A stretch of 32,398 bases of DNA. Source: a virus. Each line of letters opens with the position of its first letter. Position 1 is the first letter of the stretch. The stretch lies in IMG/VR virus record IMGVR_UViG_3300034198_014327, positions 1 to 32,398 of that record, one strand, 5' to 3'. Below the pieces are notes generated by a model. The model saw nothing but the letters and a program-made list of their open reading frames with translations. It did not search any database and was not told the DNA's origin. Below are positions 1 through 32,398 of this stretch, one piece after another. The translations under genes and the position numbers were made by a program.

Positions 1-18
1 GCCCTCCTTTGGCTTCAT
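1..18 (-). other. Possible translation start region of the next leftward gene, cut by the window edge
   Basis: On the minus strand an AAAGGAGGGC stretch (complement of 1-10) looks like a strong ribosome binding site, so the next leftward gene probably starts just outside the window. An alternative ATG lies at 18-16 but has no Shine-Dalgarno sequence upstream. Nothing can be said about the product. Confidence 0.35.
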
Positions 19-20
19 TA

Positions 21-36
21 GATTGAATATTCAATC
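21..36. repeat. Perfect 16-bp palindrome between two early genes
   Basis: GATTGAATATTCAATC reads identically on both strands. It lies in the 60-nt gap downstream of the Gp157-family gene and just before the presumed next gene. It could be a dimer-binding operator or part of a processing or termination hairpin. It is AT-rich and has no clear U tract, so it is unlikely to be a strong terminator. Confidence 0.5.
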
Positions 37-60
37 GTATAGATTCTAAAAAAACTTAAG

Positions 61-528
61 TTATTTAATCGTTAAATTTATATTCTTTTTCAAAATAGCT
101 CCTGGTATTGTTGCCCCTGCTTTAAGATCCGCTTTTATCTCGTCTTTAGCGGGGGTTACGGTTATCTTTTCGCGTAAGTATTGCGGTGGGATAGCCGATT
201 CATCGACTATTTCGACCGCCTCTGATTTTCTGAACTGCAAGCGATAAAGCTCCGTTTCGGTGTTCTCTCCGCCCAAGCAATAAGTAAGCCAGTTTTTCAC
301 GCTGGCCGCTCTACTCTCAAGCGATTTCTTGAGCCCCTTTAAACGCTCAATTTCCTCAGTTACTAGGCTAGCTCGCTGCTCAAAAGCTTGAATCAGCTTG
401 CATGAGTTTTCGATCTTGTCATTGATGTGATCGCCGATTGCGTCTAAATTCTCCTGCCAGTTGTCGGTGACTTCTGATTCTTCATTTTCTAGCAGATAAT
501 ACTTTTTCAATAATTCGTTTAAGTTCAT
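61..528 (-). CDS. Siphovirus Gp157-family protein
   Basis: A 155-residue protein resembling the Gp157 family (first named in Streptococcus phages). It has the usual organisation: an N-terminal stretch starting MNLNELLKKYYLL, a charged coiled-coil centre (about residues 30-80, with Glu/Lys/Arg heptads), and a C-terminal half with IPPQYLREK at about 117-125 followed by a KDEIKADLKAGATIPGA-like segment. Members are typically next to recombination genes, as here: the start lies 2 nt after the stop of the annealing protein, and its AAGGAGG ribosome site is inside that gene's end. The molecular function is not established. It probably works with the single-strand annealing protein in phage recombination or replication. 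The family call is from recognised sequence pattern. Confidence 0.8.
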   Translation of the reverse strand: MNLNELLKKYYLLENEESEVTDNWQENLDAIGDHINDKIENSCKLIQAFEQRASLVTEEIERLKGLKKSLESRAASVKNWLTYCLGGENTETELYRLQFRKSEAVEIVDESAIPPQYLREKITVTPAKDEIKADLKAGATIPGAILKKNINLTIK

Positions 529-530
529 GA

Positions 531-1262
531 TTAAGCCTCCTTAACTTCATACGCTTCTAATCTCTTAAGCTGTTTAGGGCTAACCCAGCGGCTCGTTTCT
601 TCGTCAAACTGCGCGTTGTTCTCTTCTAGATAGCGCTGTGCTGCTGTTTGCTTCTTTTCATCTAGCTGCCAAATCTCATATGCATAGCTAGCTTTTTTCT
701 CGCTAACTTCAGCGACTACAATATTGCTAACAGTCCGCGCCGCTGGTGTTTCGCTAAACTCGCTTGGCATCTCTTCAGCGGTATAAAGCCCGTTTAACTG
801 CTGTGGAAATGCTTCACGCAATGCAACCGACTTCGCGCACTTAAGGATCATGATCCGCGTCATGCTTTGCCATATTGGCGTACTCTTTTTGTACTCGCCA
901 AGCATGGCAACAGCTTCTAATGGCATCTTTCGATCCTTGCGGTATACGCGAGCCCAGGCACCTATAAAATCGTTAGTTGGATAGGCTTGCGTTGCATACG
1001 AGCCATCGGGAGTGATAAGCCCTGACTCCATACCGTCATACTCTTCGTTTGCGTTAGCGATGGCTTGAAAGCCATTGATGCCAGTCATTAGCTGCAAGCG
1101 CCCTCCTGCTTTAATAGCCCAGATTTCTTTTTTAAACGGGTTTAAACCTGTGCTCTTGCAGAACTCGGTAAACAGCTTAAATTCGCTGTCATTAAGCCCC
1201 TGAGCAACCGTCGCCTTGAGCGTTTCGATTATCCCCTTGTCCTCGTATTTCACTATTTCCAT
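531..1262 (-). CDS. bet: RecT/Red-beta family single-strand annealing protein
   Basis: A 243-residue homologue of lambda Bet/RecT. These proteins coat single-stranded DNA and anneal complementary strands in phage recombination. Bet-like landmarks are FCKSTGLNPFKKEIWAI (about 31-47), INGFQAIANANEEYDGMESG (about 61-80), RVYRKDRK (about 105-112) and ALREAFPQQLNGLY (about 151-164). The reading frame is open further upstream, but the start at 1262 is chosen because AGGAAG lies 8 nt before this ATG and the conserved domain begins right after it. The last ~70 residues are charged and less conserved; in this family such tails contact partner proteins. No exonuclease or SSB partner is in the window. 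It is co-transcribed with the Gp157-family gene. Confidence 0.9.
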   Translation of the reverse strand: MEIVKYEDKGIIETLKATVAQGLNDSEFKLFTEFCKSTGLNPFKKEIWAIKAGGRLQLMTGINGFQAIANANEEYDGMESGLITPDGSYATQAYPTNDFIGAWARVYRKDRKMPLEAVAMLGEYKKSTPIWQSMTRIMILKCAKSVALREAFPQQLNGLYTAEEMPSEFSETPAARTVSNIVVAEVSEKKASYAYEIWQLDEKKQTAAQRYLEENNAQFDEETSRWVSPKQLKRLEAYEVKEA

Positions 1263-1287
1263 GTCTATTCTTCCTAGTTTGTTAAAA

Positions 1288-1590
1288 TTAATCGTTGTAT
1301 CCGCGCTCACCTGGGCGGGAACCGTAAGAATCATCATGCTCTTGAAATTCGTCTCTTTCGTCGGCTGTGCATTGGCCACAAACAGAATCCTTTCCGATAA
1401 CCCCAGAATCTTCACCGCACACGCGACAAAGGCAGTTTGAATTGAAGTCAATATCTCTAAGAATTAAATTAATAACGTCGATTGCTATCGAAGCTCTGAG
1501 CTTGTCAGAATCATCAACCCTGCTTGCGTATTTTTCTCTCTCCGCATTACTTCGATTATTCAATAACCGCTCAATTGTTTTTCTATCCAT
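1288..1590 (-). CDS. Small zinc-ribbon protein of the early operon
   Basis: A 100-residue protein not assignable to a named family. The N-terminal half is helical and charged (MDRKTIERLLNNRSNAERE). The centre has a Cys-x-x-Cys pair (CRVCG) followed about 15 residues later by CGQC, a four-cysteine zinc ribbon. The tail is acidic and polar. The start at 1590 is used because AGGAGAT precedes it at good spacing; a longer frame exists but would overlap the upstream gene. It sits between another zinc-ribbon gene and the annealing protein, which suggests a DNA- or RNA-associated early role; that is inference from position. Confidence 0.75.
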   Translation of the reverse strand: MDRKTIERLLNNRSNAEREKYASRVDDSDKLRASIAIDVINLILRDIDFNSNCLCRVCGEDSGVIGKDSVCGQCTADERDEFQEHDDSYGSRPGERGYND

Positions 1591-1612
1591 TTTTCGATCT
1601 CCTAGTTTGTTA

Positions 1613-1873
1613 TTAAAATCCCTTCGCAATCTGATACGCTCTCTCGTTGCCCGCTCTTTCATCCCTACCCTCGACACACTCAAAGCAAGCGCCGTTCACC
1701 ATGCTTGAGCCGATAGCGCCGCACTCTTTGCACTCGTCGCGGTCAAGCCCTGCAAGCTCTCGAAGCTCCATGATCGTGTTATAAATCTCTGCTTTGTTCT
1801 GGAAAGCGCTGTCTCGGTTAGCGTTGTAGCGATCCTGCATGTCGGTTATTATTTGATTGAGTATTTTTTTCAT
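1613..1873 (-). CDS. Small zinc-ribbon protein, first gene of the leftward early operon
   Basis: An 86-residue protein with a helical N-terminus (MKKILNQIITDMQDRYNANR) and a four-cysteine motif CKECG-x(9-10)-CFEC near residues 51-68. The downstream 100-residue protein has the same arrangement, so the two may be distant relatives or share a fold. GGAG lies 7 nt before the ATG at 1873; an in-frame TTG at 1891 has no such support. It is the first gene after the divergent promoter region at 1885-1960, so it should be the first product of the early transcript. Function unknown. Confidence 0.75.
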   Translation of the reverse strand: MKKILNQIITDMQDRYNANRDSAFQNKAEIYNTIMELRELAGLDRDECKECGAIGSSMVNGACFECVEGRDERAGNERAYQIAKGF

Positions 1874-1885
1874 TTTAATCTCCGT

Positions 1886-1914
1886 TTGCAATTAAGTGTT
1901 ACTTGCTCTATACT
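1886..1914 (+). promoter_or_regulatory. Sigma70-type promoter for the plus-strand cassette
   Basis: TTGCAA (1886-1891), a 17-nt spacer, then TATACT (1909-1914). Transcription would start near 1921, inside the inverted repeat at 1915-1940, about 78 nt before the first plus-strand ATG. Both hexamers match consensus well and the spacing is ideal. Confidence 0.65.
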
Positions 1915-1917
1915 GTA

Positions 1918-1946
1918 AGCATATAGACTATGATGCTTACTTGCAA
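1918..1946 (-). promoter_or_regulatory. Sigma70-type promoter for the leftward early operon
   Basis: On the minus strand TTGCAA (complement of 1941-1946), a 17-nt spacer, then TATGCT (complement of 1918-1923). The start would be near 1911, about 38 nt before the ATG at 1873. It overlaps the plus-strand promoter over most of its length, so RNA polymerase could occupy only one at a time. Confidence 0.6.
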
Positions 1947-1998
1947 GAGTTAATTGCAAATATTTCAAAGATTAATTAGTTAAGGATTTCAAATAGTT

Positions 1999-2217
1999 AT
2001 GAAGCTATTAAAAGAATTGAGGGTTAAATATAAGCTTGATAAAGAGAAGCTGATCAAGTTTTTTGGCTACGAATTACGACAGAGCTATGATGCTTTTGAA
2101 AGCCTTCACAAGCGCTATACTGTTAAGCAGTTTTTGCGCGTTTATGAGCTTTTTAATGATACTACCGGCAGCGGCGCTGCTGAGTTTATCGACAAGCTGA
2201 AGAAAGAGGTGAAATGA
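1999..2217 (+). CDS. Cro/CI-like HTH regulator candidate
   Basis: A 72-residue basic protein and the first gene of the only rightward cassette. Its pattern fits the XRE/Cro helix-turn-helix layout: helix 1 LLKELRVKYKL, helix 2 LDKEKLIKFFG, a turn and recognition-like helix YELRQSYDAFESL, then TVKQFLRVYELFN. Match to consensus is weak in the turn, so this is a structural inference. Position strengthens it: it adjoins a divergent promoter pair with operator-like repeats, the classic place for a Cro-type repressor. AAGGA lies about 12 nt before the ATG, somewhat far. Its end overlaps the next gene by ATGA. Confidence 0.65.
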   Translation: MKLLKELRVKYKLDKEKLIKFFGYELRQSYDAFESLHKRYTVKQFLRVYELFNDTTGSGAAEFIDKLKKEVK

Positions 2218-2627
2218 TAAACTTTGCGTTTTTAATATTAGGCATAGCTTCTTGTGAGATATTTCATATTGTACTTGCTCATATAAGTAAATACTACGAT
2301 GGGCAGTTTGCAAATTATGTAAAAAAAGCAGTTGATAGCGGCCTTCAATCCGAAGTTTATTATAAAGGTTTACCGCTAAATCTTCTATCTAAAAGCGATC
2401 TTTATTTAGTAGTCGGATTACTAGCGCGTGAAATGTACTATTATGAAGTGCCTCGCCCTATAGATATAATGATAAAGCCTTGTAGAAAATGGCGCGTAAG
2501 CAAAATGCTTCAAGGTAAAAAAGAAGCCAAGCATGGCACTGTTCATTTTGAGCCTATAAGTGAAGCTGAGTTTAAGGCTCTACTAGAAAAACAGTTAGCT
2601 AAATATGAAGTGTTAAATGAGCGTTAA
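2214..2627 (+). CDS. Membrane-anchored protein of unknown function
   Basis: A 137-residue protein I do not recognise. The first ~22 residues (MINFAFLILGIASCEIFHIV) form one hydrophobic segment that looks like an N-terminal membrane anchor rather than a cleavable signal, since no cleavage site is evident. The remainder is soluble: a central hydrophobic helix (LYLVVGLLAREMYYYEVP, about 83-100), a basic stretch KPCRKWRVSKMLQGKK (about 107-122) and a charged C-terminal helix. It overlaps the HTH gene by ATGA and the following gene by 11 nt, so it is translationally coupled to both. The sequence here is noticeably AT-richer than the structural genes. Confidence 0.75.
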   Translation: MINFAFLILGIASCEIFHIVLAHISKYYDGQFANYVKKAVDSGLQSEVYYKGLPLNLLSKSDLYLVVGLLAREMYYYEVPRPIDIMIKPCRKWRVSKMLQGKKEAKHGTVHFEPISEAEFKALLEKQLAKYEVLNER

Positions 2628-3069
2628 ATTCAAGTCTTTTGATTTTGCTGATAATCATCACGATCCAGAAAGTCGTGAAGGTTTTATATATTTACAGCTT
2701 AAAAAAACGCAAAAAGCATTAAAACGATACGGATTCCGCGAAGCTGTGCGATCTTTGTGCTCCGCTCATGTAGATTATGATAAACAAGAATTAAGTGACT
2801 ACTTAGTTATGATTCCCGATGCTTTTTACCTTGAAAATGAAAACACTATAGTTGCTTGTGAGATAGAAGGCTCTTATCAAGTTACTTCTGAAAAACTATT
2901 TTCCTATTCGATTTTATACGATTACCTACCTAACTACGATATCCAATTAAAGCTACTTATAGTATCTGAGCAAATGACGGTTAAGGATATTGATTTATCT
3001 TGGGTTTATTTATCCACTTTGATAGATTTGCCACATAGAACACGACTATTAACACCCGATTGGAGCTAA
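2617..3069 (+). CDS. PD-(D/E)XK-like (restriction-endonuclease fold) protein, putative
   Basis: A 150-residue protein. The centre reads IPDAF (66-70), a short loop, IVACEIEGS (78-86), then a helix SEKLFSYSILYDYL (91-104) and a strand IQLKLLIVS (109-117). This beta-PD-beta-ExX-alpha-beta order resembles the PD-(D/E)XK fold as found in the C-terminal domain of replication-relaxation proteins. The expected Lys of the ExK motif is Glu84; Lys93 in the next helix could serve as a migrated lysine, as known in other branches. It could be an active nuclease, an inactive DNA-binding relative or something else. Overlap with both neighbours implies co-expression with the membrane protein upstream. Confidence 0.5.
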   Translation: MSVKFKSFDFADNHHDPESREGFIYLQLKKTQKALKRYGFREAVRSLCSAHVDYDKQELSDYLVMIPDAFYLENENTIVACEIEGSYQVTSEKLFSYSILYDYLPNYDIQLKLLIVSEQMTVKDIDLSWVYLSTLIDLPHRTRLLTPDWS

Positions 3070-3290
3070 TGATCCTACAACTAAACCCACCAATCTGGGT
3101 ATTAACTCCAAAAGGCGAAGGCTTCGCGCTGCTAATCATCGATTATGGAATACACCTAAACTCTGTCTGGGTAGTTACCATTTTTGACACTGGCGAGGTT
3201 ACGCATATCGATTCAAACGAGGTTAAGGTTATGGGTAATTCAATGCTGAATATTCCCGATCCAAAACCATTTAAGGAAAGAAATATATGA
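3069..3290 (+). CDS. Small conserved phage protein (NPPI...TPKGEG...DYG type)
   Basis: A 73-residue beta-rich protein of a kind common in phage genomes. It starts with NPPIWVLTPKGEGFALLIIDYG (residues 5-26, pattern LxTPKGxGxAxxxIDYG), then a WVV strand, TGEVTHI, and a VxxxxN end. I know this pattern from many uncharacterised phage proteins but no function is established. The start at 3069 is chosen over an ATG 9 nt upstream because the pattern begins immediately and the ATG overlaps the preceding stop as TAATG. It is coupled to the fifth gene of the cassette by ATGA. Confidence 0.75.
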   Translation: MILQLNPPIWVLTPKGEGFALLIIDYGIHLNSVWVVTIFDTGEVTHIDSNEVKVMGNSMLNIPDPKPFKERNI

Positions 3291-3529
3291 GCAAATTGCG
3301 TGAGAGTATGACGCCGATTAAGTATGGTATTTATAGCGTTAGAATCTGGCGACAAGAGGAATTGAGCGGACCTATTGATAACCAAGATTTGATCAATGTT
3401 GCATCGCAGTATGAAATAGCAAGCTGCCAAGATTTAGCCGATCTACTGATTGATCTACCAAGAGTTAATGCTGTTGAGGTTTTAGACGTTAAAGGCTTTG
3501 GAGTGGTCTTGTATAACAATTGGCCATAA
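3287..3529 (+). CDS. Hypothetical protein, last gene of the plus-strand cassette
   Basis: An 80-residue protein without a recognised domain. Its N-terminus (MTPIKYGIYSVRIWRQEE) is beta-like and the C-terminal half (SCQDLADLLIDLPRVNAVEVLD) alternates a helix and a strand. It begins by ATGA overlap with the previous gene. Its stop TAA (3527-3529) directly abuts the stop of the convergent leftward gene at 3530, leaving no room for a terminator between the operons. Confidence 0.7.
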   Translation: MSKLRESMTPIKYGIYSVRIWRQEELSGPIDNQDLINVASQYEIASCQDLADLLIDLPRVNAVEVLDVKGFGVVLYNNWP

Positions 3530-3739
3530 CTAATCCATTATAACATCATACTCTTTCACGATAATCCAAAACTGATCTCGTATCTCTTGCCAGTCCTTAT
3601 CTTCATGCTTGATTTTGCCTCTTAGCCACTGGTCAAACTCAAAGAGAGCGCAACGACAGTTACTGCCATTGAGTAACCTCTCCGGCTCTTTGTGCATTAC
3701 CTCTTCCTCATCATAGCTTATCAGCATTTTTATTTTCAT
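3530..3739 (-). CDS. Hypothetical small protein, last gene of the leftward late train
   Basis: A 69-residue acidic protein of unknown function (MKIKMLISYDEEEVMHKEPE...), with a tryptophan-rich helix WLRGKIKHEDKDWQEIRDQF in the second half. The start at 3739 is preceded by AGGGAGGGCG, an excellent ribosome site; the frame stays open to a weaker start at 3757. It overlaps the end of the upstream gene by 29 nt. Being last in a very long operon and facing a convergent operon, it may be poorly expressed or subject to transcriptional interference. Confidence 0.7.
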   Translation of the reverse strand: MKIKMLISYDEEEVMHKEPERLLNGSNCRCALFEFDQWLRGKIKHEDKDWQEIRDQFWIIVKEYDVIMD

Positions 3740-3962
3740 CGTTCGCCCTCCCTGCATAGCCTATTATATCATCCCAATGGTCTTTAAAATTCGGATCGCC
3801 TGCTATTATTCGCGAGATTTTACCGGCAATATATTCTAGTGCCTCACGCTGTTCTGAGTTTAATTTGTTCCACCCAAAATGAGAACGCATAACAAGTTTA
3901 ATGCCCTGTGATATGAGAGCGTTGTCGTAAAATTTTCCGTGCGTTTTAGTCCTATTTATCAT
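3711..3962 (-). CDS. MazG-like / DUF6378-like small phage protein
   Basis: An 83-residue all-alpha protein. Pattern: RTKTHGKFYDNA near the N-terminus, SEQREALEYIAGKISRIIAGDP (about 36-57) and KDHWDDIIGYAGRA (about 60-73). The ExxGK helix followed by a DxxDDxxGYA helix resembles small MazG/HisE-type nucleotide pyrophosphohydrolase-like proteins often listed as DUF6378. Such proteins may trim the nucleotide pool; catalytic activity is not shown by sequence alone. It starts by ATGA overlap with the metallophosphoesterase gene upstream, so both may act on nucleotides or nucleic-acid ends. Confidence 0.6.
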   Translation of the reverse strand: MINRTKTHGKFYDNALISQGIKLVMRSHFGWNKLNSEQREALEYIAGKISRIIAGDPNFKDHWDDIIGYAGRANDENKNADKL

Positions 3963-4849
3963 TTCGCTCTGATGACTTCATAATCTACTTGATTTAATTT
4001 ATGCGAGAAAAAAAATCTTAACCAATAAGCTCCAACAGGTTTTGGAGGCTTGCCAGTTTCTACGTGCCAGCCGCCCTTGCCTGTTCCGTACTCTTCCTTG
4101 TAAGTAGGTGTTTTTATTGCTGTTTGAGACATGAGAGAAATCTTGCCGCTAGTTGATAACTTTTCCACCTGCCTATCCATAACCCACGAATCGTGGGTGT
4201 GTCCCGTAAGTATAATATCGGCATCGGGGTACATCATAGCCCTTCTTGATTGCGCGATCATGTCTTGAGTAATCGGGCCGCCACCGCCCCACCCGTGCAC
4301 GTATTTAAGATTTATTTTGTTTACCGATCTATTTCCACCGCCTCTTGATAAATCAAGTTTTCCAAAAGTAAACCAAAAAGATACATACCCGCCAAAATGT
4401 CCGTTGTATACCTTTGTTTTCTTGCCAACATTAAGCTGGGAGACTAATCTTTCGATAAGGTCCGTTTCATGGCGCGATTTGATTGAGCTTTCATGATTAC
4501 CGCCTCCTATTAGGAGCATGTTATCTCGATACGGCTTAAAAAACTCGGCTGCTGTCTCGACTAAAGAATCTAGGTAATCATCCCCTTGGTGTTCTGGTCT
4601 AACCGCTGACTTACTTGATCGTTTGTCGTACTTCCCTTGCATACAGCAAAAAAAGTCACCGGCATCTATAACAATAGCACTACGCTCTTTTGCCAGCTCT
4701 AAATGTTCTTTTTGAAGGTCCCAAAGTGATTTTGGGTTATCCCAGTGTCTATCAGCGGAAAGAAGCGCCCACGCTTCCCAATCTCTATTCTTCTTGATTT
4801 CACACGTAACTCGAAAAGCATTAACGTCAGTTTGCTCACGAATCCACAT
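3959..4849 (-). CDS. Calcineurin-like metallophosphoesterase
   Basis: A 296-residue two-metal phosphoesterase. All five blocks are present: DRH (33-35) for the first D-x-H, GD at 64-65 in IDAGDFF, GNHE (117-120), His185 in VHGWGGGG and GHTHD (216-220). Substrates in this superfamily include DNA ends, cyclic nucleotides, nucleotides and proteins; the substrate here is unknown. It lacks signal peptide or membrane segments, so it is cytoplasmic. AAGGTG precedes the ATG. It follows the holin candidate with a 52-nt gap and is coupled to the MazG-like gene. Possible roles are DNA-end processing or nucleotide-signal breakdown late in infection. Confidence 0.88.
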   Translation of the reverse strand: MWIREQTDVNAFRVTCEIKKNRDWEAWALLSADRHWDNPKSLWDLQKEHLELAKERSAIVIDAGDFFCCMQGKYDKRSSKSAVRPEHQGDDYLDSLVETAAEFFKPYRDNMLLIGGGNHESSIKSRHETDLIERLVSQLNVGKKTKVYNGHFGGYVSFWFTFGKLDLSRGGGNRSVNKINLKYVHGWGGGGPITQDMIAQSRRAMMYPDADIILTGHTHDSWVMDRQVEKLSTSGKISLMSQTAIKTPTYKEEYGTGKGGWHVETGKPPKPVGAYWLRFFFSHKLNQVDYEVIRAK

Positions 4850-4901
4850 AAAATCACCTTAATACAATAAAAAACCCTTTTTACTGCCAGAAAAGCGATA
4901 G

Positions 4902-5075
4902 TTACTTAACGATCTGTCTCGCTGTAGCTCTTACGATTCCAGTGCCGCCTAGAAAGCCTGCTATAATACTGATAGCTTCTGCGTAAGGAGCTGCTGCTGG
5001 AATAGTATATGCAATTGCTGCCACTACCGATACAAGGCTTGATAGTGTTCTGAATAATCCTTTAAACTCAAACAT
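4902..5075 (-). CDS. Small two-helix membrane protein, holin candidate
   Basis: A 57-residue protein. It starts MFEFKGLFRTL, then a hydrophobic helix LSSLVSVVAAIAYTIPAAA (about 11-29), a short PYAEA turn, a second hydrophobic glycine-rich helix ISIIAGFLGGTGIV (about 35-48) and a basic tail RATARQIVK. Size, two helices and a charged tail fit class II-like holins, which make pores in the inner membrane to start lysis. AGGAGA is 7-8 nt before the ATG. It lies downstream of the transglycosylase-type virion protein, a membrane protein and a possible glycosidase, a plausible lysis position. No function has been shown. Confidence 0.7.
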   Translation of the reverse strand: MFEFKGLFRTLSSLVSVVAAIAYTIPAAAPYAEAISIIAGFLGGTGIVRATARQIVK

Positions 5076-5090
5076 AAATATTCTCCTATA

Positions 5091-6152
5091 TTATCTAAAA
5101 GTACCTGAACGAAAAGCTAAATTACATCTACCTACTCTTTTACCTTTAACCCAAATCTCAACCACTGGATCGCCGCTGATTCGCTTTGCTTTCTCGCTTA
5201 AGATAAAGCCCCAATCCGTACAATAATAACGATGCCCAATTAACTTACCGTTTGGCTTTTCGTTTAGTGGTCCGAAGTATTTTGCAACATCTATAACTTG
5301 ACCGTTTTTAGCCTTAAAAACTATCTGATCGTACTTTTCGTTTTTTGGTGTAATTATGACGGGCTTTTGATCTTTGCCTTGTGGCGGTACACTATGCTGA
5401 TCGCCATGACTTTTTAGAGTCCAGCCAAGAGGTAAGCGAATATCGCCTCTATCGTTAATTGCAACATAAAGAAATGAATCGTACTGACTTCCAGCTGAAA
5501 CATAAAACTTTCGCTTATCTCTTGGTATCTTTACTGGCTTGCCTTGCTCGTCGCGCTCTTGGATTACCCGATTGCCATTGAATTGAGAATTCCACACAGA
5601 CATGTATTCAGCGTTTTTTAGTAGCAATTTGTCCTTGGTTACATCTGAATCAACAATATTGTCGCCGTCATAACTATGAGCAAATCTTTTGCCTCTTGGC
5701 TTAAAGTCTGTACCATGTTGCTCATTAATCAAGCTGTCGTGAATAAACCCCTCTCTTAATGGCGAATTGACTAGCTGATAGCGTAAGCCTCGAAGCTCGT
5801 TTTCTGTTACTGTGGCGAACTTATCCCACGATCTTTTATCGAGTCTATGCTCTGTAACTGGAGCTACATAAAAATCTATATGTGGATATTTCTCTAATAA
5901 AGGCCGCGATAGCTTAGCGTTATTCTGTACAAGTCTAACAAAATCATCTCCGAATCTGTGATTATCATCCCATGCAAGTTCGAGTCTGCAAAATGGTGAT
6001 CGCTTAGTCGCAAGTAGATCATCGTAAGTAGGTATAGCAATAGGCCAGCCGTCCACATGAACAAAACCGCCGCTGCCGATTCCTTCAGGGTGTTCCGCAA
6101 GTATGACATTCCCATATTTCGGTGCCGCCTTATAATCTATAAGCCACTTCAT
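5091..6152 (-). CDS. Unknown 353-residue protein, possibly TIM-barrel glycosidase-like
   Basis: I cannot name the family. The N-terminal 210 residues alternate strands and helices like a (beta/alpha) barrel: FCRLELAWDD (about 54-63), IDFYVAPVTEHR (about 92-103), GLRYQLVNSP (about 122-131), SLINEQHG (about 140-147), FAHSYDGD (157-164), EYMSVWNSQFNGN (about 182-194). An Asn-Glu pair after a strand is where clan GH-A glycosidases keep their acid/base, which is suggestive only. The C-terminal ~130 residues look beta-rich and separate. It is coupled by ATGA to the membrane protein upstream and precedes the holin candidate. It may be a lysin or surface-sugar enzyme; confidence in that is low. Confidence 0.8.
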   Translation of the reverse strand: MKWLIDYKAAPKYGNVILAEHPEGIGSGGFVHVDGWPIAIPTYDDLLATKRSPFCRLELAWDDNHRFGDDFVRLVQNNAKLSRPLLEKYPHIDFYVAPVTEHRLDKRSWDKFATVTENELRGLRYQLVNSPLREGFIHDSLINEQHGTDFKPRGKRFAHSYDGDNIVDSDVTKDKLLLKNAEYMSVWNSQFNGNRVIQERDEQGKPVKIPRDKRKFYVSAGSQYDSFLYVAINDRGDIRLPLGWTLKSHGDQHSVPPQGKDQKPVIITPKNEKYDQIVFKAKNGQVIDVAKYFGPLNEKPNGKLIGHRYYCTDWGFILSEKAKRISGDPVVEIWVKGKRVGRCNLAFRSGTFR

Positions 6153-6424
6153 TTCGTCTCCGCAACAACAACCTTAGCACCCCATATATCCTTAGCTGTT
6201 TCGACCGCTTTTGTGCCTAGCGCTATGATGCAAACTACAATTAATAACCAGCGCGTCATTTCTCTATGCGAATGGTTGAGAGTGTCCATTGAAACCGCCA
6301 ATTTTTGTGTCGCGTCGGCATTTGAGCGAGTCACCAATATTAACTCGCTTAACGCACCGTGATCATATTGACACATCGGGTATGATCCATTGCCTTCAAC
6401 TTGTCTTAGGCTAACTAGTGTCAT
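6149..6424 (-). CDS. Single-span membrane protein (lysis-associated by position)
   Basis: A 91-residue protein with a soluble N-terminal part (1-55), one hydrophobic segment WLLIVVCIIALG (59-70) continuing into TKAVETAKDIW, and a short polar tail. No signal peptide. Helical residues before the span (LILVTRSNADATQKLAVSMDTLNHS) could form a coiled coil. It is linked by ATGA overlaps to the transglycosylase-type gene before it and the 353-residue gene after it. Candidates are a holin, antiholin or inner-membrane spanin partner; sequence does not decide. Confidence 0.75.
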   Translation of the reverse strand: MTLVSLRQVEGNGSYPMCQYDHGALSELILVTRSNADATQKLAVSMDTLNHSHREMTRWLLIVVCIIALGTKAVETAKDIWGAKVVVAETK

Positions 6425-8520
6425 GCTTCCACCATCCCAGATTTGTTTTTTATCTTTTGTGCGTAAATTCGTCTAAACTTAGGTAGTAACTTTTTAGTAA
6501 GGTACTCTACTTGAGCGCTTTGAGCTTGCGTCAACTCCTTTCCTGCTCTCCACCTCTTATAGGTAGGAGCGCCTAAATAGTGTACGGCGTAGAAATCCTC
6601 TGGATCACCTCCTTTCACTAATGGTTTAGCCTCTTCTTTTAACTTCAAATATCCGTTGTAGTTTTGCTCAATATCGAAAACGTCTTTTATGCCCAAGTTA
6701 GATGCTGTTTTCTTGAGCAATTGAAACGCTCCCGATGCTGTTGATTCTGGATTCTTTGCTAGCGGGTTTCTTCCTGATTCCATTTCGTATATTGTCGCGT
6801 CTATAGGATCTGAATCAATTTTCTTCTCTATCGCTTTGATTTTAGCATCTGGTTGAGGTGTTCTTTTAACCTCTACAACTTGGGGCGCTTCTAATGCTTT
6901 TTTAGTGACCACTTTTTCTGCCTCCTTAATTGCTGCTGATACTGGATCTTTAGATGATAAAGCCCCTATTAAGCTTTTGCCTGTTATCTTTGCTATACTC
7001 TTTGCTGCTTCCGCCGATTTTCCTGAAAGAGACTTATAAGCTGCCGACGTTGATATAGGTCGTGTCGCTTCCATATATTGCTTAACTGCATTTTTCAATA
7101 ACCTTGCACCGCTTATAGTGGCCGCTGGCGTGAACCCTAACGGAGCAGATAGCGCTCCTGTTAATACAGTCATAGGCAAACTGCCCCCTGTTATATAATC
7201 GCCTATCTCTGGTGTTTTTCTGGCTAATGGCTTATTTAGTGTTTTGCCAATAGATTTAGTGGCTGCTACTATTTCATTTACTTTAGCAAATTGCCCTGAT
7301 AGCTCTGGCAATGCTGTATCAAATTGTTTCTCTGATGCCTTTCTCATATCATACGAAATCATTCTTTTTAATTGCGTTATTTCTTTTGGAGTAGCTTGAT
7401 CGAAGTTGGTTTCCTTTTGTAATTGATCTACAAATTTCGTTAACTTTTTAAGCCCTCCTCCTTCCATAGTTTTGTAATCTTCTATGATAGAGTCAAACTG
7501 TTTTGCTAGATTATTTTTTGTAGAAGCTCGATAGCCCGAAAGAAACTTTTCTGTTTCTTTAAAATCTGGCATTATTTGAGTTTCTCCTAAAACTTCATCT
7601 GCTTGTTTTACTAACTGAGGAATAGTTTTGCCTAGTTTTGATCCTTCTTTTGTTACATGTAATTTTAATGATTGAACATCGTTAGGAGCATTAGTTAAAA
7701 TACCACTATCCTCTAGAGTTTTAATTTGTTGCTGTATTGGCGATTGAATTCCAACAGCATCATCTAGCTGATCAAAAGGTACGGTATTGCCTGCCTCATC
7801 TACGTATAAATTAACCTTATTTAGTCCCTTAGCTCTTTCCCCGTACTGCACCCCTAAACCTTTCTCTAGGGTTTCCTGCGAAGCATTTGCAAGCTTATTA
7901 CTATAGGAATTTGCTAAATTAGAAGCTCCTTGAGTCAATCCTGTTATTCCACCACCAAGCAAGGCGCTAATAGATCCCGATTTGATAGCGTTTTGTACTC
8001 TGTTTGAAAAGCCACCCTCTCCCTCCGAAAATCCAAAAGCTAAGCCACCCGCCGCTGCCTCTTTTGCTGCCTGCGCTACTTTTGGAAGGTATCCGGCAGT
8101 TTGACCAACCTTAGATGCCATTAATAACGGGTTTTTTAACGATGATGCTATTTCTAATGCTGTAGATGCTACTGGATCCGCCTCTTTAAATGACGATTGT
8201 ATAGCTCTAGTTTGATTTAAGTTATCGCTATAAGACGACTTTTTACCAGTTAAATAATCTAATACAGAACTTCCAGCGGATACGATCTCATCTCCTTGAC
8301 CATACGTCATCATATCTAAGGAGCTTAATAAAGGGCCTGCAACAGCTTGTCCTGCGGAGATTTTTTCTCCTGACGGCCTTGTTGTCCACCAATCCTTAGA
8401 AGTTAATGCATCTATAGGGTTTTTCAACAAAGATGGTAATATCTCTTCTTCCGAAATAGGAGTAAAACCAGCACTCGAAGGGCTAGCTATTTCGCTATTA
8501 TCAATCGGAGTAAAACCCAT
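6421..8520 (-). CDS. Internal virion/ejection protein with C-terminal lytic transglycosylase-like domain
   Basis: A 699-residue protein. The N-terminus carries a tandem GFTPI motif (residues 2-6 and 18-22), each followed by an acidic EI segment. The middle (about 100-560) is helical, with glycine/alanine-rich hydrophobic stretches (about 155-215 and 440-480) that could insert into membranes. Residues about 570-685 resemble a soluble lytic transglycosylase fold: catalytic Glu581 in EMESGRNP, SGAFQLLKKTA, and YAVHYLG where the family has its AYNAG-type block. Such proteins are carried in the capsid and open peptidoglycan for DNA entry. It begins as TAATG on the previous ejection gene. Confidence 0.8.
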   Translation of the reverse strand: MGFTPIDNSEIASPSSAGFTPISEEEILPSLLKNPIDALTSKDWWTTRPSGEKISAGQAVAGPLLSSLDMMTYGQGDEIVSAGSSVLDYLTGKKSSYSDNLNQTRAIQSSFKEADPVASTALEIASSLKNPLLMASKVGQTAGYLPKVAQAAKEAAAGGLAFGFSEGEGGFSNRVQNAIKSGSISALLGGGITGLTQGASNLANSYSNKLANASQETLEKGLGVQYGERAKGLNKVNLYVDEAGNTVPFDQLDDAVGIQSPIQQQIKTLEDSGILTNAPNDVQSLKLHVTKEGSKLGKTIPQLVKQADEVLGETQIMPDFKETEKFLSGYRASTKNNLAKQFDSIIEDYKTMEGGGLKKLTKFVDQLQKETNFDQATPKEITQLKRMISYDMRKASEKQFDTALPELSGQFAKVNEIVAATKSIGKTLNKPLARKTPEIGDYITGGSLPMTVLTGALSAPLGFTPAATISGARLLKNAVKQYMEATRPISTSAAYKSLSGKSAEAAKSIAKITGKSLIGALSSKDPVSAAIKEAEKVVTKKALEAPQVVEVKRTPQPDAKIKAIEKKIDSDPIDATIYEMESGRNPLAKNPESTASGAFQLLKKTASNLGIKDVFDIEQNYNGYLKLKEEAKPLVKGGDPEDFYAVHYLGAPTYKRWRAGKELTQAQSAQVEYLTKKLLPKFRRIYAQKIKNKSGMVEA

Positions 8521-9467
8521 TAATCTATAGTGCCCTTAACACCATTAACAATATAAACTTTCTTTCCTGATTTAGTTATTTCTCCAGTCTCAACTGGAGC
8601 AGATTCTATAGATTTACCAGCCGTGGGAGAAGTACTATTTATAGGCGTAGATTTTGCTAAACTACTCAAATATTCTTTAAATGCTGCTCCTTTGCGCTCC
8701 ATATCTGCATCGCTATCGTACCATTTAGGGCCAAATTGATTTATTAATCGCGTTCTGGCATCGCTGTTTGTTTCGCGACCTTGTATTTTATCTACTTGTC
8801 CGATCATTGCTTCGCCTACTGCATCGATAGTGGATTTCGCGCTATTAGGTGCGCCAATAAAAGGTATACTTTGCGTCAAACCACCGATTATCGCTTTGCC
8901 GTTATTATTTTGAGCTTTTGCTGATTCTATAGCCTTATCTACAAATTGCAATGATTGACTTAGGTCTGATGTTGTCTGTAATTCACTTGGCAATGCTTTT
9001 GCCGCTATTATTCTAGGATCTCTTAGCTTATTTAGCTCAAGTTCTAAAGCTGCTTGCTGATCTGCTTTTTTCGCCTGCTGATCCTGCATATTCTGCTGAG
9101 TCAATAGTGCTGAAAGCATGTCGGTTTTAGCTTGTCTTGGTGACCATGATTCAGGCGCTGATTCTGAGAGATAGGCTTTTAATGATGGATTAACCTCTAA
9201 TGCCGCTGGATCTTTTAATTGGGATGCTATGAACGGACTAGCTTTAGTGTCTTGAAACTGAGAATCCCTAGCCTGGCGCTGCCCAAAGCCGCCAAGACCG
9301 CCAGCTAATAGACCTTGTAGCAGAGGCTGCCATATTGCTTCTGAGTTTGTTGTCGGTTGTAGTTGGATTTGAGAAATTCCGCGCCCTGCGGAAAATAACG
9401 GATTACTTGCAAGATAATCCTCTTGACTTGGAGCTGCTTGAGCTAAGTAATCTAGAACTGAAGCCAT
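8520..9467 (-). CDS. Probable internal virion/ejection protein
   Basis: A 315-residue protein without a named family. It begins MASVLDYLAQAAPSQEDYL, has a glycine-rich segment GLLAGGLGGFGQRQARDSQ (about 49-67), a Gln/Ala-rich helix (about 110-145) and a helix-turn region around residues 165-240. The C-terminus ends in a short beta-like GKKVYIVNGVKG. It sits between a Q-rich protein and the transglycosylase-type protein, in the block where short-tailed phages encode ejected proteins. GGATAGGT lies before the ATG; the upstream gap is 6 nt. Its role is inferred from context. Confidence 0.7.
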   Translation of the reverse strand: MASVLDYLAQAAPSQEDYLASNPLFSAGRGISQIQLQPTTNSEAIWQPLLQGLLAGGLGGFGQRQARDSQFQDTKASPFIASQLKDPAALEVNPSLKAYLSESAPESWSPRQAKTDMLSALLTQQNMQDQQAKKADQQAALELELNKLRDPRIIAAKALPSELQTTSDLSQSLQFVDKAIESAKAQNNNGKAIIGGLTQSIPFIGAPNSAKSTIDAVGEAMIGQVDKIQGRETNSDARTRLINQFGPKWYDSDADMERKGAAFKEYLSSLAKSTPINSTSPTAGKSIESAPVETGEITKSGKKVYIVNGVKGTID

Positions 9468-9473
9468 ATTTAC

Positions 9474-10376
9474 CTATCCAAACTTAAATCCATTTTGAGC
9501 AAATCCACCTAATACTGCGCCGCCTAATTGCCCTAGTAGCGTAGATCCTGAACTTGGAGCCTTTGGTCTATACTTTTGCTGCAACTGCAAATCGTACTCA
9601 GCATTTGCCCTGCTTCTAGCATCTTGAGCATCCCAGTAAGCTTGTTGTGATCCGAAGCCACCGTAATCGCTACCGCCGCCACCGCCGCCGCCCTTGCCAT
9701 GATATTCATGCGCTTGTAAGTATCTCTGATTTGCTTCTCCCTGAGTTTGCAGGTCTTTTTGCTGAGAGTAACCCAAGTTTTGATTTGCCATTCCTGACTG
9801 TGCGCCCATAAGCTGGGTGTAATCGCTTAGGCCGCCATAGCGCTGATTTTGGTCCATTGTAAAGTTGTTTTGATTTGCTTGTGAACCAATATTAAAAAAG
9901 CTGTTAGCTGCTTGTGATGCTTGGCCTTGATTCTCTGCATAAGCTTGCTGACGTTGATCTGCTTGGCTTTGCTCAATTCTTGATTTTTCGCGGTTATATA
10001 ACTCCGATCCCATTGGAATTCCGCGATTAGCCATCGTTTGCTCAAAGTCGCCTATCTGTTGTTGAAATATGGGGTTATTCCGCGCATCGTAAGCTTGGTT
10101 ATAATTCCCCATCTGCTGAGTTATAAAGCCCTTGTAATCATCGGCTCCTGGTCCTTTGTATTGACTAAAATCAAACGGCTGCGCTAGCGAATCATTGATT
10201 CCTGGTAATAGTTGATTTGCTGACTTGCCAAGAGATAGATCGCCCTTTTGAGTTTGATTAATAACCCTATTCTGCTGCTTAGTTAAGCCTTGTAGCTGCT
10301 GTCCTTTCTCCTTACCCTTACCCCTAGACTTGTCTTTTTTAGGGGCGGGCGGCTTTGATGTAATTCCCTGTGCCAT
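9474..10376 (-). CDS. Gln/Asn/Gly-rich virion-associated protein
   Basis: A 300-residue protein. It begins with a very basic segment (APKKDKSRGKGKEKGQQLQG, about 11-30), followed by a long Gln/Asn-rich stretch (about 75-215) with many Tyr and Met, a glycine run (about 227-233) and a short hydrophobic, Gly-rich C-terminus (LLGQLGGAVLGGFAQ). This is the composition of an intrinsically disordered, prion-like chain. The basic start could bind DNA. It begins as TAATG on the previous Q-rich gene, preceded by a GGGGGG ribosome-site-like run. An ejection or packaging role is inferred from its place among internal virion genes. Confidence 0.7.
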   Translation of the reverse strand: MAQGITSKPPAPKKDKSRGKGKEKGQQLQGLTKQQNRVINQTQKGDLSLGKSANQLLPGINDSLAQPFDFSQYKGPGADDYKGFITQQMGNYNQAYDARNNPIFQQQIGDFEQTMANRGIPMGSELYNREKSRIEQSQADQRQQAYAENQGQASQAANSFFNIGSQANQNNFTMDQNQRYGGLSDYTQLMGAQSGMANQNLGYSQQKDLQTQGEANQRYLQAHEYHGKGGGGGGGSDYGGFGSQQAYWDAQDARSRANAEYDLQLQQKYRPKAPSSGSTLLGQLGGAVLGGFAQNGFKFG

Positions 10377-11002
10377 TAATACCCCCCGTTTCCTTTATAC
10401 CAATTCATGTTGTTCATTTGCTGATTTTGCCACTGACCTGGATTCTGTTGCTGTGCCATTGCGTTACCTCTAGCTTGTGCCATAGCGTCCATTTGACCCT
10501 GTTGACTTGGATCGATCTCGCCGGCCGCAATTCCCTGTGACAACTGTTGCCCCATTTGAGGGAAATTAGGCTGCTGTCCTTGAGGATAGCGATAGATCAT
10601 ATTTTGCAAAGAAGCGCCAAAACCGTTGCCCTGTATTGGTCTAGGCATTGGCTGAAATCCGTTTTGAGGCATTTGACCGCTCTGCTGCAATGCTTGATTG
10701 TAGCGATCTGGCATCTGTTGTTGTGGTCTTTGTGAAGGTTGCCCCATTGCCTGCCCTATAGCTTGACCTTGAGTTTGTGGCTGATTGCCCCTAGCATTTG
10801 GATGCGTTGCTAAATACTGTTGGCGCTGCTCCTGTCTCGCTGTTGGTGCCATGCCTTGGCCTAATTGTTGCCCCATTGCAGGCCCGCCCGTTTGAGGCTG
10901 ACCGTAAACAGGCCCACCAGTCTGTGGCGGTCTTGCTTGTGGCGGTGCTGATAAAAGCCCTTGTACTGATTTCATTGGTTGTCGTTTAGGTGATGCTGGC
11001 AT
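10376..11002 (-). CDS. Gln/Pro/Gly-rich low-complexity virion-associated protein
   Basis: A 208-residue protein of extreme composition: about 49 glutamines by my count, with many Pro, Gly, Met and Asn and almost no long hydrophobic run. It contains repeats such as PQTGGPVYGQ and PQTGGPAMGQ (about 26-45) and several GQAxGQ units. No catalytic domain is visible. It is probably unfolded and its sequence is expected to diverge fast. GAGG precedes the ATG at 11002. It lies between the tail nozzle and another Q-rich protein, so a virion or ejection role is likely but not shown. Confidence 0.7.
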   Translation of the reverse strand: MPASPKRQPMKSVQGLLSAPPQARPPQTGGPVYGQPQTGGPAMGQQLGQGMAPTARQEQRQQYLATHPNARGNQPQTQGQAIGQAMGQPSQRPQQQMPDRYNQALQQSGQMPQNGFQPMPRPIQGNGFGASLQNMIYRYPQGQQPNFPQMGQQLSQGIAAGEIDPSQQGQMDAMAQARGNAMAQQQNPGQWQNQQMNNMNWYKGNGGY

Positions 11003-11019
11003 AAAATCCTCGTATTAAA

Positions 11020-12552
11020 TTAATCTGTATTCCCCTCATTCCAGAAAACTTTAGTAGCTTGCAAACTTATTCGTTTCGTCGTGCATGTTCCATCTATTCT
11101 AATCGATACCGCGCTGCCATTAACCTGATTTATTAAGCCCATTCTAGGCTGATAAAGTTTATATGCTGTGTCCGTCGTGTCTGTTTCTGTGCTCGTTGCC
11201 GTAACGTCAGTATAATCTACGTCACAATCAAGCGTAAGGGATAAACCTTCACTCTGGTATATTGTTGGTATTGCCATCGTGAACTGCTTGTTGGCTATGT
11301 TGTTGCCTAGGTAGTTGAAGGCATGTCTTAGCTTAATAGTTTTTGCCTTTGCAGTTCCTGAAGTATCTTCACTTCTGTCCGTATAGCCAGTATCAGCAAG
11401 CATAACTACCTGATCAGAGCCATAATATAGAGAATCATTAAAAACTATCCACTCAAACGCAATCATGCCTGTAAACTTACACCAAGCGCCTGTTACTAGA
11501 TTCATTACAAATTGAGTCGTGCTTGTTAACCCTTCGCCAACATTACATATAAGCATATTACCTTTTGGATATATAACTCCATTTATAAAGGTAAAACTAG
11601 AATAACCATAAGTTGGGGTAATATACTGCCCTGCTACCGCTGAGATAAAAGCACTTTGTATTTTATCAGATATAAATTCATATTGACCTCTTACACCCTG
11701 GCTCATAACTTGGGAAATAGATACTAAGCCCTGATTAGTAATTACTAAAACGTCTTGTCCCCATTTGAAAAAAGATTTAATCGAGCATGGAAGCGGTATA
11801 TAATAATGACCAATGATAGACCAGGTGACATCTCCTGGATTATTGCCTTGGTAAACAAGTACCTCTCCTTTATCTGAAATAAGAAGCATTGCTTCTTGTA
11901 TATCGCTAGAATTTGAGGTTATTGAACCCACATAAACAATTCGACCGCCTAGCGTAAGAATTGAGCTTAAATCAAAAGAAGCTAAGGCGCCCGTAATAGA
12001 ATTAAACCCCGCGTACCATAAAACAGGAGCCGTAAATTGGGCAAAATATAATCTTCCTTTATAGGCAAAAGGGCACATTAAGTCTTTATCATCACCACCT
12101 GGCCCCGTAAAAGCTGCTGCTGTTATATTTCCAGCTCCTTGCCACCAGTATACATCCCCTGTAGCTGATGCGTCTTTTAAGAATATTTTATCTCTAAAGT
12201 TTACTGTTTGCATCGGACCGCTTCCCGCTGTCCAAGTAGCCGCGCCTGTAATATCTACCGCTGGAGCGCTACCAGTAGATGAGTTATAAATTTTAATTAT
12301 TTTATTTATATAGACTTCTGCGGATAGCAAATAGTTTGTGCCTGTGCTTCTTGTATAGGTACCCATCCCATAAACAGTTCCACAAGCGCTAACATGATAT
12401 TGCGTACCTTTTCTTAATGTAACCGTACCATTATCAGGAAAGAAATTTTCCATTTCAACCGCATATAACGGGTCCATTTGAGAGATCGGATCTTTAGTAT
12501 TCCATCCCATCGAAGGCGCTGGAATTACTACCGCACCGGATCTTTGTGCCAT
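11020..12552 (-). CDS. P22 gp10-like tail nozzle / DNA-stabilisation protein
   Basis: A 510-residue beta-rich protein. The N-terminus (IPAPSMGWNTKDPISQMDPLYAVEMENFFP, about 10-39) is the hallmark of gp10-like packaged-DNA stabilisation or nozzle proteins, where a GWN...(M)dp..A....N.fP signature repeats across short-tailed phages. Strand repeats with Trp/Tyr (VYWWQG, LWYAGF, YKGRLYFA) are consistent with a propeller-like domain, followed by a C-terminal beta domain. It forms the distal tube of the short tail and plugs the DNA. It starts as TAATG on the previous gene and lies two genes downstream of the adaptor, as expected. Confidence 0.78.
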   Translation of the reverse strand: MAQRSGAVVIPAPSMGWNTKDPISQMDPLYAVEMENFFPDNGTVTLRKGTQYHVSACGTVYGMGTYTRSTGTNYLLSAEVYINKIIKIYNSSTGSAPAVDITGAATWTAGSGPMQTVNFRDKIFLKDASATGDVYWWQGAGNITAAAFTGPGGDDKDLMCPFAYKGRLYFAQFTAPVLWYAGFNSITGALASFDLSSILTLGGRIVYVGSITSNSSDIQEAMLLISDKGEVLVYQGNNPGDVTWSIIGHYYIPLPCSIKSFFKWGQDVLVITNQGLVSISQVMSQGVRGQYEFISDKIQSAFISAVAGQYITPTYGYSSFTFINGVIYPKGNMLICNVGEGLTSTTQFVMNLVTGAWCKFTGMIAFEWIVFNDSLYYGSDQVVMLADTGYTDRSEDTSGTAKAKTIKLRHAFNYLGNNIANKQFTMAIPTIYQSEGLSLTLDCDVDYTDVTATSTETDTTDTAYKLYQPRMGLINQVNGSAVSIRIDGTCTTKRISLQATKVFWNEGNTD

Positions 12553-13451
12553 TATTTAGCCTTTTTAGGGGCTGGAGCGCCTAGAATCTCATCTTTTATT
12601 TTCCTAGCCTCGTCTTGATTAGTGACGTAGGTAACACCTTTTTTAGTATCAAATAGCTTTTTATCGAGCATGGCTTTTGCTATCTGCTCTCGTTGAGCTT
12701 CGTTGCCTGTAGTTGCCCAATCTTTGCCGAATGTATCGAACATGCCAGAAGTTGCCCAAACGTCGCGGCCTCCTAGTTTGCCTGATGCTAGTTTGTTGTC
12801 GTCGACTCCCATGTCTTGATTAATGTTAGGATCGGACATGAAAAAATCAGGTACTTTGCCATCATTATACAAGCTTTTCCATCTGCCTTGCTGACGATCT
12901 TGCGTTGATCTATGGCCTCCAAATAGTTTATTAGCTACTTCTGAAAGCCCACCTGTTGCTATAGCTAGCGTAGCTCTTCCTGCATTATCGGCTAGACTTG
13001 CATGTTTCCAATTCTTCTGCTTGCCTTGTAGCATTCTTAAGCCTGAGCGTCCGCCAAGTAGTGTAGCTATTGCCGCCGCTGCTGGTATTCCAGCCGATGC
13101 AAACATACTAGATTCAGGTGCTATAGTAGCTGCACTTTCTACCGTCGGCCCTACTGTTGGCATCGTTTGACCAAGCGCTAAAACATCAGCGCCGCTAGAT
13201 CCACCCAATACACCAGGAGCGGCTGCGGACTCACCACCAAAAAGAGATTCCTTTAATGCTATCTGGGCTAGTGGTCCTAATGGAGTAGCGGAAGGCGTAG
13301 GAGTCGTTCCCATAGGTGACTGTGGCGCTGCCATAGGCGCACTTGTGTTATAGGGATGTGCTGCTTGCTGACGCTGCACAAACTCAGCTATGTTTTGCTC
13401 GTATGATTTAGGAGTTGATAGAGGTGCTGGCGCTGGCGTTCTAAATTGCAT
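12552..13451 (-). CDS. Probable internal virion protein
   Basis: A 299-residue protein. The first ~80 residues are Pro/Ala/Thr-rich and probably disordered. Residues about 115-140 (GIPAAAAIATLLGGRSGLRML) form an alanine/glycine-rich hydrophobic stretch. The C-terminal half is more ordered, with Trp and aromatic residues (GRDVWATSGMFDTFGKDW) and a Lys-rich end APAPKKAK. No named family is recognised. It lies between adaptor and nozzle genes. The layout, a disordered start plus a membrane-active-like segment, resembles ejected proteins of podoviruses; this is inference. Confidence 0.7.
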   Translation of the reverse strand: MQFRTPAPAPLSTPKSYEQNIAEFVQRQQAAHPYNTSAPMAAPQSPMGTTPTPSATPLGPLAQIALKESLFGGESAAAPGVLGGSSGADVLALGQTMPTVGPTVESAATIAPESSMFASAGIPAAAAIATLLGGRSGLRMLQGKQKNWKHASLADNAGRATLAIATGGLSEVANKLFGGHRSTQDRQQGRWKSLYNDGKVPDFFMSDPNINQDMGVDDNKLASGKLGGRDVWATSGMFDTFGKDWATTGNEAQREQIAKAMLDKKLFDTKKGVTYVTNQDEARKIKDEILGAPAPKKAK

Positions 13452-13453
13452 TG

Positions 13454-14698
13454 TTAACTACTCCCGTAATTTGCTTCTGGAATTGACCAGGGACCGATGC
13501 CAAACGGTATTCCATAACGATTACCGACATTGACGGAACTTGCCCCTATTAGTTTCGTTTTTGCTAATTCTTTTTGATCTTCTGCTTGCTTGCGTAAATC
13601 TTCATAGTCTAAGCCTAATTCAGCTTTATAACGCCATACAGTACCATCTACTATGAAACCGTTATCTAAAACTACTTGATTTGTATCCGCTGTAAATATC
13701 TCAAATGGGGCTTCAATAATATACCAAGTTACCGTGCCATCGATAATATACCTATATAATATATTAGGAGGGTACGCGCTTTGAGCTGAACCTCCCGATC
13801 CGCCTGGCAATACATCGTAAAACTTAGGCGATAGTCTGCCTGATATGCCTGACGATGTGCAAATATAAGCGTGAGAGTTAGCCGATGTAAAATTGCCAAT
13901 ATTATAAGCCGTGCCGCCAACCCAAGGGCTAGCATTAGATTGAAACTGAAATACTGCTGTACCAATAGTTTCCGATCCTGAAGTAACAGACGGTATAGTA
14001 GCTGTTGAAAGTCCTGAAGTAGTTACCTTGTAGACTTTTGAATTAGCATAAACATATTGCCCCACATAGTAAATCATACTTGCGACGTAATCTGGCACAG
14101 AGTCCCATAAAACTGTATTATCGACTCCATATGTTGGAGCTTGTCCGTTGTTTGCAGTAGTTCCTGCCGCTGAATAAAGTATAAGACCATTATTAGAAAC
14201 TTGATTTCCACCCGCCGTATTGGGAGTCCATTGAACTGGAACAATGGCGCTTCTCGAAATATATTCAAAAATGCAAACTTGACCCTCTGAACTTGAATCA
14301 GGAGGTGGATCTATAAAAAATTTGTTATAGCCGATGCCTTTAACTCTAAAGCGCTGTCTTGGAAAAGTTGCTACGATTCCTGATTTATAAGTTTGCCATT
14401 CTTGCCCATTTAAAGGTCCAATTAAAGGCCACTTAGCGGTGCGATTCCATAGCGTTTGATTTAGCTTGAAATTATAATCACCTGGAAGTGGATAAGAATC
14501 AACACCAGAGACTAGCTTAAATGCGTATTCTCTTGTTAGCTCTGGCCATTCAAACTCGTCCTTAATATCATCAATCGTCTTAAGCATCATGGTCTGAAGA
14601 AGAACCATATTATTGCTTGTATTAGCAAAAAATGACGTGGGTACTGTTAATTTTAATCGCCTAGCGCATGTTTTAGCAAGTTCTAATATGGTCGTCAT
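13454..14698 (-). CDS. gp4-like head-tail adaptor with inserted carbohydrate-binding-like modules
   Basis: A 414-residue protein. Residues 1-150 (KTIDDIKDEFEWPELTREY, then YPLPGDY, RFRVKG, FFIDPPP, FEYISRS) and 330-390 (APFEIFTADTN, GFIVDGTVWRYKAE, LGLDYED) match the adaptor/tail-accessory proteins that join portal to tail in podoviruses. In ordinary family members these two parts are almost contiguous. Here about 180 residues intervene, with two or three units of the type Y..G..V.....Y....SG (YVGQYVYANSKVYKVTTSG at about 211-229; WVGGTAYNIGNFTSANSHAYIC at about 259-280; DGTVTWYII at about 320-328), as in CBM5/12-like modules of phage fibres. The start at 14698 (ATGA on the previous stop) is preferred to an upstream in-frame start. 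Confidence 0.75.
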   Translation of the reverse strand: MTTILELAKTCARRLKLTVPTSFFANTSNNMVLLQTMMLKTIDDIKDEFEWPELTREYAFKLVSGVDSYPLPGDYNFKLNQTLWNRTAKWPLIGPLNGQEWQTYKSGIVATFPRQRFRVKGIGYNKFFIDPPPDSSSEGQVCIFEYISRSAIVPVQWTPNTAGGNQVSNNGLILYSAAGTTANNGQAPTYGVDNTVLWDSVPDYVASMIYYVGQYVYANSKVYKVTTSGLSTATIPSVTSGSETIGTAVFQFQSNASPWVGGTAYNIGNFTSANSHAYICTSSGISGRLSPKFYDVLPGGSGGSAQSAYPPNILYRYIIDGTVTWYIIEAPFEIFTADTNQVVLDNGFIVDGTVWRYKAELGLDYEDLRKQAEDQKELAKTKLIGASSVNVGNRYGIPFGIGPWSIPEANYGSS

Positions 14699-15093
14699 GC
14701 AAATACACCCCCCATCCAATATTCTGTTGTAAAACCGCTTTGCCCATCATCTTTAAAATAAAGAAACATAGATCCCGCTGGAACTGCTATTCCTGCGTTA
14801 GCCGCCAAAGCCGGAAACTGACCGTTTGTATTTGGAAAAAGGTTAACAGTTGCTACGCTATAGTTTTTACCAAATACAAAACCAGCGGGACAATTTATAA
14901 ACAATGGCAGTTTAATTGAGTCTGTAACTCCTGCAACTGCTGTTGATATAATATTGATGTTTTTAGTTAGCTGATAAGCGTTAGCCTGCGAGTTATTACC
15001 AGCCGCTACTATCGCATTTTCAGTAGTATGCCCAAGAAACAGCGCTAAATTAGCATTCGTGCCAATCTGTGCTAAGTCTTTTGCTGTTGCCAT
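14695..15093 (-). CDS. Small virion-type protein, paralogue of the gene at 16376
   Basis: A 132-residue beta-rich protein with Gly/Ala/Asn content typical of phage surface or decoration proteins. Alignment by eye with the 139-residue product at 16376-16795 shows a shared order: AYQLTKNINI, then KLP, then a G..F....VATVNLFPNTNG segment and a terminal ..YWMGG. I do not recognise a named family. It lies directly before the adaptor gene, overlapping it by ATGA. A virion surface or fibre-accessory role is likely from context. Confidence 0.7.
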   Translation of the reverse strand: MATAKDLAQIGTNANLALFLGHTTENAIVAAGNNSQANAYQLTKNINIISTAVAGVTDSIKLPLFINCPAGFVFGKNYSVATVNLFPNTNGQFPALAANAGIAVPAGSMFLYFKDDGQSGFTTEYWMGGVFA

Positions 15094-15101
15094 TCATCGC
15101 C

Positions 15102-15275
15102 TTACTTCTTAACTTCCGCCTTCTTCCGCTTCTGATAATCCGCCGCCAGCACATCAACATTCTGAGCGAGTTGCTTTAGCGCTCCTGCCACGTCTGGATC
15201 TACTGGGCTTGGTAGCCTTTGGATTGTTAGCTGACAGCCTGAGAGGATGAGGGTTAGTACGATTAATTTTTTCAT
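15102..15275 (-). CDS. Small lipoprotein, outer-membrane spanin-like candidate
   Basis: A 57-residue protein found between called genes. It starts MKKLIVLTLILSGC, a textbook lipobox (L-S-G-C, Cys14), so the mature lipidated part is 44 residues. After a Pro-rich linker (RLPSPVDPD) comes a helix (AGALKQLAQNVDVLAADYQKR) with a Lys-rich end. Lipobox, proline linker and small size fit o-spanins (Rz1 type), which disrupt the outer membrane at lysis. No i-spanin gene overlaps it, and it sits far from the lysis block, so another surface role such as superinfection exclusion is possible. It begins as TAATG on the upstream exported protein gene. Confidence 0.72.
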   Translation of the reverse strand: MKKLIVLTLILSGCQLTIQRLPSPVDPDVAGALKQLAQNVDVLAADYQKRKKAEVKK

Positions 15276-15979
15276 TATGTCACCTTGATCATTGCCCAGT
15301 TATATGTCGAAGTCTCACCAACTATAGAGCATTTAACTGAGAAGCTTGTACCTGCTGATATTGCTGAGACATATGGCGCGCCAATTCCTGCCGTGCCTGA
15401 AATTGTGTTAGGCGAAAAAGCTAACGACATACCAGTTGATGCGTTTGTTGTTGACACTACAACTGCTGTGACACCGTTGCATGTAAATGTCCCTGATGTT
15501 GCTGCCGCGCCACCGCCTTTAACTGAAAGGGTAGTAGCTGCTTTTTGCATTATTATATCGCCACCGTTAGTCGCGTTTTGGGTGATAGTTCCTGAGTTGT
15601 TAATATCCCACATCACCGCAGTAGATGCGTTGAAAAATTGAACTTTTGCTGAAGCGTTACCTACTAGAAGGTTTACGTTGCTAGTTGTGTTATTACCGCC
15701 ATAAATATTTATAGCGCCCGCATTAGCGTTTTCGTTTCCTGTAAGAAGAATGTAAGATCCTCTATTCTCGGCTGCCCCTCCACCTCCAGCTATGATAGTT
15801 TGTCGGTTATCTGCGCCGTCTGCTGTTCCTTGAAGAATCCTAAAGGGAGTTGTTGCACCAACAATATCCCCCTGAGCCGTAGCCCCAGGCACTAAGCTAA
15901 ACGCGGAATAGAAAGCGCGATCCGCCTGCGCTAGTTGAGGGATTAAAAGCAATAAGGTAAAAAAAAGTAATTTCTTCAT
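15275..15979 (-). CDS. Exported beta-rich protein with Sec signal peptide
   Basis: A 234-residue protein. A clear signal peptide (MKKLLFFTLLLLIPQLAQA, cleavage probably after residue 19, A-Q-A) is followed by a repetitive Gly/Asn/Thr-rich chain. One part (about 60-100) reads GGGGAAENRGSYILLTGNE then INIYGGNN, like beta-helix or beta-prism surface proteins. The C-terminal part contains Cys residues (TFTCNGVTAVVVS; FSVKCSI) that could pair in the periplasm, and ends in YNWAMIKVT, a common end of phage-tail and fibre domains. Its location among virion genes while carrying an export signal is unusual. Ribosome site AAGGAAG. Confidence 0.75.
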   Translation of the reverse strand: MKKLLFFTLLLLIPQLAQADRAFYSAFSLVPGATAQGDIVGATTPFRILQGTADGADNRQTIIAGGGGAAENRGSYILLTGNENANAGAINIYGGNNTTSNVNLLVGNASAKVQFFNASTAVMWDINNSGTITQNATNGGDIIMQKAATTLSVKGGGAAATSGTFTCNGVTAVVVSTTNASTGMSLAFSPNTISGTAGIGAPYVSAISAGTSFSVKCSIVGETSTYNWAMIKVT

Positions 15980-15980
15980 T

Positions 15981-16340
15981 TTAATAACTTCCTTGCACTA
16001 CAACACTACCGACAGTAGGTGCTACTGTTGTGTATTTACAGCTTATATTTCCATTTGCATATAATCCAACGTCTCGAAGCTTTATAGTTTGACTACTATA
16101 TGCTGGAATAGTCCATGGGTTAGTAGATCCCGTATTTTGGCATGTTATAGAAGCATCAGTTAAATTAAGTATATCTAAATCAACCAGGCTATTTGTATTG
16201 GCTAAAAATGTTGTGTAAGCAACAGTAACGGACCCAAAAGCTATAGTAGCTGCTATAAATGTACCCTTAAATGGTGCACCTTGCGCCGAAACATCTAGAG
16301 CCATAAAAAGACTTAAAACTAGCGCTATCACTCTTTTCAT
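15981..16340 (-). CDS. Exported small virion-type domain protein with Sec signal peptide
   Basis: A 119-residue protein. Residues 1-19 (MKRVIALVLSLFMALDVSA) are a Sec signal peptide, cleavage likely before QGAPFKG. The mature part (about 100 residues) is a beta-sandwich-like chain: LVDLDILNLTDASITCQN, IPAYSSQTIKLRDVGLY, NISCKYT, and VGSVVVQGSY at the end. This resembles small phage structural proteins that normally lack a signal. Two Cys residues could form a disulfide outside the cytoplasm. GGAGG precedes the ATG; one nucleotide separates it from the next exported gene. Confidence 0.75.
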   Translation of the reverse strand: MKRVIALVLSLFMALDVSAQGAPFKGTFIAATIAFGSVTVAYTTFLANTNSLVDLDILNLTDASITCQNTGSTNPWTIPAYSSQTIKLRDVGLYANGNISCKYTTVAPTVGSVVVQGSY

Positions 16341-16375
16341 AATATTAATCCTCCAAAAATAATAGCGCTAATCGT

Positions 16376-16795
16376 TTAGTTCTCTTTAGCAAATACAGAT
16401 ACTAGCCAGTCAGTAGTACTCAATCTAATACACTCATTTCCTGCGGCAGCTGCTATAGTCAAAGCTGCACCAGCCGATCCACCGTTAAGTGTTCCTGATG
16501 AGGTAGGAGGAAATAAGTTCATTGTGTTAGCACCATTATTTTGCACAATCACACGTTGCCCAATAGCTACATCTGGAGGCAATTTAACGCCCGTTGATGC
16601 TGCCGCAGTTGCTACTATGTTAATAAGCCTCGTAAGCTGTAATGCATCACCAATTACAGTGCCAGTAGCTACAAGCCCTGTGCTTACAGTATAACGTGGT
16701 GCTGCTGTAGCGGTTACATTGCCTAGTAAACTAGCTGCTTGCGTTGGTATACTAGCCCCATAAGTTAATTGATCGGTAAGTAGATTCTCTGGCAT
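16376..16795 (-). CDS. Small virion-type protein, paralogue of the gene at 14695
   Basis: A 139-residue Ala/Gly/Thr-rich protein, beta-type, with no signal peptide. A shared pattern with the 132-residue protein at 14695-15093 (ALQLTRLINI, VKLPPDVAIGQ, ANTMNLFPPTSSG, and a terminal TDWLVS) points to an old duplication; three exported-protein genes now lie between the copies. The motif VIVQNNGANTMNLFPP also occurs in phage fibre or decoration proteins. It follows the 242-residue protein with a 5-nt gap. Virion association is inferred. Confidence 0.7.
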   Translation of the reverse strand: MPENLLTDQLTYGASIPTQAASLLGNVTATAAPRYTVSTGLVATGTVIGDALQLTRLINIVATAAASTGVKLPPDVAIGQRVIVQNNGANTMNLFPPTSSGTLNGGSAGAALTIAAAAGNECIRLSTTDWLVSVFAKEN

Positions 16796-16800
16796 AAAAT

Positions 16801-17529
16801 TTAAACTCCTATCGTTTCATTTTTAAAAGGTCGTCCGCGCTTTTTTGCTGGCTCTGAATCATCGTCGCCTGCTGAAAGTTCTCTTTTTAACATCTCTGTT
16901 AACTTCTCAGTTAAATCACGCACGCTATTTTCTAGCGATTCATTTCGCTCTTTTAGCGCTTGTACTTCTAGCTCAAACTGAGAATTTGATACTCCTGTAT
17001 TAGTTTTGGCAATAAACGCTTTTGCGCGTTTCACGTCATCTAGAGCGCCCATGCCTATCAATGCAGCATCGCCTTCGCTAACTCCTGAAAGCCGCTCAAT
17101 CGTATGCACCCCATGGTGCTTGTAAAGACTAGCTCTTGCTGGATCGTTCTTAAATAGAAGCTCTACAGGAGTTCCTGCATCGTCCGCTCTTGTATTATTG
17201 AAGAAGGCGTTCCATTCGTTAGGGTAGGTTTTTATATGTGATTCTTGTGGAGCAAAGCTTTTAATCTTCCATTTCTGGGTAGTTTCATCAAACTCAACTA
17301 CATCATTTATGCGCTGGCGACCGATGGATCTGCCTAGCTCTTTTTCCCAATTCATATAAATGAAATTTTTATCAACCTTGCGTCCTTCCTGAGCTGATAG
17401 AAATGGCATAAACACCGACTCTAGGCTAAACCATATACGGATTAAACCTGGAGGTGTATCCTCGGAGGCTGACATATCATAATCTTGATATGGATCTAGC
17501 CCTTCTATTTTAATATCATTAATTGCCAT
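16801..17529 (-). CDS. Capsid-neighbour protein with HhH-like segment, coiled coil and AT-hook
   Basis: A 242-residue protein of a type often found next to phage capsid genes. Residues 103-132 (PNEWNAFFNN, GTPVELLF) are typical of it. Residues about 141-173 (GVHTIERLSGVSEGDAALIGMGALDDVKRAKAF) read like a helix-hairpin-helix DNA-binding unit. About 185-215 is a coiled coil (FELEVQALKERNESLENSV), and KKRGRPFK near residues 229-236 is a consensus AT-hook. Together these suggest a DNA-binding, perhaps packaged, structural protein. It starts after the hairpin at 17556-17587. Function is not established. Confidence 0.78.
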   Translation of the reverse strand: MAINDIKIEGLDPYQDYDMSASEDTPPGLIRIWFSLESVFMPFLSAQEGRKVDKNFIYMNWEKELGRSIGRQRINDVVEFDETTQKWKIKSFAPQESHIKTYPNEWNAFFNNTRADDAGTPVELLFKNDPARASLYKHHGVHTIERLSGVSEGDAALIGMGALDDVKRAKAFIAKTNTGVSNSQFELEVQALKERNESLENSVRDLTEKLTEMLKRELSAGDDDSEPAKKRGRPFKNETIGV

Positions 17530-17555
17530 TTCTATTTTCCTTTATTTAAAACTAG

Positions 17556-17587
17556 AGAGGGAGTCGCTAAACCAGCCGACCCCCTCT
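17556..17587 (-). terminator. Stem-loop downstream of capsid/decoration genes, possible attenuator
   Basis: AGAGGG (17556-17561) pairs with CCCTCT (17582-17587) and GTCG (17563-17566) with CGAC (17577-17580), with one A/C mismatch between them and a small loop. On the minus strand the hairpin is followed by CTAGTTTTAAAT, only a weak U tract. It lies in the largest internal gap of the leftward train (65 nt), just after the most strongly needed genes. Partial termination or 3'-end protection of the capsid mRNA are both reasonable. Confidence 0.6.
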
Positions 17588-17594
17588 AATTTAA

Positions 17595-18116
17595 TTAGTC
17601 TTGAGCGTTAACTGATAAAATACCAGTTGAATAAACTTCAAGTGCACCTGTACCTGTAGTGCAAGTTTGAAGGCCTTGAATCAATGGAGCATTAACGGAA
17701 GATGAAATTTGTCCTGCCGTTGCTGTTCCATAAAGTTTAGTTGCTGTAGTTGCTGTACTTGCTGCGGTAACTTTAATACCACGCCCTACTCCACCACCAC
17801 CACCTAACCAAATCCAACCATAAGAACCGGAGGCTATAGCTACTTGAGCTATACCGATGATTCTACTAGCTGTAGTTGTTAAGGTAGTAATAGTTGCTGC
17901 TGTCGCAACTGGAATAGCTGCAAAAGTAGCTGAGCATAAGTCGTACTGTGCTATTGCTGCGCCTGCTAGTACAAACAACCATTTTCCACCTTGATTATCA
18001 TAACTAGCATCACCTGGAAGAAATCCAGGAAAGCTTTTGTCTGTAGTCAAAGATAAGTAGGTCTGCTCATACTGAGCCTGTGATAGGCCTGTTGGGTATA
18101 CGTTTACTAATGGCAT
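17595..18116 (-). CDS. Head decoration/stabilisation-type protein
   Basis: A 173-residue Ala/Thr/Gly-rich protein directly after the major capsid gene (27-nt gap). The pattern YNQ/NQGGKWLFVLAGAAIAQYDL (about 41-60), ASGSYGWIWLGGGGG (about 95-109), a threonine-rich turn and ALEVYSTGIL near the end matches small head-decoration or cement proteins seen beside phage capsid genes. It would bind the capsid surface. There is no signal peptide. A hairpin follows the gene, which would fit high expression together with the capsid protein. Confidence 0.72.
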   Translation of the reverse strand: MPLVNVYPTGLSQAQYEQTYLSLTTDKSFPGFLPGDASYDNQGGKWLFVLAGAAIAQYDLCSATFAAIPVATAATITTLTTTASRIIGIAQVAIASGSYGWIWLGGGGGVGRGIKVTAASTATTATKLYGTATAGQISSSVNAPLIQGLQTCTTGTGALEVYSTGILSVNAQD

Positions 18117-18143
18117 GATGTTTTCTCCTAAAAATTATTAAAA

Positions 18144-19118
18144 TTAATCGTTATTCAAAACACCGAGACGACGGAAGTTCTTAGCAGTTAGGTTACCCAT
18201 CCATGCCAAATACTCAATCGAGCTGTCTTGATTGAAGCTATCGCGCTTAGGAAGTCGTGTAAGGTTACGCCCTTCATAGTAGCGAAGCTCTAAAACTTCA
18301 GGATCTAGCCAATACTGGGTATTAGCTGGCATACCTGAAACAGAGGCCTCAAAAACAACTTCCGCATCTTTATATGCATAAGTTCTGAACCCAAGTTTAC
18401 CAAGTGCGCCCTTCTCTTGAGTAATACGTTGAAGCGGGTGAACCGTTCCTTCATAGAACTGATAAGAGTTATTGTCACTGAGAATAACTTTGGTCTTAGC
18501 TTTATAGCTCTGTAGTAATACATCCAACCTATCCATGTACTGGATAATATTGGTTGCTGATAGAGCGGATCCACCGTCTGTGGTGCTTCTGTAAAACTGA
18601 TTCTTAGCGAAAGAAAAGGACGCTCTAGCAACACCTGCCACAGTTCCTGAACCGTCGTTAGTGATCAAATTCTGCAATCCACCGATTTGATTTGAAAGCA
18701 ATCCAGCCGACAAAAGATCGATATTGAATTGATTCTCAAAAGAGGTTTTAGCGTTCATTACCCTAGCTTTAACTAGGTCGCGATTCTGTGATCGGCCTGA
18801 GTTTTGAGCGATTTCGCGCCCGTTAGCTTGAATGTTGATAGCTATCTGCTTTGGATCGTACTGGAACACTGAAAACACTTCATTGCTTGATGTATTCAAC
18901 TGCTCAGATCCGCTGTAACGCTTATAGCTTCCATTCTCTTGATACATGATAGGAATCGCAATTGAGATCCCACCATCAATCGAATTGATAGCATCGTTCA
19001 TTTTAAGCATCGCTGTGATAGCGTTCTTTGTGGTTATATTGTCAAAAAGATCATCTTCAAGCATTTGCACTGTGGTGCTTAAGAGATCCCCTGCAAAATT
19101 GGTATTCGGACTAGGCAT
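18144..19118 (-). CDS. Major capsid protein (HK97-fold type)
   Basis: A 324-residue protein directly following the scaffold gene. Characteristic stretches are IAIPIMYQENGSYKRYSGSE (about 53-72), FSVFQYDPKQIAINIQANG (about 82-100), MNAKTSFENQFNIDLLSAG (about 121-139) with QIGGLQNLI, TKVILSDNNSYQFYE (about 209-223) and a C-terminal QYWLDPEVLELRYYEGRN. It fits the capsid proteins of short-tailed phages of moderate size, which use the HK97 fold. It would be the most abundant virion protein. Gene order scaffold-capsid-decoration supports the call. Confidence 0.88.
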   Translation of the reverse strand: MPSPNTNFAGDLLSTTVQMLEDDLFDNITTKNAITAMLKMNDAINSIDGGISIAIPIMYQENGSYKRYSGSEQLNTSSNEVFSVFQYDPKQIAINIQANGREIAQNSGRSQNRDLVKARVMNAKTSFENQFNIDLLSAGLLSNQIGGLQNLITNDGSGTVAGVARASFSFAKNQFYRSTTDGGSALSATNIIQYMDRLDVLLQSYKAKTKVILSDNNSYQFYEGTVHPLQRITQEKGALGKLGFRTYAYKDAEVVFEASVSGMPANTQYWLDPEVLELRYYEGRNLTRLPKRDSFNQDSSIEYLAWMGNLTAKNFRRLGVLNND

Positions 19119-19148
19119 AAATAAATTCCTCTTGTTTAAAAAGAGAGA

Positions 19149-20252
19149 TTATCTAGCGCCGTTTGCTCGTTCATAAGCAACATCAAAAGCGCTATCAAAT
19201 TTCTCGTTAAAGTTTTTTCCTTTTAATCGAGGTTTTTGAGTTGCTACACCAGAAGTCGGAGCGCCATTAACAGAAGTCGCAGCATCTTGAGCGCGTTTTG
19301 CTTGCTCAATAGTTAGCTGTGGATCTTTCTGCTTAGGGGCTGCAATGCCATGAATTTTAGAAACCTCCGATTTAACGTATTCATAAGCGGCATTTAGCCC
19401 CTGTGTTACGCTATAAGGTGTTCCTTGTTCTTCTGCTATTGCCATGATTTGCTGATACGCTTGATCAATTTGTGGTGCATACATAGATGCGAAAGGAGCT
19501 ATCGGCTGGCCTGTTGAGTCTTTGCCTGATTTAAAAGCATTGACTTCACTCGCTAACTGCTGCTCTTTTTGCGCTGCACGCTCACTTTCTCGCTCTGTTT
19601 TCAAAGCTTGAAACTCGTTCCTGATTTCTTCGTATCGTGGATCATTTGACTGCTGGCTATAAGTCTCATCGACCTCGCCGTTTATCTGTATCTGAAGGTT
19701 ATTTTTGCGCGCTAGATCATAAAGCGCCGATGCTGGATCTGCCTTAAATACGCGATCCCAGTCGCGATATCTATGCAGCTCATCAATCGGATCTCTTAAT
19801 CCTTGTAGTCTAAGCTCTGCTTTATGCCGATCTGCTGCTTCTGGAGCTTCAAAATCAGAATAAAAGCGCTGCTCATACTGCTCTGCCTTCTTTGCTTGGT
19901 TAGCAAACCGACTTACTTGCTGTTGTAGCTGTAACTCTCTAGCCGCAATTACTTGCTTTAATGCTGGAGTAGCTTGTGCCCACAAAGCTTTCTGCTCGTT
20001 AGACCAAAAGACGGGAGGCGGTGCTCCAGAATCATCGGCTATAGGAGCCGCTGCCTGTGCTTCGTTCTCTGTCTCTGCTTCTTGGTCTAAATTCTGTTCT
20101 TTCTCTTCTGGCTCTACCTGTTCAACTTCGGGAGCACCTTCAATTTCTACTTCTTTCTTCGTTTCTTCAGGCTCTACTGGATCGCGGCTCTCTAGAATTT
20201 GAGCTTCTGCGCTATCCATTGCACTATTTAATAACTGATTATCGTCTTTCAT
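19149..20252 (-). CDS. Capsid scaffolding protein
   Basis: A 367-residue, highly charged protein. The first ~90 residues are strongly acidic (runs of Glu/Pro). Then comes PPPVFWSNEQKALWAQATPALKQVIAARE (about 77-105), a motif typical of phage scaffolds, followed by Gln-rich helices (QLQQQVSRFANQAKK) and long helical segments to about residue 300. The C-terminus is basic (KPRLKGKNFNEKF...RANGAR), as expected for the part that binds the capsid protein. It helps the procapsid form and leaves before or during packaging. The start overlaps the upstream 144-residue gene by 14 nt. Confidence 0.85.
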   Translation of the reverse strand: MKDDNQLLNSAMDSAEAQILESRDPVEPEETKKEVEIEGAPEVEQVEPEEKEQNLDQEAETENEAQAAAPIADDSGAPPPVFWSNEQKALWAQATPALKQVIAARELQLQQQVSRFANQAKKAEQYEQRFYSDFEAPEAADRHKAELRLQGLRDPIDELHRYRDWDRVFKADPASALYDLARKNNLQIQINGEVDETYSQQSNDPRYEEIRNEFQALKTERESERAAQKEQQLASEVNAFKSGKDSTGQPIAPFASMYAPQIDQAYQQIMAIAEEQGTPYSVTQGLNAAYEYVKSEVSKIHGIAAPKQKDPQLTIEQAKRAQDAATSVNGAPTSGVATQKPRLKGKNFNEKFDSAFDVAYERANGAR

Positions 20253-20673
20253 TTCTACCTGTTAATTCTCTGGCATCCCAAATAGCTTTAATCTTATCGT
20301 GCTGTCTGCCATAATACCGTTCTAAATCGCGCTGCTCTTCATATCTTTTAGCTGCTCTTTTATCTGGATCGCTCTCTATTGCCTCGGCCCTATAAATTGC
20401 GTCCATTATCTTTTCGTCGCTTATCTTGTCCTTTACATCGTTTCTAGGACCACCCTCATTAATCCAATCGTTCCCGACAATTCTGCAACCTGCGTTATTG
20501 ACTGATCTAACGTATTCGCTCCTCGAAGTATAAATTACGCCTGTAACTGGGTTTCTTAATGGTGTTGGTAACGTATCATCAACTAAGAAAGCGGAAGCCT
20601 CACCTTCACTAGCTTGAGGCTCCCCAACCTCTACAACTGAGCCGCCTACAAATTTATAAACCTTTCTAGACAT
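20239..20673 (-). CDS. Hypothetical phage protein upstream of scaffold
   Basis: A 144-residue protein. The N-terminus (KVYKFVGGSVVEV) is a beta hairpin. The centre contains NPVTGVIYTSRSEYVRSVNNAGCRIVGNDW (about 41-70), a pattern repeatedly seen in short phage proteins encoded between portal and scaffold. The C-terminal third is a charged helix (RAAKRYEEQRDLERYYGRQHDKIKAIW). It overlaps the scaffold gene by 14 nt. A capsid-assembly role is likely by position; no biochemical function is known to me. Confidence 0.75.
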   Translation of the reverse strand: MSRKVYKFVGGSVVEVGEPQASEGEASAFLVDDTLPTPLRNPVTGVIYTSRSEYVRSVNNAGCRIVGNDWINEGGPRNDVKDKISDEKIMDAIYRAEAIESDPDKRAAKRYEEQRDLERYYGRQHDKIKAIWDARELTGRNERR

Positions 20674-20718
20674 AATAATTAAATGCTCGTTTCTAAAAAT
20701 TAATTCAAGGGTAATTAT

Positions 20719-21303
20719 TTAATCGTCAAACTCGTCAATTAAATCTGCCCAATCCTGGATTTCATCAATCAGCGCTATGCTTCTTTGCTCTTTAGCTATT
20801 TTAGCCTCAAGTTTAATGCGCTCGTCCTCAATTCTTTGCAATTCCTTGATCTTAGCTTGTCTAACTTCTTCAGCCTTTGCTTTAGCGGCTATTGCTAGCT
20901 GCTCAAGTCTATTCTCTTCAGCCCTGACTCTAGCTAATCTTTCCTCTTCTTTTCTGACTTTAGCTATGCGCTCTTGCTCAAGTTTTACCTTAGCCAGCCT
21001 TAGATTCTCATCTATTATCGCCTTAGCTTTTCTAGCTGCTATGTTCTTAGCAATCGATTCAACATCAACCGACTGTTCTTTAGCCTCAACTATGTCGGTC
21101 TTGATTTCTTTTGCACGTTCAAAGGCATCATCAATAACAGTATCTTGCTTTAGCGAGAATATTTCCTCTGCTTCTAATTCTTTCTTTTTCTTTAAAAGCT
21201 TAGGGTAGATATATTTATCTACGTAATCGCCATCATATACAGGGATTACAGGAGGCGTGGGACCGCCATCTGAACTAAAGCTCGGCCTCATTAATAAAAG
21301 CAT
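20719..21303 (-). CDS. Coiled-coil protein between fibre-like and scaffold genes
   Basis: A 194-residue protein. Residues 1-30 are proline-rich (PSFSSDGGPTPPVIPVYDG), residues 30-60 a Lys/Glu helix, and about 85-180 one continuous charged helix of Arg/Lys/Glu/Ala heptads, almost certainly a long coiled coil. It ends in an acidic patch (LIDEIQDWADLIDEFDD). A low-complexity open frame runs antisense but is a shadow of this repetitive composition. The start at 21303 is supported by GAGGGTAGGG upstream, which overlaps the end of the previous gene. A structural or assembly-chaperone role is a guess from position. Confidence 0.7.
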   Translation of the reverse strand: MLLLMRPSFSSDGGPTPPVIPVYDGDYVDKYIYPKLLKKKKELEAEEIFSLKQDTVIDDAFERAKEIKTDIVEAKEQSVDVESIAKNIAARKAKAIIDENLRLAKVKLEQERIAKVRKEEERLARVRAEENRLEQLAIAAKAKAEEVRQAKIKELQRIEDERIKLEAKIAKEQRSIALIDEIQDWADLIDEFDD

Positions 21304-21309
21304 AAGACC

Positions 21310-22494
21310 CTACCCTCTGGTAAGTTCATATCTATCTGTTAATAGATCGATATTAAGGTTTCTTGATGTAGTTCCTAGAGTTTTGTTGATCCCCACACTT
21401 ATATTCACTAGCTGAGTAGCTGTCGGCATATTTGTGCTTCGCGTACCACCGTAAACCCATGTAACAGAATCAGTAGATGAGAAAAAATCTGCGCGTGTCC
21501 AACCAGGATTAATAAAGATGCCTAGCCAGATATAGGTTAAATCTACAGTAAGAGACGGAGAGGCATCGGCTATACTGGCTGTGCTTGCTGCGGAAGATGC
21601 GATCCTCCAGTTTGCGGAGGCGGCCTCATCATAGAGCCAATAAACCCCGTCAACTACGTTTGTACTAGCTGGTGCGTCATGGTACCCTGCAAAAATTTGG
21701 TATCGCTCTGCTAGTACAGAAAGTGTATCTACTGCAATTCTGGTGAGAAATAGCGCGTAGCCCTGAGCTGGCACAATTGAGTTATTATTCGGTGAGCCTA
21801 TATAAGCTTTGCCTGTTGTTGTAGTTCCAGTAGAATTCCTTAAAACTCCGTAAGGTTTTTCTGTTGCATCGGATAGGTAGACTGCGGGTGCTATATTCGA
21901 TCCTGTGCCGCTTGTGATTTGTTCGTAGTCACCACGGGAGTTATTGAAATCTGTAAAATTTGTGAATTGTCCAAAACCATCGGCTTTAGATGTAGCAATA
22001 AGTACCCATCTTGAGGCGGTGCTATCATAAATAAATTGCGCAGTATCGCCAGGGGTTAAAAATAAAGGTATCCGAGATCCCCACGTCATTCGATTAGCTG
22101 CCGTACTTGATGCTGAGTCACGCTCTAAGATTAATAGGTAATCTGTTGATACATTTTGAACTATCACAACTCTATCGGTGTTCGTTGGTACCATGCCTGT
22201 AATTTTAATTGAGGCTGATTGGTTTACTCGAAGAAACGTGCAAGAGGAGAAATTGGTGGGGTTATAATCATTTTGATCTGTTGCTGGCGTTACAGTCAGT
22301 ATCCCGTTTGTTCCGTTAATCCTAAGCGATTGAAGCGCTACGTTAAGTGTATAAGTGCTATTTGCTCCTGCATCGGTTGCGGAAAGATTGGTGCCAGGAG
22401 TAAGAACGCGCTCCGCTGATAGCGTGCTGTCGTTGGCTAAGGCTAAATATTGAGCTGTTGTCGGTGCTGCGCTTGGCGGATTGTTGACTGGCAT
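21310..22494 (-). CDS. Fibre-like virion protein
   Basis: A 394-residue protein. The N-terminal part (PTTAQYLALANDSTLSAERVLTPG, about 9-32) is the ANDSTLSxERxLTPG... attachment motif common at the start of phage fibre and virion-surface proteins. It is followed by beta repeats (TYTLNVALQSLR, NRVVIVQN-like stretches, GDTAQFIYDSTASRWVLI) and a C-terminal domain with YQIFAGYHDAP and DGVYWLYDE, resembling lectin-like fibre domains. It probably sits on the virion surface and may contact the host. The start is set at 22494 (TAATG on the upstream stop) since the motif begins immediately; a longer frame would overlap heavily. Confidence 0.78.
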   Translation of the reverse strand: MPVNNPPSAAPTTAQYLALANDSTLSAERVLTPGTNLSATDAGANSTYTLNVALQSLRINGTNGILTVTPATDQNDYNPTNFSSCTFLRVNQSASIKITGMVPTNTDRVVIVQNVSTDYLLILERDSASSTAANRMTWGSRIPLFLTPGDTAQFIYDSTASRWVLIATSKADGFGQFTNFTDFNNSRGDYEQITSGTGSNIAPAVYLSDATEKPYGVLRNSTGTTTTGKAYIGSPNNNSIVPAQGYALFLTRIAVDTLSVLAERYQIFAGYHDAPASTNVVDGVYWLYDEAASANWRIASSAASTASIADASPSLTVDLTYIWLGIFINPGWTRADFFSSTDSVTWVYGGTRSTNMPTATQLVNISVGINKTLGTTSRNLNIDLLTDRYELTRG

Positions 22495-23150
22495 TACGCA
22501 AACTCTTGGATTGCTAAGGTTGATGATGCGCCGCCCGCGATCGCAAAAATCTGGGACGTGCAAAACGTGTACTCGTCCATAACCCAAGTGCCGTTAGGTG
22601 TTAGAGTAATACCTGAGTTTAAAACCGCTGTTGTGCCAAGGCCGAAAGATATATTATTAACTGAAAGATTCGTAAGAACTAAACCTTTCCTACTTGCGTT
22701 AGCTGCTAAAGCTGATGCGCTCGCGACTCCTACTGATGCGCTTGTAGGGCTTGATGGAGTAAGTGCCGTTTTATTTACTGCCACGTTCCCGATTGTGTTA
22801 CTACCCACTGGTAGAGCTGCCGATATTGTGACTGCTCCAGTGTTACATGCTGTAACCTTGCCGTTTAGCGTCGAGAGCGTGCTTTCTGTCGCGGCTCCTG
22901 TAGGTAACGCTGAAGATGATATGACCACCGCGCCCGTATTCACCGCAGTTACCTTGCCATTTAATGCCGAAAGGGTTGTTTGGGTTGCAAAGTCTGGAAC
23001 TGATAGGCTTTCTGCGCCTGCGCCGCCATAATCTACAATAACAACCTGTGTTTGTTTGCTACTCTTATCAACGGAGCGCGTAACTATATCTGCGTTAGTA
23101 TTAGCATCAAAACTAGTCTTTTTGTTAGTTACTGTTACATTGTCGGCCAT
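22494..23150 (-). CDS. Repeat-containing virion protein
   Basis: A 218-residue protein with two copies of a ~32-residue unit: TLSALNGKVTAVNTGAVVIS (about 59-78) and TLSTLNGKVTACNTGAVTIS (about 91-110), linked by LPTGAATES. The PTGAATE/TLxxLNxK pattern recurs in phage structural proteins. The C-terminal domain (RKGLVLTNLSVNNISFGLG and following, about 146-218) resembles small beta-barrel phage decoration domains. It starts as TAATG on the portal stop and ends as TAATG into the fibre-like gene. A virion surface role is likely. Confidence 0.75.
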   Translation of the reverse strand: MADNVTVTNKKTSFDANTNADIVTRSVDKSSKQTQVVIVDYGGAGAESLSVPDFATQTTLSALNGKVTAVNTGAVVISSSALPTGAATESTLSTLNGKVTACNTGAVTISAALPVGSNTIGNVAVNKTALTPSSPTSASVGVASASALAANASRKGLVLTNLSVNNISFGLGTTAVLNSGITLTPNGTWVMDEYTFCTSQIFAIAGGASSTLAIQEFA

Positions 23151-25570
23151 TACTGCTCCTCAGCTTTAACCGCTATAGTTTCGCCCTTGTCATCTTTAAT
23201 CGGAGTATAAACTCTAACTTTCTTTTTCTTTGGCTCTGCTTTATTTGCATCCCCTTCGCTGGCCTTAGCCTCACTACTTTGTTTTGGCATGTGAATAGTT
23301 ATATTTTGAGGCTTGCCCTTAGCGCTGCTTTCTATCATAGAACGCTCATGCTCTAAAACCATCTGGCTATTAAGCCTCTTTTCTTCCATCAGCTTTTCTT
23401 GCATTTCAAGCATTTTGGCTTGCTTATCGAACTCTAAACGGCTTGTGTCTAGCTGCTGAGTGAACTGTTGTTTGAATACTTCTAATTGACTATACAGCTT
23501 GTCTATTTCTGCTGTGCTCATAGTCTTACTAGCATCTATCTGGAGCCGTTGACTGCCTAGCTCATAATCCATTTGCAATTTCTGACCATCTAGCTGAAGT
23601 TTTTGTTGCTCAACAAATTGCTGGAATTGCTGATCCGCTTGTTTGAGCTGAAATTCGGCCTGAGATTTTTGCATCTCCATTTGGCCTTTCATCTGCTCAT
23701 TTTGCACCTGCATTTGAGCAACTTGAGTTTTAGCTTGCTCATTCTGCGCCTTCATCGCTTCATAGTCTGGAGGCAGAGGCGGTGGATTGTCTCTTGCTTC
23801 CTTATCGGCCGCTTCTATATCTTCTAGCGCTTTTTCCCATGAGCCTTCTACTGCTCTACCTGTTCTTAGGGTACGAACCGCGCCAAGTGCTGATTCTATC
23901 ATCGGCTTCATTAGCTCAGGTCTAAATTGCGCTATGTTCTGCAAGCCTGAAAATATGTTTTGAATCGCTTCAAGATACTGCATCCAGCGTGCCATTACCT
24001 GATCTTCATCAATAGCTATAGTGCTATCTGTCTCAATATCGACTCTGAAAGTTCTCATGCGATCGTCGCGTAGGAGCTGCAAGGCTGGAACGAATAGCCC
24101 TTGTTTATCCGGTGGCATTTGACCAACACCTGCCATTAGCCAGATTGTTTCATCTGCAAAAAAGCCAGGCTCAAACACCATTTCGGCCATTTTAGCAATT
24201 ATATCGCGGCAAAAGCGCTGCACATCCTGTTGCTTTTTCATCAGCTTAATAACAGTCCAGTGTGATTTCTGCTGTTGTGTATATACTGGATCGTTAGGGT
24301 CTGAACTGCCTCTTACAATATCTGGCATTGAGGTGATTTCATCAATCCACGCTTTTAGCTCTGATATACGGGCAGACAGAACGGGTATCGCGGCAACGCA
24401 TTGATCAAAAGGCAGCCAATCGACATTACCTTTAAGGCCGCCTTTCTCAGCGAATGCACCCCAATTATCTATTGGCTGCAAACCGCCGTCGGGCATTGTG
24501 AGCATGTTTTTAATGTCTTTAGTGTACTGAGAAGCCATTGCGCCAACTAGCTTAATACAGTCAACCATCGCGTTCATGCGCTTCATTGTGTAGTTGAGCT
24601 CTTCTGCCATCGCCTCATAAATGACATAATCGGCTGTAGGGTAAGTGCTATCGGTTGTTGTTGTAGCTACTAACGGGATAGGGCAACACCAGAAGTCTTT
24701 AATCTTATACGGGTCTTTTAGAAGCTTTAGCGGTGCCTGCTTATAGCCTGGGCTTATCCAAATAACCTGCTTTGATGGTAGGTCGTAAATGACATGCACT
24801 AAGGCTTGCTTGAGTAAATCATTCTGCTTATCTTTATCTTTATCTTTAGCTTTGCCCTCTTTACTGTCAAACGATACCGCCTTGCCAATCTCCTCGCCGA
24901 ACTCTGATATAAGCTCTTGCCTGGTCATGTATATATCTTTACAGCGCCATCTGACCTCGAATTGATTTCGCGCTATTGATTCTAGGTAGTCCTGCCAATA
25001 GACGGGGCAAACCTCTATTTTTTCTGTATTAGGCTTAGGCTGCTTGACTGGCATCCCTGCTTTATCGACTACTGCCTTACCTTCATCATCAACCATTGGC
25101 TCGAAGTCGGCTTTGTATTGGAGCCAAACCTGGCCGCGCCCTGGAAGCAACCTGTCTTGAACTGCTGCACTAATGGCATAATTAAACCTGTCCTGCTGGC
25201 TTAATAGCTGATAGTGCGTCGCTCTCTCTGCTACTTCTGCCGCCATGCGCCCAACTGGATCGCTGTCTTTGAACACGCGCTCAGCTACTACCTTAGGCAT
25301 ACGGCTATATAGCGCTGGCATGAGCACTTCCACGTTAGACCAAAGCACATTGAACATCTCGCCTAATGGGACAACGCCGTTTGAATCAGCTAAGTTGGTG
25401 TTCTTAGCGTTTTTATATTTCTTGATTATGCGCTCGCCGATACGTTCGAAATTCTGCTGGTCTTTGCACTCCCTGACTGACGCTATTTCTTTAAGCCATT
25501 TAGTTACAAGCGCCTCATCTGCTTGTGCATTAGGCTGCGGCTTATCATCTTCATTAATATCTTCAGTCAT
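23150..25570 (-). CDS. Portal protein
   Basis: An 806-residue protein directly after the large terminase (TAATG junction). The portal-type core spans about residues 50-560 (VPLGEMFNVLWSNVEVLMPALYSRMP at about 65-90; CPVYWQDYLESIARNQFEVRWRCKDIYMTR at about 187-216; MNAMVDCIKLVGAM; EITSMPDIVRGSSDPND). The C-terminal ~230 residues are an unusually long Gln/Met/Lys-rich coiled coil (about 585-745), then a Lys-rich end. Long C-terminal helices in portals of short-tailed phages can form a barrel inside the capsid. It forms the dodecameric ring through which DNA enters and leaves. Confidence 0.87.
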   Translation of the reverse strand: MTEDINEDDKPQPNAQADEALVTKWLKEIASVRECKDQQNFERIGERIIKKYKNAKNTNLADSNGVVPLGEMFNVLWSNVEVLMPALYSRMPKVVAERVFKDSDPVGRMAAEVAERATHYQLLSQQDRFNYAISAAVQDRLLPGRGQVWLQYKADFEPMVDDEGKAVVDKAGMPVKQPKPNTEKIEVCPVYWQDYLESIARNQFEVRWRCKDIYMTRQELISEFGEEIGKAVSFDSKEGKAKDKDKDKQNDLLKQALVHVIYDLPSKQVIWISPGYKQAPLKLLKDPYKIKDFWCCPIPLVATTTTDSTYPTADYVIYEAMAEELNYTMKRMNAMVDCIKLVGAMASQYTKDIKNMLTMPDGGLQPIDNWGAFAEKGGLKGNVDWLPFDQCVAAIPVLSARISELKAWIDEITSMPDIVRGSSDPNDPVYTQQQKSHWTVIKLMKKQQDVQRFCRDIIAKMAEMVFEPGFFADETIWLMAGVGQMPPDKQGLFVPALQLLRDDRMRTFRVDIETDSTIAIDEDQVMARWMQYLEAIQNIFSGLQNIAQFRPELMKPMIESALGAVRTLRTGRAVEGSWEKALEDIEAADKEARDNPPPLPPDYEAMKAQNEQAKTQVAQMQVQNEQMKGQMEMQKSQAEFQLKQADQQFQQFVEQQKLQLDGQKLQMDYELGSQRLQIDASKTMSTAEIDKLYSQLEVFKQQFTQQLDTSRLEFDKQAKMLEMQEKLMEEKRLNSQMVLEHERSMIESSAKGKPQNITIHMPKQSSEAKASEGDANKAEPKKKKVRVYTPIKDDKGETIAVKAEEQ

Positions 25571-27069
25571 TATCGCCTTCTAGACCTGTCTTGCTGGGTT
25601 TTAAGATCCCATAACTCGTTAATGGTAGGCTGTCTGAATTTTTTTTCCAAGGGTAATTCAGAAGATGGTGCTTCTCTGCTCCAGGGTCTTGCCATGCAGA
25701 TATAGCGAGTTTGTTCGTAGACGTGATCATCGGCTTCTGTGCACTCGTTCGGATCGTGCATATCGTGCTGCAAGTTCATGATAGTTTCTAGCTCATCCTG
25801 GCACTCTTCAAACCAGCCTATCATCGGTTGATCGTTCTTACCTACTAAGCGCTCTCTAAATTGCATATGCCCAGGCTGCCTTCGTCTATCAGCTTTCTGG
25901 AAATGAATACCTTCGCCGCTGAATATCTCGAATAGGCTAGGGCCGTGACCTTTGTGCTCGTCAATATCGCCGCCTGCTACCCTTGCGCTAATATGCTGGC
26001 CTACTTCTCTAGTCTTTAGCCCCTGAGCCACCATTGTAGCGGTTACTTTTGGTAATCCTTTGCCATACCAGGACTTATAGCAGATTAAGAACCCACGCGG
26101 TAAAGTAACCCCTTCACCTTGCACAGTTAAAACCTTAGTTGGCTCGCTCACTACTGCCCAATAGCCAATACTAAACGGATCTGCCTCGCCGCACGATCCC
26201 CAATCCATACCTTGCAGCCTTACCCAGTGCTCTGGGATTTTGAACGGCTTGAACAAGTGCTTAGCCCTATCAATTTCAGGGAAGAAAGCGCCAACCACCT
26301 GGTCAAAATCACCCTCCTCTAGCGCTTTAGCCATTCTAGGAGGTAAGCCGCGCAATGTCTTGCGGTATTCATCTGGATTGACCGATGGATTATCGTCTAG
26401 TTTTGCCTGTATAAACTGCCTACGCTTGCCGCCTTCTTCATCGGGCTGCTGAACTATCTCGGATATACCATCAGGACCACGCCTTAGAGCCTTGACGAAC
26501 TTAGCCTTAAAGAAAGCATGTCCAACACCCCCAGGGTTAAAAGTGTAAAGCGTTAGCGGTAGCAGCGCCTTGTACTCATTGGGTATTATAAGCGCATCAG
26601 GGATACGATTGCGGCCTCTGAGCATCTGAATCATGAACGGGCTAAACTGCTCAGCTTGCTCTAGGATTAAAACGTGCATTTCTGGACCTAACCAGCCGAA
26701 TACGTCTTTTTCGTGCTGGCAGTGGCATAGGAATATGCGCGAACCGTTATCAATTGGGCTAGCCTTATCTGGTCCGTTCCCAAACCTAACCTCATCTTTA
26801 ACTATGTTGACATATCCGCCTCTAACCCATGTAGCTAATAACGCTGGTAGCGAGGTCGGACCGGTGAAATGATTTTTGACCAGCTCATTATGAGTGCGCC
26901 TAAACAGGTATATGTTTAAGCCTGGAATAGCGTGAGCTAATAGAATTGCTAATACACGGGCTAGATGGCTCTTACCGCCTCCTGCCGCGCCTCCATAACC
27001 GATCTCGTTCGCGGTAGTCGTTAGCACCGCTGCTTGCTTAGGATGTAGCTCTAGATTTAGAGCGCTCAT
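25570..27069 (-). CDS. terL: Terminase large subunit
   Basis: A 499-residue packaging motor. N-terminal ATPase: Walker A GGAAGGGKSH (26-35, Lys33), LFRRT (55-59), a Walker-B-like HVLILEQAEQF (132-142) and the coupling motif TFNPGG (176-181). C-terminal RNase-H-like nuclease: Asp289 in GMDWG, Asp368/Asp370 in AGGDID and Asp447/448 in EADDHVYEQ. The Walker B acidic pair normally reads DE but here it is Glu137-Gln138, which is unusual. The length is normal. It acts with the small subunit and the portal. It overlaps the small terminase gene by ATGA. Confidence 0.93.
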   Translation of the reverse strand: MSALNLELHPKQAAVLTTTANEIGYGGAAGGGKSHLARVLAILLAHAIPGLNIYLFRRTHNELVKNHFTGPTSLPALLATWVRGGYVNIVKDEVRFGNGPDKASPIDNGSRIFLCHCQHEKDVFGWLGPEMHVLILEQAEQFSPFMIQMLRGRNRIPDALIIPNEYKALLPLTLYTFNPGGVGHAFFKAKFVKALRRGPDGISEIVQQPDEEGGKRRQFIQAKLDDNPSVNPDEYRKTLRGLPPRMAKALEEGDFDQVVGAFFPEIDRAKHLFKPFKIPEHWVRLQGMDWGSCGEADPFSIGYWAVVSEPTKVLTVQGEGVTLPRGFLICYKSWYGKGLPKVTATMVAQGLKTREVGQHISARVAGGDIDEHKGHGPSLFEIFSGEGIHFQKADRRRQPGHMQFRERLVGKNDQPMIGWFEECQDELETIMNLQHDMHDPNECTEADDHVYEQTRYICMARPWSREAPSSELPLEKKFRQPTINELWDLKTQQDRSRRR

Positions 27070-27509
27070 TTTTTAAGGGTTATGTTTAAAACTGGGATAA
27101 AAGGTTCTCCGTCTTTACCTGTAACTTCATGCTCTTGCTTATCTCGCCACTTTTGCGGCTGCCTATTCCTAAGCCATAGTGAACACGCGTTAGTATCAGG
27201 TGGCACTTCCTCTTGAAGCATTACAATATTGCCCTCTGGATTGAACACTTGCTTAACCTTCATAAAGCCCTTAGCTCTCCTAGCTAGCGCCTGTTCCACT
27301 TCGAAATCATGGTTTTGCTTAGCTTCAAGCATGGACTCCGAAAACTTACTGTGTTCTATTTTCCAAAGGTTAATAGTTGATTCAGTTACCTCAAAGAATT
27401 CAGCTAGATCCGCATCTGTTGCCCCTAGCGCACATAGTCGCCCTGCCTGTTTAGCATACTCAGCCTTATACTTAGTTGGTCGACCTCCAAGATCCTTATC
27501 TTTGCCCAT
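27066..27509 (-). CDS. terS: Terminase small subunit
   Basis: A 147-residue DNA-recognition subunit. The N-terminus GGRPTKYKAEYAKQAGRL is typical of many small terminases, followed by a helix-turn-helix (ATDADLAEFFEVTESTINLWKIEH, about 34-57) and the family signature CSLWLRNRQPQKWRDKQEHEV (about 111-131). It binds the packaging site, stimulates the large subunit and is encoded immediately upstream of it. The packaging site itself (cos or pac) is often within or near this gene; I could not identify it. Confidence 0.9.
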   Translation of the reverse strand: MGKDKDLGGRPTKYKAEYAKQAGRLCALGATDADLAEFFEVTESTINLWKIEHSKFSESMLEAKQNHDFEVEQALARRAKGFMKVKQVFNPEGNIVMLQEEVPPDTNACSLWLRNRQPQKWRDKQEHEVTGKDGEPFIPVLNITLKK

Positions 27510-27525
27510 GTGTCAATACTAAACC

Positions 27526-27867
27526 TTATTTTCCGTATCCGTAAGGGTTAAAAAGGCTGTTAGGTGATACAGGGACATTATCAAAACCAAGCGCTGTGCC
27601 TAATGGTGTCGTTAACTGCCTACCTGGTACTTGAGCAAGCCCTGTGCTTGGCACGTAGCCTCGCCCCATTTCGTAGACCATGGACGGGACTGGCACATAT
27701 ATACTCCCTGACGCTGGCCGTGTGCCTTGTAGCGATGGTTTATAGGCTTGATCTATAGCTGCAATCTCTCCTGGTCCGAAGCCGCCTAGGTATTCTGAGA
27801 AGGTGTACTTCTGCTGGGCTGTTGCAATTGTCGGGATTAGTAGCAATGCGATTAATAGCTTTTTCAT
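27526..27867 (-). CDS. Exported small protein with Sec signal peptide
   Basis: A 113-residue protein. MKKLLIALLLIPTIATA (1-17) is a Sec signal peptide with A-T-A cleavage. The ~95-residue mature part is rich in Gly, Pro, Tyr and Ser (SGSIYVPVPSMVYEMGRGYVPSTG) and ends in a glycine/tyrosine-rich NPYGYGK. No catalytic motif and no transmembrane anchor are visible. It would be released to the periplasm. It sits immediately upstream of the terminase genes; I do not recognise it. Confidence 0.72.
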   Translation of the reverse strand: MKKLLIALLLIPTIATAQQKYTFSEYLGGFGPGEIAAIDQAYKPSLQGTRPASGSIYVPVPSMVYEMGRGYVPSTGLAQVPGRQLTTPLGTALGFDNVPVSPNSLFNPYGYGK

Positions 27868-27868
27868 T

Positions 27869-28213
27869 TTAATACTCCAGTTTCTTAATTAATTTATACA
27901 TGTTCAGGGATTTAACGCTTGTGTAAATTGTACCATTTTCTAATGCTTTTATAACAATGTTTCTTATCTTATTAGGCTCCAAACCTGCGTTTTCGCAAAC
28001 CCAAACAAAAGTGCCTACTTCTGCTATATCGTCCTCTCGCCAGTTAAGTACCCATTTTAATGCATCCTTCTTTACCCGATTGCCGCAATCTATGCTTAAC
28101 CTCTTTGTGCTAGTTGCATCTAAAATTACCCTTTCTATTACAGCCATCCATAGCATCTGCTCAGGTGAAGCGGCATCATTAAATATTTCGGTGCTATAGG
28201 CTTTTTTCAACAC
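27869..28213 (-). CDS. GLEP-motif small phage protein, copy 2
   Basis: A 114-residue protein with KDALKWVLNWREDDIAEVGTF and FVWVCENAGLEPNKIRNIVIK (about 48-89). This W...(F)..VC...GLEP..(I/V)R pattern also appears in the gene at 28875-29171, and similar D-F..(V)CE.AGLDP..VR stretches are common in small phage proteins of unknown function. A helical DNA-binding-like role is possible but unproven. The start is uncertain: the frame begins with GTG at 28213, 15 nt after the preceding stop, and I see no ribosome site; an internal ATG (residue 20) would remove part of the shared region. Confidence 0.65.
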   Translation of the reverse strand: MLKKAYSTEIFNDAASPEQMLWMAVIERVILDATSTKRLSIDCGNRVKKDALKWVLNWREDDIAEVGTFVWVCENAGLEPNKIRNIVIKALENGTIYTSVKSLNMYKLIKKLEY

Positions 28214-28227
28214 GTATGTATTTTTTA

Positions 28228-28878
28228 TTATAAACTGAATTTCTTAATCTTTGATGCACATATCGGCCCAAGCGGTAGCAAATTACCCGTCCCTTCGATT
28301 AGGCTCTGCTCAACATAAGCGTTAGCGTTCATTAGGTTAGACCCCGCTTCATGGTCGCACCCGAAAATGCTGTGCCCCAACTCATGGGCTATACCCACTA
28401 CGGTATGCCGGAACCTATAATCTCCCGCTGTGTTATATTCCTGGGCTGTGGAGTAACTAAAGAACTGACCGAGAAAAGCGAAACCGGCCATATATCGAAT
28501 CCCGTCAATCGCAAACGGTGGCGCTAGAACGTGGATTGCTAATCCTGAGGTAAGTTTCCCCTCACCCCATAGAGTTTTGTACCAGCTATAGAACTCTTCA
28601 TTAAACGAGAAGAAGGTCGCTCCGCGCTCTCTGAGGTCGTAAAACGGGTCTGGCCTACGTTCCCCCTGCCGTCTCGATATCCTCACGCCATAGCCTTTAT
28701 AGTATTCTATAGCCCTCCTGACTGCCCTATCTCTAACTATTGGCCTGGCATATGCGTTATCGACTGAGACGACATAGAGAGGCACTGATGGTAGTCTAGG
28801 GGCGCTGAACGCCTGAGCGACTCCGAGTATCAAGGCCCACAGCAACATGCTGATTATAATCGCTAGTCCGTATCTCAT
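28228..28878 (-). CDS. Exported zinc metallopeptidase (metzincin-like)
   Basis: A 216-residue protein. A signal peptide (about 1-23, ending GVAQA) directs export. A catalytic zinc site is clear: AHELGHSIFGCDHE (164-177) with His165, Glu166, His169 and His176, and a Met in SNLMNAN (180-186) in the position of the Met-turn. The third His is one residue further away than in the classical HExxHxxGxxH consensus (H-x6-H rather than H-x5-H); from memory some bacterial metallopeptidase families use this longer spacing. Around it are LAIHVLAPPF (about 113-122) and YMAGFAFLGQFF. It probably cuts periplasmic or extracellular proteins. It is coupled by ATGA to the upstream gene. Confidence 0.82.
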   Translation of the reverse strand: MRYGLAIIISMLLWALILGVAQAFSAPRLPSVPLYVVSVDNAYARPIVRDRAVRRAIEYYKGYGVRISRRQGERRPDPFYDLRERGATFFSFNEEFYSWYKTLWGEGKLTSGLAIHVLAPPFAIDGIRYMAGFAFLGQFFSYSTAQEYNTAGDYRFRHTVVGIAHELGHSIFGCDHEAGSNLMNANAYVEQSLIEGTGNLLPLGPICASKIKKFSL

Positions 28879-29171
28879 TTTCTGTACTCGCTCATCCTAA
28901 CCACGTTTATTTGATTTTTTTCTATCATCCTTCTGACCCACCCAGGTTCAAGCCCTAGCAAATCGCACACGCTAACAAAACAGAAAATCCCATCTCTGGT
29001 GTCATCGTTTACCCACTTTACAGCGCTATCTTTTATTTCATTTTCCGGTGAGTCCAAATCATTCATTGCTAGGCTAAAAATGGCGTTAGCGATCATCCTA
29101 ATACTCTCATCTGGAACAAACCTTTCCTTAAAAGCCGCCAGCGTTAAACTTGATAGCCTATCAGTGCTCAT
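28875..29171 (-). CDS. GLEP-motif small phage protein, copy 1
   Basis: A 98-residue protein with KDSAVKWVNDDTRDGIFCFVS (about 47-67) and VCDLLGLEPGWVRRMIEKN (about 68-86). It shares KWV...F..VC...GLEP..(V/I)R with the 114-residue product at 27869-28213, which indicates distant paralogues. The remainder is helical. The type is common among uncharacterised phage proteins. Its ATG overlaps the previous stop as ATGA, and its own stop overlaps the start of the metallopeptidase gene, so the protease is translated with it. Function unknown. Confidence 0.72.
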   Translation of the reverse strand: MSTDRLSSLTLAAFKERFVPDESIRMIANAIFSLAMNDLDSPENEIKDSAVKWVNDDTRDGIFCFVSVCDLLGLEPGWVRRMIEKNQINVVRMSEYRK

Positions 29172-29407
29172 TTTGTAGGTGGCCTTGATTTCCTGGCCAA
29201 CTCACATTCAACTACTATCGCGATCTGTTCATTTTCTTCATGCGTTAGCCCCGCCCATTTTTGATAAGTTAAAAACTCTTGAATAATTTGGAGCCCCTCC
29301 ACCGTAGTTGGCAGAAAGTAGTAAACATCTTGTTTTCTAATATGAGTCGTATTAAACGCTTCGTTCACAAATAAATGCTGTGGGGGATTTCGGTCATTTT
29401 CGAGCAT
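29168..29407 (-). CDS. Hypothetical small protein
   Basis: A 79-residue protein (MLENDRNPPQHLFVNEAFN...) with a charged helical C-terminus (EENEQIAIVVECELARKSR). No known motif. GGTGGAG lies 8 nt before the ATG at 29407, which is why this start is preferred to an in-frame start 36 nt upstream. It then overlaps the end of the upstream membrane-protein gene by 14 nt. Its stop overlaps the next start as ATGA. Confidence 0.65.
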   Translation of the reverse strand: MLENDRNPPQHLFVNEAFNTTHIRKQDVYYFLPTTVEGLQIIQEFLTYQKWAGLTHEENEQIAIVVECELARKSRPPTK

Positions 29408-29549
29408 TGCGATTACTCCACCAATATAAAATTTCGTAAGCATTGATAAGCATCGTCGCGAAAGCGAAGACAGATAGCATTATCGCGCCGAGCAAAAATA
29501 CTAACGCCAAGTCCGGCCCTAACAACCACACGAAAAATGATTGGATCAT
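29394..29549 (-). CDS. Small membrane protein (51 residues)
   Basis: A short gene found between called genes. It starts MIQSFFVWLLGPDL and has a hydrophobic helix ALVFLLGAIMLSVFAFATMLIN (about 15-36), then an aromatic stretch (YEILYWW) and a basic tail SNRNARK. It probably spans the inner membrane once. Its ATG overlaps the previous stop as ATGA and its end overlaps the next gene by 14 nt, which together with the hydrophobic composition supports it being real. Function unknown; in this position small membrane proteins can be inhibitors of host processes or holin-like. Confidence 0.68.
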   Translation of the reverse strand: MIQSFFVWLLGPDLALVFLLGAIMLSVFAFATMLINAYEILYWWSNRNARK

Positions 29550-29731
29550 AACCCATTCACCTCAGCTAATATCATTTTAATAATGTGCTGAATCATGCCC
29601 AACCCTGTCGTGTCCTTGCGAGCTTCTGTGATGCTGTCTAGATGGCGCTGGATGATTGCCGCTACTTGCTGCTTCATGTCGTATGCTGTTAGCTCTTTAA
29701 CGTATTCTGCGTAGCTGTCATGTTCAGTCAT
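29546..29731 (-). CDS. Hypothetical small helical protein
   Basis: A 61-residue protein beginning MTEHDSYAEYVKELTAYDMKQQ, helical throughout and ending IIKMILAEVNGL. No family recognised. The start at 29731 overlaps the previous stop by ATGA and follows a GGAGG-like purine run; a longer frame would start inside the upstream gene. It lies in the block of small coupled genes upstream of the terminase. Confidence 0.68.
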   Translation of the reverse strand: MTEHDSYAEYVKELTAYDMKQQVAAIIQRHLDSITEARKDTTGLGMIQHIIKMILAEVNGL

Positions 29732-30174
29732 TTCGCCTCCTTCCTCACAAAATGCTTTTCGATGAAACAAATCAATGCCGTTCTTTCGTCCTCTACTGTT
29801 GGATAAAGACGCGACTCAACTACTTTGCATCTATCTTGTCCGTATTCATCAACCTCTGGCTTCGAGGGATCGGGGACTATTGAGTAGGGGCCTTTGCTAA
29901 TAGTGGTCGTCGTACGCCAATGCCCAGAATCCCAATATTGCAGGGTGTTACTTTCGATCTTCTGGACAAAGTCACCTGCCTTCACACACTCCCCATTAGC
30001 CATAGCAATCCAAGCGTCTTTGGCGGTCATCTCTTTTTTTGGTTCCATTGGTTTTTGTTCCTCTAAGATAAATGCTCTCTGAAAATCTTCGTATGATGGT
30101 AGAAAACCATTTCCAATATAAACAATCCTTTCGCCTGGCTTACCTTCAATTAATCGCTTTAATGGTTTATTCAT
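29728..30174 (-). CDS. Hypothetical phage protein (148 residues)
   Basis: A soluble protein. The central part (EMTAKDAWIAMANGECVKAGDFVQKIESNTLQYWDSGHWRT, about 48-88) resembles a kind of small domain common in uncharacterised phage proteins (AW.AM..G..V......Y...D..W). The C-terminus is charged, with EDERTALICFIEKHF (about 127-141). No catalytic motif. Starts by ATGA overlap with the 33-residue zinc-finger-like gene and stops by ATGA into the next. Confidence 0.7.
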   Translation of the reverse strand: MNKPLKRLIEGKPGERIVYIGNGFLPSYEDFQRAFILEEQKPMEPKKEMTAKDAWIAMANGECVKAGDFVQKIESNTLQYWDSGHWRTTTTISKGPYSIVPDPSKPEVDEYGQDRCKVVESRLYPTVEDERTALICFIEKHFVRKEAK

Positions 30175-30272
30175 TTGACACGCTTCCTCGGCCTATACAA
30201 ACAAATCATGCACTCATAGCGACTGCGGCAGATGTTACAGCCTCGGTTTCTTTTCTTACTTCGTTTTTGCAT
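30171..30272 (-). CDS. Micro zinc-finger-like basic protein (33 residues)
   Basis: A very short gene missed by length-based calling: MQKRSKKRNRG, then CNIC, five residues, ECMIC and a basic end LYRPRKRVK. Two CxxC pairs eight residues apart plus about 13 Lys/Arg give a compact zinc-binding, nucleic-acid-binding-like peptide. AAGGAAG is 6 nt before the ATG, it overlaps the upstream gene by 17 nt and its stop overlaps the next start as ATGA, which makes chance unlikely. Confidence 0.62.
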   Translation of the reverse strand: MQKRSKKRNRGCNICRSRYECMICLYRPRKRVK

Positions 30273-30447
30273 TTCGCTTCCTTGGCAGAATTTCACATCG
30301 TTTTTCTAAACCATCTGCGGCAAATCGTAACAACATAACTAGCGCTTGCCTTTCGTTGGCATTGTTCGTTTGCGAATCTAATCTATGAATTGCCTTTGCA
30401 ATATCATTGAGAGTTAGGCTCGCTTTTTTTTTACTCGGCTTTTTCAT
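30256..30447 (-). CDS. Hypothetical small basic protein
   Basis: A 63-residue protein starting MKKPSKKKASLTLNDIAKAIHRLD and ending RKRNAKTK. Two Lys/Arg-rich ends enclose a helical core (NERQALVMLLRFAADGLEK). The charge suggests nucleic-acid contact, but no domain is recognised. It overlaps the upstream paralogue gene by 17 nt and the downstream micro gene by 17 nt, in keeping with the compressed layout of this block. Confidence 0.65.
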   Translation of the reverse strand: MKKPSKKKASLTLNDIAKAIHRLDSQTNNANERQALVMLLRFAADGLEKRCEILPRKRNAKTK

Positions 30448-30673
30448 TTAGTCCTTTGCTCGCTAACCATTGGTCAACAAAATCCTCTGCTGCATAAAGA
30501 GAATTAAGCGACTTCCTAAACTCTTCTCCGTTTATCTTGCAATAAATATTTTCAGCAAACTTCCTCAACTCCTCCACGGTGCAAACATAAACCTCCCTAG
30601 TGAATGCTTCGCCCTTATCAGCACCGACCAAGGCAATCTGAGATACATCGCTATAAACTGCTTTCTTAATCAT
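30431..30673 (-). CDS. TVEELR/DQWLASK paralogue, copy 2
   Basis: An 80-residue protein sharing two blocks with the upstream neighbour: VYVCTVEELRKF (about 28-39) and FVDQWLASKGL (about 64-74). Between them it is helical. At the DNA level the regions coding for DQWLASK are nearly identical in both copies, so this is a tandem duplication that has diverged. The start at 30673 overlaps the previous stop as ATGA; an upstream in-frame start is within the neighbour. Function unknown. Confidence 0.72.
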   Translation of the reverse strand: MIKKAVYSDVSQIALVGADKGEAFTREVYVCTVEELRKFAENIYCKINGEEFRKSLNSLYAAEDFVDQWLASKGLNEKAE

Positions 30674-30933
30674 TTGCCCTCGTTCTTGCTCGCTAGCCAT
30701 TGGTCAATAATCTCATCACAAGCCGGATCGTAATATGTAATCACACCTTGATCGGCGTATTGCATTACGTCGGTAACTGACGCTCTGACTAACTCTCTCA
30801 ACTCTTCTACGGTGCAGAAGTAGCCTTTCTGAACAGTAGTCTCGCTATGCTCATACCCTGCAATTTCGTTTCGCTCTTTGCTGTAGAACTCAAGCGCTGT
30901 CGTGGGATCATCTAATTTGTATAGCTTTTTCAT
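30670..30933 (-). CDS. TVEELR/DQWLASK paralogue, copy 1
   Basis: An 87-residue protein, MKKLYKLDDPTTALEFYSKERN..., with GYFCTVEELRELV (about 37-49) and EIIDQWLASKNEG (about 74-86), both repeated in the following gene. GGGGGC precedes the ATG at 30933 and the start overlaps the previous stop as ATGA. The protein looks like a small mixed alpha/beta unit. Not recognised beyond the paralogy. Confidence 0.72.
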   Translation of the reverse strand: MKKLYKLDDPTTALEFYSKERNEIAGYEHSETTVQKGYFCTVEELRELVRASVTDVMQYADQGVITYYDPACDEIIDQWLASKNEGK

Positions 30934-31304
30934 TTGCCCCCTTGCTCCCAATTCTTCTCCTGCAAAATCCCAGCACACACTTCCATCAAATCCATGCCAG
31001 AAAAGTAATTACCTGGAACAATCCAATCGTGTTCACCTAGTAGCTTCTCTGCTTCAGTAGCAAACATTCGGACATGCTCAGTCTGCATCAAGCCCCACGC
31101 GCCCCAATCTCGGTTTCGAATCTCGTACCATATCTCTTTTAATTTCGCGGGAAGCCCTGGATGTAGCGCGAGATATTCTGACATTGCCTTACGCTTTTGC
31201 TCCCACACCGCCTCATTAACACCTTTACCAAACGTCATTAGTGTTTCTAGATCGCTAAAAACTATCATGCCGTTTTCGAGCTTAATTTGATCTTCTTCGC
31301 TCAT
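30930..31304 (-). CDS. Hypothetical phage protein (124 residues)
   Basis: A soluble protein, MSEEDQIKLENGMIVFSDLETLMTF..., with many Trp residues (WEQKRK, IWYEIRNRDWGAWGLMQ at about 71-87, DWIVPGNYF). The IRNRDWGAWGL stretch is reminiscent of the NRDWEAWALL stretch in the metallophosphoesterase at 3959, which may be coincidence. AGGAGA precedes the ATG at 31304, and the ATG overlaps the zinc-ribbon stop as ATGA. No function can be assigned. Confidence 0.7.
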   Translation of the reverse strand: MSEEDQIKLENGMIVFSDLETLMTFGKGVNEAVWEQKRKAMSEYLALHPGLPAKLKEIWYEIRNRDWGAWGLMQTEHVRMFATEAEKLLGEHDWIVPGNYFSGMDLMEVCAGILQEKNWEQGGK

Positions 31305-31543
31305 TCTATCTCCTTTGGACTTACACCACATATCGGGCACTTAAAATCTCTCGCTACTTTTCCAACCGGAATATTTATATTTTGCTTCACACCGCAATTT
31401 AAACAGCATCGATAGACCTGATAAGTGTTGTTGTACTGCATGACCTGAGCCAACTCGAATGCTTGATCCTTTAGGCACCTTCCTGCCTGAGAACACATAA
31501 TATTTGCACAGATACACATTGACCTTTCGCTATCGCTTGTCAT
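31301..31543 (-). CDS. Cysteine-rich zinc-ribbon protein
   Basis: An 80-residue protein with nine cysteines. The N-terminus has CICANIMCSQAGRC (about 10-23); the C-terminal half has CCLNCG (about 46-51) and CPICG (about 69-73), 18-20 residues apart, a classical zinc ribbon like those in small transcription-related proteins. It starts 3 nt after the 35-residue membrane protein stop. A DNA- or RNA-polymerase-related role is possible, but only the zinc binding is suggested by sequence. Confidence 0.7.
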   Translation of the reverse strand: MTSDSERSMCICANIMCSQAGRCLKDQAFELAQVMQYNNTYQVYRCCLNCGVKQNINIPVGKVARDFKCPICGVSPKEIE

Positions 31544-31546
31544 GAT

Positions 31547-31654
31547 TCACCTTTTAAACACAAAATCTAAAACTACTATCGATAGAGAAACCGCCAGAAA
31601 AATAGTGTTCAACACTATTTGCATAGCAATATACATTTTAGCTGCGTCACTCAT
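31547..31654 (-). CDS. Micro membrane protein (35 residues)
   Basis: A short gene between called genes: MSDAAKMYIAMQIVLNTIFL followed by AVSLSIVVLDFVFKR, so residues 8-32 form one hydrophobic helix with a polar start and a basic end. It probably inserts in the inner membrane. Its ATG overlaps the preceding gene by 8 nt and it ends 3 nt before the next start, filling an otherwise empty 103-nt gap in a region with no other gaps. Function unknown. Confidence 0.6.
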   Translation of the reverse strand: MSDAAKMYIAMQIVLNTIFLAVSLSIVVLDFVFKR

Positions 31655-31841
31655 TGCTGCTATCCTTTTTGCCGAGGGATTCGATTTTGACCATTAAATC
31701 TATAAACCATTCTTCTTTATCTTTCTTATCTTCATCATCTAGATCCCACTCTAACGCCCGTTGAATAGCGCACCATATTTCTGCTTTCATCTCCCAAAAT
31801 TTCAACATCTCGCCGATATCGGGTACTTCTTTATTGCTCAT
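31647..31841 (-). CDS. Hypothetical small acidic protein
   Basis: A 64-residue protein: MSNKEVPDIGEMLKFWEMKAEIWCAIQRALEWD, an acidic patch (DLDDEDKKDKEEW) and a helical C-terminus. It overlaps the preceding gene by 11 nt. No domain recognised. It could be an inhibitory or mimic protein given its acidity, but that is speculation. Confidence 0.65.
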   Translation of the reverse strand: MSNKEVPDIGEMLKFWEMKAEIWCAIQRALEWDLDDEDKKDKEEWFIDLMVKIESLGKKDSSNE

Positions 31842-32049
31842 AAATATTTCGTTCCTGCAATCTAATCACTTCATCAACTAAAATTTCTTCCCGCGCTTGC
31901 ACTGCTATCATTGAATGATTCAATCTTGATATTTCAAATCTGGTTGTTTCATCTAAGCGATTTAATAAAATATGCAGGCACTGCACATCGCGCTTTAATC
32001 GTTTGATCTCATCCTCGCGTCTTATGTAGTTCATTAATCTTTTGAGCAT
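31831..32049 (-). CDS. Small coiled-coil protein
   Basis: A 72-residue protein: MLKRLMNYIRREDEIKRLKRDVQCLHILL and onward form one long amphipathic helix with heptad leucines and isoleucines, a likely dimeric coiled coil. The N-terminal 25 residues are very basic. It overlaps the HTH gene upstream by 16 nt. It may act as a partner of that regulator; the pairing is inferred only from adjacency. Confidence 0.65.
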   Translation of the reverse strand: MLKRLMNYIRREDEIKRLKRDVQCLHILLNRLDETTRFEISRLNHSMIAVQAREEILVDEVIRLQERNIYEQ

Positions 32050-32255
32050 TTTGATCCCTTCTTGATGTAAACAATTTCAAACCCCAAGTTATTAATCAAA
32101 GTACTGCCAATGCTTTTTTTATCCGCTAATACTTCACTTAAATAACTTCTGCAAACTTTAAGTTCTTTGGCTATTTGCATTTGAGTTACACCGTATTTGA
32201 TGCGGTCTTTAATTAATTGCTTCACTTCTTTTTCAGTATAATATGCTTTTTTCAT
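32034..32255 (-). CDS. XRE-family helix-turn-helix regulator
   Basis: A 73-residue protein with a clear Cro/CI-type HTH: GVTQMQIAKELKVCRSYLSEVLADKKS (about 22-48), where TQMQIAKEL is helix 2 and RSYLSEVL the recognition helix. A short C-terminal segment ends in a basic Cys-containing tail. It is the first gene of the long leftward train. Its ATG lies exactly about where transcription from the promoter at 32262-32290 should start, so its mRNA may be leaderless, like lambda cI from its maintenance promoter. Operator-like repeats (GTTCTC) flank the promoter, which suggests autoregulation. Confidence 0.85.
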   Translation of the reverse strand: MKKAYYTEKEVKQLIKDRIKYGVTQMQIAKELKVCRSYLSEVLADKKSIGSTLINNLGFEIVYIKKGSKCSKD

Positions 32256-32297
32256 AGTTCTCTTATAGTTTACATTTGTTCTCGTTGCAAGAACTAT
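32254..32297. promoter_or_regulatory. Operator-like repeats over the HTH gene promoter
   Basis: ATAGTTCT (32254-32261) and AGAACTAT (32290-32297) are perfect 8-bp inverted repeats. A further GTTCT (32278-32282) pairs with AGAAC (32290-32294) across 7 nt. The sites bracket the promoter and the first one overlaps the start codon of the HTH gene, which would suit autorepression by its product. Confidence 0.65.
32262..32290 (-). promoter_or_regulatory. Sigma70-type promoter of the HTH gene and the leftward train
   Basis: On the minus strand TTGCAA (complement of 32285-32290), a 17-nt spacer and TATAAG (complement of 32262-32267). The predicted start is at about 32255, which coincides with the A of the ATG. 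Only a weak purine run (AAGAGA) precedes the ATG, in agreement with leaderless translation. Confidence 0.65.
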
Positions 32298-32398
32298 TTC
32301 TCTCTAACGATTTTATATTTATGCCTTAGCTCGAATATAAATTCAGGATATAGCGACATCGCCAGCTTCCACTTAATTCTGAACGTCTCGGTCTTAAC
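32294..32398 (-). CDS. 3' end of an unidentified upstream gene (partial)
   Basis: The minus strand is open from the window edge to a TAG at 32294-32296: 34 residues, VKTETFRIKWKLAMSLYPEF then IFELRHKYKIVREK. The stretch is basic and helical with aromatic residues and looks like the end of a real protein. Too little remains to identify it. Its end overlaps the -35 region of the HTH gene promoter. Confidence 0.45.
   Translation of the reverse strand, partial: VKTETFRIKWKLAMSLYPEFIFELRHKYKIVREK

Follow-up and report, generated by a model that had tools for sequence, protein, structure and literature searches.

The window, that is, the whole stretch of DNA analysed here, is the whole virus record IMGVR_UViG_3300034198_014327 (32,398 bases), in which end repeats were not detected. 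Judged by its matches to portal, terminase, and major head and tail families, the record is a tailed phage, and its nearest annotated portal matches are in Bradyrhizobium, Myxococcus and Stenotrophomonas phages, at 29–34% identity. The minus strand carries nearly all genes. When the contig ends were joined, a 40-aa ORF ran in frame across the junction, which suggests that the genome is complete or circular. Incompleteness of the record is nevertheless possible, a point that bears on the absences counted within the contig. A 16-bp perfect palindrome (GATTGAATATTCAATC) lies at 21–36, directly upstream of the junction ORF; together they may represent a second control site and a sign of a circular genome.

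The locus of interest is a divergent gap between a minus-strand early operon and a plus-strand cassette of five genes (Table 1). By a codon table derived from 12 of the window's long genes, both flanking gene sets look coding in the annotated frame, which is also the best-scoring frame for 5/5 cassette ORFs. G+C skew becomes positive in 2001–3000, as it also is in 22001–23000. Coding scores and ORF layout thus describe two divergent, tightly packed gene sets with one common control region. Because coding gene sets flank the gap on both sides, a promoter is probably required there in each direction, and since the cassette ORFs overlap, a single upstream promoter would serve all of them; the gap very likely drives transcription both ways.

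The cassette genes at 2214–3529 gave no significant match in PHROGs, Pfam, NCBIfam or sequence searches. Within the 2617–3069 product, the stretch PDAFY...ACEIEGSY resembles, by eye and without database support, a PD-(D/E)XK nuclease core; the model of this protein had a pLDDT of 33, a confidence too low to be usable. RNA folding of the two leaders was no better than that of shuffled sequences, of which 157/200 and 69/200 folded equally well or better, and Rfam and tRNA scans found nothing. A small hairpin is predicted at 1992–2009, with the start codon of 1999–2217 within its loop.

Table 1. Features of the divergent locus. Promoter-like sites are sequence matches; operators are proposed binding sites.
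Feature	Position	Strand	Details
Divergent control region	1874–1998		125 bp, between start codons at 1873 (minus early operon) and 1999 (plus cassette)
Minus early operon	61–1873	-	1613–1873 and 1288–1590 without assigned function; RecT-like 531–1262; Gp157/Gam-like 61–528
Plus cassette, first gene	1999–2217	+	72 aa; candidate regulator
Plus cassette, four more genes	2214–2627, 2617–3069, 3069–3290, 3287–3529	+	Mutually overlapping ORF calls
Plus promoter-like site	1886–1914	+	TTGCAA-17-TATACT; 9/12; -35 1886–1891, -10 1909–1914; predicted start ~1921
Minus promoter-like site	1918–1946	-	TTGCAA-17-TATGCT; 8/12; -35 1946–1941, -10 1923–1918; predicted start ~1911
Alternative minus promoter-like site	1930–1959	-	TTGCAA-18-CATCAT; 8/12; -35 inside outer repeat arm
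Inner inverted repeat	1915–1922/1933–1940		Perfect, 8 bp, GTAAGCAT/ATGCTTAC; over both -10 regions
Outer inverted repeat	1885–1895 and 1950–1960		Perfect 11-bp arms, TTTGCAATTAA and TTAATTGCAAA; 11/11; 3/1000 shuffles
Proposed left operator	1886–1908		Copies 1886–1895 (-, TTAATTGCAA) and 1899–1908 (+, TTACTTGCTC), inverted order; plus -35 and spacer
Proposed right operator	1937–1959		Copies 1937–1946 (+, TTACTTGCAA) and 1950–1959 (+, TTAATTGCAA), 13 bp apart; minus -35 and upstream flank
Second candidate regulator	32034–32255	-	73-aa HTH protein; phrog_6831 transcriptional regulator, E 1.3e-4

A sequence-only reading of this DNA had placed one promoter on each strand of the gap, and both sites, TTGCAA/17 nt/TATACT on the plus strand and TTGCAA/17 nt/TATGCT on the minus strand, are present. 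It had described them as facing away from each other; divergent transcription and an almost complete overlap of the polymerase sites stand, and the wording is amended to place the -10 boxes inside and the -35 boxes outside. The predicted plus and minus transcripts do not overlap.

Ranking of all candidates was less decisive for the minus strand than for the plus strand. The plus site is the top plus candidate within 1850–2020. The minus site is tied at 8/12 with 1959–1930, 1953–1927 and others, and a minus-strand match at 1902–1872 scores above it at 9/12, although its spacer is 19 nt long and the end of its -10 overlies the start codon. A 9-of-12 promoter scan over 1–6000 returned 11 sites against a shuffle mean of 14.3, fewer than expected by chance, and an overlapping pair (plus at least 9, minus at least 8, -10s overlapping) arose in 103/1000 shuffles of 1874–1998. 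By itself, the overlapping promoter pair is ordinary, and the promoters appear credible by position, not by score. Both counts agree with an explanation in which the promoter-like sites and the repeats arose by chance in an AT-rich gap, the real promoters being unrecognised and no shared operator existing; the repeats, described below, bear on it from the other side.

The perfect 8-bp inverted repeat at 1915–1940 is likewise present, and it had been proposed as the site of a single dimeric repressor. On this explanation, one dimer bound to the inner dyad would block both -10 regions and select the operon. The dyad is perfect and spans both -10 regions, and just six such dyads, two of them overlapping, were listed for the whole contig. 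However, a dyad as good (8 bp, loop 3–20) was found in 73/1000 gap shuffles. The inner dyad is weak, near chance for such a gap, and control by one dimer there is unlikely; TTAMTTGCA half-sites over the -35 boxes make a better operator candidate. The 11-bp outer arms reported in the same reading proved exact, and a longer form of the outer repeat matches at 14/16 positions (1885–1900/1945–1960; 4/1000 shuffles).

Two features of the gap had been missed earlier. The hexamer TTGCAA occurs three times in its 125 bp (0/1000 shuffles), and a motif of 9–10 bp, TTAMTTGCA(A), is present in four copies, at 1886 (minus strand), 1899, 1937 and 1950. Clustering was assessed with an all-k-mer test that used no preset motif and was run at six settings, the shuffle counts applying per setting. 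With 9-mers and one mismatch, it recovered a family of four (1887, 1899, 1937 and 1950; 2/500 shuffles); 10-mers gave three copies with one mismatch (8/500) and, with two mismatches, five copies of a slightly different family (0/500). The remaining settings were not unusual: 8-mers with one mismatch (55/500), exact 8-mers (178/500) and 10-mers with three mismatches (227/500). Exact TTAMTTGCAA, a motif picked out of the gap sequence itself, occurs five times in the window, three of them in the gap and the other two (5455 and 9403) within ORFs. With two mismatches, the whole window holds 95 matches against 100.9 expected, that is, no enrichment. The gap was also compared with the stretch formed by 32256–32398 and 1–60, and their similarity was matched by 91/100 shuffles.

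Motif clustering in the gap is, with the gene layout and the coding nature of both gene sets, directly supported. The rarity in shuffles of this clustering (2/500) and of the outer arms (3/1000) argues against chance as the source of these features, an explanation that we consider quite unlikely. The outer repeat appears to be better explained by paired half-sites than by a single dyad.

Such repeats might also be replication-origin iterons or sites for a host protein such as LexA, instead of phage repressor sites. The AT-rich segment 1947–1998 adjoins the repeated short motifs, and the LexA consensus is matched at 15/20 positions from 1911 by the script's count, a level reached in 3/1000 shuffles. 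Against this, no replication initiator was recognised among the ORFs scanned, and the LexA-like site is missing its second core half, besides having been chosen after the fact. The LexA box was rejected on these two grounds, and we find iterons or host-protein sites distinctly improbable.

Two small proteins are candidate regulators. For the 72-aa product of 1999–2217, residues 4–57 gave a marginal phmmer alignment to 9iaq_A (HTH cro/C1, E 1.2), and there was no match in Pfam (up to E 10), PHROG or NCBIfam. Its model is all-helical with modest confidence (mean pLDDT 69.7); Foldseek returned three weak matches, none at E 0.001, and the best match in a second structural look was a spectrin repeat (Z 3.0), uninformative as to fold. 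That this product is an HTH protein or DNA binder is weakly supported, by the one marginal match. The HTH signal is clearer in the 73-aa protein (E 1.3e-4); in a circular contig, its gene would belong to the downstream part of the early operon. An imperfect palindrome (GTTCTCGTTGCAAGAAC, 32278–32294) that includes TTGCAA lies immediately upstream of the 73-aa gene. A repressor of the region would probably be the 72-aa product.

An opposite-strand cassette adjoining early recombination genes, together with two small candidate regulators (72 aa and 73 aa), would also suit the lysogeny switch of a temperate phage, with the cassette as a CI-like immunity module. However, neither the tyrosine integrase profile PF00589 nor the serine recombinase profile PF00239 matched in the contig, which may be incomplete; as controls, these profiles matched 14/14 and 10/14 genomes, respectively. 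No CI-type repressor was found among the five cassette proteins with PHROGs, Pfam or NCBIfam, the proteins being divergent. A lysogeny switch is, on this evidence, very unlikely.

Relatives were sought from both sides of the genome. In viral_contigs, the 72-aa protein gave 28 pattern stretches and the 1613–1873 protein three, with none confirmed in either case; none of 41 stretches was confirmed for 2617–3069, and a scan of the same type with RecT found no relative. The 72-aa protein had no relative in genome_contigs (246 stretches) or in plasmids, and in phages only a match at E 0.5; 2617–3069, 2214–2627 and 32034–32255 had none in phages. The portal query was also empty in viral_contigs although relatives are present there, which indicates that single-sequence scans miss things. 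Used as an operator pattern across all viral contigs, the outer repeat hit two stretches, one on each of two contigs and both within the same type of 479-aa ORF, and these were taken as chance.

The terminase query returned 235 relatives, of which 80 were kept; eight of these (L033–L040) are 67–70% identical. A comparison of 54 window proteins with nine loci from terminase-related records matched the virion and packaging genes plus two small proteins from 28228–31543, and the ORFs at 61–3962 had 0 matches in these loci. A related MAG contig was represented by loci L120, L123 and L124. Locus L120 gave 12 match rows at E <= 1e-3 covering 11 window proteins, all of the virion, packaging and lysis side. 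A second locus (L123), taken at E up to 1, added two further proteins of that side, including 28875–29171 (E 8.9e-7), plus weak rows; the best match of the gap-neighbour proteins to the MAG contig had an E of 0.037. The terminase is interrupted in two loci: locus L117 has an 811-aa terminase ORF (7524–9959) with an intein-like insert between the terminase halves, and locus L120 shows a similar interruption, with pieces at 2255–3607 and 4577–4693.

The relatives share the virion side and not 61–3962, which indicates that the early region is mosaic and offers no comparison for the gap. No search turned up a relative of the gap or of its neighbouring genes above chance level, so conservation of the gap was not seen. 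Among 31 loci related through the metallophosphoesterase, eight have a Gp157 match, and eight have an opposite-strand gene followed by a divergent gene. This layout was dropped as support for the present operator, because it is similar in arrangement and the DNA is unrelated. In a second phage group (L003, L019–L022, L024–L026), the metallophosphoesterase and Gp157 genes are separated by an opposite-strand cassette, and the divergent gap there is unrelated in sequence.

We propose that the gap is the divergent control region of an uncultured tailed phage, whose two operators, each a pair of half-sites, are bound by a phage regulator that damps both promoters, and we put the chances of this reading at about even. 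Transcription of both the five-gene plus cassette and the minus early operon (with its small genes, RecT and Gp157) would begin in the gap. The paired TTAMTTGCA half-sites would be bound by a regulator for which the first cassette product, of 72 aa, is the most likely candidate, one pair (1886–1908) sitting on the plus -35 and the other (1937–1959) on the presumed minus -35. Each pair would also follow closely after the start site of the opposing promoter, and a bound regulator would therefore damp the two of them. The cassette would then limit its own expression, and expression of the early genes would stop or come later. Overlap of the polymerase sites would also bring the two promoters into competition. 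In this proposal, we infer promoter use, the identity of the binding protein and the direction of regulation. A choice between the recombination operon and the plus cassette is possible. We strongly doubt the further idea that a phage lacking a recognisable integrase carries a self-contained two-operator toggle of overlapping promoters, which at infection would select either the recombination operon or an accessory cassette of five uncharacterised genes and so make a decision that does not concern lysogeny.

Divergent switches of this kind are already known in the literature. In Tn10 tetR/tetA, the divergent promoters overlap and two operators repress both, under a TetR family regulator with an inducer; by description, its overlapping promoters and two operators resemble those proposed for the gap. 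By layout, the closest described case appears to be Pc/Pr–RcoLS20 of the Bacillus subtilis plasmid pLS20. The account of pLS20 describes overlapping divergent Pc and Pr promoters with the HTH regulator gene rcoLS20 on one arm, and many 8-bp sites that recur on both strands as direct and inverted repeats, one set lying over the promoters; binding and autoregulation were demonstrated there, as was looping between two operators separated by 75 bp (PMC4207663). Overlapping divergent promoter candidates, an adjacent candidate regulator gene and short repeats on both strands are shared, whereas the present case is one of sequence only, with proposed operators ~51 bp apart centre to centre and an uncertain regulator fold.

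Temperate phages offer partial parallels. In the CI switch of staphylococcal phage 13, divergently transcribed operons flank a gap that holds several operators (PMC8516035); divergent gene sets are alike in such temperate CI switches and here, as are the several operators, candidate ones in our case, but no CI-like protein and no integrase were found in the contig. In mycobacteriophage BPs, the full gp33 operator combines two half-sites that vary in sequence, one of them being a short palindrome, and the phage is temperate with an integration-dependent repressor (PMC4557955). The two-half-site make-up is, by description, like that of our proposed operators, the temperate, integration-dependent setting being what sets BPs apart. 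A literature search on lytic phages found no paper.

This kind of control region is common, and its parts here have no close known relatives. Even if the proposal is true, the understanding of such switches would stay unchanged. A very compact control region would then join the divergent phage and plasmid switches, with a regulator and a cassette that lack known relatives, and it would provide a defined 75-bp fragment for measuring promoter competition and repression.

Follow-up and report, generated by a model that had tools for sequence, protein, structure and literature searches.

A gene for a putative exported metzincin-like zinc peptidase lies upstream of the terminase genes in an uncultivated phage

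Introduction

Mtz (LMRG_00713) is a secreted metzincin of phage origin that is found in Listeria and in listerial prophages (PMC8235301). It cleaves its lipoprotein partner Tim in a Glu-dependent manner, and the cells become more sensitive to lysis (PMC8235301). Protease activity of the host can also alter phage infection, as described for enterococcal GelE (PMC11100838). As for the zinc site, CLCA (HExxHxxxGxxDEY) and M64 (HExxHxxxxLxDEY) show that a third-ligand position shifted by one residue (+1 spacing) exists in zincins (PMC3650047).

Here we analyze a 32,398-bp IMG/VR virus record from an uncultivated phage (the window, i.e., the whole stretch of DNA). With moderate confidence, we read one of its gene products as a small metzincin-like zinc metallopeptidase that would be exported by Sec during late expression and would cut envelope proteins or exported phage proteins. 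An initial annotation had proposed a secreted protease here; a secreted metzincin-like peptidase is still the best reading, now backed by homologs in two sister phages, but the signal peptide appears not to be family-wide. The same annotation held that secreted metallopeptidases are rare in phage virion operons. They are rare, but Mtz provides a precedent (PMC8235301). We consider the finding to be probably real.

Results

The peptidase gene occupies positions 28228 to 28878 and encodes 216 amino acids from an ATG start, which is exactly the ORF named in the initial annotation. Like the genes of the region around it, the gene is on the minus strand, and the coordinates given below for this region refer to that strand. 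Its start overlaps by 4 bp the stop of an upstream gene (28875..29171, 98 aa), and a gap of 14 bp separates it from a downstream gene (27869..28213, 114 aa) for a small pre-terminase protein, which in related phages is likewise encoded ahead of the terminase genes. These two flanking genes are paralogous (BLASTP, E = 6e-7). They are followed by a 113-aa protein with a Sec-type signal (ATA|Q; 27526..27867), the terminase small subunit (27066..27509; phrog_309, E = 6e-43), the terminase large subunit (25570..27069; phrog_979, E = 5e-24) and a portal protein (phrog_12082), to which proteins of Myxococcus phage Mx8, among others, are distantly related; the operon leads on to the capsid. The peptidase gene had been placed right before the terminase genes; it is near them, but two small genes (27869–28213 and 27526–27867) intervene before the small subunit. 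Because the gene is packed into an operon leading to packaging, portal and capsid, we propose that it is expressed late.

Three features reported previously are indeed present in the encoded protein: the zinc motif HELGHSIFGCDHE (HExxHxxxGxxHE; residues 165–177, 28348..28386), a Met-turn-like SNLMN (residues 180–184, 28327..28341) and a Sec-type N-terminus. The residue numbering also holds, with His165, His169 and His176 as proposed ligands, Glu166 as proposed catalytic residue and Met183 as the Met of SNLMN. Met183 sits seven residues after His176, fitting a Met-turn; SNLMN is unalignable with the AAMACPN of the homologs described below and is only suggestive. The motif HELGHSIFGCDHE departs from the metzincin motif HExxHxxGxxH/D in that both the Gly and the third His come one residue later, the latter as had been claimed, with Phe172 at the Gly position, Asp175 at the canonical ligand position (position 11) and His176 at position 12.

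A search for phage homologs, which the initial annotation had suggested, covered the neighborhoods of 80 related terminase genes and found them in two sister phages, L006 and L009. The L006 homolog (L006:1409-1888, 160 aa; tblastn E = 1e-5 over the 80 loci) carries HELGHSILKLKH, and the L009 homolog (L009:325-789, 155 aa) carries HELAHQCGLKH. In BLASTP, the window protein matches the L006 protein with E = 1e-9 and the L009 protein with E = 2e-5, and the latter two match each other with E = 2e-26. HELGH...H and the region spanning residues 115–176 are common to the three proteins. Within this region, residues 115–132 (IHVLAPPFAIDGIRYMAG; 28483..28536) lie outside the zinc motif and are conserved across the family, with P121, M130 and G132 invariant in the alignments. 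When the zinc motif was masked, the similarity between the window and L006 proteins persisted (z = 6.3; 0 of 3000 shuffles as good), and that between the window and L009 proteins was largely motif-dependent (z = 2.9; 41 of 3000 shuffles reached the score). The L006 and L009 proteins are clearly homologous (z = 38). Taken together, the masked L006 match and the L006–L009 homology argue for a three-member family that is held together beyond the zinc motif.

The window protein as query found no relatives in viral contigs, phage records or plasmids, and its core alignment gave zero matches against genome contigs. Queries with the L009 protein or with member alignments recovered only the members themselves, and a scan with a gapped DNA pattern brought back the L009 contig itself and two loci that are unrelated or chance matches. 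No cellular homolog emerged from a profile search of 928 genomes belonging to the same phyla or classes as three genomes that carry the terminase, although this search was weak and had no positive control. Separately, a sequence-unrelated protein with HEFGH...H on a 49.6-kb viral contig (L087, 2-547) is possibly a different phage metallopeptidase.

It is highly improbable that the HExxH of the window protein is a chance occurrence in an unrelated exported protein, an explanation that is already disfavored. HExxH alone appears in 0.44% of 300,000 shuffles of the protein, and no family database gives a match, as chance would allow; the extended motif HExxH-x(5,6)-[HD], however, appears in only 0.04% of the shuffles, and the site is kept in the L006 protein, whose homology survives motif masking.

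The three His and Glu166 are invariant across the three homologs, and the spacing of the third His varies among them. The L006 homolog shares the +1 spacing, with Lys at position 11 and His at position 12, and departs from the canonical HExxHxxGxxH, whereas the L009 homolog conforms to it, with His at position 11. Because the L006 protein retains a His at +1 while its canonical position is occupied by Lys, the comparison favors His176 over Asp175 as the third ligand, and a snapalysin-like site with Asp175 in this role is less likely. There is a small chance that the protein retains a zincin fold and has lost peptidase activity, its site spoiled by the shifted third ligand. Such a loss would be consistent with the +1 spacing relative to the metzincin consensus, with the unalignable Met-turn and with the fact that substituted-site members are common in zincin families (PMC3650047), but three ligand candidates and the Glu have been kept in three strongly diverged homologs, and CLCA and M64 have equal spacing. 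In the active enzyme that we favor, zinc would be held by the three His, Glu166 would activate water, and the third ligand would be displaced by one residue inserted where the active-site helix ends.

The N-terminus of the window protein (MRYGLAIIISMLLWALILGVAQA|FS) is predicted to be a Sec-type signal peptide of residues 1–23 (28810..28878). By rule and by eye, it has Arg2, a hydrophobic core at about residues 5–20 and a plausible cut VAQA|FS after residue 23, whereas the site proposed by a simple script (LWA at 15) is earlier and less likely. The low-confidence AlphaFold model of the protein has a helix at residues 2–23. In the alignment, the L006 and L009 homologs begin at the first predicted strand, the one that comes after the signal region in the window protein, and their starts are fixed by tight packing against the preceding gene. 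Their N-termini are short, charge-interrupted and unlike good signal peptides, and the rule-based check flags both weakly. Since the two homologs are without a clear signal peptide, export is probably not a common function of the family; the signal peptide is probably particular to the window protein rather than a trait of all members.

Four phages of the group also encode proteins with Sec-type signals in the tail or fiber section of the structural operon, namely those of the window (15275–15979 and 15981–16340), L156 (17681-18175 and 18179-19249), L157 (448-999) and L159 (8286-9095). Signal peptides on virion-operon proteins were unexpected. The product of 15275–15979 shows a borderline match to a K1-lyase C-terminal domain (26.6 bits against a cut-off of 27).

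The phages of the window, L006 and L009 are close, with major capsid proteins 77% identical and terminases 68–69% identical. By comparison with the capsid, the L006 and L009 peptidases are only 23–26% identical to the window protein, and their genes lie several kilobases further upstream, among small genes. The records of the L003 and L005 phages cover more of the upstream region and contain no peptidase gene; equally close records without the gene end too near the terminase, judging from match positions, for absence to count. In codon usage, the window gene is the most atypical of the 35 genes tested (z = −6.6; the next is −4.6). Since the sister proteins are apparently signal-less and placed elsewhere upstream, and since the codon usage is so atypical, the exported form looks either recently acquired or relocated and fast-evolving.

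The same observations bear on a role as a superinfection or surface factor (moron), in which a recently acquired exported peptidase trims a host receptor or exposed protein. Given that host protease activity alters phage infection in the case of GelE, such a role is also conceivable, and it would agree with the codon usage, with the position of the gene between two paralogs and with its different location and strong divergence relative to sister phages that are so similar in capsid. We nevertheless regard it as unlikely: the stop–start overlaps bind the gene to the packaging and capsid operon, which would be late for exclusion, the sequence gives no evidence on a receptor, and the divergence may also reflect fast evolution in place.

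Small proteins with a CG...DP..C..HD pattern, phospholipase A2-like by eye, were also seen in L006 (3353-3703), L009 (3132-3395) and L010 (4102-4527), with no Pfam match for any of them. Small lipoproteins of about 70 aa (LSGC, LGGC) occur upstream of the terminase in L006 (4485-4703) and L009 (3415-3615).

We then consider the family to which the window protein could be assigned. No model of Pfam, NCBIfam, PHROG or PADLOC matches it above cut-off. The best Pfam matches are sub-threshold reprolysin models (16.3, 16.6, 16.3 and 13.7 bits against cut-offs of 22–27; E of about 0.01), and the protein thus falls short of the curated cut-off that would place it in the reprolysin-like M12B. Weak profile matches to PDB sequences are mostly to snake venom metzincins/metalloproteinases and ADAMs, the top single match being an unrelated ligase (E = 0.001). 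When its profile is aligned to those of cellular reprolysins and matrixins, the match is confined to the active-site stretch. Two AlphaFold runs on three sequences each gave pLDDT values of 36.8 and 42.3; given these low values, fold matches are only a lead, and the fold and the zinc site are predicted but unproven. The low-confidence L009 model has an archaemetzincin (4axq) as top PDB match (E = 0.79, not significant), and its first 50 matches include five further metzincins (venom metalloproteinase, MMP3 and ADAM17 among them), none of them significant and none with E below 0.7. Archaemetzincins of M54 carry the motif HExxHxxGxxHCx4CxM...CxxC; PF07998 gives no match, and the cysteine pattern is absent from the window sequence. 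The Pfam models of CLCA and M64 likewise give no match in hmmscan, and the window protein has His, not Asp, at the ligand position. As no curated family matches above its cut-off, the matches are restricted to the active site and the models are poor, we describe the window protein as metzincin-like and assign it to no named family; it is more orphan than exotic.

Three other identities were considered and rejected: a prohead protease, in view of the export signal; an M15 or M23 type endolysin peptidase, which gives no match and has a different motif; and a defense-system protein, for which PADLOC was negative.

Discussion

In the reading that we favor, the peptidase would be made with the virion genes and exported by Sec, and outside the cytoplasm it would most likely cut only a few proteins, either of the envelope or among those that the phage exports. 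Substrate and benefit are guesses, and the outcome could be an aid to lysis and release or a changed cell surface. Among the exported proteins, the 113-aa product of 27526–27867 is encoded closest by and is a candidate partner or substrate.

A more specific role would be the maturation of an exported phage protein, such as the product of 27526–27867, 15275–15979 or 15981–16340, in the way that Mtz cuts Tim. Sec-type starts occur in at least three further genes of the window, including the second gene downstream of the peptidase gene within its operon; sister phages, too, encode exported proteins in their tail region, and Mtz–Tim is a worked example. This role is nonetheless rather improbable, as neither L006 nor L009 has a partner next to the peptidase, the phage records searched gave zero relatives of the 113-aa protein, and the apparently signal-less homologs would not meet exported partners.

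A broader interpretation is tentative. The proteins may form a phage-specific minimal metzincin-like family in which the third ligand is naturally displaced by one residue and whose members stay in the cytoplasm in some sister phages but are exported here; as part of this interpretation, the same enzyme core might, equally tentatively, serve different compartments in closely related phages. If active, the enzyme would add a very small zinc peptidase family that present databases miss, would serve as a natural experiment on the limits of third-ligand displacement in a metzincin-like zinc site and would represent a case of related phages sending one enzyme core to different compartments.

Compared with the reprolysin-like M12B (PF13582, PF13583, PF13688), the window protein has sub-threshold matches over residues 128–186 and the HELGH helix in common, but the similarity is confined to the active site, and the window protein has an extra residue before the Gly. 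The archaemetzincins of M54 resemble the L006 and L009 homologs in being a small single domain starting at strand 1, whereas their second Cys-rich zinc motif after the third His is absent here and the window protein has an export signal. CLCA and M64 share with the window protein the equal +1 spacing and a Glu right after the third-ligand position, which is His in the window protein and Asp in theirs. Mtz differs from the window gene in having HExxHxxGxxH/D, an adjacent TIMP-like lipoprotein and a location after holin and lysin in prophages; the window gene has +1 spacing, no lipoprotein neighbor and a location upstream of the terminase. Nor does the layout follow the Mtz–Tim pair, as the next gene (27869–28213) is signal-less and the exported 113-aa protein is two genes on. 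By description, however, Mtz and the window protein are alike: both are small, Sec-exported zinc peptidases (as predicted here) that are phage-associated and have an extended HExxH and a Met-turn (only Met-turn-like here). If active, the window protein would be a second example, beside Listeria Mtz, of phage-exported peptidases altering the cell envelope.
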